Positions 1 to 64,000 of a DNA stretch of 64,000 nucleotides are shown one piece after another. The first letter of the stretch is position 1; each line of letters starts with the position of its first letter. The position numbers and the translations under genes are program-made. The notes under the pieces were generated by a model. That model made no database searches. It was not told where the DNA came from and saw nothing but the letters and a program-made list of their open reading frames with translations. Source of the stretch: Paenibacillus terricola (GTDB taxonomy: Bacteria > Bacillota > Bacilli > Paenibacillales > Paenibacillaceae); NCBI RefSeq assembly GCF_014779765.1, contig NZ_JACXZA010000002.1:744001-808000 (forward strand). The letters are read 5' to 3'.

Positions 1-455
1 GCCTCGAAGCGGGTAATTTCCGGAGCACGTTCTTCGATATACTGTTTCGCTTGGCTAAGGATATCATTGGTGTTCACATAGACACGGACATAAGGCTTCG
101 CTCCGAGCGTTGTCTGTAGATAGCAATAATGACAATGCCCCATGCACCCTGTAGCGATAGGGATCGCATACTCTGCCGAAGGCTTGGATTGGTCGAACTT
201 AAGCGTCTTGCGAATGCCTACGACTAATGTTCTTTTGGCAATTTTGTATTTTTCCAGATCAGTCTCGCCCGGTAAATTGGTTATACGATTATGAGAGCTT
301 GTTATTCGAATCGGGAGCCCTTGCTGCTCGGCCCAATCGTGTATTCGCTGGCCTTTCGGGTAATCAAGCGCATCGGGTTCAAAATAAACGAGCTCTGGAA
401 CGAATATTTTCGTTTCACGTGCTGGCGGTGCCATTAACCCCGATGAACTGGACAA
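1..455 (-). CDS. splB: Spore photoproduct lyase, N-terminal part (runs off the window)
   Basis: Radical-SAM enzyme that reverses the spore photoproduct (5-thyminyl-5,6-dihydrothymine) during germination. The visible part reads about 150 residues and contains the diagnostic cluster motif CMGHCHYC (C-x3-C-x2-C), preceded by the family string GIRKTLKFDQSKPSAEYAIP and followed by YLQTTLGAKPYVRVYVNT and ERAPEITRFE, all matching the known SplB sequence by memory. The C-terminal half lies beyond base 1. I choose the TTG at 455-453 because a GAGGAGGGG ribosome binding site lies about 8 bases upstream; an in-frame ATG at 434 is the alternative. The gene supports a spore-forming host. Confidence 0.93.
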   Translation of the reverse strand, partial: MSSSSGLMAPPARETKIFVPELVYFEPDALDYPKGQRIHDWAEQQGLPIRITSSHNRITNLPGETDLEKYKIAKRTLVVGIRKTLKFDQSKPSAEYAIPIATGCMGHCHYCYLQTTLGAKPYVRVYVNTNDILSQAKQYIEERAPEITRFE

Positions 456-540
456 AGTTGAATCCCCTCCTCAGCTCACTTCTTATTTATCTTTAGGATG
501 GACGGAATCATCATTTTCATACCATGAATCAAATGACTGA

Positions 541-1461
541 ATGGCAGCAAGCCTCCTGGAACAATATATGGTGAATACCGATCCCTCCGAGTATATCTAT
601 TGGGAAGTGATGTTTATGCCTAACAGTGCCTATTGGTTTCTGGGATTGAGCGTTAGCAGCATTCTGCTGCTAACGTATACGTTATTCCATGCAAAGAGTA
701 CCGTACGTGCTATCTTCTTATTCCTGATCATGACCCAAATCGCATATATGATTGAAACGATCATTTATATTTTTGGCAGCAGCTATACTTACCTTCCGGG
801 TTTGTTAAAGAACAATGCGTATTATGACAGCAATATGGGGGCGCTGACTTCAAATTTGCTCGTTATCCCTACAGCTGCGATTATCATTGCGGTATTTGAA
901 TGGCGATGGAAAGCAATTGCCGCACTGATCGTCTTCATTGGAGTTATAGAATGGGTATTCGTGTTGCTAGAGATCTACAAGTTGAACTGGTGGCGAATCG
1001 AGTATACAGCGGGTGGATTAGTATTCTACTTCTCTGTAGCAAAGCTGCTGTATTCCCGCCTTCTGCGTCCAGTTAACGGAATGTTCCATTCCCTTCTCCT
1101 GTTCCTTTGTATAGCTCCTATTATGGGAACGTTGCATATCTTGCCTATTATGTTGTTCATGAATCGAAGTTACGATCCGAGCTGGTTCAACGATCCTGCA
1201 CATGATACGACTGCTTGTGCTTCCTTATACTATATAGTCAGTTCATGCATGATTGTAGCGATCATGAAATTGCAACAAGGGCATGTGTGGTTAAAATATT
1301 GCGGAATCGCGGTGTTTATTCTCGTTCTTACGCTAGAACTAGTGCAAACCGAGATGCTCACCATCCATAAATGGTGGGATCCCTGGTTCTATTGCTTGTT
1401 CCCAGCAACGGTTTATTTGCTCCTGAGGCCCATAAGTACTCGCTTGGCTAGAGGGGCGTGA
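541..1461 (+). CDS. Polytopic membrane protein of unknown function
   Basis: A 306-residue very hydrophobic protein with about eight to nine predicted membrane segments separated by short loops; the C-terminus ends in a basic stretch (RPISTRLARGA), suggesting a cytoplasmic tail. I do not recognise a catalytic motif; size and topology recall the uncharacterised Bacillales multi-pass proteins of the CBO0543 type, but this is only an impression. It is divergent from splB and convergent with the lipoprotein gene after it. No clear ribosome binding site precedes the ATG at 541; ATG codons at 568 and 610 are possible alternative starts. Confidence 0.6.
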   Translation: MAASLLEQYMVNTDPSEYIYWEVMFMPNSAYWFLGLSVSSILLLTYTLFHAKSTVRAIFLFLIMTQIAYMIETIIYIFGSSYTYLPGLLKNNAYYDSNMGALTSNLLVIPTAAIIIAVFEWRWKAIAALIVFIGVIEWVFVLLEIYKLNWWRIEYTAGGLVFYFSVAKLLYSRLLRPVNGMFHSLLLFLCIAPIMGTLHILPIMLFMNRSYDPSWFNDPAHDTTACASLYYIVSSCMIVAIMKLQQGHVWLKYCGIAVFILVLTLELVQTEMLTIHKWWDPWFYCLFPATVYLLLRPISTRLARGA

Positions 1462-1520
1462 CCTATGTTCCGAATAGCTGGTGACACAACTTGTCGTATG
1501 CGTTAACTGTAACGAACTGT

Positions 1521-2225
1521 CTACCAATCACGGAACAGCTCTTCGATTGCTTCGCGATGTTCGATGAATCGACCGAATAATACGTTGTAATCATATGTGG
1601 AGCCCTCGAGCAGCGAATATCCGGTAAAACCATTATTGCCTGCTACGAATAGCAGCGGCACCTTCTTGTCCTTAACAAGGAGAAGAATTTCCTTCGTATC
1701 GACGGACTCTTTGCCCGTTGTTGTGTTGATAGTGAGTGAGATCGGTTCCTGCAGCGTTAGATAAAGAAAGGGATCCTTTACTTGATTAATATCTTTATAA
1801 GGATCCATCGACTTCGTATAGGTGGATGCCTCGTCATTCGGCATAAGCGCGTATATGTAATTAATCAAGTGATTGGCCAGAATAAACGCATTCATGAGAG
1901 GAACGCTAGCTTCTCCTCCATCCTTCATGTGCGAAATGGCTCCTAAGAGCGACAACTTCATTGCCAGTTGATCGACAGAATTTGAATTGATCATCGAGTT
2001 ACTAATCTTGTCTGACAAGGACTCTTTCTCCTGCTTCAACTGCTCCATCTGCATCGACATTTGATTTAGCTGCATCTCGGCTTCTACAACCTTGTTATTT
2101 AATTCAGTATTTATAGTCTGTATATCTGATGACGACTCCGATGAAGGGCTCTGACATGCGGATAATACTAGCAAACAAGTTGATAAAGCGATAATCCATA
2201 TTGTACGCAAAATAAACGACCTCAC
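1521..2225 (-). CDS. Putative lipoprotein with coiled-coil segment
   Basis: A 234-residue protein starting at a GTG. The N-terminus is a type II signal peptide with lipobox LSAC (Cys at about residue 24), so it is probably anchored on the outer face of the membrane. Residues about 35-75 form a Gln/Glu/Lys/Met-rich heptad-like region (VVEAEMQLNQMSMQMEQLKQ) that should be a coiled coil. The rest is not recognised as a known domain. The gene is convergent with the membrane protein at 541-1461. No function is proposed; the start is uncertain because no strong ribosome binding site is seen. Confidence 0.6.
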   Translation of the reverse strand: MRSFILRTIWIIALSTCLLVLSACQSPSSESSSDIQTINTELNNKVVEAEMQLNQMSMQMEQLKQEKESLSDKISNSMINSNSVDQLAMKLSLLGAISHMKDGGEASVPLMNAFILANHLINYIYALMPNDEASTYTKSMDPYKDINQVKDPFLYLTLQEPISLTINTTTGKESVDTKEILLLVKDKKVPLLFVAGNNGFTGYSLLEGSTYDYNVLFGRFIEHREAIEELFRDW

Positions 2226-2296
2226 TTTCGATTATGACTTTCCAATATATCCATTTTTTACATAGACGTAAAAGATCTTGATAAGTTTCACTCACA

Positions 2297-2326
2297 GAAA
2301 AAAAAGCCTCGACTCCTATTGAGGAA
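2297..2326 (-). terminator. Probable intrinsic terminator after the ABC/creatininase pair
   Basis: On the minus strand a short imperfect stem (CCTC...GAGG with alternative pairing) is followed by a run of eight T. It lies just downstream of the creatininase-like ORF. Confidence 0.5.
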
Positions 2327-2395
2327 TCAAGACGGATGAAGCTTACATCTTGCTGCACATGGTTAGTAATCTGCGGAATATATGATCAATAGCCG

Positions 2396-2962
2396 TCATT
2401 TACTCAGCACTTTACGGCGATAGCCTTCCTCAAGAAAGCCCTTGAGACCTTCCGCTCTTCTCTGAATAAATGTGTTCCGGAAGATCTTGCCCTTATCTGC
2501 TAGTTCGGATTGTGAGTGTAGCCCATCCTCATATTGGCCCCAGCAGCCGTCCACGGTCAGCTTATCCCAGCCGACATAGTCTGCATAGAGGCGATTCTCG
2601 GTTGGGACATCAGATCCCATCGAGTGAAGCTTCACCCATTTAGGACAAAGCCACATAGCCGTACACACCGACAACAAGCCGCCATGGATCTCGTTCAAGC
2701 CAGTCAAGCCCGCTGCAGAAACTGCTTCTTCCCATGCAGCGTGGTTGTTATGATTAGCAGTTATGACGATAATGTTGGGATATTTGAAATTGATATGTTT
2801 GATGAATGCGCCTTCCCAATAAGATCCGCCATGTCCTGTGCAGACGAGAAACTTCTTAAACCCTTGTTTGGTTAAGCAGATGATCTCCTCTAACATCGCA
2901 GTTAAGACATTAGGGCTTACGGTGATCGTCCCTATGAAATTGGCATGCTCCACTCCTCTCAT
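2396..2962 (-). CDS. Creatininase-family protein lacking the N-terminal third
   Basis: A 188-residue ORF matching the middle and end of the creatinine amidohydrolase/MftE family: FIGTITVSP corresponds to the family's FPGTITLSP and CTGHGGSYWEG to the NGHGGN motif. The family is usually 230-270 residues; the first about 85 residues, which carry the metal ligands of the GSxEqHGPHLP segment, are absent, and the downstream HAGxxETS element reads HGGLLSVCT, so a Glu ligand also seems lost. The ATG at 2962 overlaps the stop of the upstream ABC gene (TAATG), suggesting translational coupling. It is either a pseudoenzyme with a retained role or a decaying fragment. No frameshifted N-terminus was found upstream because that DNA encodes the ABC protein. 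Confidence 0.65.
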   Translation of the reverse strand: MRGVEHANFIGTITVSPNVLTAMLEEIICLTKQGFKKFLVCTGHGGSYWEGAFIKHINFKYPNIIVITANHNNHAAWEEAVSAAGLTGLNEIHGGLLSVCTAMWLCPKWVKLHSMGSDVPTENRLYADYVGWDKLTVDGCWGQYEDGLHSQSELADKGKIFRNTFIQRRAEGLKGFLEEGYRRKVLSK

Positions 2963-4728
2963 TAACCCACAAACTCGGTTATCTGCTGCTTCTCCCAATA
3001 ATCCATGAATCGTCCGCCGCTGCGGATCAGTGCTGTTGGACTTCCCGTTTCTCTGACTTGTCCTTTCTCTAGGAAAACGACAACGTCAACGTTGCGAATG
3101 GTTGATAGCCGGTGCGCAATGATGATCTTCGTACTATCGCCTGACCAGTCGGCTAGTTGCTGCTGGAACAACGATTCGGTTTCAACATCGAGCGCTGACG
3201 TCGGTTCGTCGAGGACAAGGATCGATGATTGGCGTAAAATTGCTCGTGCAATCGCGATACGCTGCTTCTGCCCTTGCGATAACTTGATTCCTCGCTCACC
3301 AACTCTTGTATCGAACTTATCGGGCAACGCTTCGATAAAATCAATGGATTGAGATAACTCAGCCGCTATATGAATCTCCTTAGCGCCGGCATCTTGATGA
3401 CCGACAGCGATATTGTCACGAATGGTGCCATCGAACAAATAGATATCTTGCGTCACTGCCGCTAGACACTGGCGAAGTGACTCTAACGTATAGTCCTCGA
3501 TTGGTATGCCGTTGATGCGGATGGTACCTTCTTGCGGCTTATACACGCGATAAAGCAATTTAATGATCGTGCTCTTGCCCCCTCCGCTTGGACCGACCAA
3601 CGCCATCGATTGACCGGGAGCGATTCGGAAACTGACATTGGTAAGAACGGGCAGGCTATCTGGGTAAGCGAATGAGACTTTGTCGAACTCAATGGATGGC
3701 GACATTGGCTTCAGGATAAGATCTCCGCCTTTATCTTCCGGTTCCATCTCCATCGTATCGAGCAGGCTTTCTGTTCCGGCCGATACCCTTTGCAGCGAAT
3801 TGATGATCCATGTAATATCGTTGAACGGGGCGCTTACCCGATCAAGCAGTGTAATGAATGCGACAAGTGCCCCGGGTCCAATCTGACCATCGACCATCAG
3901 AACTGCCCCGATACCGATGCCGAGCAAATAGCCAAGCTTCTCTGGAATCATTCGTACGAGATCGCGAATGGCCTCCATTTTCTCAATGTCCACCCATAGC
4001 TTGATGCCGCGTTTGCACACTTCTCCGAAACGGTGAATGACGGACGTCTCGAGTTGATTCATCTTGATTTCACGCATACCCGATAGCGTCTCACCCAGAT
4101 GGAAGAACACTTCCTCGCCGTTCTCCTGCTGTTTAGCAACAAGCTTCTTATACGATTCTTTCACGACAACATTGCTTAGAAGCTGCAGCGGGCCGACAAG
4201 AATGGCGGCGATGCCGAGCAGCGGGTTAACGTTTAACAGATAGACGCCAACAGCAACGAATGAGATCGGTAGCGAAATTAACTTGAGGATATCAAAGACG
4301 ATAAAATGTTTGAACACTTCAAGCTCATTAAACAGCAAATTCTGCGATCGCGAGCTGTGACGTGATTCATGTTCGCTCAGTGACAAATCAATCAGTTTCG
4401 ATAATACGATCTGCCGCATAGTGAACACGACATTCGTATTGATGATCTGATTGCAGATACGCGCGAACGTCGTACATAGCAGTCCGAGCACTACGAAACA
4501 AACAATTGCGATAATAATTGAAGTTAACTCGTCTCTTGTTAAGCTCTGACCTCCGTCAAACAGACGCCTGCTCGTATCGGCGAGCATTAACGAAGCGCCA
4601 GTGCCGCCAAGCTGCAGCACGATTACAGCCAAATACCAGTACTTATACTTGAGACCCAAGTTAAGAAAATCTCGAAATCCTTTACGCCTGACGAGCGCTA
4701 TAACACTTCGACTCCTAACAGCGTTCAA
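2962..4728 (-). CDS. ABC exporter, fused membrane and ATPase domains
   Basis: A 588-residue half-transporter of the MsbA/LmrA type. Residues about 30-310 form the six-segment membrane domain; the ATPase domain follows with Walker A GPSGGGKST, signature LSQGQKQ, Walker [13 protein letters not shown] and the H-loop IIAHRLSTI. It would work as a homodimer exporting lipid, drug or peptide across the cytoplasmic membrane. The start is TTG at 4728 with GGGGAG 8 bases upstream. Downstream it is coupled to a truncated creatininase-like ORF. Creatininase homologues accompany peptide-modification systems such as mycofactocin (MftE), so a former RiPP context is possible, but no precursor or radical-SAM gene is seen here. 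Confidence 0.88.
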   Translation of the reverse strand: MNAVRSRSVIALVRRKGFRDFLNLGLKYKYWYLAVIVLQLGGTGASLMLADTSRRLFDGGQSLTRDELTSIIIAIVCFVVLGLLCTTFARICNQIINTNVVFTMRQIVLSKLIDLSLSEHESRHSSRSQNLLFNELEVFKHFIVFDILKLISLPISFVAVGVYLLNVNPLLGIAAILVGPLQLLSNVVVKESYKKLVAKQQENGEEVFFHLGETLSGMREIKMNQLETSVIHRFGEVCKRGIKLWVDIEKMEAIRDLVRMIPEKLGYLLGIGIGAVLMVDGQIGPGALVAFITLLDRVSAPFNDITWIINSLQRVSAGTESLLDTMEMEPEDKGGDLILKPMSPSIEFDKVSFAYPDSLPVLTNVSFRIAPGQSMALVGPSGGGKSTIIKLLYRVYKPQEGTIRINGIPIEDYTLESLRQCLAAVTQDIYLFDGTIRDNIAVGHQDAGAKEIHIAAELSQSIDFIEALPDKFDTRVGERGIKLSQGQKQRIAIARAILRQSSILVLDEPTSALDVETESLFQQQLADWSGDSTKIIIAHRLSTIRNVDVVVFLEKGQVRETGSPTALIRSGGRFMDYWEKQQITEFVG

Positions 4729-4885
4729 TGCTTCAACTCCCCGGATACCGTTGTAACTTCGATAATCGTAATGCGTACATTTTGTAACAATATGGTATTG
4801 TTATTCTTGGAAATCCTTAAATTTCCTGCAAATAATAAATATTAATGTGTAAGCAGGTGCGAATTGAATCGTAAAACCATTGCAT

Positions 4886-4910
4886 AGAAAAACCGCCTGA
4901 ATTAGGCGGC
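4886..4910 (-). terminator. Intrinsic terminator
   Basis: Minus-strand hairpin GCCGCCT-AATT-CAGGCGG followed by TTTTT, directly downstream of the lipoprotein gene ending at 4923. Confidence 0.85.
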
Positions 4911-4922
4911 TGCGGATTGATC

Positions 4923-5297
4923 CTATTTACTTGTGCTTAATAGGTCCTGGATCTCTTGGTAATCTCCTTCGCTAATGATCGAATCTGGCCCATCGATAAT
5001 GTTTAACTGAAGGGAATCTCCAGATTCATACTCGTATTGAAGAATCCATATGCCAGATCCGATGTCCTTCGTGTTTCCCAGCACATTAATCACGTCATTG
5101 TAGGTCATCTTGTTCGTGATTTGTTTCAATTGAGAAGATGTTACTTGTGTAATCTCGCTCGTTAATCCAAGTATTTCAGGCGTATTCGCATTACGATTTG
5201 CTCCATCTGGTACGTCTCGAATTTCTAATTCACCTGAACGGGAACAGCCAGACAACAGTATGACAATTACAAGTATAATCATCCAATAGTTTCTCAT
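4923..5297 (-). CDS. Small lipoprotein, BamE/SmpA-like C-terminal part
   Basis: A 124-residue lipoprotein: hydrophobic signal with lipobox LSGC (Cys at residue 18), then a variable linker, then a segment with the pattern MTYNDVINVLGNTKDIGSG...LQYEYESGDSLQLN. That pattern (short helix with a leading Met-Thr, then Gly-rich turn and aromatic strand) is typical of small BamE/SmpA-fold extracytoplasmic domains in Firmicutes, which I infer only from form. A good GAGGAGGG ribosome binding site lies just before the ATG. It is followed by its own terminator and preceded by the ORF at 5320-5700, probably co-transcribed. Confidence 0.7.
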   Translation of the reverse strand: MRNYWMIILVIVILLSGCSRSGELEIRDVPDGANRNANTPEILGLTSEITQVTSSQLKQITNKMTYNDVINVLGNTKDIGSGIWILQYEYESGDSLQLNIIDGPDSIISEGDYQEIQDLLSTSK

Positions 5298-5319
5298 GTT
5301 TCCCTCCTCGAGCCCTGAT

Positions 5320-5700
5320 CTACTCTATTCTATATGTAAACCCTGGGAAGACGCGATGTTCCTCTACCTTCGTCTCCGCTACCCGATCCCTTGCTTTCAC
5401 TAAGTATTGCAAACCTGTCTTGTATTTCTTCGTATCGGTTTCGATCACCGTTAGATCCCAATAGGTAATGGTAGTCGTATCAAGCCAAGTTTGAATGGCT
5501 ACGCGTACTTGATATTCTCTAGGCTGATCGTTTCCAAAGTGAATAACTTTAATATCATTAATTTGTGTGGAAAGCATCGTTGGTCCCATGGAGAAATGAA
5601 GTTCACTTAAGAAATCAACATCTAGATCATCCGTTACGGATCTGCGTATCAATTCAGGATCACCTTGCAAATGCGGTAAACATGATTTTGTTACGCACAA
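5320..5700 (-). CDS. Hypothetical protein, 126 residues
   Basis: Starts at TTG 5700 with AAGGAG five bases upstream. No signal peptide or membrane segment. The second half is beta-rich (REYQVRVAIQTWLDTTTITYWDLTVIETD) and recalls NTF2-like/SnoaL-like cone folds in which a charged strand ends in YRIE, but this is only a resemblance. It lies 22 bases upstream of the small lipoprotein gene and is probably co-transcribed with it. Function unknown. Confidence 0.5.
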   Translation of the reverse strand: MCVTKSCLPHLQGDPELIRRSVTDDLDVDFLSELHFSMGPTMLSTQINDIKVIHFGNDQPREYQVRVAIQTWLDTTTITYWDLTVIETDTKKYKTGLQYLVKARDRVAETKVEEHRVFPGFTYRIE

Positions 5701-5787
5701 TAAATCTCCTTTTTATCCATTTTTTTATATAGACGGGATTCGTGCAATAAGGTTGCAGAGTATACCAGCCAGATAGAAGTTGGATAA

Positions 5788-5812
5788 ACAAAAAAGCCGC
5801 ATGAATGCGGCT
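5788..5812 (-). terminator. Intrinsic terminator of coaA
   Basis: Minus-strand hairpin AGCCGCA-TTCA-TGCGGCT followed by TTTTTTG just after the coaA stop. Confidence 0.88.
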
Positions 5813-5832
5813 CTAAGGTTATGTAATCCTTA

Positions 5833-6756
5833 TCAAAATTTACGGTAAAGCACTTTCTCAACTTGATGGGTTTCCCCCTTCTTGAGAATGATATTTGCAC
5901 GGCGCCTTGTGGGTAAGATGTTTTCCTTAAGATTAACGGCATTAATCGTCTCCCATAACTCAGACGCCTTCTGGATCGCCTCTTCTTGCGACAACTCGAT
6001 ATACCGATGAAAGTGAGACATTGGATTCTGGAATGCAGTCTGTTGAAGCAGCAGAAACCGCTCAATGTACCAGCGCTTCAGATCCTGCTCTTCTGCATCA
6101 AGGAAAATGGAAAAGTCAAAAAAGTCGCTCACAAATACATGCCTCGTTTTATCGACTTGCAGGACATTAATCCCTTCGACAATCAAGATGTCGGGCTGAT
6201 GGATGATATCGACTTCATCCGGGATGATGTCATAAGTTAAATGTGAATATATTGGAGCTTCGACACTCCCAACACCTGATTTTACCTTCCTCATAAAATC
6301 GATAAGTTTCCTCGAATCATAACTCTCAGGGAATCCTTTGCGGTGCATCATCTGATTCTTCTCCAACGTCTGCTTGTCGTACAAGAACCCATCCGTCGTT
6401 ACAACTTGTACGTTAAGATGATCTTCCCCGCGAGACAACAGCGTCTGAAGAACGCGTGCAATCGTGCTTTTGCCGGCTGCGACGCTCCCCGCGAGTCCGA
6501 TTATGTATGGCTTCTTAACGGGCTCATCATTGAGAAAATCGTCCGTTATCGCCTGCAGATGTACAGAAGCCTGCATCCTCATCTTAATGAGACGGATCAA
6601 TGGGAGATAGATCTTCTCGACCTCTGGAAGCGATAATTTATCGTTCAATCCCTTTATCGTTTCGAGTTCCTCTTCTAAGAGCAGCAAGGGGGTTTTATTC
6701 CGCAGCGCTGCCCATTGTTCTCGATTGAAGTGCAAATAGTTCGAATACGGTGTCAT
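5833..6756 (-). CDS. coaA: Type I pantothenate kinase
   Basis: Phosphorylates pantothenate with ATP, the first step of coenzyme A synthesis, in the cytoplasm. At 307 residues it has the normal length. The P-loop GLAGSVAAGKST is at about residues 98-109, followed by VVTTDGFLYD and the family segment MHRKGFPESYD, and by the HQPDILIVEGINVLQ strand of this kinase family. Residues 5-15 (NREQWAALR) also fit CoaA N-termini. Start ATG 6756 with a GAGG nine bases upstream. It is transcribed alone and ends in its own terminator. Confidence 0.93.
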   Translation of the reverse strand: MTPYSNYLHFNREQWAALRNKTPLLLLEEELETIKGLNDKLSLPEVEKIYLPLIRLIKMRMQASVHLQAITDDFLNDEPVKKPYIIGLAGSVAAGKSTIARVLQTLLSRGEDHLNVQVVTTDGFLYDKQTLEKNQMMHRKGFPESYDSRKLIDFMRKVKSGVGSVEAPIYSHLTYDIIPDEVDIIHQPDILIVEGINVLQVDKTRHVFVSDFFDFSIFLDAEEQDLKRWYIERFLLLQQTAFQNPMSHFHRYIELSQEEAIQKASELWETINAVNLKENILPTRRRANIILKKGETHQVEKVLYRKF

Positions 6757-6970
6757 CCCATTAGTCCTCGACTTTCCTCACCCATATGTGAATGAACGTT
6801 TAAGGTTCTGAAGCACTGCCGCAGCAGTCGATAGCAGTATCTTTTTCTTCATTATGACAGGATATCCTCCTTCGTACGAAAGGAAGTCTGCAAACCTCGG
6901 CTCATCAGTTGACGTTAACTATTCCAATTGTTTACGCTAGGAGGAGGAAAAGTGTCTAGGAGGATTCATT

Positions 6971-7297
6971 TTGCTGAAGTCTATCGTAATATTCATTCTA
7001 GCCGGATTTGCCGAGATCGGTGGCGGCTATCTAGTTTGGTTATGGCTGCGGGAATCGAAGCCGCTCTGGTATGGAGCTGTTGGCGGTCTCATCTTGATCT
7101 TGTATGGCGTCATCCCAACGCTGCAGAACTTCCCTTCGTTCGGACGAGTCTATGCGGCTTATGGCGGCGTTTTTATAGTATTGGCAATCATTTGGGGATG
7201 GCTCGTCGATAAGAAAACACCAGACATGTACGATTGGGTCGGCGCTGCTGTCTGTATGGTCGGGGTGTCGATCATTCTGTGGGCGCCTAGAGGATAA
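6971..7297 (+). CDS. YnfA/UPF0060 family membrane protein
   Basis: A 108-residue protein with four membrane segments and the family strings [20 protein letters not shown] and [12 protein letters not shown], which are typical of YnfA. The family resembles small multidrug-resistance transporters in topology; its physiological substrate is not established. The TTG start at 6971 is supported by AGGAGG at 6958-6963. The 200 bases upstream hold no other gene that I can support. A strong hairpin follows the stop. Confidence 0.9.
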
Positions 7298-7314
7298 TCA
7301 GTATACAACAATAA

Positions 7315-7340
7315 GAAGCCGATTCCTGTGAATCGGCTTC
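7315..7340. terminator. Bidirectional hairpin between ynfA-like gene and GH95 gene
   Basis: Perfect 11-bp stem GAAGCCGATTC with loop CTGT, located between two convergent genes. T-richness is moderate on both sides, so it may serve both. Confidence 0.75.
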
Positions 7341-7347
7341 CACTATT

Positions 7348-9744
7348 TTATACCGTTATAACCAATCTGCCATCTTTCACCATCATAACATCGTAGAAAC
7401 CTTCACCCAGCGTTGATGACGTGAAGGTGACATTGTACCCCGATATTGAATAGTGATCAAATGCAGTCGGCAGCTTCAACGTAATCTTCGTGTTTCTCTC
7501 CGCTGTAAGCTCTGCTCGGAACGTACCTTCTTCTCGATTCCATTCGAATGACACCTTGCCTGTGCAGAAACGTAGATCGGTTACTTTACCGCTCGGCCAT
7601 CTGTCCGGCAGCGCTGGCAGCAGCTTAACCATCGTTGGCGAGACATAGAGCAGCATCTCCTGAACCGCATTCACCCATCCCATATTCGCATCCAGCTGAA
7701 TCGGCGCTTCCTCCATATTGAGGCAGACGCCCATATCCCGCCAATCGTTGTGCAGCGTCAGGAAGTTGTTCAGCAAGCAGGAGCGGGACAAAATATCCAG
7801 CTGTGCTAATGCCTTATTGCCGTCGCCTAATCGTGCATAAATGGCTGACATATGTCCGAGCGACCAACCGGTCTGCGCACCGATAAGACGCTTGCTAACC
7901 GCAGTTTCGAACGCTTCGAACCGTTCAGGATGCTCTTCTCTCGTGAATTCCTGCCCCGGAAAGATCGGATAAATATGAGACAAATGACGGTGATTATACC
8001 GATCGTCGAATCGCTCATCCATCCACTCGCGAATAGCGCCATCCGAATTGACTTGATAGTCCGGAATCCGCATCAGCATGTCTTCCCATCTTGCGATATC
8101 ATCGCTATACACATCAGCTTCTCGACTGCCCGCGATCAAATGCGTAAGCAGCTCCTTCAGAAGCGCACAGTCCATCGTTGCGTTAACCGTCGTTGGCATA
8201 GGGTGCGCAAGCGGCCGGCCATCGGTTGGCATGAAGTTCTCAGGCGTGTTCTCCGGCGATATGGACGGATAGAATTTGATCTGACCATCCTGCTCCAACA
8301 CGATGAAATCTTCGTAGAAGAGCACTGCTTCCCGCATGAACGGCAGCACCTTGTCCACGAGAAGAGCGCGATCGCCCGTATATAGATAAGATTCATAATA
8401 GTGCCTCGCTAACCAGGCTGCAGCACCTGTCCAGTTCATAATGACCGGCACGATCTGATTCGGCACTCCAATGCCTGGGGTTGATCCGGCAGGGATATAG
8501 ATCCCTCGGCAACCGTACAGCTTGCGTGCATTTTCACGAAAATCATCCATCATACTCTCGTAATAACGTATGAGCGCGGGCATCAGATCCATCAGACCGC
8601 CAGCAGGTACATGCCAATACATCATCTGAACATTCTCGTTGGCCATGTTATGGCACCAGGTAAGCTGATAATCTCCACCCCATAAGCCATATAGTCCGAA
8701 CGGATAACCTTCCTCATGGGTACCGGAGATGAACAAATAACGACCATACGCCCACATCAGTTGCACCAATTGGGTAGAAGCCTCGCCATCATAAGCATCC
8801 AGCAGCAGTTCCTCGTTCGTCCGTTCTCCTTCCCGGTGTCCTCCAAGCTCTATATTTGCACTGTGGAACAATGGGCCGTGAAGAGCTTCATGAGAAGTTA
8901 AGAGCTGACTGTATTCTGTCGGAATGGCGGACACTTCGGCCTCCAGTCTATTCCACTCGCTCTCGCGATCGCCTTTCACGAACAGTTTAACGATAGCAAA
9001 CACGCGCGTTGCACCTTGGAAGCCAATCCCATCTTGCGCCTTCGCTGCTGAATCTTCTGCGCTCGTGACAACTCGCATGACTGCGCCGAAGTCCGTTCCA
9101 TCGTCATTGCGGGCAGCGTAATAGGAATAGTCTCCCTTCCCTTTCGTCTGAACGCTTGCTTCGATCTCCTTGCAGGCTTCAACTAGATTAGGTTCGTCAG
9201 TAGGATGAAAGGCAAGGCGTATCGCTCCATTGAAGGCCTGTCCTTCCGCGCTGATTTCGTAGATGATGGCATCGTGTGCTCGTGAGACGAATAACTTCCG
9301 CTCATATCGCTTCTCACCATCCTGCCATGTAACCGTGATCTCGCCCGTCTCCATGTCGAGACTTCTTCTGTACTGCTTGAACGCATGCTCGCATTCCATC
9401 GTTAGTCTCAGATCTGCAACGGGGAACCGAGACGCCAACTCTGTCTTGTAGCCTCTGTCTACCAGAGCGTTCGTGAGATGCCAGCTTGCTTCTAGATATT
9501 TCTCATCGTCCATCAGCCTGCGTGTTTCCGGAAGCGTATAGCTGACGTCGGGGAGTTCATCCTTGCGGCCCCAGTGCCACAGATCCTCATGCGTAAGCAT
9601 AACGGTCTCGTCCTTCACAGCGCCGTACACCAATGCGCCGATCCTACCGTTGCCGGAAGGCAATCCTTCTCTCCACTTGTTATTCCACCACGTAGTCGGA
9701 TATTTGAGAATTAACTTGTTGCGGCTAGTTGTCGAATTGTCCAT
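7348..9744 (-). CDS. Glycoside hydrolase family 95-type (alpha-L-fucosidase/galactosidase-like)
   Basis: A 798-residue protein without a signal peptide, so probably cytoplasmic. The N-terminus shows the GH95 pattern (WREGLPSGNGRIGALVYGAV, then LTHEDLWHWG). The (alpha/alpha)6 barrel contains NENVQMMYW, which aligns with the family's NxNxQMNYW with two catalytic-site Asn, and YPSISPEN, which carries the family's conserved acidic residue. Later come HRHLSHIYPIFPG and GWSLGHMSAIYARLGDG. These support an inverting exo-glycosidase acting on alpha-L-fucosyl or related linkages. The divergent AraC gene is its likely regulator. ATG 9744 has GGAG 10 bases upstream. Confidence 0.88.
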   Translation of the reverse strand: MDNSTTSRNKLILKYPTTWWNNKWREGLPSGNGRIGALVYGAVKDETVMLTHEDLWHWGRKDELPDVSYTLPETRRLMDDEKYLEASWHLTNALVDRGYKTELASRFPVADLRLTMECEHAFKQYRRSLDMETGEITVTWQDGEKRYERKLFVSRAHDAIIYEISAEGQAFNGAIRLAFHPTDEPNLVEACKEIEASVQTKGKGDYSYYAARNDDGTDFGAVMRVVTSAEDSAAKAQDGIGFQGATRVFAIVKLFVKGDRESEWNRLEAEVSAIPTEYSQLLTSHEALHGPLFHSANIELGGHREGERTNEELLLDAYDGEASTQLVQLMWAYGRYLFISGTHEEGYPFGLYGLWGGDYQLTWCHNMANENVQMMYWHVPAGGLMDLMPALIRYYESMMDDFRENARKLYGCRGIYIPAGSTPGIGVPNQIVPVIMNWTGAAAWLARHYYESYLYTGDRALLVDKVLPFMREAVLFYEDFIVLEQDGQIKFYPSISPENTPENFMPTDGRPLAHPMPTTVNATMDCALLKELLTHLIAGSREADVYSDDIARWEDMLMRIPDYQVNSDGAIREWMDERFDDRYNHRHLSHIYPIFPGQEFTREEHPERFEAFETAVSKRLIGAQTGWSLGHMSAIYARLGDGNKALAQLDILSRSCLLNNFLTLHNDWRDMGVCLNMEEAPIQLDANMGWVNAVQEMLLYVSPTMVKLLPALPDRWPSGKVTDLRFCTGKVSFEWNREEGTFRAELTAERNTKITLKLPTAFDHYSISGYNVTFTSSTLGEGFYDVMMVKDGRLVITV

Positions 9745-9837
9745 TCATGATCAGCTCCGATCGTTATAGGCTGTTGATCTAATAAGATCAGTATAGGTTC
9801 GGCGGCTAATCATGTCTTTGGATAAAATGATTCGTAT

Positions 9838-9869
9838 TTGTCCTTTATTCCAATATAATAAAGGGACAA
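9838..9869. promoter_or_regulatory. Imperfect inverted repeat in the GH95/AraC divergent promoter region
   Basis: TTGTCC-TTTATT and AATAAAGGGACAA form an inverted repeat with one unpaired base around a short AT-rich centre. It lies about 40 bases before the AraC start and may be an operator or overlap a promoter. Confidence 0.4.
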
Positions 9870-9908
9870 GCATGATGCTTAGTTCTGCGATACGGGGGTG
9901 TGAATCTA

Positions 9909-10814
9909 ATGAAAATCCCGGTTTACAGCTTTCGAGTGGATTATGTTACGCGTTATTCGGCCTATAACCCTTTGCTACTTTTTGCACAGAAATATGTGTT
10001 CGCCCCGGACGAGCAGTGCTCCCTTCGCAAATGTTACGCCAGTGCCATTGTCCTGATCGAATCAGGCAAAGGTGATCTGGATCTAGATGGGACATGCTGT
10101 GAAGTGCAGCCGGGTTCTCTTGTGTATATACCTGCTGGCTCTGTACATCGCTGGGTGGCGGATTCCGATGATCCGATGGTTCACCGATGCGCTTATTTCG
10201 ATTGGCAGCACGTGGATCGGCCAGACTTTCAATATCAGCGTGATTATTTCTGTGCTGTTGAAGATTATCGTGAAGAGCTTTCCTGCGTTCATCCGACGAT
10301 TGAGCTGCACGAAATGATTCATAGCTCGAACATTCAACTATGGGTCTCCTATTACAATGCATTGACACCGCCGCCCGAAATGCTGAGCACTCGCAGTCCA
10401 TGGGATCGACTGCAGTACAACGGGGCATTTCAGACGTTTCTCCATCAATACGTATCGGCAGCGATGAAGAATGGAACGCGTGATCCGCGAATTACTCGTA
10501 TACTTGAACGGATAGAACAAGAAACACTTGAGGCCTGCGAACGGTATTTGTATCAATGGGCGGAAGAATTGGGGCTGAAGAAAAGCCGCTTTCACGCTTT
10601 ATTCAAGACGGACACCGGCTATTCGCCAAACGATTATGTGAAACAGCTTCAATTCCATCGAATCGCAGAGGATTTGGTGTGCAACGCTCTTTCCATAACC
10701 GACATTGCGTCTAAGTACGGTTTTTCGTCCATTCATTATTTCTCGAAGGCATTCCGCTCGACAACCGGCCTGTCCCCTTCGGACTATCGGAAGAAATATG
10801 GCGCCGTCTACTAA
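9909..10814 (+). CDS. AraC-family transcriptional regulator with cupin sensor
   Basis: About 301 residues. The N-terminal half is a cupin-like ligand-binding domain (QPGSLVYIPAGSVHRWVADSD carries the typical proline and histidine beta-turns). The C-terminal about 100 residues carry two helix-turn-helix motifs ending in the AraC signature SITDIASKYGFSSIHYFSKAF...TGLSPSDYRKKYG. It is divergent from the GH95 gene, so local regulation by a sugar is inferred. The ATG at 9909 has GGGGG about 9 bases upstream; a GTG at 9900 is in frame. Confidence 0.9.
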   Translation: MKIPVYSFRVDYVTRYSAYNPLLLFAQKYVFAPDEQCSLRKCYASAIVLIESGKGDLDLDGTCCEVQPGSLVYIPAGSVHRWVADSDDPMVHRCAYFDWQHVDRPDFQYQRDYFCAVEDYREELSCVHPTIELHEMIHSSNIQLWVSYYNALTPPPEMLSTRSPWDRLQYNGAFQTFLHQYVSAAMKNGTRDPRITRILERIEQETLEACERYLYQWAEELGLKKSRFHALFKTDTGYSPNDYVKQLQFHRIAEDLVCNALSITDIASKYGFSSIHYFSKAFRSTTGLSPSDYRKKYGAVY

Positions 10815-10819
10815 GCGAC

Positions 10820-10845
10820 AAAAAGCCGCAGCTGCGCGGCTTTTT
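10820..10845. terminator. Bidirectional intrinsic terminator
   Basis: Stem AAAAAGCCGC / GCGGCTTTTT with a 6-base loop, A-run and T-run on both sides, between the AraC gene and the convergent lipoprotein gene. Confidence 0.92.
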
Positions 10846-10848
10846 GTT

Positions 10849-11838
10849 CTAGTTTGGATTCAATCGCAATCCGTTAAGCAACGCCAGGAATTGCTCTTTG
10901 GTTGAAGCTTCTTTGTCATCTCTCGAGAATTCCAGTACGAAGATGGCTTTGTCTTGAATCGGGATAACGGCGTAATAAACATCATGAGTGCCTTCAATGC
11001 CAGAAGCGGCAGTGCCGTTATCTGCATCCAGCGTGTATAGTTTAGCGCTCCCGAGCGGAATGTCGATATCCTCCACATTCGTAACTTCGCTGTGGTTTGG
11101 TTTATAGAACTTGAAGTCAAAGTCGACTGCGTACACGTATGTAGTAACCTCTCCTACAGTGGCGCTGCTTTGATCATGGATTGACACGTCTCCCCGGTCG
11201 CTTGCACGGAGCGACCATCCTTGCGGTGCGGTTAACTCCAAGTTGGAAGCATTGTATATCGGAGTAGAAGGAATCTGTGTGCCGACAGAGCCGTCTCCAT
11301 CGTTAATATAGATGTTCTCGACATTACGGGGTTCGGAGTCAGCCAGACCGTCCAACAGACTGATCGACCATTGATGGGTGTTCATCTCGTAGGAGATGTT
11401 CATGACGATCGGCACTTCCATCTCTGATTTACTGCCAATCGCAATTGCAAGTGCTTGCTCTGCCATTAGCTTTGTTTCATTGGAGACTGGTATAGAGATG
11501 GTGTCAATACGATTGGCTCCTCCTATACCTGGATAGGAAGCATCTATATCCCCGAATAGAATCGCTCTTACTCGCTGTCCGACCGAGAAAGACTTACCGA
11601 GTGATCCGATCCATAACGCATCCTTATTTCCGTTAACAGAAATATTGGTTTCCGATGCAACAAGAATGCGATCCGTCGTCATTTTGGTCACATAGCCGGT
11701 GTAAACGGTGGTTTCATTGGAATGAGGACTGTCAGCTGTCTGCGATTCTTCTACAACAACAGGTTGCACAGGTGTCGTACAAGCCGTCATACTTAGTAAA
11801 CTTAAGATGAGGATGGCTGAGCATACAATTCGATTCAT
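10849..11838 (-). CDS. Lipoprotein with N-terminal DUF3221-like domain
   Basis: About 329 residues. Signal peptide with lipobox MTAC, then a DUF3221-type beta-barrel segment (GYVTKMTTDRILVAS...SFSVGQRVRAILFGDIDASYPG), a family of unknown function in Bacillales lipoproteins. The C-terminal half is a separate domain (APQGWSLRASDRGDVSIHD... FVLEFSRDDKEASTKEQF) resembling PsbP-like outer-membrane stress domains by pattern only. ATG 11838 with AGAGG 7 bases upstream is preferred over the GTG at 11844. Co-transcribed with the gene starting at 12352. Confidence 0.7.
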   Translation of the reverse strand: MNRIVCSAILILSLLSMTACTTPVQPVVVEESQTADSPHSNETTVYTGYVTKMTTDRILVASETNISVNGNKDALWIGSLGKSFSVGQRVRAILFGDIDASYPGIGGANRIDTISIPVSNETKLMAEQALAIAIGSKSEMEVPIVMNISYEMNTHQWSISLLDGLADSEPRNVENIYINDGDGSVGTQIPSTPIYNASNLELTAPQGWSLRASDRGDVSIHDQSSATVGEVTTYVYAVDFDFKFYKPNHSEVTNVEDIDIPLGSAKLYTLDADNGTAASGIEGTHDVYYAVIPIQDKAIFVLEFSRDDKEASTKEQFLALLNGLRLNPN

Positions 11839-11854
11839 ACACAACCTCTTTCTA

Positions 11855-12352
11855 TTAGAAGAATATTTCCAACGTGTAGAGTCGTCGTTGATCTACGTTA
11901 AGAACAGCGACAATGTAGCTTCCATCCTCCTGTTTACGCGTGAAGTATAAGGAGTCTTGATTGAATTCCACCGGATACTTGTTGAACAGCTTCCCATATC
12001 GTACATGACCTTGATATAGCTGTTGAATCTGTTCCTTGTACCCATTGATGAGTGCATGTATCCCATCGCTATTGTCCCCTACCTTGTTCCAAATGTGCAG
12101 CTGCTCAAGCTGTTGAACAGCTTCTTCATCATAATCGCTTATGTAGTAATAATCCGGATCCCGCCCACCGTTATAAAAGACGCTCTTCACCTTCTCGGCT
12201 GGAGGCGTATCGAATCCCCAATTCAATCTCCAAGATAGAGCTTGGCTGGATGCCACCATCTTATGATATTGATTGTATCCAATTCCAATGCCACCACACA
12301 GGACAGCTAATGAAATTAGAATTATCCACCATTTCCGACGAATGGTTATCAC
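11855..12352 (-). CDS. Membrane-anchored hypothetical protein
   Basis: A 165-residue protein with one N-terminal membrane segment (KWWIILISLAVLCGGIGIG) and an extracytoplasmic domain with many Tyr and Gln (YYYISDYDEEAVQQLEQLHIW). It is not recognised. It lies ten bases upstream of the DUF3221-like lipoprotein gene and is probably in the same operon. The start is uncertain: GTG 12352 has AGAAGAG directly against it with almost no spacing. Confidence 0.55.
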   Translation of the reverse strand: MITIRRKWWIILISLAVLCGGIGIGYNQYHKMVASSQALSWRLNWGFDTPPAEKVKSVFYNGGRDPDYYYISDYDEEAVQQLEQLHIWNKVGDNSDGIHALINGYKEQIQQLYQGHVRYGKLFNKYPVEFNQDSLYFTRKQEDGSYIVAVLNVDQRRLYTLEIFF

Positions 12353-12387
12353 CTCTTCTACCTCTATATGGAACCAATGTTTATAAT

Positions 12388-12431
12388 AAACAATAAACGC
12401 GTAGTCATCAATTGACTCGCGTTTATTGTTT
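12388..12431. repeat. Long AT-rich inverted repeat (hairpin)
   Basis: Perfect 14-bp arms AAACAATAAACGCG / CGCGTTTATTGTTT separated by 16 bases. It touches the end of the MFS remnant and is about 36 bases upstream of the gene starting at 12352. It may be a terminator for the remnant or a small palindromic element. Confidence 0.6.
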
Positions 12432-12681
12432 ATTTATTCGGATTTCTTCTTATTTGTATCCCATATAATGCGAGACAAATAAGCATCTTGGCCAAACAAA
12501 GAACAAACATTGCAATGAATGCATTGGAATAGCTGTCCGTCACATCAACGATCCAACCCGTCAATGCTGGACCTAACCCCGCAACTGTTATTAGAAACGC
12601 TTGTTTACGCTTCTTCATCAGTTCGGATACTGATGGATGCTCATTCGCTGCAATATTAGCTGCAACGCAAGCATTACGAGG
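12430..12681 (-). pseudogene. Remnant of an MFS transporter C-terminus
   Basis: The reading frame is open only from 12681 to 12430 (about 83 codons). Its end has two hydrophobic segments with GLGPALTGWIVDVTDSYSNAF, the pattern of the last helices of major-facilitator transporters of the CynX/NarK type. The other ten helices are absent upstream, where there is no continuing frame. A later part starting at 12618 could be translated, but I regard it as a decayed gene. Confidence 0.6.
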
Positions 12682-12794
12682 TCAGCTAGTCGTTACGGTC
12701 TTCTAATCTTCTTGGTCATATATACGCATCACTCCTTATGTATCCACCATTAGACGTCAGACATCTGTTGTCTAGTTAGTGATTACGACAATAG

Positions 12795-12824
12795 AAAAGC
12801 AGCCGACCATAGAACTCGACTGCT
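12795..12824 (-). terminator. Intrinsic terminator
   Basis: Minus-strand stem AGCAGTCGA / TCGGCTGCT (one G-T pair) followed by TTTTC, at the end of the gene 12823-13398. Confidence 0.75.
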
Positions 12825-13398
12825 AACCTCTAATGATTCGTTCAATGGTTTGATCGAATGCGTGCCTCAACTGATGGAACGATACGACGTTTACATGTTG
12901 CAGAGCTTTCAGCTCCTTATGTATGAAGGTCGGCTCGTCATATAGCACAAGGATCGAAAGCTTATTGGACTGGAAGTGCGGTCTGAGCTTCGTGTACATT
13001 TCGTTGATCAGTGTGTTATCGATCAACGATTCAATCGCGTAATGTCCCCAATACCCGCCGAACCAGGCATTGAATGATTGCCAGCTCTCAACAAAACCAA
13101 GCTCCCCTTCTCGATCTGGCTTGAAGAGTCTTAAGTATACCTTCCTCTCCGTTTCTCCGACACCGTTATGGTCGCTTTGAGGATTCAATGCGATCTTACC
13201 CAACATGTCTTCCCACACTTCAGTAAAGACGTGCTCGAAATTGTCATCCGTAAGATGCCAATCATCACAGTTGAGATAAGGAAACTTGCTGTTTCGTTCG
13301 CTGCCTGTCTCCCTTTTGTTCAAAACCGCGTTTTGCACATAGATCAAGTAGTTCAATGCGTAGGAGGCCCTTAATTCAATCGTGAAGCTGCTATTCAT
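12823..13398 (-). CDS. Hypothetical protein, about 191 residues
   Basis: A soluble protein rich in Trp, Phe and Tyr (FVESWQSFNAWFGGYWGHYAIESL) with charged linkers. The last 60 residues (NKLSILVLYDEPTFIHKELKAL) look like a Rossmann-type strand-helix unit. I do not recognise a family. The ATG at 13398 is about ten bases from AAAGGA; ATG 13404 and an upstream start at 13425 are alternatives. It stands alone with its own terminator. Confidence 0.55.
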   Translation of the reverse strand: MNSSFTIELRASYALNYLIYVQNAVLNKRETGSERNSKFPYLNCDDWHLTDDNFEHVFTEVWEDMLGKIALNPQSDHNGVGETERKVYLRLFKPDREGELGFVESWQSFNAWFGGYWGHYAIESLIDNTLINEMYTKLRPHFQSNKLSILVLYDEPTFIHKELKALQHVNVVSFHQLRHAFDQTIERIIRG

Positions 13399-13486
13399 CA
13401 ACATCACTTCCTTTGAGATAAACAAGTCTACCCATATATATTACCATTTACACCCACTGCAACAAGTTCAATCCTCTTCGGCAAAA

Positions 13487-13517
13487 GAAAAAACAGCCGA
13501 TCCTCAGATCGACTGCT
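13487..13517 (-). terminator. Intrinsic terminator
   Basis: Minus-strand stem AGCAGTCGATC-TGAG-GATCGGCTGT followed by TTTTTC after the MTHFR-like gene. Confidence 0.85.
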
Positions 13518-13523
13518 TACTTA

Positions 13524-14468
13524 TTAGCTACTGATAATATGGACAAGATGCTTCTTATCGATCAGCGATTTAATGTCTTTAACCATCTGAATCGAGGCTT
13601 CGATCTCAACCTTGCGGGTAGACACGCTCTCTATGCTGCAGCCTACAGGAATGCCTTTCTCTAGACCGAATTCCAGCAGTTCTTCGAAAATTTTGTTCGT
13701 AAGCTGGATCGATTTATCAAGTACGTCCGTTGAATATTTCAATTCATTCTCCAGCCACCGCGGGATGCTGATGCCCAGCCACTTCATGAATTCGAGCGTC
13801 TTCGTCGAGCCGCATGGCGCGAGGTTGAATAAGACGGGAACCATCTCAATCTCAAGCTCATTACAGTAATGATAGTAATCGGACAAGAAGCTCTTCGATG
13901 CCTCGACGTTATAAGTAGCTTGTGAGACGAAGAAGCTGCATCCCTGTTTCATTTTGTTCACGACGCGTATATGTTCATCATGCTTCTTCGTGTGGCGCTC
14001 AGGAATAATAACGCCTCCGAAAGTAAGCTCTTCATTGTGCAGGTTGCTCAGTCTATAAGCGTCTGTCAGCTCAAGCGTTACCTGCTGCTGGCTCGAGGAG
14101 GAGCCGACGTATACACTGAAGCGGTCACAGTCTGTACCCTTCTTTAACCAATTTGTCAGCTCTGTTTCGGAATATTTGCCAACACAGCGGTAAATAATCT
14201 TCGGCACGTCAAGCTCATGTAGATATTGTTCGCTATAGGTTTCAGGGTCGAGCATCGCCATATAAGGGAACGGCCGCTCCTCGTTAATGCGATCAGACTC
14301 CTCCTGTACGTCGTACAAAATCAATGCATCTATATCAACCTTCTTCAGTCGTTCAACCTGCTTTTGCGAGATCTCCGTGATTTTCTCCGTCGTATTCGAC
14401 TGCTTGGGCGGAGTCATCCCGTATGTAATGATCCCTGCTTTCTTATTCTGAATTGATTCTCTAAACAT
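13524..14468 (-). CDS. Methylenetetrahydrofolate reductase-like protein
   Basis: A 314-residue cytoplasmic protein with the pattern of the MetF (beta/alpha)8 barrel in divergent form: IDALILYDVQEESDR near residue 50, the central segment LTFGGVIIPERHTKKHDEH and then MKQGCSFFVSQATYNVEAS, where the family has a Gln-containing strand (FITQ). MetF reduces methylenetetrahydrofolate to the methyl donor for methionine synthesis. It is the first full-length gene downstream of a cobalamin riboswitch, which fits a role next to methionine or corrinoid metabolism. The sequence is distant from canonical MetF, so a different substrate is possible. Confidence 0.7.
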   Translation of the reverse strand: MFRESIQNKKAGIITYGMTPPKQSNTTEKITEISQKQVERLKKVDIDALILYDVQEESDRINEERPFPYMAMLDPETYSEQYLHELDVPKIIYRCVGKYSETELTNWLKKGTDCDRFSVYVGSSSSQQQVTLELTDAYRLSNLHNEELTFGGVIIPERHTKKHDEHIRVVNKMKQGCSFFVSQATYNVEASKSFLSDYYHYCNELEIEMVPVLFNLAPCGSTKTLEFMKWLGISIPRWLENELKYSTDVLDKSIQLTNKIFEELLEFGLEKGIPVGCSIESVSTRKVEIEASIQMVKDIKSLIDKKHLVHIISS

Positions 14469-14643
14469 ATGATCCCATCCTCAGACGATTGTTAACACCA
14501 ACATGAATATTTATTCATCGAGCCCCATATATATTCGCACATTTTCTGATGAATTGCTATCCCTTATTTCAATAAAATGCAGCCGATTGCATCAGTATAC
14601 ATCGTACCATCGATTTTCTAAGCTGAAGTGCTCAACCAATAGC

Positions 14644-14817
14644 TTAGCGAAGCAATCTGCTCATTACTTCACTCCATCGATCCTGTGTGCTTAGGGATGT
14701 GTATGCCAAATGATGCAGCAGGCTCGAGTAACCCTCTGCATTAAGGTTCGTAATAACTGCAGCCATCAACTGCTCATCCTCTAAATGGGATAACATGTGA
14801 ATCAATTCATGTCGCAT
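14644..14817 (-). CDS. Small ORF of 57 residues downstream of the cobalamin riboswitch
   Basis: Starts at ATG 14817 with GGAGGG seven bases upstream, so translation is likely. Sequence begins MRHELIHMLSHLEDEQLMAA and is amphipathic helical without membrane segment; it carries several His (HELIHMLSHL, LHHLAY) but no known motif. It lies about 70 bases after the riboswitch-associated terminator and 175 bases before the MTHFR-like gene. It may be a real small protein or the start of an otherwise lost gene. Confidence 0.5.
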   Translation of the reverse strand: MRHELIHMLSHLEDEQLMAAVITNLNAEGYSSLLHHLAYTSLSTQDRWSEVMSRLLR

Positions 14818-14888
14818 CGATGGTCCCTCCCCCATATCCGCTGCGTATTCCTAATTAACTTTTACTTTCTGTATCTGTGAACAACAAT

Positions 14889-14936
14889 AAAAGGCGTCTT
14901 CCCAAGGCCTGAATAAGCAAAGGGAAAGACGCCTTC
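14889..14936 (-). terminator. Intrinsic terminator downstream of the cobalamin riboswitch
   Basis: Minus-strand stem AAGGCGTCTTTCCC / GGGAAGACGCCTT followed by TTATTGTTG. Its position just after the riboswitch suggests it is the expression platform, forming when cobalamin is bound. Confidence 0.8.
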
Positions 14937-14989
14937 ATAATCGTAAATTATGAGAGTTCATCTAACACCTTCCTATCTCCCGTAGGTAC

Positions 14990-15205
14990 AGCAGTGTCGT
15001 CAGAACAGGCAGGTCTCCTGGCTCCGGAATCTTCACATGGCAGCGGCCTTCCCGATCGAATTCGATCAGTGGCGCTCGCTTACTGCCTTGCTCCTCCGTT
15101 ACAGTGGCGGGACCGCGTCGGTTTTTCACCGGACTTCCCTATTAAGTCTAATTGACATCCTTCATGCCGATTAGACACCTGTTCCCGATTGTATGTAATT
15201 GGGGC
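14990..15205 (-). ncRNA. Cobalamin (B12) riboswitch
   Basis: The minus strand contains the conserved B12-box GCCAGGAGACCTGCC (plus 15008-15022) and, upstream of it, the core GGTGAAAAACCGACGCGG followed by CCCGCCACTGTAA, plus the 5' GGGAACAGGTG segment near 15180-15195. These are the class-defining elements of adenosyl/aquo-cobalamin riboswitches. The terminator at 14889-14936 follows, giving a standard transcriptional off-switch. Boundaries are approximate. The genes under it are a 57-residue ORF and an MTHFR-like gene, not an obvious corrinoid transporter or MetE. Confidence 0.95.
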
Positions 15206-15300
15206 TAAATCCATTACTACCATCATAGTCGACAATGAACGAATAACACAAGTGTCAAACCTGTGATGTTGTTTTTACGAAGAATCTATTCTAATGAACA

Positions 15301-15338
15301 AAACACCGAAGGTTGCTTGATTGCGACCTTCGGTGTTT
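15301..15338 (-). terminator. Strong hairpin terminator
   Basis: Near-perfect 16-bp stem AAACACCGAAGGTCGC / its complement (one G-T pair) with loop of 6 bases, just after the DUF1801 gene; minus strand tail is TTTTG. Confidence 0.85.
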
Positions 15339-15339
15339 C

Positions 15340-15711
15340 TTATTTGCGCCAGAAAGTCGTGCAGTCTGCCTTGTCCTCGATATTAAACGCAATGATTCTT
15401 CCTAGCAAGTCGTAGTCTACGGGGAGATTCCACTTCATCCGGAATAGCTGATCAGTATGATCATACCCAACCCGGACTATCTCGTCCGAGAAACGGGCAA
15501 TAGCCGCCCGTTCTGGCGCGACTGACATATGCTGCTTCGCGACGCTGAAACCGATGATGAACGTATCATGATCGGTGAACATTGGCTGATTCCATGCAAT
15601 CTTAGTGCCCAAATTCGGGAATTGTACAGCAACCCAACGAAGCACCTCCTCCATCCTCTCCCGATTGCTCGGGTTCTCAATGCGTGATGTAAATTCATCA
15701 AAAACGTCCAC
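15340..15711 (-). CDS. DUF1801/YdhG-family protein (frataxin-like iron chaperone type)
   Basis: A 123-residue soluble protein. The strings RMEEVLRWVAVQFPNLG, IAWNQPMF, FIIGFSVAKQHMSVAPE and the ending FNIEDKADCTTFWRK follow the DUF1801 fold, which includes B. subtilis Fra (YdhG), proposed to deliver iron for Fe-S cluster and heme synthesis. Start GTG 15711 has GGAGG 8 bases upstream. The family is the firm call; iron delivery is inherited from the characterised relative. It stands alone with a strong terminator. Confidence 0.82.
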   Translation of the reverse strand: MDVFDEFTSRIENPSNRERMEEVLRWVAVQFPNLGTKIAWNQPMFTDHDTFIIGFSVAKQHMSVAPERAAIARFSDEIVRVGYDHTDQLFRMKWNLPVDYDLLGRIIAFNIEDKADCTTFWRK

Positions 15712-15827
15712 AAGGTTTCCTCCAATCGACCATGATAAAATGAATTTGCAATTTCTCCTCTCCTCTCCTCTACTCTATCTCAACATGCTTTACGTTCGCT
15801 GGCTAGTTAAGGTTCCTGCTATGTGCA

Positions 15828-15878
15828 AAGAAAGAGCATCCACCGATCAGCCTTATGGCCTTGGCAGATGCTCTTCTT
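15828..15878 (-). terminator. Hairpin terminator after the YhcN/YlaJ gene
   Basis: Minus-strand stem AAGAGCATC / GATGCTCTT with a long loop that contains a second small stem (GGCCATAAGGC), followed by TCTTTGC. Tail is short of T, so moderate. Confidence 0.6.
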
Positions 15879-15879
15879 C

Positions 15880-16575
15880 TTACTTCTTGATGCCTTTGCT
15901 TTCAACGATCTGCAGCAGCGTTTGAATCTCTCCTGCAATTTTGGCTGGTGACAGCTTGTCCGCAGCAGCGTCCTTCCGGATCTGCTCGATCATTTGGACA
16001 GCTTGGGCGCTTTCGACAGTAAGCACCTTAACTTTGCCGCCCATGAAGCCCTCGATTTGTTTGGCTGCTAGAGCCAGATTATCGTGGCTGGAAGCAGCTG
16101 TTGCCTTAATTCCTCCCAATCCTTCACCTGGGGTAGAGCCCTTGCCCGACGATCCTTCATTCGGACTAAGCAGCTTACGTTGTACATCGTCATATTGGGA
16201 AGCGCTTGGCACCATCTTAGCGGTCGCTAGCACAACAGTGTCATCGAATACAAATACACGCACATCAGAGATTCCGGCACCGCTGAGTCTGGATTCCAGA
16301 TGCGCGGAGAAACCGGTAGAATGCAGCCCTGAACTGCCAATCATGCTGTACACCGTCGTGCCCATTCCATTCGTTGTACTGCCATGACGGTTCGTTGTCA
16401 TGGTCTTCATCCCATTCTCTGAAGGAATCAGATTAGGGTCTCTTACGGCAGCGGCATGTGGCGAATGCGCTGTGTGGATTCCAACGTTCTCTTCGTTAGC
16501 CGTGCTCGCGCATCCGCTTAGAAGCAGTACAGCACCTAGTGTAGATACTACGGTTGTCATTGATTTCATTCTCAT
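15880..16575 (-). CDS. YhcN/YlaJ-family spore lipoprotein
   Basis: A 231-residue lipoprotein. Signal peptide with lipobox LSGC (Cys 21), then a low-complexity linker, then the YhcN/YlaJ domain with VFVFDDTVVLATAKMV and, near the end, KVLTVESAQAVQMIEQIRKD, which match the family pattern. Family members are placed in the spore inner membrane or cortex region and influence germination. ATG 16575 is set by GGGAGG seven bases upstream; a longer open frame upstream lacks a binding site. It is divergent from the dehydrogenase operon starting at 16701. Confidence 0.85.
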   Translation of the reverse strand: MRMKSMTTVVSTLGAVLLLSGCASTANEENVGIHTAHSPHAAAVRDPNLIPSENGMKTMTTNRHGSTTNGMGTTVYSMIGSSGLHSTGFSAHLESRLSGAGISDVRVFVFDDTVVLATAKMVPSASQYDDVQRKLLSPNEGSSGKGSTPGEGLGGIKATAASSHDNLALAAKQIEGFMGGKVKVLTVESAQAVQMIEQIRKDAAADKLSPAKIAGEIQTLLQIVESKGIKK

Positions 16576-16700
16576 CGTCAATCCTCCCTGCTTGAGGCTG
16601 TTGCTGAAGTTAGCATCTCCTTGCTCCTGAAATGAATATTCATGTTTGCTTGGAAAACAATAAACGTGCGACCAGGAATTACATTTCAGGAGGGAATGTG

Positions 16701-17546
16701 ATGATACAATCCGAAGATCAAGTATCTGAAGAGAAACAAAGTACGACTTCAACAGCTATTCAAGAACCAGAGTCAGGTGACGCCGTCCACATCCATAGCA
16801 GCTCCCGTCGTAAATTTCTGAAGACGACCGGATATGCGCTTGGCGGTCTCGCCGTTGGTGGTGTTCTAAGCTCGCTCATTGGCTGCAGCAAGAAAGAAAC
16901 GAACAATGAAACGACGGAGAAACCACCGGCGACGGATACCGGCGCTGGCACAGAAGAAGTACGGAACTACAACCGCGCTTTGATGTTCTTCACGCAGGAG
17001 CAGTACAAGATTGTGGAAAGCGCAGCGGAGCGCATCTTTCCTGAGGACGATAACGGACCAGGAGCGAAGACGCTTGGTGTTGCTTTCTTCATCGACCATC
17101 AGCTTGCTGGCGATTACGGCTTCAATGGGCGCGACTATATGAGCCCTCCGTTCTATGCTGGCGAGAAAGAACAAGGATATCAAGGACGTCTGAAGCGGCG
17201 TGAAATTTATGAGATCGGTATCCGTGAATTGGACAACTACAGCAATACCAAGTATCAGAAGGGCTTCACCTCCCTCGCGCCTGAAGAGATGGATGCCGTG
17301 CTGAAGGATTTCGAATCCGATACGGCTAAGCTGACATCGATCTCAGCAAGCGCGTTCTTCAAAATGCTGCGGACAAACACGCTCGAAGGTGCATACAGCG
17401 ATCCGCTGTATGGCGGGAACGCAAATATGAATGGCTGGAGGATGCGCGGATATCCCGGCAACCAGATGAGTTATGCAGCGACGATCGACCAAGGATTTAC
17501 GAAAATAGAGCCGAGCAGCCTGCAAGATCACCTGGCAGCGCATTAG
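16701..17546 (+). CDS. Gluconate 2-dehydrogenase subunit 3-type protein with Tat signal
   Basis: About 281 residues. Residues 30-60 carry a twin-arginine signal (SRRKFLKTTG followed by a Gly/Leu-rich core), and just after it a lipobox-like SSLIGC. The mature part follows subunit 3 of membrane-bound GMC dehydrogenases (FFTQEQYKIVESAAERIFPEDDNGPGA; MSYAA near the end). In the Burkholderia FAD-glucose dehydrogenase the equivalent small subunit exports the flavoprotein as a Tat hitch-hiker. ATG 16701 follows AGGAGGG by 7 bases. Next gene starts 18 bases after the stop. Operon with the GMC gene is clear. Confidence 0.9.
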   Translation: MIQSEDQVSEEKQSTTSTAIQEPESGDAVHIHSSSRRKFLKTTGYALGGLAVGGVLSSLIGCSKKETNNETTEKPPATDTGAGTEEVRNYNRALMFFTQEQYKIVESAAERIFPEDDNGPGAKTLGVAFFIDHQLAGDYGFNGRDYMSPPFYAGEKEQGYQGRLKRREIYEIGIRELDNYSNTKYQKGFTSLAPEEMDAVLKDFESDTAKLTSISASAFFKMLRTNTLEGAYSDPLYGGNANMNGWRMRGYPGNQMSYAATIDQGFTKIEPSSLQDHLAAH

Positions 17547-17564
17547 CTCAAGAAGGAGTCTGCT

Positions 17565-19280
17565 ATGGCAAAAACATTACCCAAAACCGATGTTGTCATC
17601 GCCGGCGTTGGCTGGACTGGCGGTATTATTGCAGCTGAGTTAACGAAAGCAGGACTAAATGTTGTCGGTCTCGAGCGCGGCAAGGAGCGGAAAACTGAAG
17701 ATTATTTCATGGTGCATGATGAATTGCGCTATGCACTCCGCTATGAGTTGTTCCAAGACTTGTCCAAAGAGACGATCAGCTTCCGCAGCAATGAGAAGGT
17801 TCGAGCGCTTCCTATGCGTTCTTACGGCTCCTTCCTTCTCGGCACCGGTCTAGGCGGGTCAGGCGTGCACTGGAACGGCCATACGTATCGGTTCCTCCCC
17901 TACGACTTCGAGATACGCAGCAAAACAATTGAGCGTTATGGCAAAAATAAGCTGCCAGCGGGCATGTCGATTCAAGATTGGGGCATCACCTATGATCAGC
18001 TAGAACCGTATTATGACAAATTCGAAAAAACAGCCGGAATCTCTGGCGAGACTAATCCGCTTGGCGGCAAGCGCAGCGCAGATTATCCGACGCCGCCGAT
18101 GAAGAAGTCTCCGTCTCTGCAGAAATTTGCAGATGCCGCAGCTCGCATGAAGCTCCATCCGTATATGATGCCTTCCGCCAATTTGTCGGAGAATTATACG
18201 AATCCAGATGGGATTGCTCGCGCTGCCTGCCAATATTGCGGTTACTGCGAACGTTTCGGCTGCGAGTATGGCGCCAAAGCCGACCCTGTCGTAACGGTCA
18301 TTCCTGTCGCTAACAAGACGGGCAAATTCGAAATCCGGAGCCACTCCGATGTAAGACGCATTATACATAAAGGCGGCAAAGCAACCGGCGTTATGTATAT
18401 CGACATTACAACAGGCGAAGAGATTATCCAGCCTGCCGATATTGTCGTCGTGGCCAGCTACGTGTTCAACAATACGCGCCTTCTGCTGCTATCTGGCCTC
18501 GGCAAAGCGTATGATCCTGCTACTGGCAACGGCGCAATCGGCAAAAACTATGCTTATCAGGTGATCAAAGGGAGCGCGGCGGGCTTTTTCGAGAAGGAAG
18601 AGTTCAATACGTATGCAGGTGCAGGTGCGTTAGGTGTATCGCTTGATGACTACAATGGCGACAATTTCGATCACAGCAGCCTGAACTTTATTCACGGCGG
18701 TGTCATTACACTCACCCAATCAGGCGCTCGGCCGATTCAGAACAACCCGGTTCCTTCAGGTACGGCAACTTGGGGTTCGGAGTTCAAGACTAACTCCCTC
18801 AAGTACGCGAATCGAACGCTCAGCATTGGCGCTCAGGGATCATCGATGTCGTATAAACATCACTATTTGGACCTTGACCCAACCTATAAAGACGCGTACG
18901 GCGATCCGCTTATTCGAATTACATTCGACTTCGAAGATCAAGACAAGGAGTTAGCGAAGTTCTTGGCACTTAGATGTTCAGAGATTATGAAGGAAATGGG
19001 CGCTGATCATGTTGATTTCCTGAAGGATCTTGGCCCCTATGAGATTATGACGTATCAGTCCACTCACAACACGGGCGGCGTCATAATGGGTGCGGACAAA
19101 GGCGATTCAGCTATCAACAATTACAGTCAGATGTGGGACGCGGACAATGTATTCGTTGTAGGGGCAAGCTCCTTCCCGCAAAATGCAGGCTACAATCCGA
19201 CCGATACGGTTGGTGCACTAGCCTACCGCACGGCCGAAGGCATCCTGAAGTATCGTGACAAAGGCGGCATTCTCGTCTGA
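17565..19280 (+). CDS. GMC oxidoreductase, FAD-dependent dehydrogenase catalytic subunit
   Basis: A 571-residue flavoprotein with an N-terminal dinucleotide-binding fold (VVIAGVGWTGGIIAAE) and the GMC C-terminal end (VVGASSFPQNAGYNPTDTVGALAYR). It has no signal peptide, so it probably leaves the cell bound to the Tat-signal subunit encoded just upstream. Around residues 222-233 there is C-x2-C-x2-C-x4-C (CQYCGYCERFGC), the sort of Cys cluster that in FAD-glucose dehydrogenases holds an iron-sulfur cluster for electron transfer to a cytochrome c. Substrate, likely a sugar or sugar acid such as gluconate, cannot be fixed from sequence. Confidence 0.9.
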   Translation: MAKTLPKTDVVIAGVGWTGGIIAAELTKAGLNVVGLERGKERKTEDYFMVHDELRYALRYELFQDLSKETISFRSNEKVRALPMRSYGSFLLGTGLGGSGVHWNGHTYRFLPYDFEIRSKTIERYGKNKLPAGMSIQDWGITYDQLEPYYDKFEKTAGISGETNPLGGKRSADYPTPPMKKSPSLQKFADAAARMKLHPYMMPSANLSENYTNPDGIARAACQYCGYCERFGCEYGAKADPVVTVIPVANKTGKFEIRSHSDVRRIIHKGGKATGVMYIDITTGEEIIQPADIVVVASYVFNNTRLLLLSGLGKAYDPATGNGAIGKNYAYQVIKGSAAGFFEKEEFNTYAGAGALGVSLDDYNGDNFDHSSLNFIHGGVITLTQSGARPIQNNPVPSGTATWGSEFKTNSLKYANRTLSIGAQGSSMSYKHHYLDLDPTYKDAYGDPLIRITFDFEDQDKELAKFLALRCSEIMKEMGADHVDFLKDLGPYEIMTYQSTHNTGGVIMGADKGDSAINNYSQMWDADNVFVVGASSFPQNAGYNPTDTVGALAYRTAEGILKYRDKGGILV

Positions 19281-19345
19281 GAAACCACGCCATCGAGATG
19301 TTTCCAAATCAGTCATGTGTCATTAGAACCTCCCAATAACAAGCT

Positions 19346-19391
19346 AAAGGACCTCGAAACCCACTGAAAGGTGGAAGTCGAGGTCCTTTTT
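19346..19391 (+). terminator. Intrinsic terminator of the dehydrogenase operon
   Basis: Stem AAAGGACCTCGA / TCGAGGTCCTTT followed by T-run, loop contains a second short stem; 65 bases after the GMC stop. Confidence 0.88.
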
Positions 19392-19480
19392 CACGAACAT
19401 ATTTGATACTAATTGGGCTCGAAAAATCACACTTTCGACTATTGGGCCCCGTTCTTTTCCTGATCGATTCTCCCCTACGC

Positions 19481-19690
19481 TTACAGAAGGTTCTGTGAAT
19501 CCTTTTTGTCCTGTTCAATCGCTGCAGTAGGTTGCGTGTCGTCCTCTACAATCCCCCTCGTTGAACTGCGGAATTCACGAAGCGTATCACCAAATGCGCG
19601 GCCAAGCATCGGCAGCTTGGACGGTCCGAATACGATCAAAGCGATGAGCAAAATGATAATCAACCCTGAAACGCCAATGTTATTGAACAT
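19481..19690 (-). CDS. tatA: Twin-arginine translocase protein TatA
   Basis: A 69-residue protein with one N-terminal membrane segment, then the TatA/E signature LIVFGPSKLPMLGRAFGDTLREFR and an acidic, charged tail. It forms the pore-like component of Tat with TatC. ATG 19690 has GAGGAG six bases upstream. It lies 27 bases downstream of tatC and is co-transcribed with it on the minus strand, convergent to the dehydrogenase genes that encode the probable substrate. Confidence 0.95.
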   Translation of the reverse strand: MFNNIGVSGLIIILLIALIVFGPSKLPMLGRAFGDTLREFRSSTRGIVEDDTQPTAAIEQDKKDSQNLL

Positions 19691-19717
19691 AGATACTCCT
19701 CTTTTCGTCGAATGTTT

Positions 19718-20461
19718 TTATGCGGGATCGGGATTTGGATACGGGAACGCAGATGCGTGACGGCGCGCATACCGTTTGGATAGAAGCGCACTGATCTCAA
19801 ACAACAGCAGGAGCGGAATGGTTACAGACAGATGCGAGACGAAGTCCGGCGGAGATATGCAAGCGCCAACGACAGCTAGACCCACGTAAGCATATTTACG
19901 TGAAACATTCAGCCTCTCAGGCGTAAGCAGCCCCAATCGAGTCAAGAACAACATGACAAGCGGCATCTCGAATGCAACGCCCAGCGGGAACACGACACTA
20001 AAGAGGAAGACAAAGTACTTGTCTATGCCGTATGTTTCGGTTGCTCCAATCGTATGGTTCATCTGAATCATGAACTTCAGCATCATGGGGAATACGACAA
20101 AGTAGCTGAACGATACACCACCAAGAAACAGAAAGAACGATACGGGCACATAGGCAAGCGTACCCTTCGCTTCTTTATACGTCAGACCAGGTCTAACGAA
20201 TGCCCATGCCTGATACAGGAGCACAGGCAGCGTGAACAGCATCGCCAGCAGAAACGCACAGCGCAGGTAGATGAACAGTCCGTCTGTGAATGAGAATACG
20301 TTCCACTGAACGTTAGCTGCCGCTGAACTCTTGATATACTGCAGAATGCGGGGCGACAAGTAAAGTCCGCCACACATGGCCACAAGGAAGCAGCTAAATA
20401 CGATTAACAGCCTTCGCCTCAACTCCGTTAAGTGTCTCACCACATCCTCGTTGATGTCCAA
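19718..20461 (-). CDS. tatC: Twin-arginine translocase protein TatC
   Basis: A 247-residue protein with six membrane segments. It begins with the cytoplasmic element VVRHLTELRRRLL, and contains FIYLRCAFLLAMLFTLPVLLYQAW and the FVRPGLTYKEAK segment that precedes the third helix, all typical TatC. It recognises the twin-arginine signal. TTG 20461 is chosen from a GAGG about nine bases upstream. tatA follows; the cytochrome c gene diverges from it, so the tat genes are embedded within the dehydrogenase module, as for substrate-dedicated Tat pairs in Bacillus. Confidence 0.95.
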   Translation of the reverse strand: MDINEDVVRHLTELRRRLLIVFSCFLVAMCGGLYLSPRILQYIKSSAAANVQWNVFSFTDGLFIYLRCAFLLAMLFTLPVLLYQAWAFVRPGLTYKEAKGTLAYVPVSFFLFLGGVSFSYFVVFPMMLKFMIQMNHTIGATETYGIDKYFVFLFSVVFPLGVAFEMPLVMLFLTRLGLLTPERLNVSRKYAYVGLAVVGACISPPDFVSHLSVTIPLLLLFEISALLSKRYARRHASAFPYPNPDPA

Positions 20462-20626
20462 TCGTGTTCACCTCGATTCTCCGGCTTCATTTGTTATTAT
20501 TTTCAAAACCCATGTTTAGATTGTCCAGCTTACACCGTGTTATGCGTTTCGAATAGGAATCCGAATATGAATCGAAGCCTATGGGAAACGTATGACAATA
20601 ATACTAAGAATGAGGTGTTATCTGCG

Positions 20627-21001
20627 ATGGTGAAATCCAAATGGATCATGGGGTTAATGGCGCTTACGCTCGCCGTTTCGCTAAGCGCTTGCGGAAACAA
20701 GAAAGAAGAAACGAACAACGGAACAACGACTGGCAACAACGAAACAACAGGTAATACGAGCGGCGGCACGGTTGATGCGGCAGCTGCGGAAACGGTGTAT
20801 AAGGCCAACTGCATTAGCTGTCACGCAGTAGATCTTGCTGGCGGCATCGGACCTAACCTGCAGAAAGTTGGCGGCAAGCTGTCAGTGGCAGATATCACGA
20901 AACGTATTGACGAAGGCGGCGGCGGCATGCCTGCGTTCAAAGGAACATTAAGCGATACGGACATCGCCAATCTTGCTGGATGGCTCGGTTCCATGAAGTA
21001 A
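20627..21001 (+). CDS. Cytochrome c lipoprotein (c-551/cccB-like)
   Basis: A 124-residue lipoprotein: signal peptide with lipobox LSAC, then a Thr/Asn/Gly-rich linker, then a small class I cytochrome c domain with one heme motif CISCH, distal GGGGMPAF (axial Met), and C-terminal DIANLAGWLGSMK. It would sit outside the membrane, tethered by lipid, and take electrons from a dehydrogenase. Its position one gene from the GMC dehydrogenase supports it as acceptor. ATG 20627 has GAGG about 11 bases upstream. Confidence 0.9.
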   Translation: MVKSKWIMGLMALTLAVSLSACGNKKEETNNGTTTGNNETTGNTSGGTVDAAAAETVYKANCISCHAVDLAGGIGPNLQKVGGKLSVADITKRIDEGGGGMPAFKGTLSDTDIANLAGWLGSMK

Positions 21002-21008
21002 AACGCAT

Positions 21009-21052
21009 AAGGGCAGCCTCAGGTCGATTCATTGACCTAGGGCTGCCCTTTG
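21009..21052. terminator. Bidirectional terminator
   Basis: Stem AAGGGCAGCC..AGGTC / GACCT.GGGCTGCCCTT with 8-base loop, T-rich on the plus-strand side, between convergent cytochrome c and UvrA-like genes. Confidence 0.85.
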
Positions 21053-21072
21053 TTTTGCTATAGGTAGAACAT

Positions 21073-23325
21073 CTACTTCAAGTACTTCCCCGTAATCGAT
21101 TGCTCCGCATGATCGATCTGCGTTGGCGTCCCTTCGAACACCACTTGGCCGCCCTTGCTTCCTCCATCCGGTCCCATGTCGATTATCCAATCCGCTTGGC
21201 TGATCACATCCAGATTGTGCTCGATGACGATAACCGTATTGCCCGCATCCACCAGACGGTTCATGATCCCGAGCAATTGACCGATGTCGGACATATGAAG
21301 ACCAGTCGTTGGCTCGTCCATGACGTAGATGCTGCCCTTCTTGTGCAGTTCGCTTGCGAGCTTAATGCGCTGGCATTCGCCGCCTGAGAGCGTGCTGAGC
21401 GGTTGTCCGAGTGTAATGTAATTAAGCCCCACATCGCTCATAGCCTGCAGCTTCTTCACAACCTCTTTCAGCTCGAAGAACGACAATGCCTGTTCCACCG
21501 TCATCTCCAGTACATCAGCAATGGATTTGCCATTCAGCTTATATTCCAGCACTTCTTCCTTAAACCGTTTGCCGCCGCAAACTTCGCATGGCAGCTTCAC
21601 GCTATCGAGGAATGCAATATCGGTATATACAACTCCAAGCCCCTGACAGTTCTCACATGCTCCTTTGGAGTTGAAGCTGAACAACCCTTGATTAACTTTA
21701 TTCGTAGAGGCGAACGCTTTACGAACATCATCCATGATGCCTGTGTAGGTCGCAGGATTCGAACGTGTGGACACCCCTACCGCCGACTGGTCGATAACGA
21801 TTGCATCGGTATGCTGGTTGAGGAATATGTCGTTAATAAGCGTACTTTTCCCCGAGCCCGCGACTCCTGTAACGATTGTTAGAACACCGGTTGGAATATC
21901 TACGCTTACGTTCTGCAAGTTATGCAGTGATGCATTGTGAACGGACAGTTTGCCTGATGGCTGCCTGCAATCTTGCTTCAGCTGCAGCGGCCGCTTCATG
22001 AAGTTGCCCGTAAGAGTGCCTGACGTGAGCAAGCCCTCGTAGCTGCCTTCGTACACGATCGTCCCGCCTCGGCTTCCCGCGTGTGGACCCACATCGACGA
22101 TATGGTCGGCCGTCTTGATAACGTCCGGGTCGTGCTCAACTACAATGACCGTATTCCCCTTATCACGCAACTTCAGCAGCAGTTCATTCAAGCGGTGAAC
22201 ATCCCGAGGATGCAGGCCAACGCTTGGTTCGTCGAAAATATAAGTGACATCCACCAGACTGCCGCTTAGATGCTTCACCATTTTAACGCGCTGCGACTCG
22301 CCGCCCGATAACGTATCCGTCTCGCGGTCGAGCGTCAAATACTCCAAGCCGATATCGACCAGATGCTGCAGCCGCTCGGTCAGCGCTTTAACGATTGGTG
22401 CTGCGATCGGATCGTCAATCTCGTGAACGACACGGATAAGCTGTCCAACCTCCATTGCCGACAGCTGCGCAATGTTGTATCCATTAATACGGCAGTTAAG
22501 GGCTGCCTGGCTAAGTCTCGCACCGTGACAGCTGGCGCAAGGACCTTCCGTTATGTAAGGTGTTACGGACTTCTGCGTACGTTCGGACATTGTTTTCACA
22601 TCACGTTTGATGTACTTGTTAGTGAATTTCTCAATAACGCCTTCCACCGTTATGTTCATCGTTTTACCGCCGAACAGCACTTCTACCTTTCTTGCTTTGC
22701 CGTACAGCAGCTGCTCAAGCAGATCAGTTGGATAGTCGCTTAATTTCATGTCAAGATCGTAGGATCCCGCCTCCATGAGCATATTCCATTCGAAGCTGCC
22801 AATCGAATAATCAGGCAGCATAAGTGCCCCTTCGTTCAACGATCTGGTCATATCGACAGCTTTGCTCATATCTACGCCCAGCCTGCGGCCGATGCCGTTG
22901 CATTCCGGACACATGCCTTGCGGGTCATTGAACGAGAATATATGTGCAGGCCCTACGTAAGGATGGCCTACTCGGGAGAATATCAGCCGAACAATCGGTG
23001 CAATGTCCGTAATTGTACCCATCGTGGAATGCGAACCTCCGCCCAGCCGCTTCTGGTCCACGATGACCGCCATGCTCAGGTTCTCAATCGCATCGGTATC
23101 TGGCTGAGGATATTTGGGCAAGAACGTGCGCACGAACATCGTGAAGTTTTCATTCAGCAGTCTTGTAGATTCAGCGGCAATCGTATCGAATACGATCGAG
23201 GACTTACCGGAACCGGATACGCCAGTGAAAATCGAGATCTTGCGTTTTGGAATGCTTAAAGATACGTTCTTCAGATTGTTTTCCCTCGCACCCGATATAA
23301 CGATATACTCCTGGTTAGCGCTCAA
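21073..23325 (-). CDS. Short UvrA paralogue (ABC-type ATPase)
   Basis: A 750-residue protein with duplicated ABC cassettes: Walker A GVSGSGKSS near residue 40 and GVAGSGKST near residue 490; signatures LSGGESQRV and LSGGECQRI; Walker B IFDEPSVGLHPRD and VMDEPTTGLHMSD. Zinc-binding cysteine pairs (CPEC, CASC, CENC..CEVC) are present. Canonical UvrA has about 940-960 residues; this one lacks roughly 200, consistent with loss of the UvrB-binding region near the first cassette. Such paralogues occur with drug resistance (DrrC-like) rather than excision repair. TTG 23325 has AAGGA nine bases upstream. Confidence 0.88.
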   Translation of the reverse strand: MSANQEYIVISGARENNLKNVSLSIPKRKISIFTGVSGSGKSSIVFDTIAAESTRLLNENFTMFVRTFLPKYPQPDTDAIENLSMAVIVDQKRLGGGSHSTMGTITDIAPIVRLIFSRVGHPYVGPAHIFSFNDPQGMCPECNGIGRRLGVDMSKAVDMTRSLNEGALMLPDYSIGSFEWNMLMEAGSYDLDMKLSDYPTDLLEQLLYGKARKVEVLFGGKTMNITVEGVIEKFTNKYIKRDVKTMSERTQKSVTPYITEGPCASCHGARLSQAALNCRINGYNIAQLSAMEVGQLIRVVHEIDDPIAAPIVKALTERLQHLVDIGLEYLTLDRETDTLSGGESQRVKMVKHLSGSLVDVTYIFDEPSVGLHPRDVHRLNELLLKLRDKGNTVIVVEHDPDVIKTADHIVDVGPHAGSRGGTIVYEGSYEGLLTSGTLTGNFMKRPLQLKQDCRQPSGKLSVHNASLHNLQNVSVDIPTGVLTIVTGVAGSGKSTLINDIFLNQHTDAIVIDQSAVGVSTRSNPATYTGIMDDVRKAFASTNKVNQGLFSFNSKGACENCQGLGVVYTDIAFLDSVKLPCEVCGGKRFKEEVLEYKLNGKSIADVLEMTVEQALSFFELKEVVKKLQAMSDVGLNYITLGQPLSTLSGGECQRIKLASELHKKGSIYVMDEPTTGLHMSDIGQLLGIMNRLVDAGNTVIVIEHNLDVISQADWIIDMGPDGGSKGGQVVFEGTPTQIDHAEQSITGKYLK

Positions 23326-23427
23326 AGACGAACATCCTTCCGTAATAGAATAGTAAGCAGTAAAGATTCATAATTGTACCATTAAACGAGCTGCTAGTTT
23401 GTCGAAAACAGAAATTTCTCTAAGAGC

Positions 23428-23462
23428 AATAAACCGACTGCAAATGGCTTGCAGCCGGTTTA
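23428..23462 (-). terminator. Intrinsic terminator
   Basis: Minus-strand stem AAACCGGCTGCA / TGCAGTCGGTTT (one G-T), loop of 7, followed by TTTATTG; ends the ArsR-SRPBCC operon. Confidence 0.82.
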
Positions 23463-23480
23463 AGATCGTTCATGAAATGA

Positions 23481-23882
23481 TTATTGCTCCAACAGTTTAG
23501 CAAGCTCGCCGCACCATTGCGTAACGCCCCATTTGGCACCATTGAGTGCTTGTTCGTTGGAGATGCCCGATTGTTCGAGATGAAGGTTTACTTGACCCTC
23601 TCCAAGATCTTGAATCGACCACGTTACAGTGTGCTTCTCAGGTCCAACAGACGATGTATAAGATAATACGCGTTGCGCCTCGTCTACAACGAGTACTTCG
23701 CAGTTAATGATGCCATCCCAGTACTGATTCGGTTCTGCTCGGAACTGGAATTGGTGACCTACCTCTGGTATGAAATCATTGGCGAGAACCCATTTGGCAA
23801 GCTTGCTGGAGTCCGTCAATGCGGACCACAGTTTTTCGATCGTTGTCTTATACTGAAAATCCAGAGTAAGTGTTAAACTCAT
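23481..23882 (-). CDS. SRPBCC/AHSA1-type START-like protein
   Basis: A 133-residue soluble protein with the AHSA1 pattern: MSLTLTLDFQYKTTIEKLWS at the start, LWSALTDSSKLAKWV, then IINCEVLVVDEAQRVLSYT and C-terminal WGVTQWCGELAKLLEQ. These proteins form a hydrophobic cavity. Its ATG overlaps the end of the upstream ArsR gene by 4 bases, with GAGGAAGAGG as ribosome binding site inside the ArsR Glu-rich tail. Such ArsR-SRPBCC pairs are widespread in Bacillales; the ligand is unknown. Confidence 0.85.
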   Translation of the reverse strand: MSLTLTLDFQYKTTIEKLWSALTDSSKLAKWVLANDFIPEVGHQFQFRAEPNQYWDGIINCEVLVVDEAQRVLSYTSSVGPEKHTVTWSIQDLGEGQVNLHLEQSGISNEQALNGAKWGVTQWCGELAKLLEQ

Positions 23883-24211
23883 TGTTCCTCTTCCTCCTCT
23901 AATAATTGGCCTAAGGTAATCATGTTCATGGTCCAAAACTTCTGATAAAACGACAGCCAGTCATGGACTTCACGGAGCGGAGCGGCGTTCAGCCTGAACC
24001 GGGTTTCTCTGCCGACCTTGCGGTCAAGCACCAAACCCGCCTCTTTCAGTATCGCCAAATGCTTCGATACGGCAGTGCGACCCATATCGAATTGTGACGT
24101 TAGTTCATGCAGCGGAATTTCTCTAGGTTCCGCCAGTATGCGAATCAATTTACGTCGTGTTGGATCTGCAATAGCATCGAATGGATCCCTCAACGGATTG
24201 TTATCGCTCAC
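23879..24211 (-). CDS. ArsR-family winged-helix repressor
   Basis: About 110 residues. Winged helix with DPTRRKLIRILAEPREIPLHEL and the recognition part MGRTAVSKHLAILKEAGLVLDRKVGRETRFRL; no metal-binding CVC motif in helix 3, so probably not a metal sensor. It ends in a poly-Glu tail. GTG 24211 is chosen because GGAGAGG lies five bases upstream; an earlier start at 24253 would overlap the operator region. Two perfect GACAC..GTGTC palindromes lie in its promoter, so it likely represses itself and the SRPBCC gene. Confidence 0.9.
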   Translation of the reverse strand: MSDNNPLRDPFDAIADPTRRKLIRILAEPREIPLHELTSQFDMGRTAVSKHLAILKEAGLVLDRKVGRETRFRLNAAPLREVHDWLSFYQKFWTMNMITLGQLLEEEEEQ

Positions 24212-24248
24212 AACACCCTCTCCTAGGATATAGCTAATGTTTCGATCG

Positions 24249-24300
24249 GACACTATTTAGTGTCATATTGATTATAGGACACTTTTTGGTGTCGTGTCAA
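24249..24300 (-). promoter_or_regulatory. SigA promoter with two palindromic ArsR operators
   Basis: On the minus strand TTGACA (plus 24295-24300) and TATAAT (plus 24271-24276) are separated by 18 bases. One operator, GACACCAAAAAGTGTC (24278-24293), fills the spacer; a second, GACACTAAATAGTGTC (24249-24264), lies just downstream of the -10 box. Centres are 29 bases apart, nearly three helical turns. Confidence 0.88.
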
Positions 24301-24313
24301 TATTGGGTATCAT

Positions 24314-24631
24314 TTATCCCATTTCAGACAAAAGCTTCTCCTCTACCGATTGCAGCTTTTGTTCCATCGTACCCTTTTTGTCGCGGCGGTCGTCAATCGT
24401 AATGGATGTTGATACACGCATCGCACCGTTCTCGAACGGTACTTCATGCAGGCGGCGCACGACTGCAAGCAGATCGTCCAATTCGCCCTCAATAATGGTG
24501 CTCATCGGTGTAAGTTGGTATTTGATGGACTCTTCAGCTTGTTCGAGTACCCGAATGACATCTGCTACATAAGCGCCGACACTCGGTGTTCCAGTGCCCA
24601 GCGGCACGATAGTGACTTGTACGATTGCCAC
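24314..24631 (-). CDS. MTH1187/YqgV-family thiamine-binding protein
   Basis: A 105-residue cytoplasmic protein of ferredoxin-like fold. VTIVPLGTGTPSVGAYVADV at the start and YQLTPMSTIIEGELDDLL in the middle are the family hallmarks; the family (UPF0045) binds hydroxymethylpyrimidine/thiamine-type ligands in characterised members. GTG 24631 has GAGGAAGAG upstream. It stands alone between the ArsR promoter and a DinB-type gene. Confidence 0.85.
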   Translation of the reverse strand: MAIVQVTIVPLGTGTPSVGAYVADVIRVLEQAEESIKYQLTPMSTIIEGELDDLLAVVRRLHEVPFENGAMRVSTSITIDDRRDKKGTMEQKLQSVEEKLLSEMG

Positions 24632-24742
24632 TTGTTCTCTTCCTCCATGTTCATGTATTTAAGCAAGTAGATCCTGGACGATAGTCTCGGTTCTAATGCA
24701 TCTATTGTATCCGATTCTCAGAACAGTTACATTCTGCAGAGG

Positions 24743-25282
24743 CTAGGCGGAAGCCGTGCTGCGAAGGAAAGAATCAAGACGCTCTTTCTGCAGCAGATGG
24801 TGTCGGTAATGCATCTCTACAATGGTGAACCATTCAACTGCGTTCATTAAACCCAACCGCGGATGCGCAATCGCGCGATCTATAGGAATTGCTGCCAAGG
24901 CTGGTTCAAGCTCCCTCATTCGGGCGATAACCGCACGAAGCCCTTGCGCCATTTCATCCAGACTTTCAGGTTGTTTGGGCGTGTATTGCGGCGAAGCGGG
25001 AACACGGATTCGTTCTGGAGGAAAACTGCCGGCTGCGAACATCGCCTTTACCGCCTCAGACCTTTCATGCGAGACGGATGGTGACTCCTGCTCACGACAC
25101 AACTCCACATTGCGCAACTGCATGTACAGCGCTGAACCGACGAGATGAATATACATTTGGCCGAGCGACCATTCGTCCTCGGACGGCGTTCGCTTCATTT
25201 GTTCCAGCGTATATTTCGGAATTTCATTCAAGTAGTAGTTGGCCGTGTTCTCGAATTGCTCCAATAATTGTTTCGTGTTCAT
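24743..25282 (-). CDS. DinB-family protein
   Basis: About 179 residues, four-helix DinB/YfiT fold. The metal-binding His triad is apparent: QMYIHLVGSALY (first His), then VEMHYRHHLLQKERL near the end. Pattern DEWSLGQMYIHL is the usual DinB opening. Members include bacillithiol-dependent S-transferases and many of unknown role. ATG 25282 is preceded by AAGGGAG at 12 bases, so slightly long spacing; an earlier start at 25333 is open but less likely. Confidence 0.85.
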   Translation of the reverse strand: MNTKQLLEQFENTANYYLNEIPKYTLEQMKRTPSEDEWSLGQMYIHLVGSALYMQLRNVELCREQESPSVSHERSEAVKAMFAAGSFPPERIRVPASPQYTPKQPESLDEMAQGLRAVIARMRELEPALAAIPIDRAIAHPRLGLMNAVEWFTIVEMHYRHHLLQKERLDSFLRSTASA

Positions 25283-25352
25283 AGTTGAATCAAGCTCCCT
25301 TCGAATTTCGAATATAGAGCTATCATAGAACACTGCTACTGACAGCCTTATG

Positions 25353-26294
25353 TCAGTAGCTTTTGAGCGATTCTATTAAAATGTTACGAACACGTTCTCG
25401 AAGCGAATCCGGTTCCAGCACGACAACGCTTGGTCCCCAGCTCATAATCCACCCAACCACTTCCAACTCATGCCTAATACGCAGCGTAAGCAATACTCCG
25501 TTCCCGGTATCCTCGACTCTCTCAATGTAATAATAAGGACTCTCTAACACTTGATCTATGATAGTAGAAGCAACATGAAGGCGTACCGTTACGTCGCGGG
25601 TATCGGGAGGTCTATAGGTATGCAGGTCGAAGTCTACAGGGCGTCGAAACCGTTCATTCGTTAGTTCAATATCACTCATTCGGCTCAATCGAAAATGACG
25701 CAATCCCTGCCGCATATCGTCGTAGGCTACAAGAGTCCATGCATCTTTGATCAGTACGAGACCATATGGATCAACTTCACGTACACTGTGCCTGCTCCCA
25801 TCCGACTCCGGAATCTTCTTGCTGTAGTGGAAGCGTATTTTCTTCTCCTCCAGAATCCCCTGGCGCAATACGGACAGTCTTTCCTTCTCTTGGCTGCCGG
25901 TCGTTCCGACGGCCAGCAGCTTCATGGCGGCGCGAACCCGCGCCGTCTCCCGACGCACCTCGCCAGGCAGGATTGCCTCAATCTTACGTCGTGCATCAGC
26001 AGCCTGAACATGGTAACCGGCATCGAATTGCTGCTCAATATAGTCAAGTCCAAGCAGCAGGGCAACTGACTCTTCTGCTGTGAAAGATATCGGTGGAAGA
26101 AAATACGTGTCCGATAACGAATAGCCTTGGCCTGGCGACCCGATGACGGGCACGCCCGCCTCACATAATGCTTGTACGTCACGGTAAATCGTTCGAACGC
26201 TTGTCTCGAACACCGCTGCCAAATCTTCTGCACGCCTCAGCCCATGCCGCTGCAGCTCCAGAACGATAGCCAGCATCCGGTCCGTTTTATTCAT
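25353..26294 (-). CDS. HTH-WYL (YafY-type) transcriptional regulator
   Basis: About 313 residues. N-terminal HTH of the DeoR-like type (LRRAEDLAAVFETSVRTIYRDVQ), central region with LPPISFTAEESVALLLG and LDYIEQQFDAG, then the WYL domain (EVDPYGLVLIKDAWTLVAYDDMRQGLRHFRLSRMSDIEL) and a C-terminal WCX extension. ATG 26294 follows GGAGGATTGCGCG. Its target is probably local: the DinB gene lies just downstream, a common arrangement, but no operator was identified. Confidence 0.9.
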   Translation of the reverse strand: MNKTDRMLAIVLELQRHGLRRAEDLAAVFETSVRTIYRDVQALCEAGVPVIGSPGQGYSLSDTYFLPPISFTAEESVALLLGLDYIEQQFDAGYHVQAADARRKIEAILPGEVRRETARVRAAMKLLAVGTTGSQEKERLSVLRQGILEEKKIRFHYSKKIPESDGSRHSVREVDPYGLVLIKDAWTLVAYDDMRQGLRHFRLSRMSDIELTNERFRRPVDFDLHTYRPPDTRDVTVRLHVASTIIDQVLESPYYYIERVEDTGNGVLLTLRIRHELEVVGWIMSWGPSVVVLEPDSLRERVRNILIESLKSY

Positions 26295-26342
26295 CGCGCA
26301 ATCCTCCAAACCGGCTGCATATACCAATCCATTCGTTTGTCA

Positions 26343-27512
26343 TCAGTGGTGAAATAATCGAACACCGGAATAAGCCATCACCATCCCATATTCATTCGCC
26401 GCCTCTATCACCTGATCATCCCTCAGCGAGCTTCCAGCTTGAACCAAATATCGAACGCCGCTTCGAGCGACACGATCGATATTATCGCGAAAAGGCAGGA
26501 AAGCATCTGACGCGAAGGATACGCCTCGTAAACCTTGCAGCCATGATTGCTTTTCTTTCTTCGCAAGTCGACGAGGTACGACGTTAAAGTTACATCTCCA
26601 TCGTCTTTCTTCTTCGGCTGTGATGTCTTCATTCATCCAGCCATCGATCGCATTATTGATCTCGGCCCGCGAGATCCCTGCGCGGAAGTCCATTTGACTA
26701 ACTAGCGGGTGCTGTCTCAGCCGCCAATTATCCGCTTTGCCCGCCGCTAGACGTGTGCAATGAATGCGGGACTGCTGACCTGCGCCAATGCCAATCGTCT
26801 GACCGTCCAAAGCAAAGCAAACGGAATTCGACTGTGTATATTTAAGTGTTATCATTGCGATTAAGAGATCTCGTTTGGCGTGATCAGGTATTTGTTGCTC
26901 GTTGGTTACAATGTTGTTCAACATCTCTGCGGAGATCTGTACGTTGTTTCGTTCCTGTTCCAATGTCATACCGAATACTGTTCTGGTTTCGATTAGGCTA
27001 GGTGTGTAATGTGGATCAACTTCGAGTATAAGGTATTTTCCGTTCTTTTTCTTCTTCAGAATAGCCAATGCATCCTCGTCATATGCTGGCGCAACGATGA
27101 CGTCGGACACCTCTTTGCTGAGTAATTGAGCAGTGGTCACATCGACCTTATCGCTGAGAGCCGCACAGTCGCCGAATGAAGACATCCGATCTGTCCCCCG
27201 CGCTCTCGCGTATGCAACAGCCAATGGGGACAGCTCGAGACCATCTACAAAGTAGGAATGAGAAAGTGAGTGATTTAACGGGGAATAAACCGCAGCGCCG
27301 GCTGGGCTAACATGCTTGAATGATGCTGCTGCCGGCTGTCCAATGCATTGCCTGAGCTCCCTAACAAGCTGGAAAGCATTTAATGCATCCAGGATGTTAA
27401 TCCAGCTTGCTTCTCCATTCAAAACCTTAACGGGCAGTGCACCTGAGGTGAATATTTTAGCCTTCGATTGATGCGGGTTCATGCCGTACCGCAGAGCCAT
27501 TTCCATTTCCAT
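26343..27512 (-). CDS. Stand-alone AICAR transformylase (PurH C-domain type)
   Basis: About 389 residues, corresponding to the formyltransferase half of PurH without the IMP cyclohydrolase domain. The start region ALRYGMNPHQSKAKIF, the catalytic-site AAASFKHVSPAGAA and GIGAGQQSRIHCTRLAAGKA with Lys/His motifs, and SDAFLPFRDNIDRVARSGVRYLVQ at the end match the family. Such short forms are found in Firmicutes besides full PurH. The start is one of three clustered ATGs (27512, 27506, 27500) after AGAGGGG. Confidence 0.88.
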   Translation of the reverse strand: MEMEMALRYGMNPHQSKAKIFTSGALPVKVLNGEASWINILDALNAFQLVRELRQCIGQPAAASFKHVSPAGAAVYSPLNHSLSHSYFVDGLELSPLAVAYARARGTDRMSSFGDCAALSDKVDVTTAQLLSKEVSDVIVAPAYDEDALAILKKKKNGKYLILEVDPHYTPSLIETRTVFGMTLEQERNNVQISAEMLNNIVTNEQQIPDHAKRDLLIAMITLKYTQSNSVCFALDGQTIGIGAGQQSRIHCTRLAAGKADNWRLRQHPLVSQMDFRAGISRAEINNAIDGWMNEDITAEEERRWRCNFNVVPRRLAKKEKQSWLQGLRGVSFASDAFLPFRDNIDRVARSGVRYLVQAGSSLRDDQVIEAANEYGMVMAYSGVRLFHH

Positions 27513-27748
27513 TTCCCCTCTCATCGGATTAGACAACAAAAAAAAGCATTTGGAATGTTATCCAAATACTTTGCCCAGGCGAACGGCCGTTACGATGCGT
27601 GCTCCCTCGTGGTTCACCACGTTCTCGCCAGTTACACACATCCAATATTTACCTCAATTATATTCGTTTCACCCTTCGAAGACAAGCCATTTACTGCGGT
27701 TTGACCAGGAACCGGAGTATCTTCAAAATTTTTTCTGATGTCTGTATA

Positions 27749-28804
27749 TTAGCTAGGGATATTGGTAAGCGATGTTATTGATTTGCCGTCATATTCAACA
27801 TTTATCGTATCCCCAGCCTCTGGTATAACAGCCCAAATATTTGGGAGATAACGTGGAATATTATTTTTCGACGAAGGTATTGTTATATTTTCTCCATTAA
27901 AGTACATAGAGGACGATGAACCCCCATCCATGCACATCGCATTAACGGCCCCTCTTTCATAAAGCAAGTCTTGCACATCTTTTAATGTCGCACCTAAAGA
28001 ACGAATTTGTCTTCCATCTATTACAACGAAAATGATTTCGCCTGCAGCTGTTTGTCCGATAGCTGTACGAGGTCCGATTCCTAGCCCTCCATCGCCTTTC
28101 GTAATCATTTTCTGACCATTCACGATGAGTTGCGGCTTGAATCCTGCAGCTTGTTCAACCCCTAATGCTATCATTTCATTCGCGCTATATTTACCGGTTA
28201 TCAGCCTTCCTTCTGACGTGATTCCAGCAACATAATCTTTTTGGTTAGGGTTTTCATTTTTAATTTTACCATTCTCAATAACCACTCCTGTTGATGCACC
28301 ACCATTGCCGTGACCCTCAAAGTCAACAAACCCACTTGCATTTATCGCAGCCAAAGCCTTAGCGCGTTCGGCGATAACAAATATTTGTTCTCCATGGTCC
28401 TTCAATTGCGAGCTAACCAATTTTACTCTTTTGGGATTTGATATGGTCATTACCTTGCCTTTGAAATGATTTGTCTTTCCCACATTTCTCTCAACCGTAT
28501 CAAGTTTAATGTTGATCTCATTCTCTTTTATTGTGAACTTACTATTATCCGATTCGCCTACCGATTCACCATCGTTTATCACGCTATTAATATATGCAGG
28601 ATTTTGAATATCTTGTAATATCTTATCCAGCTCATCTTGAGACAACAGCGTGTACTTCGCCCATTGACGATGCTGAGAAGACAATATGCTCTCCGCAGCA
28701 GTCAATCGCAATTGATGTCCTGCATCGGTTACAAACAGGAAAAGGACCATCAGTACAGTGCAAGCCCCAATGAATCCGAAGAATAACCTGAAGAACTTTT
28801 TCAT
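27749..28804 (-). CDS. NAGPA-domain (phosphodiester glycosidase) family secreted protein
   Basis: A 351-residue protein with an N-terminal membrane anchor (FGFIGACTVLMVLFLFVTD) and an extracytoplasmic domain of the NAGPA/YigE family. The catalytic region shows GGLGIGPRTAIGQTAAG, FVVIDGRQ and MCMDGGSSSSMYF, all characteristic. Relatives hydrolyse phosphodiester-linked N-acetylglucosamine in cell-wall or capsule-type substrates; the substrate here is unknown. It stands apart from neighbours; the ATG at 28804 has AAAGGAAATGGGCG upstream. The region upstream (28805-29144) holds only doubtful reading frames. Confidence 0.87.
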   Translation of the reverse strand: MKKFFRLFFGFIGACTVLMVLFLFVTDAGHQLRLTAAESILSSQHRQWAKYTLLSQDELDKILQDIQNPAYINSVINDGESVGESDNSKFTIKENEINIKLDTVERNVGKTNHFKGKVMTISNPKRVKLVSSQLKDHGEQIFVIAERAKALAAINASGFVDFEGHGNGGASTGVVIENGKIKNENPNQKDYVAGITSEGRLITGKYSANEMIALGVEQAAGFKPQLIVNGQKMITKGDGGLGIGPRTAIGQTAAGEIIFVVIDGRQIRSLGATLKDVQDLLYERGAVNAMCMDGGSSSSMYFNGENITIPSSKNNIPRYLPNIWAVIPEAGDTINVEYDGKSITSLTNIPS

Positions 28805-29144
28805 CGCCCATTTCCTTTCAATCTCATAATAGTTTGCCGCCTGATGTACCGATTATGGCGGCGCGAATGAATGCAGCAGATCTTCAGATGATGTCTAACC
28901 TTGCTCATCATAACTTCTTTATAAAGAAAAAACTGTCGAATGACCGTATATAAGCCAATCTTACGACCACACGACGATGAATCCCCGTGGCTATATTCTC
29001 GCTTGGGTCTTAATAATCTAAGTCCATTCTGAGGACATCTGTATCTCTTAATCGAATTACAATTGCCGTCCTGTCTTTTCTTACCTCGCCCAAGAAATAT
29101 TGAAACGACAACGAAACTCAGTTCAAGTCGCTTCATATTGAACC
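28805..29144 (-). other. 340-base stretch with only a doubtful reading frame
   Basis: A 111-codon frame exists on the minus strand (29136-28801) but its Cys/Arg-rich sequence looks unlike any protein and it overlaps the next start. In other frames short runs such as VRKDRTAIVIRLRDTDV and GTSGGKLL look more protein-like but are interrupted by stops. I see no assignable gene; it may be decayed coding DNA or a promoter region. Confidence 0.4.
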
Positions 29145-29197
29145 CATAACAAACAACCAGCCGACGACTTGATGTCCGCGGCTGGTTGTTTGTTATG
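29145..29197 (-). terminator. Terminator of the diaminopropionate/D-amino acid operon
   Basis: Perfect 19-bp inverted repeat beginning CATAACAAACAACC, loop 15 bases, overlapping the last codon of dpaL. AT-rich tails on both strands. Confidence 0.82.
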
Positions 29198-30413
29198 ATC
29201 TAGCAAAGCTTGGAAACATACCGTCCCAGACGACGTCTCGATAACGCGAAGGATCGGTATCCCCTTCTGTACTGACAAGCAATACGTGAGAAGCTTCAGT
29301 GAGTCCAACTCGGTCCTTGGCATCCGCCAATTGCGGATCCGTCATCAGATGATCGAGCAGTCCTGCTGTTACAGCACCTGACTCGCCTGATATGACAACA
29401 GGATCATCACCTAGGGGATTACCCAGCATCCGCATGCCTTTGGCTGCGACTGAATCGGGGCATGAAATGTACATATCGCCGTAATCTTGCAATAGCTGCC
29501 ATGCGACTGGATTAGGTTCACCGCACGCGAGTCCTGCCATAATCGTATCCATCGCACCGGTTACAATCTGAAGCTCCCCCGCCGTCGCGGAGCGATAGAT
29601 GCAGTCCGCCTTGTTCGGCTCAACGATGATTATCGCCGGTCGTTCCTCTCCATAGAATGATGCGAACAAAGCGGTCACAGCGCCTGCGAACGATCCAACA
29701 CCTGCTTGCAATAGCACATGGGTTGGCTTAGGGACATCAAGTGCGCGCAGCTGCTCGATTGCTTCAATTGCTAAAGTGGAGTAACCTTGCATGATCCACT
29801 CCGGGATGGCTTCGTATCCTTCCCAAGCTGTATCTTGTACGACAACCCAACCGTGCTCGTCGGCCATTCTGGCGGCATGACGGACGCATTCGTCGTAATT
29901 CCACTGCATAATTTCGGCTTCTGCACCAGCAGCGCGAATAGCCTCCAACCGCGTCAGCGATGAACCATGAGGCATATAGACAACCGACCGCTGGCCCAAC
30001 TGCGCCGCCGCCCATGCTACCCCTCGGCCATGATTGCCGTCCGTGGCGGTAACGAACGTGATTTCACCAAGCTGCTCTCGTATTTCAGGCGAACGCAACC
30101 GTTCAAACGACAAATCCCCGATATCCATCTCAAGACGCTCCGCTAAGTATCGTCCGATCGCATAAGCGCCGCCGAGAACTTTGAACGCATTCAATCCGAA
30201 TCGATAGGATTCGTCCTTGACGTACACGCCGCCTAGTCCCCAATGTTCTGCTAATCTCGGCAGCGAGGCGAGCGGTGTCTCCCGATAGCAGTCGAAAGTC
30301 TGATGGAACGTTCGAGCTCGATTCGCTTCCTCCCATGTGAAACGATCTAATGAAGACAACTGCTCCGTAGTACGAACGATTTCGTTAAATTTCCAATCTA
30401 TTGGTCCTGTCAT
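29193..30413 (-). CDS. dpaL: Diaminopropionate ammonia-lyase
   Basis: PLP enzyme of fold type II that splits 2,3-diaminopropionate (both enantiomers in E. coli YgeX) to pyruvate and two ammonia. 406 residues, usual length. PLP lysine lies in RFGLNAFKVLGGAYA (about residue 77), followed by FVTATDGNHGRGVAWAA and the phosphate-binding Gly-rich loop QAGVGSFAGAV. The ending GEPNPVAWQLL and SGESGAVTAGLL match. Downstream of the M20 hydrolase gene by 37 bases with GGAGAGAG as binding site; last gene of the operon starting at 35633. Confidence 0.93.
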   Translation of the reverse strand: MTGPIDWKFNEIVRTTEQLSSLDRFTWEEANRARTFHQTFDCYRETPLASLPRLAEHWGLGGVYVKDESYRFGLNAFKVLGGAYAIGRYLAERLEMDIGDLSFERLRSPEIREQLGEITFVTATDGNHGRGVAWAAAQLGQRSVVYMPHGSSLTRLEAIRAAGAEAEIMQWNYDECVRHAARMADEHGWVVVQDTAWEGYEAIPEWIMQGYSTLAIEAIEQLRALDVPKPTHVLLQAGVGSFAGAVTALFASFYGEERPAIIIVEPNKADCIYRSATAGELQIVTGAMDTIMAGLACGEPNPVAWQLLQDYGDMYISCPDSVAAKGMRMLGNPLGDDPVVISGESGAVTAGLLDHLMTDPQLADAKDRVGLTEASHVLLVSTEGDTDPSRYRDVVWDGMFPSFARS

Positions 30414-30450
30414 AAGTCTCTCTCCTTGCTTGTAACCATGTTGTCATCGT

Positions 30451-31653
30451 CTATTGTCCGGCGATATGCGCTGCGATCGCATAGTAACCTTCTGCTGCCT
30501 GTTCCAGCTGATCCAGTTCGATGTATTCATCGACGATATGAGCGACATGTTCGTAAGATGGACCGTAACCAATCGTTGGAATGCCTGCTGTTCCAGCGGA
30601 GCAGCTTCCATTCGTACAGAAGCTGTACACACCAATTGAAGGGTCTTGTCCGATGCCTCGAAGTGCTTGAAGAGTCTGTTCGACCCACGGGTCTCCCTCA
30701 TCGGCTAACCACGCGGGGAAGAATCGCTCACCGCCCAGAACCGCACCGGTGTAGCATTCCAACTCCGCCTTCGCAATCTTAACTTCATAAGTACCTTCTG
30801 CAGGTAGTAAACTCTCGTATTGGCTCTTAACGAACGAAGAATCCTCGCCAACGAGCAGTCGTCGGTCAATCGTAATTTCACAGCGGTCTGGAACAACCGA
30901 AGCGCCGGGATACGGCGAAGAGATAATATCAGTGACAACTGAGATGCCTCTGCCTAGCGCTGCCTGTTCCGTCGGTTCCATGGTTGTCAACGCATCGATA
31001 ACCGGATTCATCGCATAGACCGCGTTAATGCCAACGTCTGGATTGGACGAGTGCGCTGAACGTCCATGCGCAACGATGGATACTTCTGCACGGCCGCGTT
31101 GTCCTACATTCAGCTTCAGTCCCGTAGCTTCCATGATCACAACGAGGTCAGGCTTAATGGTCTCCAGCACTTTGCCAAGTGCAACACCCTCGAACACTTC
31201 CTCGAAGACGGTACCGGATACATAGAGATCGCCTTTCGGACGATTGCCTGTCCTTCTTGCTTCCCGTGCAATTTCTCCGACAGCAAGAACGGCTGCTGCA
31301 ACAGACGCCTTCATGTCGGACGTTCCACGGCCATACATGATACCATCGACTATTTCGCCGCCGAATGGGTCATGCGTCCATTTCTCAGGACTGTTGATCG
31401 GCACCGTATCGATATGACCGTCGAATAATACGGATGCTCCCCCGCCGCTGCCCTGCACTTTGCCTATCACGCTGCCATATGCATCGATCCATACCTCGTC
31501 ATACCCTAGTTCCAGCATCGTTTCTCTGATAATGCATGCTGCTTCCTGTTCTTCTCCCGATAGGGATTTCGCCCGAATCAACCGCTGCGTTAACGCAATG
31601 AGCTCCTCTCGATTGACCTTCGGTTGACGGTTCACTTCGCTCTGCGTATTCAT
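30451..31653 (-). CDS. M20-family peptidase/deacylase (YgeY-like)
   Basis: A 400-residue zinc hydrolase of the ArgE/DapE/YgeY type. Metal ligands visible: SVLFDGHIDTVP (His and Asp), GRGTSDMKASVAA (bridging Asp), VFEEVFEGVALG (Glu), and GPSYEHVAHIVDEY (His). In E. coli ygeX-ygeW-ygeY neighbours suggest a shared diaminoacid pathway. Here it directly precedes dpaL and follows the ABC transporter genes, so it probably removes an acyl or peptide cap to free the diaminoacid substrate. ATG 31653 has AAGGGGG at suitable distance. Confidence 0.9.
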   Translation of the reverse strand: MNTQSEVNRQPKVNREELIALTQRLIRAKSLSGEEQEAACIIRETMLELGYDEVWIDAYGSVIGKVQGSGGGASVLFDGHIDTVPINSPEKWTHDPFGGEIVDGIMYGRGTSDMKASVAAAVLAVGEIAREARRTGNRPKGDLYVSGTVFEEVFEGVALGKVLETIKPDLVVIMEATGLKLNVGQRGRAEVSIVAHGRSAHSSNPDVGINAVYAMNPVIDALTTMEPTEQAALGRGISVVTDIISSPYPGASVVPDRCEITIDRRLLVGEDSSFVKSQYESLLPAEGTYEVKIAKAELECYTGAVLGGERFFPAWLADEGDPWVEQTLQALRGIGQDPSIGVYSFCTNGSCSAGTAGIPTIGYGPSYEHVAHIVDEYIELDQLEQAAEGYYAIAAHIAGQ

Positions 31654-31682
31654 GCGCTTTTCCCCCTTGCTTACAAGTTCGA

Positions 31683-32405
31683 TTATTTCAAAATCCGGCT
31701 TAGAAAAGATTGCGTCCGTACATGTTGTGGTCGGTCGAGTATTTCTTCCGGCGTACCTGTCTCGATCACTTTGCCTTGATCCATGAATACGATTCGATCC
31801 GCTACTTCGCGTGCGAAGCCGATTTCATGCGTCACGACGACCATAGACATCCCTTCGGCTGCGACCTCTTTCATGACGCTAAGTACCTCACCAACCAGCT
31901 CAGGATCAAGTGCTGAAGTCGGCTCATCGAATAGAATGGCCTTCGGCTGCATGGCAAGCGACCGTGCAATTGCTACGCGCTGCTGCTGCCCGCCGGACAG
32001 CTTGCCAGGGTACGAATCTTCCTTGCCCGACAGTCCGACCTTTGCGAGCAAATCAGCAGCCAGTTCTCTCGCTTCTTGTTTCTTCATTCGTTTGACCCAG
32101 ATCGGTCCTTCCATGACGTTCTCCAATGCCGTCCGATGCGGGAACAAGTGAAACCGCTGGAACACCATGCCGACTTCAAGCCGCATCCTGCGCATTGCCT
32201 TGTCGCCTATCACTGATGCGCCTTCATATCGAATATCGCCAGACTGAATTGTTTCAAGCCCGTTAATACAGCGGAGAACGGTGCTTTTGCCAGAACCGCT
32301 TGGGCCTAGAATGACAACCTTCTCACGTTTGGCGATCGTTAGATCGATATCGAACAGTACTTGATGTTTGCCGTAGCTTTTATTCACTTGATTAAGCTCG
32401 ATCAT
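31683..32405 (-). CDS. Polar amino acid ABC transporter, ATPase
   Basis: A 240-residue GlnQ/HisP-type ATPase: Walker [11 protein letters not shown]-loop [11 protein letters not shown], signature [17 protein letters not shown], Walker [14 protein letters not shown], switch His VTHEIGF. It energises amino acid import. It overlaps the permease gene by 14 bases and is followed by the M20 hydrolase gene 30 bases on. Ligand inferred as a diaminoacid or D-amino acid derivative from the operon. Confidence 0.93.
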
Positions 32406-33054
32406 GGGCGCTCATTCCTTTCTCCAGCTGCTTCGCTACAATCATCAAGATGCTTGTCATAATGAGGTACATAATTGCGATAACCGAATAAACTTCAAAG
32501 CTTCGGAACGTAGATACGATGACCGATTCGCCTGTCCGGAATAGCTCCGTAATCGTGACAAGCGATACCATCGATGAGTTCTTGATCGTCATAATAAATT
32601 GGTTAACGAGCGGCGGAATAATGACTTTGATTGCTTGCGGACCGATAACTCGGAACAATGCGACGGATCGGGACATACCTAGCGCACTTGCTGCTTCGGA
32701 TTGACCGCGATCGACTGCCATCAGGCCTGATCGAACGATCTCTGTTGCATAAGCACCTGTATTCAGAGCCATGCCGAGTACGCCAGCCTGGAATGGTCCC
32801 ATCGTGATGCCGAGCTGCGGCAGACCGAAGTATAGGATGAACAACTGCACAAGCAGCGGTGTACCGCGGAAAATCCACGTATATAAGTTGGCAACTGCAC
32901 GAAGCGGCCAAATAGAAGATGTTTTGCACAAACCGCCTATAATCCCAAGCACTAAACCTAACGCGAGTGACAATACGGACAGTTTCACGGTCATCCATGC
33001 GCCTTCAAGAAACACCGGCATGAACGGCATGATGACTGAATAATCAAGCTTCAT
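32392..33054 (-). CDS. Polar amino acid ABC transporter, permease
   Basis: About 220 residues with five membrane segments. VYLV... the EAA loop is seen as [31 protein letters not shown], the mark of His/Glu/Gln-type permeases; the segment [24 protein letters not shown] is also typical. It forms the membrane channel with the ATPase next to it. ATG 33054 has GGGGGAG 8 bases upstream. Co-transcribed with the binding protein gene upstream. Confidence 0.92.
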
Positions 33055-33139
33055 AACTCCACTCCCCCTCACCAGTCGCACCCGAGATGGGGGCGAATCG
33101 GCTCACACCGATTCATCCCGCATCTTCATGCACTGCTGC

Positions 33140-33973
33140 TTACTTGAGCCACTTCTCATACATCGTCTTCGCTTCGCCGTTTGCGTCGAGCTCCTTAATA
33201 ACATCGTTCGCTACCTGCAGCAACTCCGTGTCTCCTTGCTTTACAGCGAGACCGAGACCTGCTTCCGTGAAAGGATCGCCGACGATAGCGAGCTTCGCTT
33301 CAGCGTGCTGCTTGTTGTAGCCGAGTTGGTTCAAATAATCATTGATGGCTGCGTCGACACGTCCCATTTGCAAATCGAGCAGGTAGTCCGTTGTATCTTT
33401 ATACGAAACGATCTTGATGTCATACCCTTGTTCAACGAGTTCCTTGGCCGCTGTTTCGCTCGTTGCACCTGCTTTGACCCCAACCTTCTTGCCCTTCAAA
33501 TCTTCCAGACTGTTAATCGAATCATCGCCTTCGCGTTTAACGAGCGACATACCCGTCTTCATATAGATCTCAGACATATCCATTGCCTTCTTACGTTCAT
33601 CGGTGATGTACATTGCGGCGATTGCCATATCTGCCTGTCCGTTCTGAATGGTTGGGATAAGAGCTGTAAACTGCATTTCCTTCCACTCCACTTGCACACC
33701 AAGCTTGTCCGCGATTTTCTGTCCGAGATCGATGTCGTAGCCAACGAGCTTCTTCGTATCCGGATCGAGGTACTCGAATGGATAGTAGTCACCGGTTGCG
33801 ATAACGAGCTTACCTTTCTCTTTGATTGCATCGAGTCGTGATGTTGACGCCGTTGTCGTCTTATCGTCATTGGCAGCTGATGTCGTATCTTCTTTCTTAG
33901 AACAGCCAGTCACAACCAGCATAATTGCAACGAGCACGAACATTGCGGACTTAAGTGTATAAGAACGTTTCAT
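33140..33973 (-). CDS. Amino acid ABC transporter, substrate-binding lipoprotein
   Basis: About 277 residues. Lipobox VTGC follows a signal peptide; the mature part is a periplasmic-type family 3 binding protein (YPFEYLDPDTKKLVGYDIDLGQKIADKLG, FTALIPTIQNGQADMAIAAMYITDER, DLKGKKVGVKAG, NGEAKTMYEKWLK). It captures the solute outside the membrane. ATG 33973 has GGAGG 9 bases upstream. It lies between the D-aminoacylase and permease genes in the operon. Confidence 0.93.
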   Translation of the reverse strand: MKRSYTLKSAMFVLVAIMLVVTGCSKKEDTTSAANDDKTTTASTSRLDAIKEKGKLVIATGDYYPFEYLDPDTKKLVGYDIDLGQKIADKLGVQVEWKEMQFTALIPTIQNGQADMAIAAMYITDERKKAMDMSEIYMKTGMSLVKREGDDSINSLEDLKGKKVGVKAGATSETAAKELVEQGYDIKIVSYKDTTDYLLDLQMGRVDAAINDYLNQLGYNKQHAEAKLAIVGDPFTEAGLGLAVKQGDTELLQVANDVIKELDANGEAKTMYEKWLK

Positions 33974-34031
33974 AGAAGAAGGCCTCCTTGGATTGGCGAA
34001 ATGGTTGGTTGAGCATGATTCGTTCAGTTGG

Positions 34032-35633
34032 TTAAATATCGTAACGTCTTCTAAGCACTTCACCGGATGCCGCACGGCGTTCATGCTCACCGTCGACGGC
34101 AACCTTGCCGTTCACAATAATCCATCGGATGCCTTCCGAATACGAACGCGGCTTCTCATAAGTAGCCGTATCTCGAATAGCTGCTTCATCGAAAATAACC
34201 AGATCCGCTCGCATACCTTCTCGGATCGTACCACGGTCGGTGAAGCCGATAATACGCGCGGGTTGCGACGTCATCCGTCGAACCGACTCTTCAAGCGAGA
34301 ATAATCTATCTTCCCGGGTATAGCGTCCGAGCACTTTCGGGAAGGAGCCATATGCCCTTGGATGCGGTTCACCTCCAAGCAAACCATCCGTGCAAATCGT
34401 TCCTGCCGGGTGCTGCATAATCAGCGATACGGACGGTTCGTCCATTACGAAGTCAATCATGCCAATCGCATTGCTTTCCTCAGCTATGAGGTCGAAAGCA
34501 GTCTCGATCGGATCCGTACCTCGTTCTGCGGAGATGTCTGCCAGCGTGCGGCCGACACAGGCTGCATTAGCTGCTGTCGTGACGGATGTAATGACGATGC
34601 CATCCGGCCCTGCCCAGTTGTACATGCTGTCCCAGCCCGGAACGCCTGTTGCCATCTCGGCTGCCATCCGTTTGCGCTGTTCCGCAGACTTTAATCTCTC
34701 TAGCATGCTAGGCGTTCCGCCATCATGTGCCCAAGATGGCAGTACAGCACTTAACATCGTACTGCCTGCTGTGTACGGGTACTGGTCGAACGTGACCTCG
34801 ATACCAGCTTCTCTTGCACGATCGAGCTTCGCGAGAACGTCGGGTGTCTTATGCCAGTTCATTCGTCCACACACTTTGAAATGGGAGAAATGCAGATGAA
34901 CACCGGTTCGTTCCGCAATAACGAGCAGCTCGTCCATGGATTCGAGAATTTCATCGCCTTCACTTCGTTGGTGGACGATGAATGGCACACCGTATTCTGC
35001 TGCTACCGCACACAACGCTTCAATTTCGTTATAATCGCCGTACATGCAAGGCAGATAGATCAATCCGCTGGATAATCCGCATGCACCTTGATCTAGAGCT
35101 TGTCGCAGAAGCACGGCCATATGGTCGATTTGTTCCTTCGTCGCTGGTTTATCCTCTAGACCAACAACCTGCATCCGCAAGTTGCCATGAGGAACGAGAT
35201 AGGCGTAATTACATTCAGGTCGAGCAGCTTCTATTTTGTTAAGATAACTGTCAACATCATGCCAGTCCCACTCGATATCTGGGGTGCCATCAAGCCCCGA
35301 TAGATTTCCTTTCCAACGGTCGATGTAATCTGCTGGCAGCGGTGCAGCCGATATGCCATCTTGGCCGAGAAGTTCTGTTGTAATCCCTTGGCGAAGCTTG
35401 GCAGGTATCGTTCCGAACGCGAGAACGAATAAATCGGAGTGGCTGTGCATGTCGATGAATCCAGGCGTTACGATGAGTCCTGATGCATCAAGTATCTCGT
35501 CTGCGCTTGCGCCGCTTAACCGGCCGATTCGCTCGATCCGATCTCCTTTGATGCCGAGATCGGCGTAGTACCAAGGGCTGCCTGTACCGTCAACAACTTT
35601 TGCATTTCGTACAATGAGTTCATAATGTCCCAT
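34032..35633 (-). CDS. N-acyl-D-amino-acid deacylase family protein
   Basis: About 533 residues, amidohydrolase superfamily. Starts YELIVRNAKVVDGTGSPWY, then the metal-binding VTPGFIDMHSHSDLF (HxH), LSSGLIYLPCMYGD, the HLHFSHFKVCGRMNWHK strand and GTIREGMRADLVIFD at the end. It releases D-amino acids or hydrolyses related N-acyl or dihydrouracil-type bonds in the cytoplasm. First gene of the operon. ATG 35633 is set by GGAGAG six bases upstream; a longer frame to 35729 lacks a site. Confidence 0.9.
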   Translation of the reverse strand: MGHYELIVRNAKVVDGTGSPWYYADLGIKGDRIERIGRLSGASADEILDASGLIVTPGFIDMHSHSDLFVLAFGTIPAKLRQGITTELLGQDGISAAPLPADYIDRWKGNLSGLDGTPDIEWDWHDVDSYLNKIEAARPECNYAYLVPHGNLRMQVVGLEDKPATKEQIDHMAVLLRQALDQGACGLSSGLIYLPCMYGDYNEIEALCAVAAEYGVPFIVHQRSEGDEILESMDELLVIAERTGVHLHFSHFKVCGRMNWHKTPDVLAKLDRAREAGIEVTFDQYPYTAGSTMLSAVLPSWAHDGGTPSMLERLKSAEQRKRMAAEMATGVPGWDSMYNWAGPDGIVITSVTTAANAACVGRTLADISAERGTDPIETAFDLIAEESNAIGMIDFVMDEPSVSLIMQHPAGTICTDGLLGGEPHPRAYGSFPKVLGRYTREDRLFSLEESVRRMTSQPARIIGFTDRGTIREGMRADLVIFDEAAIRDTATYEKPRSYSEGIRWIIVNGKVAVDGEHERRAASGEVLRRRYDI

Positions 35634-35830
35634 GTTTCTCTCCACTCCTTCTGTGATATGGAACGGTGCGCTAGGTAAGCCGCGCCGACGCAAGCTTTCG
35701 ATTCGAAACAATGTAATAAGAAGATTCAAGCATTTGGAAATGAAAAATCAGCACTCGAGTAAACGTTATGTCGTTTACGTGTTAAGTTATCTTACATAAC
35801 TAAGGATAAACAGTAACATCACATTGAACA

Positions 35831-35936
35831 AGTATCATATTGAGACGGCGACAACTCGTCTTTCCCCGTCAATATCACATTTTTCTGACAAAATAAAAAA
35901 GAGTATCAAATTGAGACGAGTCCCAATTTGATACTC
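35831..35936. repeat. Two related hairpins sharing a 17-base direct repeat, plus terminator
   Basis: AGTATCATATTGAGACG (35831-35847) recurs as AGTATCAAATTGAGACG (35902-35918), 71 bases apart. Each begins an inverted repeat: the second (35901-35936) is a 15-bp stem that on the minus strand has a TTTTTT tail, so it is the regulator's terminator. The rest of the 306-base gap to the D-aminoacylase start is AT-rich promoter DNA; no -24/-12 sigma-54 element was found by eye. Confidence 0.65.
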
Positions 35937-35939
35937 TTG

Positions 35940-37694
35940 CTATTCTTGCATATCGTATTGGCGCATTTTCCGGAAGAGCGTAGCCCGTCCGATGCCTAAC
36001 ATTTCTGCAGCTTTCTCTTTGGGTTGCCCGCTCGCGGCCGTCTCCTGAAGCGCTCGACGGATAGCATGCCGCTCCAATGTTCGCAGATTCAACACCGTAT
36101 CATTGTTCTGTAGTCCGTCGTGTGCAGTCTCGATCGTTCGCATATAGTCTGGAAGATGCTCTTTCCCAATCGTACGGCCTGATGTGAAGTTAACCGCATA
36201 TTCCATCACATTCGACAATTCGCTAATGTTGCCCGGCCAATGATAAGCGAGCAATATCGCTTTCGCATCTTCACCAATCCTTCTTACTTCCCGTCGGTTG
36301 GAATGCCCGTGAAGCTGAAGAAAATGCTCTGCCAGCAGCAATATATCGGATTTCCGCTCCCGAAGTGGGGGTACTTCAACCGGAATGACAGACAACTTGT
36401 AGTAAAGCTGCTGACGGAATTGTCCACCACGTACTCGTTCTTCCATATCTTGGTCAGTCGCGGCAATTATCCTGACATCAACGGACTGGAGCTCCCTTTC
36501 GCCTTCCCGCCAGACCCCCTTGTTCTCCAACACTCGGAGCAGCTCTACCTGGATACGCATCGGCATATACGCGATATCGTCGAGGAACAATGTACCTCCC
36601 TCCGCTTCCGCCAGCCTGCCTGGTCGGCCATCTCCTCCGAACAATAGCGCATGTAATGGCGCTTCAGGCAATGCGGAACAGTTTAACGAGACGTAAGGTC
36701 CGTTCTTTCGCTCGCCGGATCGATGGATGCTTTGCGCAATAAGCTCTTTGCCAGTTCCATTTTCTCCTCGAATAAGAACGGGCGATCGACTCCCAGCCAC
36801 TTTGCGCAGCATATCTTTGAGGGATTGCATAAGCGGATGATTGCTGATCACTCCTTCGAAACCCCTATAGTTGTCCTCGGTGTAGCGGATTGCGACATCC
36901 GTCATGTGCTCGGGATCCGCTAGCATCAGCACGGCATCCTTGACGATACCATCAGGTCTTGATGGATGATAGGTGACGAATAGATGAATGAATCGATCGC
37001 CGATCTTCACAGGGATGAGCTTCGACTCCGGTTCCTTCGTCCTCTCCCGTCTTCTCGTTGATCGAAACGGTTCGACCAGTTGTTCCAGCAGTTCACGGGA
37101 AGGCAGGCCTTCTCGATCCTGTCGAAGCAAGGCACGCGCGGCTGGGTTCATAAACTCGCTATCGCCATCATGATTAATGAGAATGATGCCATTATCTATA
37201 TAGCCAATAAGCGCTGAGAGCTTGCGTTCTTGTATAAGCTGTTCCGCCTGCAGCTCAGCTTCCTTAAGCTTCGTCGCGATTAGCCCTGCCATTTTGCTCA
37301 GAAAATCCAGCTTCGCTTCCACGTCAGAGAACAACCGATCACGCTGCTCCTCATCGAAAGCGATCAAACCGATGACGCCAAGTACCTTGTCATCAGACAG
37401 AATCGGGCAGCACACTTCGCCAAACTCCTTGCAGTTACGAAAATGCGCACAAGGCGCGCACAGTTCATGGAATCCTGGCCGCTCGATGATGACGGGTTTA
37501 CCGGTGACGATACATTGCCGATAGACGTAATCCTCATTGCGCATTTCCTTCCATATTTCATGCTTAGCTAGACCCGTACCTGCGATACGGAATAGCTCGC
37601 TGTCCGCAATCTCTACGTCGATTCGGAGGACAGAACCAATGGCTACGGCAATTTGCTGGATAGAGGGTTGAATATCCTTCAGCTGCATGTGCAT
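35940..37694 (-). CDS. GAF-PAS-AAA+-Fis transcriptional regulator without GAFTGA loop
   Basis: A 584-residue DhaR/AcoR-shaped regulator: N-terminal GAF-type sensor (about 1-150, with Cys-rich HELCAPCAHFRNCKEFGEVCC), PAS (about 160-260), AAA+ (about 285-510; Walker A GENGTGKE, Walker B GGTLFLDDIA, arginine-finger region), and a Fis-type HTH at the end (AAEMLGIGRATLFRKMRQYDM). The loop that normally contains GAFTGA reads LLFGGDGRPGRLAEAEGG, so the sigma-54 contact is missing. It is upstream and parallel to the catabolic operon and is probably its regulator. Confidence 0.88.
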   Translation of the reverse strand: MHMQLKDIQPSIQQIAVAIGSVLRIDVEIADSELFRIAGTGLAKHEIWKEMRNEDYVYRQCIVTGKPVIIERPGFHELCAPCAHFRNCKEFGEVCCPILSDDKVLGVIGLIAFDEEQRDRLFSDVEAKLDFLSKMAGLIATKLKEAELQAEQLIQERKLSALIGYIDNGIILINHDGDSEFMNPAARALLRQDREGLPSRELLEQLVEPFRSTRRRERTKEPESKLIPVKIGDRFIHLFVTYHPSRPDGIVKDAVLMLADPEHMTDVAIRYTEDNYRGFEGVISNHPLMQSLKDMLRKVAGSRSPVLIRGENGTGKELIAQSIHRSGERKNGPYVSLNCSALPEAPLHALLFGGDGRPGRLAEAEGGTLFLDDIAYMPMRIQVELLRVLENKGVWREGERELQSVDVRIIAATDQDMEERVRGGQFRQQLYYKLSVIPVEVPPLRERKSDILLLAEHFLQLHGHSNRREVRRIGEDAKAILLAYHWPGNISELSNVMEYAVNFTSGRTIGKEHLPDYMRTIETAHDGLQNNDTVLNLRTLERHAIRRALQETAASGQPKEKAAEMLGIGRATLFRKMRQYDMQE

Positions 37695-37850
37695 GATTCC
37701 CCCTTCATGGTGTCCGTTATACTCTTCTTCTCTCTATTATAGAATCCGAAGCTGGACGAGCCAAGCAAGAATGATCTGCCATTGCTATATTTGAGAATTG
37801 CATTAGCACTAAGCTCCTCCATAATTTATTTAAGCTCTGGCTGAAAAATA

Positions 37851-37878
37851 AATAACGCCGCAAAAATGCGGCGTTATT
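37851..37878 (-). terminator. Intrinsic terminator
   Basis: Perfect stem AATAACGCCGCA / TGCGGCGTTATT with AAAA loop; tail TATTTTTC on the minus strand; overlaps the last codons of the gene ending at 37874. Confidence 0.88.
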
Positions 37879-38500
37879 CTAATAAAGATACTGGCACTCG
37901 AACATGATCAGGCCCCATCATTCTTACGCCATCTTCGGTCTTCGATCCGACTTCAACTGCGAAATCGATGGAATTCGGTATTGATTTGTCATGTCCGTCA
38001 TAAACGAGCTCAATAACGACAGTACCATGACCACCACCGGTTGGTTGGTAGCTCCGCTCTCTTCCAACTTCAACCCAAGCTTGCCATTCACTCTTCGTAT
38101 CTGCTGTCGTCCAGATCGAAGCTTTATCGGAAGGATTCATTAGAGGTTTGTTATCGGGATAGCTGCTTGTTATATTGACAATCGACCAATGAGTCGGGAT
38201 ATAGAAGGCAACGCCTCCCCAATCGTTTGGGTCGACGTCAATCGTAGCAATAATTGAGATCCGATCCGCAACTCCTTCTTTTCCTTCTGCAAAAATAGTT
38301 CCCTTCGCTATTGTATCAAGATTCGTGGAGTCGGAACGGATACTGAAGCCTGTACTGTTGATATAATTAACGTTGCTAATTAACGCTTGCGATTGTTGGT
38401 CTTCCTTAGAAACTAACTGAATGACAAGATAAACGGAGCAGATAATTAGTGCGATTAACAATAATACAGGCATGATTGGCAATCGGTTATTTAATCTCAT
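37874..38500 (-). CDS. Membrane-anchored hypothetical protein
   Basis: A 208-residue protein with one N-terminal membrane helix (PVLLLIALIICSVYLVIQLV) and a beta-rich outside domain (GVAFYIPTHWSIVNITSSYPD, GGGHGTVVIELVYD, GVRMMGPDHVRVPVSLLE), suggestive of an immunoglobulin-like or jelly-roll fold. Not recognised. Stands alone: terminator behind, divergent ada operon in front. Confidence 0.55.
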   Translation of the reverse strand: MRLNNRLPIMPVLLLIALIICSVYLVIQLVSKEDQQSQALISNVNYINSTGFSIRSDSTNLDTIAKGTIFAEGKEGVADRISIIATIDVDPNDWGGVAFYIPTHWSIVNITSSYPDNKPLMNPSDKASIWTTADTKSEWQAWVEVGRERSYQPTGGGHGTVVIELVYDGHDKSIPNSIDFAVEVGSKTEDGVRMMGPDHVRVPVSLLE

Positions 38501-38696
38501 TAACTATCAGACATCCCCTTTCTGTTGGCAGCATCATGTAAATTCTGGTAGCTCCTTAAGTGTAATAGCCCTGCTTGGCGATTTCAATAGATACGGACAA
38601 TACGCTGATCTACGATTTCGTTATCTTGCTTTTACATTCAATCTTACACACAAAAGGCTCCAGTCAGGGTTATACTAGCGTTAGAGGTGAATTCGA

Positions 38697-39359
38697 ATGC
38701 CAACGGATTGGAAAGTGGATATGGAGCGGACAACTACAGATTTGAGGACAGACAAGATGTCGCCTGCCCCTTTGTCAGATGAACAATGGCAGGCGGTTGC
38801 GAATAACGACATTACCTATGACGGCCAGTTCTATTATGCGGTAAAAACGACAGGCATTTTCTGCCGTCCTTCATGCAAATCAAGATTACCGATCAGGGAT
38901 AATGTTGGGATGTTCCACACATCTGAACAGGCCTTGGCTGCACGCTTTCGTCCATGCAAGAGATGCAGGCCATCCGGTCAACGTCTGCCTGACGAGGAAT
39001 GGATTGCTCTCATAACAGAATACATTGAACGTCACTATGACGAATCGTTGACATTGGATACGCTCGCGCATATCAGCCATGGTACGCCGTATCACTTGCA
39101 TCGAACGTTTAAGAGGATCAAAGGGATCACTCCTGTGACATACATCCAGCAAGTACGCATCAACCAAGCGAAACGCCTTTTAAACACGACTGATCGAACC
39201 GTAGCTCGAATCGGTGAGGCAGTTGGACTATCTAATTCGCCTTATTTTGTAACCTTATTCAAGAAATTAACGGGTTTATCGCCCGAAGCCTACCGCAGGC
39301 AGATCAAGCAGCAGACGAAGGAGAATGGATCTCATGCCAACAACGATATCGATACGTAA
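38697..39359 (+). CDS. adaA: AdaA: methylphosphotriester-DNA methyltransferase/AraC activator
   Basis: A 220-residue protein. The N-terminal Ada zinc domain (about 40-105) shows VKTTGIFCRPSCKSRLP and RFRPCKRCRP, the four Cys that bind zinc, of which one accepts methyl from DNA phosphotriesters. The C-terminal half is an AraC-type HTH (LDTLAHISHGTPYHLHRTFKRIKGITPVTY; IGEAVGLSNSPYFVTLFKKLTGLSPEAY). Methylation turns it into an activator of the adaptive response. ATG 38697 follows AGAGG. The end overlaps adaB. Confidence 0.93.
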   Translation: MPTDWKVDMERTTTDLRTDKMSPAPLSDEQWQAVANNDITYDGQFYYAVKTTGIFCRPSCKSRLPIRDNVGMFHTSEQALAARFRPCKRCRPSGQRLPDEEWIALITEYIERHYDESLTLDTLAHISHGTPYHLHRTFKRIKGITPVTYIQQVRINQAKRLLNTTDRTVARIGEAVGLSNSPYFVTLFKKLTGLSPEAYRRQIKQQTKENGSHANNDIDT

Positions 39360-39858
39360 GCAGCTTTATTGGTCATTACTATCTTATGAAGGCTGGAGCG
39401 TGCATCTCGCTGCAGTGGAAGAAGGATTATGTTTTGTTGGGTCGCACAATCAGCCCTTCGAAGAGTTAACAGAATGGGCTAAGCGCCGAATGCCAGGTTT
39501 TGACCTGCTTCATGATGATGGCGTGATGCAGCTTTATGCGGATGAGTTTATACGCTATTTGCAAGGCGAGCTTGAACAGTTTACGCTTCCGATCTACTAT
39601 AAGGGCACTCCATTTCAAGAAGCTGTGTGGAAAGCATTATGCGATATCCCTTACGGAGAGACGCGTTCTTACTCGGATATAGCAACTGATATCCAGAAGC
39701 CGTCTTCAGTTCGCGCGGTTGGCACTGCGATTGGGGCTAATCCAATATTGATCACGGTTCCCTGTCATCGCGTCATTGGCAAGAATGGATCACTTACCGG
39801 TTATCGCGGTGGCATGGAGATGAAGATGAAGCTGCTGCAGTTGGAGCGGAGTATTTAG
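39334..39858 (+). CDS. adaB: AdaB: O6-methylguanine-DNA methyltransferase
   Basis: About 174 residues, suicidal alkyl acceptor of the Ogt/MGMT family. Active-site loop NPILITVPCHRVIG with the acceptor Cys, preceded by TPFQEAVWKALCDIPYGETRSYSDIA (arginine finger and Tyr of the HTH) and followed by LTGYRGGMEMKMKLLQLE. It overlaps adaA by 26 bases. ATG 39334 with GGAG about 10 bases upstream is preferred over the ATG at 39325. Confidence 0.94.
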   Translation: MPTTISIRKQLYWSLLSYEGWSVHLAAVEEGLCFVGSHNQPFEELTEWAKRRMPGFDLLHDDGVMQLYADEFIRYLQGELEQFTLPIYYKGTPFQEAVWKALCDIPYGETRSYSDIATDIQKPSSVRAVGTAIGANPILITVPCHRVIGKNGSLTGYRGGMEMKMKLLQLERSI

Positions 39859-39874
39859 ATATGGTCGTAATAAT

Positions 39875-39900
39875 GAGCAGCATCAATTACGATGCTGCTC
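39875..39900. terminator. Bidirectional hairpin between adaB and alkA-like gene
   Basis: Stem GAGCAGCATC / GATGCTGCTC with 6-base loop; short T tail on the plus side. Confidence 0.75.
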
Positions 39901-39921
39901 TTCTATGTGTCAAGTAACGCG

Positions 39922-40539
39922 CTATTCCGATGACAATGCCCACAAGTAGATCGAAGCGACAGTTCCGTACGGCGAATATCGACGACGGTACTCCTCGAAC
40001 GACTGACGCGGGAGCTCCGATAAGTTGTATAGTCGCATCATTCCTCTACGTATTGCTATATCTCCCCAGCTCACAACATCCGGTCGTTCCATGGAATGAA
40101 TAAGCAGCATCTCTGCCGTCCAGCGTCCGATACCGTTCAGACCGCTTAATTGACGGATGACTTCTTCATCGGGCAGTCCGAGAAGTGCATCAATATCCCA
40201 TTCCCCTGCTGAAATGGACCGAGCGATCGTATGAATGCAGATTGCTTTCTTCATCGACATCCCGCAAGACTGGATATCATCAGGGGAATGATTGGCAAGC
40301 TGCTCGGGCGTGATGGCACCGAACTTCTGCTGCATGCGGCCCCATACCGTTTGCGCAGCTTTCACAGAGATCAACTGACTGACTACGGCGTTCACGAGCG
40401 CGGTGAACAGGTCAGGAATGATCTCCCGTTCCAACTTACCTAACCGATCAATGACAATACCAAGTTCAGGATCAGCCTGTTTCAAATAATCGATCTCGTG
40501 TTGTCCATATTCAAACCATTTGGTTTCGATGCGACTCAA
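39922..40539 (-). CDS. DNA-3-methyladenine glycosylase (AlkA-type HhH-GPD)
   Basis: A 205-residue base-excision glycosylase. Helix-hairpin-helix IRQLSGLNGIGRWTAEMLLIHSM and, after it, the catalytic Asp in VVSWGDIAIRRGMMRLY (D about 165). VNAVVSQLISVKAAQTVWGRM forms the start of the domain. Converges on adaB, so the three alkylation-repair genes are neighbours but not one operon, unlike B. subtilis adaA-adaB. No N-terminal TBP-like domain of E. coli AlkA. Confidence 0.92.
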   Translation of the reverse strand: MSRIETKWFEYGQHEIDYLKQADPELGIVIDRLGKLEREIIPDLFTALVNAVVSQLISVKAAQTVWGRMQQKFGAITPEQLANHSPDDIQSCGMSMKKAICIHTIARSISAGEWDIDALLGLPDEEVIRQLSGLNGIGRWTAEMLLIHSMERPDVVSWGDIAIRRGMMRLYNLSELPRQSFEEYRRRYSPYGTVASIYLWALSSE

Positions 40540-40650
40540 ATCCCCGCCTCCTTATTCGTAACACGGAATCTCTTCTATTATCACTATAACCAAAACCGGC
40601 GTGCTCCGCTGTAATCTTGAATGAAAGAGCAAGATAGAGAAAATTACAAA

Positions 40651-40670
40651 GAGCCGCATAGCTGCGGCTC
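40651..40670 (-). terminator. Intrinsic terminator of the cysteine desulfurase gene
   Basis: Stem GAGCCGCA / TGCGGCTC with 4-base loop, followed on the minus strand by TTTGTAATTTTC. Confidence 0.8.
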
Positions 40671-40679
40671 AATTCGAGG

Positions 40680-41822
40680 CTACTTGAGGATCAACCTGTC
40701 TCTCAGCAAATCGCAAGCCTGCTCGATCTCTTCATCCGTAGTAAAGCGGCCAATTGAGAATCGAACCGTGCCAGCGCCTATTGCAGGATCCACATTCATC
40801 GCCTTCAGTACAGGCGAGAGCTGAATGCTGCCCGTATGACAAGCGGATCCGGTTGTAGCGGCAATCTCGGGCACTTGGTCGAGAATATCTTGACCAATCA
40901 TCCCTTTGAAGCTGACATTGAGCGTATTCGGCAGTTTCTCATCTGGATGGCCGTTGAGCACGATACGATCATGGAACGTATCCGATATACGTGTCCAGAA
41001 CCGAGCGGATAACGATTGAATCCGCATGAGATCATCTTTGTTTGAAGCAATGTCGCATGCCTTGCCGAGCGCAACCATGTATGGCACATTCTCAGTGCCT
41101 GCCCTTCTTCCGGATTCGTGTCCAGCACCATGAATGTAAGAGTCGATTGGCGTTCCACGTCTAATGTATAAGGCTCCGATTCCTTTGGGCGCATATAGCT
41201 TATGTCCTGCAATGGTCAATAGGTCTACATTAAGATCAGTGACACGAGCATCGATTTTGCCTACCGACTGAGCTGCATCTGTATGAAAGATAACACCGCG
41301 CTCCCGCGTTATTTGACCGATCTCTCGAATTGGTTGTACGGTCCCCGTCTCATTGTTCGCATGCATGACAGACACTAGAATCGTATCGCTCGTAATAGCT
41401 GCAGCCACGTCCGCGGGATTGACACGTCCATAGACGTCCACGTCCAAATAGGTCACTTCCGCGCCTAGCGACTCCAGATAAGCGCAAGGATTTAATATAG
41501 CGGGATGCTCGATCGTGGTCGTGATGATATGGTTGCCGCGGTGCCGATTGGCGAAGTAGGTTCCTTTGATCGCATAGTTATCCGACTCGCTTCCGCCGCT
41601 CGTGAAGATAATTTCACTTGGATCGCAGCCTATGAGGTTTGCTACACGAGATCTTGCCAGCTGGATCGCTTCATGAATGTTTGCAGAAGCCCAATGCGAG
41701 GATGACGGGTTGCCGTAATAGCCGGTCAGATATGGCATCATCTCTTCCAGTACCCGAGGGTCGATCGGTGTACTCGCGTTATAGTCCAAATAAATACGTG
41801 TTAGATCGTTTATTGCAGTCAT
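40680..41822 (-). CDS. Cysteine desulfurase (NifS/IscS family)
   Basis: A 380-residue PLP enzyme that takes sulfur from cysteine for iron-sulfur clusters or thiouridine. Begins RIYLDYNASTPIDPRV, with the PLP-contact strings MHANNETGTVQPIREIG, FHTDAAQSVGKID and LYAPKGIGALYIRRG after the PLP Lys in GHKLYAPK (about residue 207). The catalytic Cys loop is ATTGSACHTGSIQLSPVL, a longer-loop type I. Stands alone with its own terminator; the usual IscU, IscA or MnmA partners are not adjacent. Confidence 0.93.
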   Translation of the reverse strand: MTAINDLTRIYLDYNASTPIDPRVLEEMMPYLTGYYGNPSSSHWASANIHEAIQLARSRVANLIGCDPSEIIFTSGGSESDNYAIKGTYFANRHRGNHIITTTIEHPAILNPCAYLESLGAEVTYLDVDVYGRVNPADVAAAITSDTILVSVMHANNETGTVQPIREIGQITRERGVIFHTDAAQSVGKIDARVTDLNVDLLTIAGHKLYAPKGIGALYIRRGTPIDSYIHGAGHESGRRAGTENVPYMVALGKACDIASNKDDLMRIQSLSARFWTRISDTFHDRIVLNGHPDEKLPNTLNVSFKGMIGQDILDQVPEIAATTGSACHTGSIQLSPVLKAMNVDPAIGAGTVRFSIGRFTTDEEIEQACDLLRDRLILK

Positions 41823-41908
41823 TCAATTACCTCCATTTTAGCTAAGGACGTCCATCACATATCGTCATATCTAACACAATCATACTACAAAACGCTCCAT
41901 ACAATACT

Positions 41909-41936
41909 AGAGACCGTTCGCATTCGAACGGTCTCT
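41909..41936. terminator. Perfect hairpin, probably terminator of the WG-repeat gene
   Basis: Twelve-base perfect stem AGAGACCGTTCG with CATT loop. T-run short on both strands. Confidence 0.7.
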
Positions 41937-41940
41937 TGGT

Positions 41941-43023
41941 TTACTTGCTTGGCTTCCAAATGTATTTGCCCTGCTTGTTAATATATCCTTCGCGATCATC
42001 AATAGCAACTAGGGCTAAACCATCATGGAAAGATTCTACATATTCAAACTGGGGCTGAACGACGAGTTTTCCTTGTTTATCAATAAATCCCCACAGCTCA
42101 TCATTGCCTACTTTCATTGATATAGACGCTAGACCTTCCGAGAAAAGATCTGCGTCCTCATATTTGGCTGGAATAACAAGTTTGCCTGTTTTGTTTATGT
42201 AACCCCACAATTGCTGATTCCCACTCTTATTGATTAATGCAGGTGCTAAGCCATCGCTGAATGCCTGCGCGTTTTCGAATTGAGATTTAATGATGTATCT
42301 GCCCGATTTATCGATGTATCCCCAATCTCCATTGGTATTCATTACAGCTGCTAAACCTTCTTGAAAAGGCTGTGCAAGTTCGAATTGAGCAGGGATGATT
42401 TCTTTGCCGTTCATATCGATATAGCCATATTGCTCTCCGCTATGTACGACTGCCATGCCTTCCTGATAGATAGGGTTATCATAACGCGGTGAGAATTGGT
42501 ATTGGGGCTGAACAATTATTGTTCCCCGATTATCAATGTACCCTAATTTAGCATTCTTAGAGTATAAGTCGCTTATTATTGCGGCTCTCCCCTCGTTAAA
42601 GCCGAACGTAAAATATTGGCCAAGCGTGATAACTTTATTCCCAGACTTGTCAATAAGAAAGGTGTTGAACGTCCCATTGTCCGCGAAGGTCATTACAACC
42701 GCTAGACCCTCTTGATAATCCATAGCATAGTTATATTGGTATGGAACAACTAGTTTACCTTGCTGATCGATATAGCCGGTCAATGTAGAGTTTTTCCCCA
42801 CTTGCTTCTTCTCTACGAGTGCGCGTCCATCTGAGAATTGATGAGCTGCATCAAATTGAGGCTTAATCTTGATCTTACCGTTCTTATCCATATAACCATA
42901 CTTGCCGTTCTGCTGAATGAGGAACAATGGCTCCGACTTTGCAGGCGATGACGCTGCGCTCATGATGGAGATACAGCAGATCAAGCATAATGCTAGTAAC
43001 AGATTGCTCAATACTTTCCTCAC
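41941..43023 (-). CDS. Secreted WG-repeat protein
   Basis: About 360 residues. Signal peptide, then eight to nine tandem WG/KWG repeats of about 33 residues, each reading like GYIDKNGKxxIxPQF..A..FxEGLAxV (for example GYIDKSGRYIIKSQFENAQ). Repeat proteins of this type act outside the membrane, generally in unknown roles. GTG 43023 is chosen because GGAG lies nine bases upstream; the upstream open frame to 43143 is not signal-like. The gene is 17 bases past the end of the siderophore operon at its other side and has its own terminator. Confidence 0.8.
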   Translation of the reverse strand: MRKVLSNLLLALCLICCISIMSAASSPAKSEPLFLIQQNGKYGYMDKNGKIKIKPQFDAAHQFSDGRALVEKKQVGKNSTLTGYIDQQGKLVVPYQYNYAMDYQEGLAVVMTFADNGTFNTFLIDKSGNKVITLGQYFTFGFNEGRAAIISDLYSKNAKLGYIDNRGTIIVQPQYQFSPRYDNPIYQEGMAVVHSGEQYGYIDMNGKEIIPAQFELAQPFQEGLAAVMNTNGDWGYIDKSGRYIIKSQFENAQAFSDGLAPALINKSGNQQLWGYINKTGKLVIPAKYEDADLFSEGLASISMKVGNDELWGFIDKQGKLVVQPQFEYVESFHDGLALVAIDDREGYINKQGKYIWKPSK

Positions 43024-43159
43024 TTTTACACACTCCTGGCTGCAATGTATGTTTAATATTCGAATGTAAACATTGATTATCCTCCTGCATTTGACAAAAT
43101 ACAACAAAAAATGCAGCTGCAATGTGCAACTGCTCCATTCCATTATTTACGGTCACCGT

Positions 43160-44989
43160 TCAAGTAATTCGAAACGGGTTATACCCTGCTCCTTTACCCG
43201 AAGGCATCGCCCCTGGCACCCCATCAGCCTCTAGCAGCGGACGAATGATCAGCTTCGAAGGCCATGTCTTACTCTTGAACAGTACTTGCAGCAGCACATT
43301 GCGATCATTCTCTGGAATATCGATGCGCTCTACCGCATGTCGTAGCTGCTTCCCAGTAATTGACCATAACTGCTTCTCGGGAATGTCGTAGGACTCTGCC
43401 ATCGCCTCTATAATTGCAGCCAGGTTAACCTGAGTTCCCAGTGATTGAATATAGAATATCAATTTCTCAATCGTTTCGTTATACAGGCTGTTGGAATAGC
43501 CCGGTCGGATATGATAACAGGGGTCTTCGATTCCATGCTTGTCCAGGTAAGGCTGGTGAAGCCGCACAGAATCGTGATCTCTTAACATGAGGCCCGCAAC
43601 TTGTTTATCTCTCATCACGACACAGCAGTTTTGTCCATGAATCTCAGGTACAACGCCTACCTTGAACAATCTCATCGTTATGTCGTAGAATGCTGCTGCC
43701 AGCTCCTCATAGAAGCGAACTGCTTCATCCCCCGTAGGACGTTCACCATTAATCGCAGTCAGCAGATGCTCACCATTTAATGTAACGCCCAGAGAGGCCA
43801 TTGGAATGATTCGGTATCGCTCATCCAGCAGCTCTGAAGGATACATCCTCACTTGCGCGGCTAGATGCCGAGGATGGTCATCGAACAGCCCCATATCACT
43901 TGGGAGGTAGCCCCACCAATGCTTCTCTTCACATAAGAAAACACGTCCCTGTAACGTATCATCACATGCGATAGCATGTCGCAGCATTCGCTCGCCGGCG
44001 AGACCATTAAGCAGTTTAACGACAGGTAAGTATCGAGCAGCGCCGAGCGACAATACGCTTATAGGAAGCTTCAGCATCATTCTCGATTGCTGCACTCGCG
44101 CAAAGGAACGAACGGATGAAGTTGCGGACCACTCCCCTGCTTGTGTCTCCAGTACAACAATTGTTCCAGCTTCAATCTCATAGTTGAAGTAAGGTATGAT
44201 TTGGTGCTTCATCTGCCAGGGATGAACCGGCAGAAGCGTATGTGTGCGAGTCGAAATCCCTTTGCGCTCGAGCTCTGAATCGAGTAACGCCCTTACCGTA
44301 CTATCCAGCAGATCGAGACAGCTATACGAATCCTCCCGGCACCCACGTGCTATCGATTCATTCGATATAGCCACCCAATGGAGCGATGTTGGATTTCCGA
44401 ACTCTGCCATATAGGTCTTGTAATCCTGCTCTGAGAACCCAATCTTGGCCTTGGCCAGCGGATGAAACGGTCGATCTCGAAGCGATGCGAGCCGTTCTGC
44501 TGTAACAAACCAGTCGTATGAAGTGCTAGGTACTTCTTCAAACAGATCAACAGCGTGTGTAAGACTAAGACTTAGCTGCCAGATGGCTGTCTCTAGCCCC
44601 TTCATGAAATCTGCAACACCAGGATGCGCGTAGGCTTCCGCAGTTAACGAATGCGCTAGCACAAGCTGGCAAACCTCCATACAAGAGTCGACGATTGTAT
44701 AACCGAGCGTCCCTTTCTTAAGGATTGGGGTATCAATTGCCCATTGGATACCTTGCCTGTAACTAGGAACGATCAGGAAGCATATTTCACCGATATAGAC
44801 TGTAGCATTGTCAGGCGCATCGGGGTACATATCGAGTACAGCGCTTGGCGCTGCTTCCAGCCTGCAGGTCGTCTCTTCATTCATGACGAAGAATTGCTCT
44901 GCTAGAAAAGCATCCATGAGCTCCCTACATACACGGCGTTCAGCTATCACATAGTTTGGTGTTTGTTCTACTTCGAGATCGATGCGCAA
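43160..44989 (-). CDS. IucA/IucC siderophore synthetase 1 (last gene of operon)
   Basis: A 609-residue NIS synthetase that adenylates a carboxylate and condenses it with an amine. The nucleotide-binding motif reads RPFHPLAKAKIGF (about 173-185), with Arg where the family usually has GH, followed by HPWQMKHQI. SSVRSFARVQQSRMMLKLPIS and VVPEIHGQNCCVVMRDKQVAGLMLRDHD follow, and NPLYNE-like ends are replaced by YSNSLYNE. TTG 44989 has GAGGAGGG 6 bases upstream and the ORF overlaps the decarboxylase end by 22 bases. Amine and acid substrates cannot be set from sequence. Confidence 0.9.
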   Translation of the reverse strand: MRIDLEVEQTPNYVIAERRVCRELMDAFLAEQFFVMNEETTCRLEAAPSAVLDMYPDAPDNATVYIGEICFLIVPSYRQGIQWAIDTPILKKGTLGYTIVDSCMEVCQLVLAHSLTAEAYAHPGVADFMKGLETAIWQLSLSLTHAVDLFEEVPSTSYDWFVTAERLASLRDRPFHPLAKAKIGFSEQDYKTYMAEFGNPTSLHWVAISNESIARGCREDSYSCLDLLDSTVRALLDSELERKGISTRTHTLLPVHPWQMKHQIIPYFNYEIEAGTIVVLETQAGEWSATSSVRSFARVQQSRMMLKLPISVLSLGAARYLPVVKLLNGLAGERMLRHAIACDDTLQGRVFLCEEKHWWGYLPSDMGLFDDHPRHLAAQVRMYPSELLDERYRIIPMASLGVTLNGEHLLTAINGERPTGDEAVRFYEELAAAFYDITMRLFKVGVVPEIHGQNCCVVMRDKQVAGLMLRDHDSVRLHQPYLDKHGIEDPCYHIRPGYSNSLYNETIEKLIFYIQSLGTQVNLAAIIEAMAESYDIPEKQLWSITGKQLRHAVERIDIPENDRNVLLQVLFKSKTWPSKLIIRPLLEADGVPGAMPSGKGAGYNPFRIT

Positions 44990-46200
44990 GGGATTCCCTC
45001 CTCTGTGAGATAGTAGAATGTTGGATGCGGATGTCCGAGAAAATCATGATGGGATATTGTCCAGCAATAGGCACCCGATTTCACGAATACAAGGACATCA
45101 CCAACCTGCAGTCGAGGCACCTGAGCATCGGTATGCATGCGGTCCTTCGGTGTACACAGCTCACCTACGATTGTCACATTCGAATCAACAACCATGGGCT
45201 TGGCCCACGAATACTGCCATTCCCGCTCAGTCTGAACAACCCGAAACGGATGATCATGCCCCCATGAAGCCGGCAATCGATTGTGATGTGTGCCACCTCG
45301 AATGACGGCAAACCATTGCTCATGCGACAGTTTCATATCGATAACCTCTGTGACGTAATAGCCATGATCAGCCACAATGAATCGCCCTGGCTCGAAGAAG
45401 ACCTCTGTGTCTCCCAATCGATTCCATTCCTCGCTTTGCTTCAACAACCTGGTAAAGAGCGGCCAATCAAAGCCCGGTGAACCGTCATAAGTGACGCCAA
45501 ATCCTCCGCCTGCATTAATGACGCTAACCTCGATGTCGTATTGAGACTCCCACTCTTCAACCTTACGTACGTAATAACTGACCATCTCCGCATGCAGCTC
45601 TGCATTTGTGTTATTCGAGAGGGAATGAAAATGAAACCCACACAATTTCACATGCGTGTTGCTGTTCTCCCGTAAGATCGAGATGGCTTCTTCGACCAAT
45701 GTCTCATCAAGTCCAAACGGACTTGGACCTCCACCCATCCGTATCTTTGTCTGCGGCAAATCCGCTGTTCTCAAATTAATGCGCAGCAATACTTGCACGG
45801 TGCGTTTACGATATTTGGCCAGTTCGATAAGCTTACGCAGCTCGAGTAAACTCTCCACATGAAGATAAGTCACATTGTTCAAGATCGCTTGATCCAGCTC
45901 GGCATCCTTCTTCCCAGGTCCGCCGAACAGAATCGGAACGGTATGTGAAACGTCTCTTACTTTAAGCAGCTCACCGATCGACGCCACCTCGAACCCGCTG
46001 ACCAGCGGAAGCAGCGCCAGAATGATTCGTTTATCTGGATTTGCTTTGATTGCGTAGAATAACGAGCTGTGCGCGGGAAGCTTATCCAACATCGATCGAA
46101 CATGACGCTGAATGCCATCTAGATCATACACATAGGCACACACAGGTTCCTGACTCTCGCGCTGCCAGCTGGCGATCCATTCTTGAAGCTGCTCCATCAT
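44968..46200 (-). CDS. SbnH/PvsE-like fold-III PLP decarboxylase
   Basis: A 410-residue decarboxylase of the ornithine/diaminopimelate decarboxylase fold III type. PLP Lys 52 is in FYAIKANPDK; VINAGGGFG and FEPGRFIVADHGYYV bind the cofactor; Cys 379 in SGAYCWTISHHDFLGHP is the expected substrate-side residue. In staphyloferrin B synthesis SbnH decarboxylates a citryl-diaminopropionate intermediate; PvsE plays the like role in vibrioferrin. Start ATG 46200 overlaps the end of the SbnG-like gene by 4 bases. Confidence 0.9.
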   Translation of the reverse strand: MMEQLQEWIASWQRESQEPVCAYVYDLDGIQRHVRSMLDKLPAHSSLFYAIKANPDKRIILALLPLVSGFEVASIGELLKVRDVSHTVPILFGGPGKKDAELDQAILNNVTYLHVESLLELRKLIELAKYRKRTVQVLLRINLRTADLPQTKIRMGGGPSPFGLDETLVEEAISILRENSNTHVKLCGFHFHSLSNNTNAELHAEMVSYYVRKVEEWESQYDIEVSVINAGGGFGVTYDGSPGFDWPLFTRLLKQSEEWNRLGDTEVFFEPGRFIVADHGYYVTEVIDMKLSHEQWFAVIRGGTHHNRLPASWGHDHPFRVVQTEREWQYSWAKPMVVDSNVTIVGELCTPKDRMHTDAQVPRLQVGDVLVFVKSGAYCWTISHHDFLGHPHPTFYYLTEEGIPCASISK

Positions 46201-46976
46201 GATCTGACCCCCAGCGCTTGTCGATATTCCTTCTGCTTATTCCAATAGGCGCGGAAGGCTGTATTACGATCGTCGCCCAATACGAATATTTGAACGCCGC
46301 GCTCCGCCCACAGAAGGTGATCTTCCATCCTTCTTGATACAGCGGCATACGGGATGCCTTGCTGAATCGACTCCTTATGCACGTGATCTAACAGCTGCTG
46401 CACTTCCGGATGATCGGTCTGCCATGGCACGGATAGCGATTGCGACAGATCCGCAGCGCCTTCTAGAACGAAGCTGACTTGCGGAATTGACACGATATCT
46501 CTGATCCTCTCCGCACCTTCGATGCTCTCGATCATCGGGATGATCATCACTTCCCGGTTGGCCTCCTCGATGTAGTTGGAGAGAGAATTTTTGGCGAAAA
46601 TACCCGGTCTTCCGCTATTCAAGCTTCTATTCCCGAGTGGATGATAAAATGCATAACGAACCGCTTCCTCAACCTGGTCTCTACGCTCGACATGAGGGAT
46701 AACAATCCCTTGAGCGCCGCTGTCTAGAAACTTCGTAATCTCCATCCGGTTAACGCTGGATATTCGAACGAGCGGCGTCATATCCAGGAGCTCCGCGGCA
46801 CGAATGAGCTCCTCGACTGTCTCGACATTCGTAGAGGCATGCTCGAAGTCGATAATCACGAAGTCATATTCCGCATGGCCGATCATCTCAATAATGATTG
46901 GATTCGGGATGGAGACGAATAATCCGAATACCGATTTTCGTCTAGCAATTTTCTCCTTCAGCTTATTCTTTCTCAT
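46197..46976 (-). CDS. SbnG-like citrate synthase (HpcH/HpaI aldolase fold)
   Basis: A 259-residue (beta/alpha)8 class II aldolase. FGLFVSIPNPIIIEM, VIIDFEHASTNVETVEELIRAA and MIIPMIESIEGAERIRDIVSIP match the metal-binding HpcH/HpaI family and the SbnG arrangement in which this fold makes citrate from oxaloacetate and acetyl-CoA for siderophore use. ATG 46976 overlaps the IucA/IucC 2 stop by 4 bases (ATGA), a translational coupling. Role as dedicated citrate supplier is inferred from cluster and homology. Confidence 0.9.
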   Translation of the reverse strand: MRKNKLKEKIARRKSVFGLFVSIPNPIIIEMIGHAEYDFVIIDFEHASTNVETVEELIRAAELLDMTPLVRISSVNRMEITKFLDSGAQGIVIPHVERRDQVEEAVRYAFYHPLGNRSLNSGRPGIFAKNSLSNYIEEANREVMIIPMIESIEGAERIRDIVSIPQVSFVLEGAADLSQSLSVPWQTDHPEVQQLLDHVHKESIQQGIPYAAVSRRMEDHLLWAERGVQIFVLGDDRNTAFRAYWNKQKEYRQALGVRS

Positions 46977-48745
46977 CTCGTAACACCTGCAGCAAGACGC
47001 AGCGGGTTAGGTGCGGTACGGAAATACAGCTCGCTATCGCCATAAATTCTACGTTTCGTCATCTCTTCAATCCGTCCATCACCCGAGAACAAGTCGAATA
47101 GCTCGAATCGTTCTTGGTACTGCGGATGCTCCTGTTGGTATCTGAGAATCGTATCCGAGCATTTGCTCCAGAACTGTTGCTCACCTAGACCACACTTCTC
47201 AAGCGTGAAGCACAGCTCCGTCATGCAGATGAAGAAGAAAGCATCATAGGTATAGTCACGTACTTCGGACACTTGGTCAGTCTGAAGAAACGAGTAGCGA
47301 TTGAACTTGCGATGAGTTTCTGGTTCAGGATTCAGCACTGGCGCCCATTCTGGATGGAGCAATTGACTTGGCACATAACGCACGCTATCGTGCAGATCTT
47401 TGACAATAATCCGCATTGGCAGCTCATTCTCGAGTACAAGAATAATATTCTGAGCATGCGATTCGAGGGCGATCCCATGCGCATAGAGCAGATGAATGAT
47501 TGGCAGTACAACGGAACGAATGAGAGCATCGCTCCATCTCTCGATGCCATGCTGGTCGATCGCAGACTGAATGAATGATTCTCCGTTCTGCTGCGTCAGC
47601 GTTACGGCATTCAATGGCCAAGCGGTCTCATTGGAATCGAGATGCAGCGAGACATTTTCACGAAAAATGGCTCCTAGCGTACCGTAAGCCGAACCATATG
47701 CGATGGATGACAAGTTCTGATAACGCAACGAAAGTCCCATCGTTTCTCGAAGCACCTGGAATCTAAGCTTCGTGAGCAGCGAGTCGTTCCGAATAATGCG
47801 CTGCAGCCAGTCGCTGATCAGTGGCGCATTCTGCGTCGTATGATGAGCCAGAATACGGCTGGTCGACGTATTGGTGATGCTTAACGCCAGCTTGATATAG
47901 GAGGCATCTTGCTTGTCACGGCGAGATAGCGTACGAATCGACTGCTGTGCACGGTAGGACGAGCGCGATCCCCCTAACACAATGATGTCTTTATTCGCTA
48001 ACTGCTCTACGAACAACGTCGGAATTCGGTCCTCCATCTGCCATGGGTGTACAGGCATGAATACATAATGCTCAGCCTCGCAGCCAGAGATGGTTAGAAT
48101 GTCCTTGAACGTCTGGCGATCTTCATCGGTCAGATGATCGGCATACAGTTCCTCTGAGGTGACCCCTCTCGATACGGAAACATCAATCAGCCATTCATGA
48201 ACCGCGATCCACTGCAGGGCAATCTTTTGATTGAACTCAGGCCCGTATGCGAAATTATCCATCAACGAGAAACCAAGTCTTGATTTGTAGCTGGGGTGGT
48301 ACGGATGACCTTCCGCCATATAGCTTTCCAGTGCATCATAATGACGGTCAGCGATCGGGATTCGTTCAGCTTCATGCAGCTTGGACTGATGGTCCTTCGC
48401 TAACGTCTCGAATAGTTCGCTCACGAACTGCGGAACATATGCCCCATTCAATCGGTTCACGATGACCTCTTCGACGAAACGATAAAGATCAACGCTCGGC
48501 TTGTCTTCTCTTCGAATGGAATGCTTCTCGACTTTTACACGACCGAATGAAGCTTTACGCTGTGCCTTACAGGTGTAACGAATCGTATCTTCGTTTGAAG
48601 CTCTACCCTCGAACGTCCACGTCAGCCCCTCTTCTGCAGCACTAATAATCCCTTCGAACAGCAAGGCCTCCAGCGTCTGGCGCATGATTCTCTCCATCAC
48701 ATCATCCAGCAGCATGCTCTCTTCGGCTCTAATTCGTTGTTCCAC
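46973..48745 (-). CDS. IucA/IucC siderophore synthetase 2
   Basis: A 590-residue NIS synthetase with the full motif GHPYHPSYKSRLGF at about residues 146-159, PVHPWQMEDRI, SIRTLSRRDKQDASYIKLALSITNTSTSRIL, ALESHAQNIILVLENELPMRIIVKDLHDSVRY and the typical C-terminus with a ferric-reductase-like segment ending LYFRTAPNPL. This end and pattern recall SbnF/AlcC-type synthetases. GTG 48745 has GGGAG 8 bases upstream. Overlaps synthetase 3 by 17 bases. Confidence 0.92.
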   Translation of the reverse strand: MEQRIRAEESMLLDDVMERIMRQTLEALLFEGIISAAEEGLTWTFEGRASNEDTIRYTCKAQRKASFGRVKVEKHSIRREDKPSVDLYRFVEEVIVNRLNGAYVPQFVSELFETLAKDHQSKLHEAERIPIADRHYDALESYMAEGHPYHPSYKSRLGFSLMDNFAYGPEFNQKIALQWIAVHEWLIDVSVSRGVTSEELYADHLTDEDRQTFKDILTISGCEAEHYVFMPVHPWQMEDRIPTLFVEQLANKDIIVLGGSRSSYRAQQSIRTLSRRDKQDASYIKLALSITNTSTSRILAHHTTQNAPLISDWLQRIIRNDSLLTKLRFQVLRETMGLSLRYQNLSSIAYGSAYGTLGAIFRENVSLHLDSNETAWPLNAVTLTQQNGESFIQSAIDQHGIERWSDALIRSVVLPIIHLLYAHGIALESHAQNIILVLENELPMRIIVKDLHDSVRYVPSQLLHPEWAPVLNPEPETHRKFNRYSFLQTDQVSEVRDYTYDAFFFICMTELCFTLEKCGLGEQQFWSKCSDTILRYQQEHPQYQERFELFDLFSGDGRIEEMTKRRIYGDSELYFRTAPNPLRLAAGVTR

Positions 48746-50417
48746 TCGTTAATCTCCCTACTTTCTTCATCACATTATCTATGGGCGTATAAGCAGGCGT
48801 CTCGCTATGCCCTCCAAGGCAGCTGATCATATTCTTCTTCGCTAGGAAGGCATCAGCAGTCAGTAAATGTTGAATATACTCATTGCTAGTGGCCTCGTAT
48901 TCTTGCTCAAGCAGATGCCGTACGATCCGCCAGTACACCATCTCATCCATCCCACTGTCTCTAGCAATCGCATGGATAAGAGAACCTAGATGATTCACCA
49001 TGAAATAATAATCCGTACGCGCCCAACACTGTTCCTTGTCATAGAAAAGGGGGCTCATGCCTGCTGCTTCGACGGCAATCTCTCGATTAACGCTAACTCC
49101 CTCCAAATCTCGAATAATAAAGGTATGCGGCACGCCATTCTTCAACGTAAGCAGCGTATTCTGCAGATGCGCTTCGAAATGGATGCCATGCTCTTGCGCC
49201 GCTCGCACTATGGGCAATAGCGAGATCTGCAGGTACTGTTCAAACCACTCTGTAATCGGAATACTCTGATCGATTAATGCAAACAGCCGGCAAGAATCAC
49301 ATTGAATCGGCGCTTCTATCAGACTGGACATGACGAATGTACATGTCACATCGAACTCTACCTTGCGATAGGCTACAGTCAACATTTTGGCAATATTCTC
49401 GCCTTTGAAACAACAACCCTCCACCCCTTCTTCATACGCGATTCGGGTATTAGAATCATTGGCGAAGCAGTCTCGTCCGTACAAATAACGAGCGGCATCC
49501 ATCGTTCTGCGCATTTGTTCCCAGCTATTCGTTCTTCTTAGATTCGTGATCTGGATGTTAAGTGGAAGCTTGATATTGTAGGCCATCTCAGGGATGTATA
49601 CCGTTCTTACCGATGAGGTTGGATAGGCTAGCGGACCGCAACTGCCCAGCAGAATGATTTTCTTATCTCGAATATAGTCTTTAATGGCCTTAATAGTCTG
49701 GACATGCTCGTACTGCCATGGATGTACCGGAAGCAACTGATAGATCTCACGCTTCTCTCCCAACACTTGTCGCGCATGCCCTTCAATCTCTTCTGGCCAT
49801 TCAAGCTGTAAGCTAAAGTTGATCCATTCCTGATGAAATACGTCTCGGTGAATTGCCATGTAGCACAACTGGAAGGAAGCATGAAGCTCTGGACTGTACT
49901 TCGTTGTTTCTATCTCTCTGAACCCGGCCGTATTCTTGGCGTATGGATGAAAAGGATGACCGTAGATAAGGGATTGCTCAGAGGACAAATAGTCGGTTAC
50001 CGAGTGATGTGCGGACTGCGTCCAATACAGCTCGATTTTGTCGCAGCTGTTCTCCACCTTTTCGATAAAATCCTGAATCAGCTCTAGCGAAATAGATGGA
50101 TCACGATGGCGCAGCTCGGTAATCATCCATTGAAGAAGTGTCTTGAACTGCAACTCTTCCTTGTCCTCGGTCAGGAGCTGTTCGTACTCATGCTCCCCAC
50201 TTACCGAATAATAGTTCAGCTTGCCAGTTAAGACGGCGCAACTATGCGGGAACGAAATCACAAATGTGTGGTCTTCGGTATTAATCTCTATACCACTGCT
50301 TCCACGTTCAGCTGCAAGCTCCCGAATATAGCAGTTTAGTAATGTTTTACACGTCTGAGCATTGGCCTGTTCCCGGCCTTTCGTCTCCTCCTTGGTCCAC
50401 ATGGGTGTCAGTCGCAC
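48729..50417 (-). CDS. IucA/IucC siderophore synthetase 3 (SbnC-like)
   Basis: A 562-residue NIS synthetase. YGHPFHPYAKNTAGF lies near 152-166; then LPVHPWQYEHVQTI, YPTSSVRTVYIPEMAYNIKLPLNIQITNLRRTN and HFEAHLQNTLLTLKNGVPHTFIIRDLEGVS, closest by eye to the SbnC group. The start (GTG 50417 or ATG 50402) lies 56-71 bases inside the MFS gene, with no alternative start before the conserved region. Overlaps the next gene by 17 bases. Confidence 0.9.
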   Translation of the reverse strand: MRLTPMWTKEETKGREQANAQTCKTLLNCYIRELAAERGSSGIEINTEDHTFVISFPHSCAVLTGKLNYYSVSGEHEYEQLLTEDKEELQFKTLLQWMITELRHRDPSISLELIQDFIEKVENSCDKIELYWTQSAHHSVTDYLSSEQSLIYGHPFHPYAKNTAGFREIETTKYSPELHASFQLCYMAIHRDVFHQEWINFSLQLEWPEEIEGHARQVLGEKREIYQLLPVHPWQYEHVQTIKAIKDYIRDKKIILLGSCGPLAYPTSSVRTVYIPEMAYNIKLPLNIQITNLRRTNSWEQMRRTMDAARYLYGRDCFANDSNTRIAYEEGVEGCCFKGENIAKMLTVAYRKVEFDVTCTFVMSSLIEAPIQCDSCRLFALIDQSIPITEWFEQYLQISLLPIVRAAQEHGIHFEAHLQNTLLTLKNGVPHTFIIRDLEGVSVNREIAVEAAGMSPLFYDKEQCWARTDYYFMVNHLGSLIHAIARDSGMDEMVYWRIVRHLLEQEYEATSNEYIQHLLTADAFLAKKNMISCLGGHSETPAYTPIDNVMKKVGRLTSGTTN

Positions 50418-51813
50418 CTGCTTTCTTATGATTAATGAATACGACGAGCGGAAGCGTTAGCGACATCAGTACCCCTAGTACGATGCACTCTTCTTGCAGC
50501 GCCGCCCACTTGGCTTGTCCCGCGCCCATCCCACTGCTTGCCAACATTGTCCACCGGATGTCGTAGTAGGCAGCAAGCAGCATGACAGCGAAGGAAGAAG
50601 CCAACCGCTGCAGCGTATTGGACAATGCCGATCCTTCGTGCATATCCTCCTCTGGCAGCGCTTGCAGTCCTATGGCCGTCATCGTCATATCGGACAAGCC
50701 ATTGCCAATTCCTCGTAGTGCCATGAGAACAATAACGAATACAAGCGAAACGCTCGTTGATACGAATGCAAATGACAATACAGATAACGCTACCATTCCA
50801 ATCCCATAAGCAATAAATCGCAGCGACTTACCGGCATCGAGCCAGCGTCCGCCAATCCATACGAATAAGCTCGTACATACAGCCGTTGGGATAAACAAAG
50901 CGCCGGACGCGGATGGAGATAGATGAAGTCCTTCTTGAAAAATAAGCGGCATGACGAATATTACGCCGAACATCACCGCATCCTGCACCGTCGAGATGAG
51001 AAGCGAAACCGTGAACAAGCGATTAAGCCGCAGCAGCTTATACCGGATCAAGGGCTCTTCTTTGCCATTCTCATGTTGAACGAAACGGATCACAGCCAGG
51101 ATTCCAACTCCGAATAACACGCCTGTCTGCCATCCAGGAATCGCTGAATTCGATGCGAATTGGATGGCTAGACTGAGCGATGCAACACTGAGCATGAGCG
51201 GCAGCAGCCCTTGCAGATGGATCGTTTTGCGCTTGGCAGGCTCATAGGATTGAATCTGACGGCAGCATAGTAAGAGCGATAAAAGCGCTAAAGGCACATT
51301 CATCCAGAACAGAATCTTCAGCTCGCCGAATTGCATAACAAAACCGCCCAGCGTTGGACCGACCGCAGGTGCAATCGTCAGCAGCATGCCCCAAGCCCCA
51401 ACTACCTGTCCCCTCTTTCCTTGTCCGTAATAATCGAACAACAGAACAAGTGACACTGGAATCATTAACCCTGCTGCAACGCCATGCATGACGCGAACAA
51501 GCAGAATCACCTCTACATGCTGATAAAACAATCCGCCCACAATCGAGAACAGTCCGTACAGCCCGAGCCCAAGTATATACGTCCGTTTGCGGTCGAGCCG
51601 ATCAACGACAATAGAGGTTAGCGGCATCGTTATCGTCATAGCCAGCATATACAACGTAATAATCCAGCCGCCAAGTGCCGTCGAAATGCCATACGTGGTT
51701 ACAAAGCTTGGGAGCAGCGTATTAAAGGCACTGTTCGTCAGCACCAACGAGAATGCCCCGATGAGAATAGCTAGTAAGACGGAATGTTTTCTCGCATATG
51801 CTGCAATCAGCAT
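50347..51813 (-). CDS. MFS exporter of the siderophore operon (DHA2-like)
   Basis: About 488 residues with around 14 membrane segments, major-facilitator fold: the motif-A loop SIVVDRLDRKRTYILGLG and the central motif GAWGMLLTIAPAVGPTLGG of the antiporter family 14-helix group. It plausibly exports the siderophore (compare SbnD). ATG 51813 overlaps the aminotransferase stop by 7 bases; an upstream open frame to 51969 is not used. Its end overlaps the start of IucA/IucC 3 by at least 56 bases. Confidence 0.9.
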   Translation of the reverse strand: MLIAAYARKHSVLLAILIGAFSLVLTNSAFNTLLPSFVTTYGISTALGGWIITLYMLAMTITMPLTSIVVDRLDRKRTYILGLGLYGLFSIVGGLFYQHVEVILLVRVMHGVAAGLMIPVSLVLLFDYYGQGKRGQVVGAWGMLLTIAPAVGPTLGGFVMQFGELKILFWMNVPLALLSLLLCCRQIQSYEPAKRKTIHLQGLLPLMLSVASLSLAIQFASNSAIPGWQTGVLFGVGILAVIRFVQHENGKEEPLIRYKLLRLNRLFTVSLLISTVQDAVMFGVIFVMPLIFQEGLHLSPSASGALFIPTAVCTSLFVWIGGRWLDAGKSLRFIAYGIGMVALSVLSFAFVSTSVSLVFVIVLMALRGIGNGLSDMTMTAIGLQALPEEDMHEGSALSNTLQRLASSFAVMLLAAYYDIRWTMLASSGMGAGQAKWAALQEECIVLGVLMSLTLPLVVFINHKKAGATDTHVDQGGDERPGTGQCSDV

Positions 51814-53165
51814 GTGCTTGTAATCATCTCGACGGCTTCTATTACCGATTTCTCGAAAATAAACAGTACCTCTGCTGCCTCTTGCTCCGTAATCGTTAGA
51901 GGTGGAAGAAACCGCATAACGGCGGAACGGCGCCCGCCTAGTTCGATAATTAAGCCGTTCTGGAAGCATCGCTCCTGGATCAAGCCAGCGAGCTCGCCAC
52001 TCTGTGGGAAATGACCCAATCGATCTTTCTGTCCGCGAGGATCGACGATTTCCACTCCGATCATCAGACCTCTGCCCCGGACATCGCCGATTTCTTGTAC
52101 ACGAGCTTGCAACCGGCGAAGCGAATGGAAGAATTGGCTGCTGCGCTCGCGTACATTCTCGAGTACATCATTCGATTGCAAATATCGCAGTGTGGCAAGT
52201 CCGGTCGCCATCCCTAATTGATTGCCGCGGAATGTACCCGTATGCGCACCTGGTTTCCATTGGTCAAGCTCTTCTTTGTAGATCACGACCGACATTGGCA
52301 GGCTGCCGCCAATTGCCTTAGAGCAGACGATAACATCTGGAATAATGCCGGCATGTTCGAACGAGAACATCGTGCCGGTTCTGCCGATTCCTGTTTGAAC
52401 CTCGTCGATTATAAGCGGGATGCCTCGTTCAGCCGTAATGCGTCGGATTTCACGCAGCCATTCAATTGGCGCAGGAATAGCGCCCCCTTCGCCTTGAACG
52501 GTCTCGACGATTAAGCAGCAAGGGGCTGCGATGCCGCTCTCGCAATCATCCAGCAGCTGTTCGATATATTGCGCACTGATCTGGGCGGTCTTCCCTTCAC
52601 CAACTCCGAACGGGCAGCGATATTCATACGGGAACGGCAGGAAGTGAACATCCGGAAGCAGGCTCTGGAGATGCTGCTTCTTGCTCAGGTTGCCGCTCAT
52701 CGCCATCGTCGCTTGAGTCGAACCATGATAGCCGCCTTGGAAGGCTAGAATCGACTTGCCCTTTGTTGCATTTTTGACAAGCTTAATCGCTGCTTCTACA
52801 GCATCCGCACCTGTCGGACCGCAGAATTGAATTTTGGATGAGGAGCGAAGCGGTTCTGGCAGCATCGTGAAAATTTCTTGCATGAAATCGAGTTTCAGCG
52901 GAGTCGCAAGATCAAGTGTATGTAAGGGGATTTGCTTAACCAGTGTATCCTGAATAGCAGCAACGACTACATCGTGGTTATGGCCTAATGCAAGCGTGCC
53001 CGCACCGCATAAGCAGTCGTAATACGACTTACCGTCTGTGTCCGTGACGATAATGCCTCTAGCTCGATCAATCACGAGGGGAAAATGCCGGGGATAGGCT
53101 TGCGCATTGGATTCTTTGTCCTTCTGAAGCTGCAGATAGGCTTCCATGTCTTGTGCTGCAATCAT
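51807..53165 (-). CDS. Class III aminotransferase, probable 2,4-diaminobutyrate aminotransferase
   Basis: A 452-residue PLP fold-I enzyme. PLP Lys 283 in VIVCSKAIGGSLPMSVV; phosphate contact FCGPTGADAVEAAIKL, AFQGGYHGSTQATMAMSG and LIIDEVQTGIGRTGTMF. The whole matches diaminobutyrate--2-oxoglutarate aminotransferases (EctB/RhbA/DatA type), which convert aspartate semialdehyde to L-2,4-diaminobutyrate. This would supply the diamine in place of SbnA/SbnB that make diaminopropionate in staphyloferrin B. Starts 14 bases downstream of the ATP-grasp gene. Confidence 0.9.
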   Translation of the reverse strand: MIAAQDMEAYLQLQKDKESNAQAYPRHFPLVIDRARGIIVTDTDGKSYYDCLCGAGTLALGHNHDVVVAAIQDTLVKQIPLHTLDLATPLKLDFMQEIFTMLPEPLRSSSKIQFCGPTGADAVEAAIKLVKNATKGKSILAFQGGYHGSTQATMAMSGNLSKKQHLQSLLPDVHFLPFPYEYRCPFGVGEGKTAQISAQYIEQLLDDCESGIAAPCCLIVETVQGEGGAIPAPIEWLREIRRITAERGIPLIIDEVQTGIGRTGTMFSFEHAGIIPDVIVCSKAIGGSLPMSVVIYKEELDQWKPGAHTGTFRGNQLGMATGLATLRYLQSNDVLENVRERSSQFFHSLRRLQARVQEIGDVRGRGLMIGVEIVDPRGQKDRLGHFPQSGELAGLIQERCFQNGLIIELGGRRSAVMRFLPPLTITEQEAAEVLFIFEKSVIEAVEMITSTC

Positions 53166-53179
53166 GATTAACGCCCCTT

Positions 53180-54175
53180 CTAGTCTTGGAATAAATAGTT
53201 CAAATAGACGGTGATAACGTCCGAAGCTGCTTCGTTGATAAATAAATGAGGATCCACCAAGTCTGGCAATGCATTCACTTCAAGAATTCCCCCATTGTCC
53301 TCATCCAGTGGAAGGTCGATACGTTTGCAACGAATATCAACTCCGGCAACATCAAGCTGGAGCGCTTGCGCAGCTCTGATCGCTGCTTCGGCATTGCTAC
53401 TGCAAATATCACGAGTACGATCCGCTATAACTTCGCTAATGCTGCTCGCTGCTGCATTATCGAGCGTATATAGTTCTACTTGCTCTCCATAAGCTAGGAT
53501 GTCATGAGGCGTTCGACTCTGCTGGTGCAGATGATACTGTATATCGTATGATTCCATATCTACCAGCTGATAGGAGCTAGCCAAGTCAGATGAATTGCGC
53601 CTCAGCTGCTCATCATTCATATTACGCGCCAGCTGCTCGATCGTGGAATAGCCATCCCCCACGATATAAGCCGGCCGATATTCGAGCACACCGACTACTT
53701 GATCTCCGATGACAAGCACCCGATAATCGTCCCCTTCCACGTACCGTTGGAGCATAATGCTTGAACTATGCTGGTGCACCCTCTGGATTGCTCGGGCTAG
53801 TTCAGCCTCATCACGGACCTTTAACGTAACGCCGATGCTGCGGTTTAAGTCCAGTGGTTTGACTGTAATGAGCTGATGCTTCAACAGAAACTGACGAGCC
53901 TCTTCACCCATGTCAGAGACGACGATTTCCTCGGGCACAGGGAGCTCTGCACGCCGCAGCAGCAGATTGGACGCTTGCTTGTGCTTAGCAAGCAATCCGG
54001 CCATCAGCGTCATTTTGTGCGATCGCGACTTGTTAATCACGATGGTCTTGCCTTTGTAAGATAACTCAAGAAAGTCTTCACATCCTGGCAGTAACAACTT
54101 ACAATCGATTCCTAGTTCCCTCGCTTTGCTCATAATGATGATGTTCTGCATGTTTTGAACCGGTTGCGGGTTCAA
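53180..54175 (-). CDS. ATP-grasp ligase, first gene of the siderophore operon
   Basis: A 331-residue carboxylate-amine ligase of ATP-grasp fold. LLLRRAELPVPEEIVV, ITVKPLDLNRSIGVTLKVRDE, ILQRYVEGDDYRVLVIGDQVVGVLEYRPA and the ending GILEVNALPDL resemble the ATP-grasp half of cyanophycin synthetase and glutamate-cysteine ligases. Vibrioferrin clusters contain a comparable ATP-grasp gene (pvsA). It could form an amide between an amino acid and a carboxylate. TTG 54175 has GGGAGGGAAGGAC upstream. Placed directly under the Fur box promoter. Confidence 0.88.
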   Translation of the reverse strand: MNPQPVQNMQNIIIMSKARELGIDCKLLLPGCEDFLELSYKGKTIVINKSRSHKMTLMAGLLAKHKQASNLLLRRAELPVPEEIVVSDMGEEARQFLLKHQLITVKPLDLNRSIGVTLKVRDEAELARAIQRVHQHSSSIMLQRYVEGDDYRVLVIGDQVVGVLEYRPAYIVGDGYSTIEQLARNMNDEQLRRNSSDLASSYQLVDMESYDIQYHLHQQSRTPHDILAYGEQVELYTLDNAAASSISEVIADRTRDICSSNAEAAIRAAQALQLDVAGVDIRCKRIDLPLDEDNGGILEVNALPDLVDPHLFINEAASDVITVYLNYLFQD

Positions 54176-54230
54176 GTCCTTCCCTCCCTGGCGACAAGGT
54201 TCTGAAGAATATTACCCTTGTCATGATGTT

Positions 54231-54293
54231 ATTGATAATGATTATCAATATTACTGCAAAACCAATAATAGGCGCACTGCCTTTAATTGTCAA
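54231..54293 (-). promoter_or_regulatory. Fur box and SigA promoter of the siderophore operon
   Basis: Plus 54231-54249 is a perfect 9-1-9 palindrome, ATTGATAATGATTATCAAT, of Fur type. On the minus strand TTGACA (plus 54288-54293) and TATTAT (plus 54265-54270) are 17 bases apart, just upstream of it, so Fur would cover the start of transcription. The rest of the gap to the catalase terminator (54294-54461) holds nothing I can name. Confidence 0.93.
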
Positions 54294-54461
54294 CATAGGG
54301 ATCTGCACGTAAAAAGTGACAACTTTGTGTACCAGAACAGATTGCTAGGTCCAACAATCTATCTGAACAATTGATTCCTAGGACGAAGGATGTATGAATC
54401 TGCGTTGTATAGAGATCTTCCTCCCTATCATTTCGAGACGTTTAACATAATCTTAAGATGC

Positions 54462-54495
54462 AAAAAAGGCCAGCCAATAATGATTGGCCGACCTC
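54462..54495 (-). terminator. Intrinsic terminator of the catalase gene
   Basis: Minus-strand stem around GGTCGGCCAAT / ATTGGCTGGCC (one mismatch) followed by TTTTTTG. Confidence 0.83.
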
Positions 54496-54519
54496 GTTTC
54501 TTTCAAGTAAATGAGTGAG

Positions 54520-55917
54520 TCATCCCTTCTTCGGTACAGCGATCTGACGTGCCACTCTTTCGCCTAATGCAGCAGAAGCCTGGGATAAATAGCCTAACAC
54601 GACTCTTTGTATTTCAGGTGAAGCAGCAGATAAATCACCAGCGAGGTTCTGAACGAGGTGATCCTGTTGAACTTGTGTGAGTGATTGGTAGAACTGGCCC
54701 GCTTGCGTGAAATTATCAGCTCTCGGAATACTGGATCGAACGAGCTTGCCCGCTATGTAGCGCCCTGCTCCGCTCGTTACTTGATCAGTCGGAGACCAGT
54801 TGGCTTGATGGTTGATCGGAATTTGGCGGAAATCTGAGCCGAGACGATGCCGCTGTGAATCCGAATATATATTACTGCGTCCTTGCAGCATTTTATCATC
54901 AGATAGCTCGGCACCTTCTAGCAGATTCGACGGGGAGAACGCCAACTTCTCGATCTGGTCCTGATAATGGGTTGGGTTCGTGTTCAATACGAGTCGACCA
55001 ACTGGCAGCGGCGGGTATTGCCGTACATCCCACACCTTCGTATCGTCGAGCGGATCGAATGACAGCGCAGCTTCGTCCTGCGGATTCATCAACTGCACAT
55101 ACAACCCATATTGGACGGGTGTGCCCTTAGCAATCGTGTCATATAAGTCTTTACCTGAATAATCCGGATTCTCGCTGGCGATTCGAGCCGCTTCTTGCGC
55201 ATCGATATATTGCTCGCCGGCAAGCGGAACCCAGCGATATTTGACATAGAAACGGACATTCTGTGCGTTCTTCCACACATAGGTGTTAACGCTGTGTCCT
55301 GGCGTATGGCGAAGACTCTTAAGGGTGCCTTCGTCCGAATATAGCCTTACGACGAAATGGGTAGCCTCAGGCGCTGTAGCAATGAAACCCCAGAATCGAT
55401 TCGGATCGATGAGGTTGTTGACCGGTGATGGCAGGAAAGCGTGAATCGACTCCGGAAACCGCATCGGGTCCCGCACGAGGAATACCGGGATATGATTACA
55501 GAGCAGGTCGAAGACACCGTGATCGGTATAAAATTTGGTCGAGAATCCGCGCACGTTGCGGGATGTATCGGGTGTACCTTTGTTACTGACCGCGAGTGAG
55601 AATCGCACCGCAACAGGTACCCGTTGTCCTGCCTGCTGTAGAAAGCACAGCTTCGTATAAGCCGACATGGAGTGAAGCGTTTCAAAATAACCAAAGGCGC
55701 CAAATCCTTTTACATGGACTGGCCGCTCTAATATTTTCTCATGGACAAAGGTTTCAAGCGTTTCATGCAGCATGCTGTCCTGCTCCAGAATCGGTCCCCT
55801 TTCGCCTACCGTTTGCGAGTGGTGTTCCGGCCGCTGAGCAGCATTCCACTGCGATGGAGCTGTGCCACTCTGCCAGCTTCGATCGTATCCTTGATCGTTC
55901 GGTTTGTTATCGTCCAC
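54520..55917 (-). CDS. Catalase (heme, KatA/KatE type)
   Basis: A 465-residue monofunctional catalase that splits hydrogen peroxide. The distal His is in RPVHVKGFGAFGYFE (about 66-80), FSTKFYTDHGVFDLLCNHIPVFLVRD holds the catalytic Asn region, and the proximal heme Tyr lies in LQGRSNIYSDSQRHRLGSDF. The second position of the common AHG loop is F and the Asn motif reads CNH rather than GNN, so it is a divergent clade. Cytoplasmic. No PerR-type box found upstream. Confidence 0.9.
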   Translation of the reverse strand: MDDNKPNDQGYDRSWQSGTAPSQWNAAQRPEHHSQTVGERGPILEQDSMLHETLETFVHEKILERPVHVKGFGAFGYFETLHSMSAYTKLCFLQQAGQRVPVAVRFSLAVSNKGTPDTSRNVRGFSTKFYTDHGVFDLLCNHIPVFLVRDPMRFPESIHAFLPSPVNNLIDPNRFWGFIATAPEATHFVVRLYSDEGTLKSLRHTPGHSVNTYVWKNAQNVRFYVKYRWVPLAGEQYIDAQEAARIASENPDYSGKDLYDTIAKGTPVQYGLYVQLMNPQDEAALSFDPLDDTKVWDVRQYPPLPVGRLVLNTNPTHYQDQIEKLAFSPSNLLEGAELSDDKMLQGRSNIYSDSQRHRLGSDFRQIPINHQANWSPTDQVTSGAGRYIAGKLVRSSIPRADNFTQAGQFYQSLTQVQQDHLVQNLAGDLSAASPEIQRVVLGYLSQASAALGERVARQIAVPKKG

Positions 55918-56080
55918 GGTTCCGCCTCCTCTTGCCTACATTCTCAGAGATATGTATGCATAGCCATTATGCGGTTATGACAGCATGTCAGAATGTAAAT
56001 TGAATAAGAAATAGGCATTCGCGTATTCCATGATATAGGCAACGGCATATGATGGGGTAAAACTTTTAAGGAGTGACAAT

Positions 56081-56341
56081 GTGTACACGTATAACAATCA
56101 GCCAACTCAGGTAAGTCCTAGTCAGACCAGCCCTTATCATATAAAAACGGTGTCGTCCATTGATCCCTATTTAGTTGAAGCCCTTCAACGTTTAATCGGA
56201 CGGTGCGTATTGCTCGAAACGACGCGCGGCGCGATCGAAGGAACGATCGTTGATGTCAAACCCGATCATGTGCTTCTGCAGCTTCACTCCCGTCAAGCAT
56301 GTGTTCGCATAGCAGAAATTGTATGGGTAATGCCTTTGTAG
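56081..56341 (+). CDS. DUF2642-type small protein (YuzF-like)
   Basis: An 86-residue protein: disordered Ser/Thr/Gln-rich start (YNNQPTQVSPSQTSPY) and a C-terminal Sm-like domain GRCVLLETTRGAIEGTIVDVKPDHVLLQL...VRIAEIVWVMPL typical for DUF2642 of Bacillales, a family linked with spores or spore coat in some species. GTG 56081 follows AAGGAG by 7 bases. It stands alone before a bidirectional hairpin. Confidence 0.75.
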   Translation: MYTYNNQPTQVSPSQTSPYHIKTVSSIDPYLVEALQRLIGRCVLLETTRGAIEGTIVDVKPDHVLLQLHSRQACVRIAEIVWVMPL

Positions 56342-56358
56342 ATCAATGAAACAGAGTA

Positions 56359-56392
56359 AACAAAAAGCGGCCAGAAATGGTCGCTTTTTGCT
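56359..56392. terminator. Bidirectional terminator
   Basis: Stem AAAAAGCGGCCA / TGGTCGCTTTTT with GAAA loop, A and T runs on both sides, between convergent DUF2642 and glycosyltransferase genes. Confidence 0.88.
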
Positions 56393-56404
56393 TGATTGAT
56401 TTGC

Positions 56405-57610
56405 TTATATCCGCTCATTTAGCTTGGTATAGGCCACAATCTCATCTGCAGCTTGCTTGTATCCACCTGCTTGATGAAGAGTTTCGCCCATTTCCTCAGC
56501 TGCATCTCTATAAGAAGTTTGGTTCAATATTTGATCGATGGCGTCCCGAAGCTTGTCAACCGTTAACTCCTGCATTTGCAGCTGTATGCCTGCTCCGATA
56601 TTAGCAACCCGTCCTGCAATGATCGGCTGATCTGCGCCTTGAGGAATGACAATGAGTGGTACGCCATAATAAAGTCCTTCGTGTGTACTATTCATTCCGC
56701 CGTGCGTAATAAAAAGCTTCGCATGCTGCAGCACTTCAGTTTGGGGAACGTAGTTTCTCACGATGAAATTGCTCGGAATGTCACCTAACTCTGCGATCTG
56801 GGTTCGGCTGCCTACCGACATGACGACCATGTGCTCTGTGCGACCAAGCGCATCGAAACACAGCTTATAGAAATCATTAGCCATGTTAAATACCGTACCT
56901 AATGAGATGTAAATGGGTTCTCTTCCCTCGATCATCGACAGGTCGAAATTGTCTTTCTCCGCTCGCGAAGAAATCGATGGACCAACGAAATGGTATGAGG
57001 AATCGAACGCTTCTCCATCTGGCTGAAACGTTCTTGTCGTATAGACTACAGTCAGCGGTGCTGGGTTGCAGAACACCTCATAAGGGGAGTTGATATCGAC
57101 TCCATACGTCTCCTTGAGTGCTTCTGTTAAGCCCAAAAATTGTTCTTTAATAGGATTAATTACCTCGCTCGAAACGTCGCGCCAGGACCTCTCCAACATG
57201 TCATTGAAATCAGCTTCGCACTGAGCAAAAGATGTGCAGGAGCTAATTGCTGGCAGCTGCAAAATCTGTGCAATCATTCGTCCACAGCCAAACATCGAGT
57301 CATGGATGATGTAATCAAAATGCTCGCCCTCAATCTGTTCAAGCACGGTTGGAATCACGATATCCGCGGTAAGCAGCAATCCATTCACACGTTCAAGCGG
57401 ATAACGTCTGCCACCGGAGATGAATGCCTGAATAAATTTAAGGCCATTAATTGTCCGAACCTCTGCTCCCGTCCGCTCCATCCGTTCACGATAATCTTCA
57501 ACGCAGAAATAAACAACCTCTTCCCCACGCGCGATCAGTTCCTGTACTACGCCGATCGTCGGGTTGATATGACCTTCAGATCCTGCATTAATAAATAACA
57601 CACGTGCCAT
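56405..57610 (-). CDS. MGT/YjiC-type glycosyltransferase (GT1)
   Basis: About 401 residues, GT-B fold. Starts RVLFINAGSEGHINPTIGVVQEL (N-terminal catalytic-His region typical of macrolide glycosyltransferases) and carries the nucleotide-sugar signature HGGMNSTHEGLYYGVPLIVIPQGADQ near residue 300-325. Likely glycosylates a small hydrophobic acceptor. ATG 57610 with AGGAG 8 bases upstream; the ribosome binding site overlaps the end of the upstream gene, so translation is coupled. Confidence 0.9.
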   Translation of the reverse strand: MARVLFINAGSEGHINPTIGVVQELIARGEEVVYFCVEDYRERMERTGAEVRTINGLKFIQAFISGGRRYPLERVNGLLLTADIVIPTVLEQIEGEHFDYIIHDSMFGCGRMIAQILQLPAISSCTSFAQCEADFNDMLERSWRDVSSEVINPIKEQFLGLTEALKETYGVDINSPYEVFCNPAPLTVVYTTRTFQPDGEAFDSSYHFVGPSISSRAEKDNFDLSMIEGREPIYISLGTVFNMANDFYKLCFDALGRTEHMVVMSVGSRTQIAELGDIPSNFIVRNYVPQTEVLQHAKLFITHGGMNSTHEGLYYGVPLIVIPQGADQPIIAGRVANIGAGIQLQMQELTVDKLRDAIDQILNQTSYRDAAEEMGETLHQAGGYKQAADEIVAYTKLNERI

Positions 57611-57615
57611 TGGTT

Positions 57616-58593
57616 TCACTCCTGATTGAATTGTCGCTTAAATTTGAAAAGATCAAGTAAAGCATAAAAGAATCGGATGGTATTCTCTTGAGAGGAGAGC
57701 TGCTTCTCATACGTTTCGTATAATTTGTTTGCAACTGCATGCTTTTTATTCAAGTTGCCACCATAAAACCCATAAACGCCTCTTGAAAGAGTCCAAGCAA
57801 ACGCAGAGCAATCTAATTGTTTCTTAGCGGTTGCTTTACCTGTAGTTGTTCGCCACGCCCATACTTCTGCTAATGCATTTAGAGCCATTTCAGGTGTTTC
57901 GGAAGTAAAAGACGTGCGAAATCCATCTTCAATATTAAACTGACGCACCTCATCTAAATTAATAGTCTTACCAGCAAGTATGGATAGATCCTTCCGCATT
58001 AAGTCGCGAATAGTGGGAAAATGAATGTCAGAGAAATGATCCAGATTATTATCCCAGAACCAAATATCATCAGGATCTTCAATATTCGAAAAATCGATGG
58101 CGAGTACCTCTTCCAATTGACTCTGTTCTAACACTGGTAAACTCAATGTCTTAATTGTCTCGGATGGAAATTGCGGTGTTTCATTACAATAGCAAATACC
58201 GTCTTTACATCCATATACGATCGTACTTTTGGTGTCCTCGTATATTATCGTTTCTTCATAGTCAGAGGGTGTGGTCTCAATCACTTGTTGGATGAAAACT
58301 TGCGCTGCTTGAAATGTATATTTATCTTCGCTTTGACTACCGATTCCAATCCCGCCAGCACCTTCATAAACGGAAAACTCACAGGATTGTCCCTTACCGT
58401 TTACAGCTTTAATGATATATAGAAATGAATTTTCTTTGTTGGTACTTTTCCATATAGGGTCTCCAAACAAAGTTAGTAACGAACCCCTAAATCGAGCAGT
58501 TTCATCTCCAGTACGAAGACCAACAGAAAAAATTTTGGAATCTTGTAACTGCTCAATTGGCGTGTCACTAATTATAAATTGAAACTTTTCCAT
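57616..58593 (-). CDS. Hypothetical protein coupled to the glycosyltransferase
   Basis: About 325 residues, soluble. Contains Gly-rich VYEGAGGIGIGSQSEDKYTF near residue 90, a Cys pair CKDGICYC, acidic IDFSNIEDPDDIWFWDNNLD, and a helical C-terminus with MALNALAEVWAWRTTTGKATAKKQLDCS. No known family recognised. ATG 58593 has AAGGGG 6 bases before it. The stop is 6 bases before the glycosyltransferase start, so a common operon. Whether it supplies or regulates the acceptor is unknown. Confidence 0.6.
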   Translation of the reverse strand: MEKFQFIISDTPIEQLQDSKIFSVGLRTGDETARFRGSLLTLFGDPIWKSTNKENSFLYIIKAVNGKGQSCEFSVYEGAGGIGIGSQSEDKYTFQAAQVFIQQVIETTPSDYEETIIYEDTKSTIVYGCKDGICYCNETPQFPSETIKTLSLPVLEQSQLEEVLAIDFSNIEDPDDIWFWDNNLDHFSDIHFPTIRDLMRKDLSILAGKTINLDEVRQFNIEDGFRTSFTSETPEMALNALAEVWAWRTTTGKATAKKQLDCSAFAWTLSRGVYGFYGGNLNKKHAVANKLYETYEKQLSSQENTIRFFYALLDLFKFKRQFNQE

Positions 58594-58766
58594 GTGAATC
58601 CCCTTCATTATCCGAATAGGTTAACTCCACTTCCATTTTAAGTAATAGAGTCCCAAACAGCAATGGAGTCCTTTCGATAAAGAGAGCTGCGATATAAGCA
58701 GCCCTCCCTACTAATCCGCTTTTCGTTAAATCCCTGTTTCTTGTTTGATCAACTTTAATTACACCC

Positions 58767-59957
58767 TCAAACAATCGCGTTCGGCAGCGGATCGCGGAAG
58801 TTGCTCCAATCTTCCCCCATCTCTTCTTCGGTAAGTAGGCAATCGTCGAGTGTAGCTGTAAGCTGCTCACGATCCATCTCAATCCCGATGAACACAATTT
58901 TATTGATCCGATCCCCATACTCCGTTGACCAGCTGTTATTCAGCTCTGGCTCTGCTTCGCGATACATTTGTTGCTCTTCTAGTGGCAATGCGGCAACCCA
59001 ATACCCAGATGGTCCAAAATGGACCGATGGTCCTGCCTGACTTATCGACTGTCCAATATTGTTGCGGGAAGCGACCCACATAATCCCTTTCGCACGAATG
59101 ACATCCTCCGGCCATTGCTCCATCCAGTTCATCAGGCGGTTCGGATGAAACGGTCTTACACGCTCATAGACGAACGACCAAATTCCATATTCCTCCGTCT
59201 CCGGCGTATGGACAGGCTTCTCTAATTCTTTAATCCAGCCTGCAGAACGGCTTGCTTCTTCGAAGTCAAACAATCCCGTATTCAATATTTCAACCGGATC
59301 GACTTGTCCTTTAATCGTACGAATTAACTTGGCAGTTGGCTGCAGCTTGCGAAGTACGTTCTCAAGCTCAATCAATTCTCGTTCATCGATCATGTCGCAT
59401 TTGTTGAGCAGCAGCACGTTGCAGAACTCGATTTGATCGATGAGCAGATCCACAACCTCCCGGACATCATTCTCCCCAACAGCCTGACTGCGTTCCAGCA
59501 GCGACTCGCCTGAAGAGAAATCGTGCCAGAAGCGATAAGCATCAACGACTGTCACCATGCAATCCAATTGGCACCATTGGGACAGATCAATTCCTTGATC
59601 CTCGTCAATATAACTGAAGGTTTGAGCGACAGGGACAGGCTCTCCAACTCCGGTAGACTCAATGAGGATGTAATCGAATCTGCCGTCTAATGCCAGTCGT
59701 TTGACTTCGATAAGCAGGTCTTCCCGCAGCGTGCAGCATATGCAGCCATTGGACATTTCCACAAGCTTCTCATCGGTACGGGAGAGTCCTCCGCCATCTT
59801 TCACAAGCGCCGCATCAATGTTTACTTCACTTAGGTCATTTACGATTACAGCAACTTTCATCCCATGTCGGTTATGTAAGACGTGATTCAATACCGTCGT
59901 CTTGCCAGCGCCCAAATAACCACTCAATACCGTGACGGGCAATTTTTTATTCGTCAT
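58767..59957 (-). CDS. CobW/ZagA-type GTPase metallochaperone
   Basis: A 396-residue G3E GTPase. Walker A SGYLGAGKTT, the zinc-binding CICC in MSNGCICCTLREDLL (about 70-85), switch-II region IESTGVGEP, GTP-specific NKCD, and the CobW C-terminal domain (WSFVYERVRPFHPNRL). ZagA (YciC) delivers zinc to enzymes such as FolE when zinc is scarce. Two Zur boxes precede it, so control by zinc is seen directly. Confidence 0.93.
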   Translation of the reverse strand: MTNKKLPVTVLSGYLGAGKTTVLNHVLHNRHGMKVAVIVNDLSEVNIDAALVKDGGGLSRTDEKLVEMSNGCICCTLREDLLIEVKRLALDGRFDYILIESTGVGEPVPVAQTFSYIDEDQGIDLSQWCQLDCMVTVVDAYRFWHDFSSGESLLERSQAVGENDVREVVDLLIDQIEFCNVLLLNKCDMIDERELIELENVLRKLQPTAKLIRTIKGQVDPVEILNTGLFDFEEASRSAGWIKELEKPVHTPETEEYGIWSFVYERVRPFHPNRLMNWMEQWPEDVIRAKGIMWVASRNNIGQSISQAGPSVHFGPSGYWVAALPLEEQQMYREAEPELNNSWSTEYGDRINKIVFIGIEMDREQLTATLDDCLLTEEEMGEDWSNFRDPLPNAIV

Positions 59958-59980
59958 GTTCTGTTATCACCTTCGCTTTT

Positions 59981-60001
59981 TAATAGTAATCATTACGATT
60001 A
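59981..60001 (-). promoter_or_regulatory. Zur box proximal to the CobW gene
   Basis: TAATAGTAATCATTACGATTA, a 9-1-9 palindrome with one mismatch relative to the box upstream, 24 bases before the ATG. Matches the Bacillus Zur consensus. Confidence 0.9.
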
Positions 60002-60038
60002 TGGTTCAAAAAAAGAAAGAGGCAATTCTCCTCTTCTC

Positions 60039-60059
60039 TAATCGTAATAATTACGATTA
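60039..60059 (-). promoter_or_regulatory. Zur box distal, perfect palindrome
   Basis: TAATCGTAATAATTACGATTA is a perfect inverted repeat around one base. Centre is 58 bases upstream of the proximal box. The arrangement of two boxes fits tight zinc repression. Confidence 0.92.
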
Positions 60060-60111
60060 ATGAATGATACCAGAAGCATCTCCTATTCGTCAACAACTAA
60101 CATCCAATAAG

Positions 60112-60138
60112 AAAAAAGCACCGCCGTAGACGGCGGGC
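60112..60138 (-). terminator. Intrinsic terminator of the NmrA-like gene
   Basis: Minus-strand stem GCCCGCCGT / ACGGCGGTGC followed by TTTTTTC. Confidence 0.8.
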
Positions 60139-60175
60139 TCTCCATAGTCACTATTAATATTTGCTCATTGAATCA

Positions 60176-60796
60176 TTAATACGCGATTCCGACGCGAGTA
60201 CCGATGTACTCCTTCTTAAAGATTTGTTGATACGTGAATTCAGCGGTATCCCCTACCGATATGGATACACCGTCTTCCGGCAAGTAGTCCCGCTCAACAC
60301 GATAGTTGCCGATTGCTTCACCATCTGGCAGATAGGTTGGGCATACAATCGTCCAGTCCAAATTAGAGGCATTAAGCATTTCATAAACACGCTGATGCTC
60401 TTCCGCTGCTGTTGTACTTCGACGTCTGGACTCCGAGGATTGATACCGATACAGTTCGGGCTCCACTCGACTTTGCAGGATGCCTGCTGTTCCCACAGTG
60501 ACGATTCGTTTTATTCCTTGCAAGTTCATCTCATCGATAATGATTTTCATGAATTCGGATAACGTGGTTGTACCATCTGTCCCTAACGCACTAATGACAA
60601 CGTCAGCCTCGCGAATAGCCTGGGAGACATCCTCTCTGTTCCTTGCATTTCCTTGAATTAAAGTCAACCTGCGATCCATAAACAAAACCTTATCAGGCTG
60701 CCTGACTAATGCGGTGACTTCATGTCCGTCGTGAAGCGCTTGGTTGACGATGACGCTTCCTACACGACCTGTCGCACCTAGGATAAATATTCTCAT
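60176..60796 (-). CDS. NAD(P)-binding SDR/NmrA-like protein
   Basis: A 206-residue Rossmann protein. MRIFILGATGRVGSVIVNQAL is the dinucleotide site and VTALVRQPDKVLF, DVVISALGTDGTTTLSE and GIKRIVTVGTAGIL follow the atypical SDR (BVR-B/NmrA) type. Probably an oxidoreductase or redox sensor; substrate unknown. ATG 60796 has GGAGGATCTTCC upstream, which fixes the start against a longer frame to 60880. Confidence 0.87.
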   Translation of the reverse strand: MRIFILGATGRVGSVIVNQALHDGHEVTALVRQPDKVLFMDRRLTLIQGNARNREDVSQAIREADVVISALGTDGTTTLSEFMKIIIDEMNLQGIKRIVTVGTAGILQSRVEPELYRYQSSESRRRSTTAAEEHQRVYEMLNASNLDWTIVCPTYLPDGEAIGNYRVERDYLPEDGVSISVGDTAEFTYQQIFKKEYIGTRVGIAY

Positions 60797-60901
60797 GGAA
60801 GATCCTCCTGATGAATAATTTGCCAATGCTGTATGGAGATAAATAAGTTGCTCTGAGGAAACATTATCGGTATGACGCAAAATTAATGGAGGAGTGCAGC
60901 A

Positions 60902-61249
60902 ATGTCATACGTGTACAGCTTCTTACTCGTCTTAATCGGTTTATTCGCTGCGAACTTCATATTCTCCTATCAGAGCAAGCATATCGATCCCGACTTCTGG
61001 ACGACGGTTAAGTTTCAATTATTGATGCTTCCCTTCTTCTTTGGAGCCAACCTTGCAATTGGATTTGGTGTGAAATTCGGTTTCAAAGCACTAGGAAATC
61101 TCAGTTATGTACTCGCTGTATCCAAAGGACTGGAGCTGCTCATCTCACTCCTGCTCGGGTATCTCTTCTTCAAAGAAACGCCAAGCTGGAAAACCGCAAT
61201 AGGTTTCGGTTGCGTCCTCGTAGGGTTCGTAATTGCAAAGATCAAGTAA
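60902..61249 (+). CDS. Small EamA/SMR-like membrane protein
   Basis: A 115-residue protein with four membrane segments and a C-terminal EamA-like half (AVSKGLELLISLLLGYLFFKE, then WKTAIGFGCVLVGFVIAKIK). Members of this size act as dimers and may export small cations or act as a half-DMT permease. ATG 60902 has GGAGGAG 7 bases upstream. Converges on the PAP2 gene with an 8-base overlap of the two coding ends. Confidence 0.8.
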   Translation: MSYVYSFLLVLIGLFAANFIFSYQSKHIDPDFWTTVKFQLLMLPFFFGANLAIGFGVKFGFKALGNLSYVLAVSKGLELLISLLLGYLFFKETPSWKTAIGFGCVLVGFVIAKIK

Positions 61250-61940
61250 CAATCTTGCTTCTAAACTTTCTCGACTGCCACCGTTTCTCTAGAAATCGTT
61301 CGTATGATCCAATACTTGCCGTTATCCATGCGGCCGAAATCACATAACCACCTACGACATCGCTTGGGTAGTGAACGCCAAGATAAATCCGACTGATTCC
61401 AATCATCAGGATCATCACAATTCCTATTGTTACAATTGTAACGCGAAGCCAAGCATATCGTGCATGCTTCCACAAGAAATAAATCGTAATTCCGTAAAAC
61501 GTGAAGGCAGCCATGGAGTGTCCACTCGGAAAGCTGTAGCCAGAAGCCTGTACAATCCGGTGAATGTCTGGTCGTGCCCGATGGAAAATCATTTTGAGCA
61601 CAAGGTTCAGAAGCCCTGAACCAACGATAATGCCAACGTAGAAAATTAGCTCTCGGCGATATCCGATTATTAACAGCATGAACACAATCAACAACGTGAT
61701 AATACTTATGCACAAGCCAGAGCCAACAAATGTGAATCCCTTCATCACTGCGGTTGAAGTCGGTGAATATAGGCGTGATACGAGTGTAATCAGCCTGTCA
61801 TCGAATCCATGAATTTGCTTCCTGCTTATTAATAAAGCAAGAATCAGAAATACGCCTAGTAACAAGAACGCGAAGGAAAGCATTCGAAATAAAACCTTGT
61901 TCAAGCAAGCTTCACTCTCTTCCTCTGACCTGGTTAGCAC
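61242..61940 (-). CDS. PAP2-family membrane phosphatase
   Basis: About 232 residues with six membrane segments and the three phosphatase motifs: KMIFHRARPDI (KxxxxxxRP), YSFPSGHSMAAF (PSGH) and SRIYLGVHYPSDVVGG (SRxxxxxHxxxD). It removes phosphate from lipid phosphates such as undecaprenyl-pyrophosphate or phosphatidylglycerol-phosphate at the membrane face. The start is uncertain: GTG 61940 or an inner TTG at 61901. Confidence 0.9.
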   Translation of the reverse strand: MLTRSEEESEACLNKVLFRMLSFAFLLLGVFLILALLISRKQIHGFDDRLITLVSRLYSPTSTAVMKGFTFVGSGLCISIITLLIVFMLLIIGYRRELIFYVGIIVGSGLLNLVLKMIFHRARPDIHRIVQASGYSFPSGHSMAAFTFYGITIYFLWKHARYAWLRVTIVTIGIVMILMIGISRIYLGVHYPSDVVGGYVISAAWITASIGSYERFLEKRWQSRKFRSKIVT

Positions 61941-61966
61941 AAAAGGTCCGCCGTAAATCGGCGGAC
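61941..61966 (-). terminator. Intrinsic terminator of the methyltransferase gene
   Basis: Minus-strand stem GTCCGCCG / CGGCGGAC with 5-base loop followed by CTTTTG. Confidence 0.75.
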
Positions 61967-62026
61967 GTAATTCTAGTCTGGGTATAGATGGGTGAAGTCA
62001 TACATACGATGATTTCGTGTATTACC

Positions 62027-62830
62027 TTATGACAGCCGATGAGCAGTAATAATAAACGTCTTCGGGATACCTCGATCATAATCTTCTGAGGACTGATTAG
62101 GCAACTCTACAAGCGATTTAATTTGAAAACCTGTATTTGCGATGGCGGTGACAATCTCCCCCAGTGTCCATTTGCGAAGTTTGACTGTGAGTGTGCGCTT
62201 CTCGCCTTGATCCAAATATTTGGTGAAAGCGATCTCCTTCTCCTCGATCGTCGTATCAAAGTAATCACCCGTCACCTTATGCTTACGGATGTTGGCAGTC
62301 GTTCCTCTAGATGAGATTAGTTTAGTCGTTACGGGATGAAAATCTTGCAGCACAAGCTTACCGCCTGGTCTAAGCAGCTCTTGTGCGACTTGGAACAGTG
62401 CGTGCAAATCCAAGAAATAATGGACAATGCCATGCTCTAAATAGACGATATCAAATTGACCGCAACGCATCTCCTCTGGAAGCTGGAGAACGTTTGAAAC
62501 GACATACTGAAGGGGCACGCCGGCCGCTTCAGCTAGCTCCTTAGCATATTTCTCATTCTCTTCCGAGAAATCGACGACCGTCACATTCGCCCCCAGCAGC
62601 GCTAATGCGACTGCTTTATTGCCATTGGAGCCAAGCAAGTTAGCGATTTTCTTGTTCGATATCTCCCCCATATAGTCAATCACCTTGCCGACTCTCTTAA
62701 CGGGATCATACATTAGCTTCTGAGCAGCTTCTGCGGGTGTACCGAATCGGTTTACCCATGCTTCGTATGCATTGCTGTTCAATGATTGCTTATTACGCTG
62801 CGAAACGTTCAACGCCGACACCACCATCAC
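62027..62830 (-). CDS. Class I SAM-dependent methyltransferase
   Basis: About 267 residues. SAM motif I reads KIANLLGSNGNKAVALALLGANVTVVDFSEENEKYAKE, motif post-I with Asp in VVDFS, and FDIVYLEHGIVHYFLDLHALF then LLRPGGKLVLQDFHPVT. Substrate not determined; shape is of small-molecule methyltransferases. The start is not certain because several GTG/ATG codons cluster at 62830-62815. Confidence 0.85.
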   Translation of the reverse strand: MMVVSALNVSQRNKQSLNSNAYEAWVNRFGTPAEAAQKLMYDPVKRVGKVIDYMGEISNKKIANLLGSNGNKAVALALLGANVTVVDFSEENEKYAKELAEAAGVPLQYVVSNVLQLPEEMRCGQFDIVYLEHGIVHYFLDLHALFQVAQELLRPGGKLVLQDFHPVTTKLISSRGTTANIRKHKVTGDYFDTTIEEKEIAFTKYLDQGEKRTLTVKLRKWTLGEIVTAIANTGFQIKSLVELPNQSSEDYDRGIPKTFIITAHRLS

Positions 62831-62951
62831 ATAGTTGTAAACTCACAATGCAATAGACACCGATGATGGGTAAAAAGCCACAAGCTCTTCAAAATAACAT
62901 TTTCTTCTACAGGAGATAATACGAAACGACACCTCTTGTCGTTGGCTAAAC

Positions 62952-62979
62952 TTGACTATGGACAGGAACATGATAAAAT
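62952..62979 (+). promoter_or_regulatory. Probable SigA promoter of the bacilliredoxin gene
   Basis: TTGACT (62952-62957) and TAAAAT (62974-62979), spacer 16 bases, 64 bases before the ATG at 63043. Confidence 0.55.
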
Positions 62980-63042
62980 TTAATTACTTAATTGTTTTAA
63001 GTAAGTAGATTTAAAAACATCAGATGAAAGAAGGTCTTTAAG

Positions 63043-63381
63043 ATGAAATGGAATGAAATAACGACTCTTGAAGAGTGGAATGATATCGTAGCTAAATCGA
63101 CCGAACGCGGCCAAGTTATTTTGAAACACAGTACGACTTGCCCTGTGAGCGCGAATGCGCTTCGCGAGTACGAAGAGTACTTGAAGGCATCGCCTAATCA
63201 AGACGTGGACTACACGCTCGTTAAGGTAATCGAATCCCGTCCGATATCGAACCAGATCGCCGAGGATCTGAATGTGAAGCACGAATCCCCACAAGTCATC
63301 TACGTTAAGGATAAAGAAAAGTATTGGGCAACATCCCACTGGTCGATTACGAAAGCTCATATGACAGCGGTATTGGACTAA
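63043..63381 (+). CDS. ytxJ: YtxJ-family monothiol bacilliredoxin
   Basis: A 112-residue thioredoxin-fold protein with a single active-site Cys in ILKHSTTCPVSANAL, and further VIESRPISNQIAEDLNVKHESPQVI, where the cis-Pro lies. The family (BrxC in B. subtilis) removes bacillithiol from mixed disulfides, which fits a bacillithiol-producing Bacillales host. ATG 63043 has AAGAAGG upstream. A strong terminator follows. Confidence 0.92.
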   Translation: MKWNEITTLEEWNDIVAKSTERGQVILKHSTTCPVSANALREYEEYLKASPNQDVDYTLVKVIESRPISNQIAEDLNVKHESPQVIYVKDKEKYWATSHWSITKAHMTAVLD

Positions 63382-63398
63382 ATCCGTAACGCAAATAT

Positions 63399-63437
63399 AA
63401 GGACACCTTCTCTTCATCGGAGAAGGTGTCCTTTTTT
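63399..63437 (+). terminator. Intrinsic terminator of ytxJ
   Basis: Stem AAGGACACCTTCTC / GAGAAGGTGTCCTT followed by TTTT. Confidence 0.93.
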
Positions 63438-63559
63438 ACATCGTATTGCCTCGCACAATCTGGAACTATAGGAATCAACTCACATACATAGACAAGCGGG
63501 TTACAGCGGATTTTAACCTGTGGGGAAAACAAAATATAAGTTGAGGGAGACATGGTTAA

Positions 63560-63895
63560 GTGAAAAAACTCGTTGCTGCAATTCTATCCGCTTGTGTGAT
63601 GCTTTCTGCAGTTTCTGCTGTATCGGCCGCTCCAGTGACGGAGCATGAGAAGAAAGTTCATGGGAAAGTAGCTCATGAGAAAAAAATGCATGCCAAAGAA
63701 GTGAAGAAGCACGCTAAAAAAGTGCATGCGAAAAGCATTCATAAAAAATCCTTGCAAGCAAAAAGCCTTCATGGAAAGAAAATTCATGCACAAAGCTTGC
63801 ATGCCAAGAGCTTGAAAGCAAAAAGCCTGAAAGCAAAGGCTACAACCCCAATGCCTAAAACGGGTTATGGCGGCGCCAGCGAGCAAACTGAATAG
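63560..63895 (+). CDS. Secreted His/Lys-rich pentad-repeat protein with MPKTG motif
   Basis: A 111-residue protein. Residues 1-24 are a signal peptide (MKKLVAAILS..AVSAVSAA). Residues 51-90 are eight tandem five-residue repeats of pattern [HQK][AKG][KQ][SK][LIV] (HAKSI, HKKSL, QAKSL, HGKKI, HAQSL, HAKSL and KAKSL among them). Residues 98-102 are MPKTG followed by YGGASEQTE, a sortase-like sorting motif (compare LPXTG and class F substrates) but without the usual membrane helix and charged tail. GTG 63560 has GAGGGAG about ten bases upstream. Function unknown. Confidence 0.75.
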   Translation: MKKLVAAILSACVMLSAVSAVSAAPVTEHEKKVHGKVAHEKKMHAKEVKKHAKKVHAKSIHKKSLQAKSLHGKKIHAQSLHAKSLKAKSLKAKATTPMPKTGYGGASEQTE

Positions 63896-63908
63896 AGGAG
63901 CAAGAATA

Positions 63909-63938
63909 GAGTGAACTTCCCAGTTCACTCTATTCTTA
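63909..63938 (+). terminator. Intrinsic terminator
   Basis: Stem AGAGTGAAC / GTTCACTCT with 6-base loop followed by ATTCTT after the repeat protein. Confidence 0.7.
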
Positions 63939-63948
63939 AATTCATGAC

Positions 63949-64000
63949 ATGAAGTTAATGAAATTCGCATTACTCTTTATGTTATCCATTGTTATGATTA
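63949..64000 (+). CDS. Possible start of a secreted protein, cut by the window end
   Basis: ATG at 63949 opens a frame reading MKLMKFALLFMLSIVMI to the window end, which looks like a signal peptide. No clear ribosome binding site precedes it, and the terminator of the previous gene is only 11 bases away, so it is a weak call. A sortase or another secreted protein is conceivable. Confidence 0.3.
   Translation, partial: MKLMKFALLFMLSIVMI

Follow-up and report, generated by a model that had tools for sequence, protein, structure and literature searches.

In the window, i.e., the whole stretch of 64,000 nucleotides analysed here, eight minus-strand ORFs, each of which overlaps the next one or is separated from it by at most 15 bases, lie between a promoter-like region and a terminator-like hairpin. 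The initial annotation had described an eight-gene operon at this place; all ORFs were found at the coordinates it gave, and the Pfam assignments (RimK-type ATP-grasp, Aminotran_3, MFS_1, three IucA_IucC+FhuF proteins, HpcH_HpaI and Orn/DAP decarboxylase) agree with the family named for each. The features are as follows.

54265..54293, minus strand: promoter-like site, TTGACA-17-TATTAT, agreeing with the consensus at 11 of 12 positions, the best match among 20 such sites of the region; consensus match only
54233..54247, minus strand: Fur-type 7-1-7 box TGATAATCATTATCA, just 3' of the -10 hexamer, 0 mismatches outside the centre
53180..54175, minus strand: gene 1, predicted free-standing ATP-grasp ligase, kin of the cyanophycin synthetase G domain (Pfam, residue comparison)
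51807..53165, minus strand: gene 2, AcsF-like diaminobutyrate--2-oxoglutarate aminotransferase (NF005393, 706.5 bits, cut-off 671)
50347..51813, minus strand (ORF opens at 51969): gene 3, YhcA/SbnD-like MFS exporter (MFS_1, Pfam)
48729..50417, minus strand: gene 4, NIS1, SbnE-like IucA/IucC synthetase (Pfam, NIS1 tree, AcsD acceptor residues)
46973..48745, minus strand: gene 5, NIS2, SbnF/AcsC-type IucA/IucC synthetase (SbnF model, 485.6 bits, cut-off 900 not reached)
46197..46976, minus strand: gene 6, SbnG/AcsB-like HpcH/HpaI-fold enzyme, presumably citrate-forming (PDB entry 4tv5, which we take to be SbnG, E 1.5e-62)
44968..46200, minus strand: gene 7, SbnH/AcsE-like PLP decarboxylase (6knh, presumably SbnH, E 3.3e-102)
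43160..44989, minus strand: gene 8, NIS3, SbnC/AcsA-type IucA/IucC synthetase, presumably adding 2-oxoglutarate (7cbb, assumed to be SbnC, E 2e-81; SbnC model, 401.4 bits, cut-off 700 not reached)
43113..43133, minus strand: terminator-like hairpin after gene 8, 9-pair stem and T-rich tail; consensus match only

Since most homologues of the exporter align from residue 53-60 of the listed ORF, the start at 51969 is probably too early, and the true start is likely to be near 51813. The SbnC and SbnF models whose cut-offs are not reached are narrow 'exception' models of NCBIfam; for NIS2, AsbB is the top match among the PDB sequences. The three IucA/IucC genes account for all PF04183 matches in the 6.78-Mb genome and, together with the accessory enzymes, the exporter and the Fur-type box, make up the general composition of an NRPS-independent siderophore (NIS) operon. 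The Fur box previously noticed above gene 1 is a perfect match to the 7-1-7 consensus, and 1000 mononucleotide shuffles of the sequence upstream of the gene contained no equally good match. A looser 16-base Fur pattern (up to 3 mismatches) has 4 matches in the window versus 1.26 expected, a number that 6 of 100 shuffles reach; as classes, promoter-like sites (20 versus 18.3 in shuffles) and terminator-like hairpins (13 versus 9.6) show little enrichment. Judging from this arrangement, the eight genes look like one iron-regulated operon.

Related loci were retained as the best 80 of 378 by similarity to the NIS2 of the window, so that the locus counts lean to close kin; 38 of these and the window itself constitute the 39 ligase loci, and the 85 labelled loci correspond to 84 distinct ones (judged by length, L061 and L122 represent a single contig). 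In all 39 ligase loci, the ligase gene is located 5' of the aminotransferase gene, in agreement with the original assignment of both genes to the operon, and the ligase, the aminotransferase, three NIS synthetases, SbnG and SbnH are present together. The exporter is found between the aminotransferase and NIS1 in 34 of the 39, and the homologues of gene 2 in these loci are unbroken (74-86% identity). A Fur-type box with no more than 2 mismatches is present 5' of the ligase gene in every ligase locus (within 300 bases in 35, at 312-358 bases in 4). Membership of the ligase in an uptake unit was rejected, given that the box precedes the ligase gene even where FhuF/uptake genes lie upstream. A tblastn search of plasmids with NIS3 yielded mostly aerobactin genes among the matches listed and added one Thalassospira locus.

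The score of gene 2 above the NF005393 cut-off indicates that the operon carries a diaminobutyrate (DAB) aminotransferase, as in achromobactin clusters, and is in line with the earlier proposal of DAB as the diamino acid. Neither SbnA nor SbnB, which supply L-Dap in the staphyloferrin B system, is encoded in the operon; their reported absence thus holds for the operon but not for the genome, which has an SbnA/SbnB-type pair elsewhere. All 6 genomes of the genus examined, among them this one, have the SbnA-type gene, whether or not they carry the operon. In a search with SbnA only, two of seven operon-bearing genomes (G011 and G028) lacked a match at E <= 1e-70, so that the pair is probably unrelated to the operon. 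It could supply L-Dap; as a precursor source for the operon it was rejected because its presence is independent of the operon and no Fur-type box was found near it. The ATP-grasp gene had also been considered part of the replacement of SbnA/SbnB. This part of the claim was abandoned: 20 of the 85 labelled loci encode the aminotransferase without the ligase, and the latter is therefore dispensable for a DAB siderophore as such.

The succession exporter-NIS1-NIS2-SbnG-SbnH follows the sbnD-E-F-G-H order of the staphyloferrin B cluster. In the NIS1 tree, a quick tree with long branches and an outgroup that is not clean, in which SbnA/SbnB-bearing loci served as the reference in place of S. aureus SbnE, the NIS1 of the window groups with those from the SbnA/SbnB-bearing loci and is split by long, supported branches from the NIS1 of Pseudomonas, Duganella and Thalassospira (signature DLEGVS versus DYEGVK). 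The protein thus falls on the SbnE-type rather than the AcsD-type side. It retains all three AcsD acceptor residues. According to the portion of PMC3323832 consulted, AcsD used DAB barely above background, so that NIS1 could use serine.

The ligase is the most unusual component. The protein has 331 aa, lacks the N and M domains of cyanophycin synthetase and scores 179.9 bits against NF010623, well short of the cut-off of 877. The ATP/Mg residues of ATP-grasp carboxylate-amine ligases are in place: K66, K106 and R152 are kept in 39 of 39 ligase loci, and D280, E299 and N301 in 38 of 38 (one gap). Unlike these, the aspartate- and primer-arginine-binding residues of CphA1 are all lost, with R323 and R458 replaced by Y and by T, I, S or V, respectively, in the operon ligases, and E215 likewise gone. 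Gene 1 accordingly resembles a G domain with an intact ATP site and altered substrate residues. Three further positions (Y166, kept in 39/39 loci, and C283 and D305, kept in 38/38 with one gap) are changed in all 3 of the stand-alone relatives compared, whose surroundings, over about 8-10 kb, contain none of the NIS, aminotransferase, SbnG and SbnH genes. Ligase divergence tracks that of NIS2 (Spearman 0.78, 37 loci). In the class sample, the ligase is located away from siderophore-type genes in 3 of the 19 genomes with a ligase match, and a plasmid tblastn search with the ligase returned mostly cyanophycin and glutathione synthetases among the matches listed.

No FecCD match was detected in the window, and the uptake genes, predicted at the outset to lie elsewhere, are likely to reside on a different contig of this genome. 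Contig C17 carries a candidate set with Fur-type boxes that encodes a binding protein, FecCD permeases, an ATPase and an FhuF-like reductase.

From the gene content and order, the regulatory-site matches, the conservation and the ATP-site residues, we infer the following pathway. The aminotransferase would provide DAB (and 2-oxoglutarate) and the SbnG-like enzyme citrate; NIS1 would couple citrate to DAB or serine as the alpha-amino acid, and the SbnH-like enzyme would decarboxylate the adduct. NIS2 would then attach DAB at the opposite end and NIS3 would attach 2-oxoglutarate, whereas the ATP-grasp ligase would activate a carboxylate and couple an amine, probably a cationic one, to form one more amide bond. 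The product would be exported by the MFS protein, and the ferric complex would be reimported by the C17-encoded binding protein, permeases and ATPase, with the FhuF-like reductase. Iron-repressed production and export of a mixed citrate/2-oxoglutarate/L-2,4-diaminobutyrate siderophore, between staphyloferrin B and achromobactin, is a probable function of this operon. Retention of the ligase in place in dozens of relatives may point to a molecule not yet described; no described product of such an operon was found in the literature searched. We tentatively suggest, as a possibility somewhat short of even, that the ligase adds an amide-linked, probably diamino, unit to the citrate-DAB-2-oxoglutarate scaffold and that its gain made the RraA-family step known from achromobactin-type pathways dispensable.

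The RraA-family gene is found in achromobactin-type and baumannoferrin clusters, and the portions of the literature consulted state no function for it there; the reciprocal pattern provides a handle on this gene. Within the Bacillales clade, 39 loci have only the ligase, 10 only the RraA-family gene, none both and none neither, a pattern that also holds genome-wide among the genomes searched. Halalkalibacterium ligniniphilum is an example of a carrier of the ligase, and Domibacillus of a carrier of the RraA-family gene. The only RraA-like gene of this genome lies outside the operon in a different setting and, by BLASTP at 1e-4, did not match the RraA of siderophore type. Within this clade, the ligase appears to be exclusive with the RraA-family gene. 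Such reciprocity would be expected if the two proteins were alternatives for the same late or recycling step, with an identical siderophore in both lineages; yet it is not evident what chemistry a ligase and an aldolase-fold protein would share, the pattern amounts to just 2-3 changes on the trees (independent-pairs median p 0.25), and 12 of the 36 labelled loci beyond the clade have neither gene, which makes this explanation unlikely.

There is a similarly low probability that the operon yields a staphyloferrin B homologue based on DAB without an extra building block, the ATP-grasp enzyme replacing an NIS synthetase for one bond. The SbnD-E-F-G-H-like order, the SbnE-like NIS1 and the description, in the part of PMC3179956 consulted, of SbnC, SbnE, SbnF and SbnH as the core staphyloferrin B enzymes fit this possibility, but all 39 ligase loci retain the three NIS genes beside that of the ligase and, therefore, no bond lacks an enzyme. 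Plain achromobactin, with an O-citryl-ethanolamine core and a side role of the ATP-grasp enzyme such as self-protection or precursor supply, is more doubtful still: seven of the eight gene types and all three acceptor residues of NIS1 agree with it, but the tree position of NIS1, a gene order unlike acs and the lack of the RraA-family gene in the operon do not. If the extended citrate-DAB-2-oxoglutarate scaffold is correct, a widespread group comprising Paenibacillus, Cohnella and some Bacillaceae would make a siderophore outside the structures known to us, and a cyanophycin-synthetase-type ligase would have been recruited into an NIS pathway.

Among the known systems, that for vibrioferrin (pvsABCDE) includes an ATP-grasp protein, which we take to be PvsA. 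In the sections consulted, PMC4431377 cites vibrioferrin as the precedent for an ATP-grasp enzyme in an NIS operon, and PMC5577590 gives PvsA as the proposed citrate ester-forming enzyme, all enzyme roles being putative; the product consists of citrate, ethanolamine, alanine and 2-oxoglutarate without DAB, in contrast to the DAB-supplied operon described here. The baumannoferrin cluster of Acinetobacter (bfn) shares with the operon an MFS exporter and an NIS synthetase that carries the annotation AcsC, but also has a monooxygenase, an acetyltransferase and the RraA-family bfnG; the part of PMC10483418 consulted names no ATP-grasp gene among the bfn genes. The achromobactin cluster of Pseudomonas syringae B728a (acsF-acsD-acsE-yhcA-acsC-acsB-acsA; PMC3329529, in the part consulted) accounts for seven of the eight gene types, namely the DAB aminotransferase, three NIS synthetases, the decarboxylase, the aldolase and the exporter, and differs in gene order, in the type of NIS1, in the presence of the RraA-family gene and in the lack of the ligase. 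Staphyloferrin B (sbnA-I, Staphylococcus aureus), the model chosen in the initial annotation, remains apt for the gene order and the NIS1 tree, but the closeness to achromobactin was overlooked. A Brevibacillus locus (L139) has SbnA, SbnB, NIS3, an ORF in the place of the exporter, NIS1, NIS2, SbnG and SbnH; compared with staphyloferrin B, the present operon has the DAB aminotransferase instead of SbnA/SbnB, NIS3 in the last position and the additional ligase. Because the gene types are achromobactin-like but the order and the NIS1 tree are staphyloferrin-B-like, the operon, for which a hybrid type had already been proposed, is best described as a predicted DAB-supplied hybrid of the two.

All eight ORFs that the initial annotation had described (minus strand, 54175 to 43160) are in place, and Pfam bears out the family that it named for each. 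The only three IucA/IucC matches in the 6.78-Mb source genome, in which the window spans 744001-808000 of contig C10, come from this operon. The Fur box previously noted above it is a perfect Fur-type box, one of three sites that match their consensus:

54233-54247, minus strand: Fur-type box, perfect consensus match
starts at 54293, minus strand: promoter-like site, consensus match
43133-43113, minus strand: terminator-like hairpin, consensus match

The eight genes likely form one transcription unit bounded by the Fur-type box with the promoter-like site and by the hairpin; the siderophore operon is real, iron-regulated and apparently complete.

The identical eight genes in identical order are found in 6 of 58 relatives. 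In the NIS2 scan of named genomes, 38 of the best 80 of 378 loci carry the ATP-grasp ligase gene, which, with the window, makes 39 ligase loci. The aminotransferase, three NIS synthetases, SbnG and SbnH accompany the ligase in all 39, and the exporter is absent from its usual place in five (L086, L088, L089, L098 and L101). In the class sample, 19 of 398 genomes, the source genome included, encode the ligase at E <= 1e-40; among the 14 examined, again including the source genome, the aminotransferase adjoins the ligase in 11, and in three no NIS, aminotransferase, SbnG or SbnH gene lies within about 8-10 kb. Stand-alone relatives of the ligase, 38-42% identical, occur at L154 (10399-11406), L155 (10805-11815) and L156 (9820-10833), near a gene resembling rsgA, with no NIS genes in these stretches. 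A congener (G001:C8:191603-191716) encodes a 38-residue stretch that is 66% identical to the ligase and contains a stop; a search for NIS3 in this genome gave no match. Another relative, at L060 (G018:C73:1-19000, 5934-15151), retains the uptake genes and FhuF but has lost the stretch that begins with the ligase and takes in most of NIS2, and its NIS3 is split; this may be a decayed producer that might still import the siderophore, or an assembly fault of a 280-contig draft.

Of the 39 ligase loci, 26 have detected binding-protein or permease genes upstream in the same orientation and 9 have them in divergent orientation; none were detected in the stretches of the remaining 4, window included. 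As the initial annotation had anticipated, uptake genes probably lie elsewhere: a candidate set is encoded on contig C17 of the source genome (L170), compared here with that of the nearest relative, L100.

4922-5965: permease
5962-6975: permease
7059-8330: binding protein for iron-siderophores with a fused copper-amine-oxidase N-terminal domain, 73% identity with its L100 counterpart
8368: Fur-type box, perfect match
9313: Fur-type box, one mismatch
9385-10203: ATPase
10263-11045: FhuF, 60% identical to that of L100

These are likely the orthologous uptake genes for the siderophore of the operon; because FecCD matches number 12 in this genome and include other loci, the assignment is based on identity to the L100 genes.

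In the Bacillales clade (49 loci, window included), the ligase and the RraA-family gene exclude each other: 39 loci have the ligase without RraA, 10 have RraA, located after NIS3, without the ligase, and none has both or neither. Outside this clade, RraA is present in 24 of 36 labelled loci and 12 have neither gene. 'Menaquinone biosynthesis' is presumably an old name for RraA-like proteins. Psyr_2595 of the published achromobactin cluster carries this label (PMC3329529). Searched genome-wide, none of the 10 RraA genomes encodes a ligase orthologue, although three have 27-32% matches in longer proteins. Likewise, none of the 21 ligase genomes searched, out of 38, has an RraA of the siderophore type; a 30-31% relative occurs in two of them. 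Within this sample the exclusion has no exception, yet it rests on few events: there are three ligase/RraA changes in a 56-row tree (pair-test median p = 0.25) and two in a careful 27-row tree. Independence of the events is thus weakly indicated. The placement of Halalkalibacterium differs between trees. In the 27-row tree, this ligase-bearing genus sits among RraA loci, and a topology that keeps the six RraA Bacillaceae as one group is rejected (p-AU 0.016); in the NIS1-only tree, on the contrary, it falls outside the RraA Bacillaceae. Conserved S..GH, ACWGE and TD motifs are common to the siderophore-associated RraA proteins of L076 (15564-16181) and 33 further loci, with T at the position that holds an arginine in other RraA-type aldolases.

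No description of the gene set or product of the operon appears among the matches listed in the open-licence literature, judged by titles, abstract starts and passages; one Paenibacillus genome paper (PMC11233627) lists a siderophore cluster of IucA/IucC-like type whose product is unknown. Elsewhere in the source genome, L174 (G000:C1:689000-703000, 6307-8290) encodes an SbnA/SbnB-type pair for L-Dap synthesis, beside an AMP-binding protein and asparagine synthetase and with no Fur-type box found nearby; its SbnA-type gene is present in all six genus genomes examined, and the pair possibly serves a separate L-Dap product. The window also contains a cobalamin riboswitch (14991-15197) and a ZMP/ZTP riboswitch (27566-27645), the latter directly upstream of an AICARFT/IMPCHase-family gene.

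With respect to known systems, the aminotransferase scores 706.5 bits against a cut-off of 671 for the NCBIfam diaminobutyrate--2-oxoglutarate transaminase model, in keeping with the earlier proposal of diaminobutyrate as a possible building block. NIS2 is SbnF-type and NIS3 SbnC-type, both scoring under the narrow NCBIfam staphyloferrin-B cut-offs, and the SbnG-like and SbnH-like proteins match PDB 4tv5 and 6knh, the SbnG and SbnH entries. The exporter-NIS1-NIS2-SbnG-SbnH order agrees with the sbn order and is unlike that of acs; Brevibacillus locus L139, with SbnA and SbnB, has a similar order. A quick tree built from 82 NIS1 sequences, with long branches flagged and an outgroup that is not clean, groups the window NIS1 with the NIS1 proteins of loci that bear SbnA/SbnB and well away from the achromobactin-type proteins of Pseudomonas, Duganella and Thalassospira. 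The window NIS1 retains all three AcsD acceptor residues, E442, R501 and K563 (PMC3323832), and so do most members of every NIS1 group, with variation seen in the Acinetobacter set; its acceptor is therefore likely an alpha-amino acid, which need not be diaminobutyrate, as the same source puts diaminobutyrate use by AcsD only just above background. Because the published achromobactin cluster of P. syringae (PMC3329529) comprises acsF, acsD, acsE, yhcA, acsC, acsB, acsA, cbrABCD, Psyr_2594 and Psyr_2595, seven of the eight operon gene types belong to the achromobactin set. The hybrid type originally proposed is thereby upheld: the operon is a variant that, with its chemistry predicted throughout, joins staphyloferrin-B-type order, NIS1 and assembly to an achromobactin-type diaminobutyrate supply, plus an extra predicted ligase.
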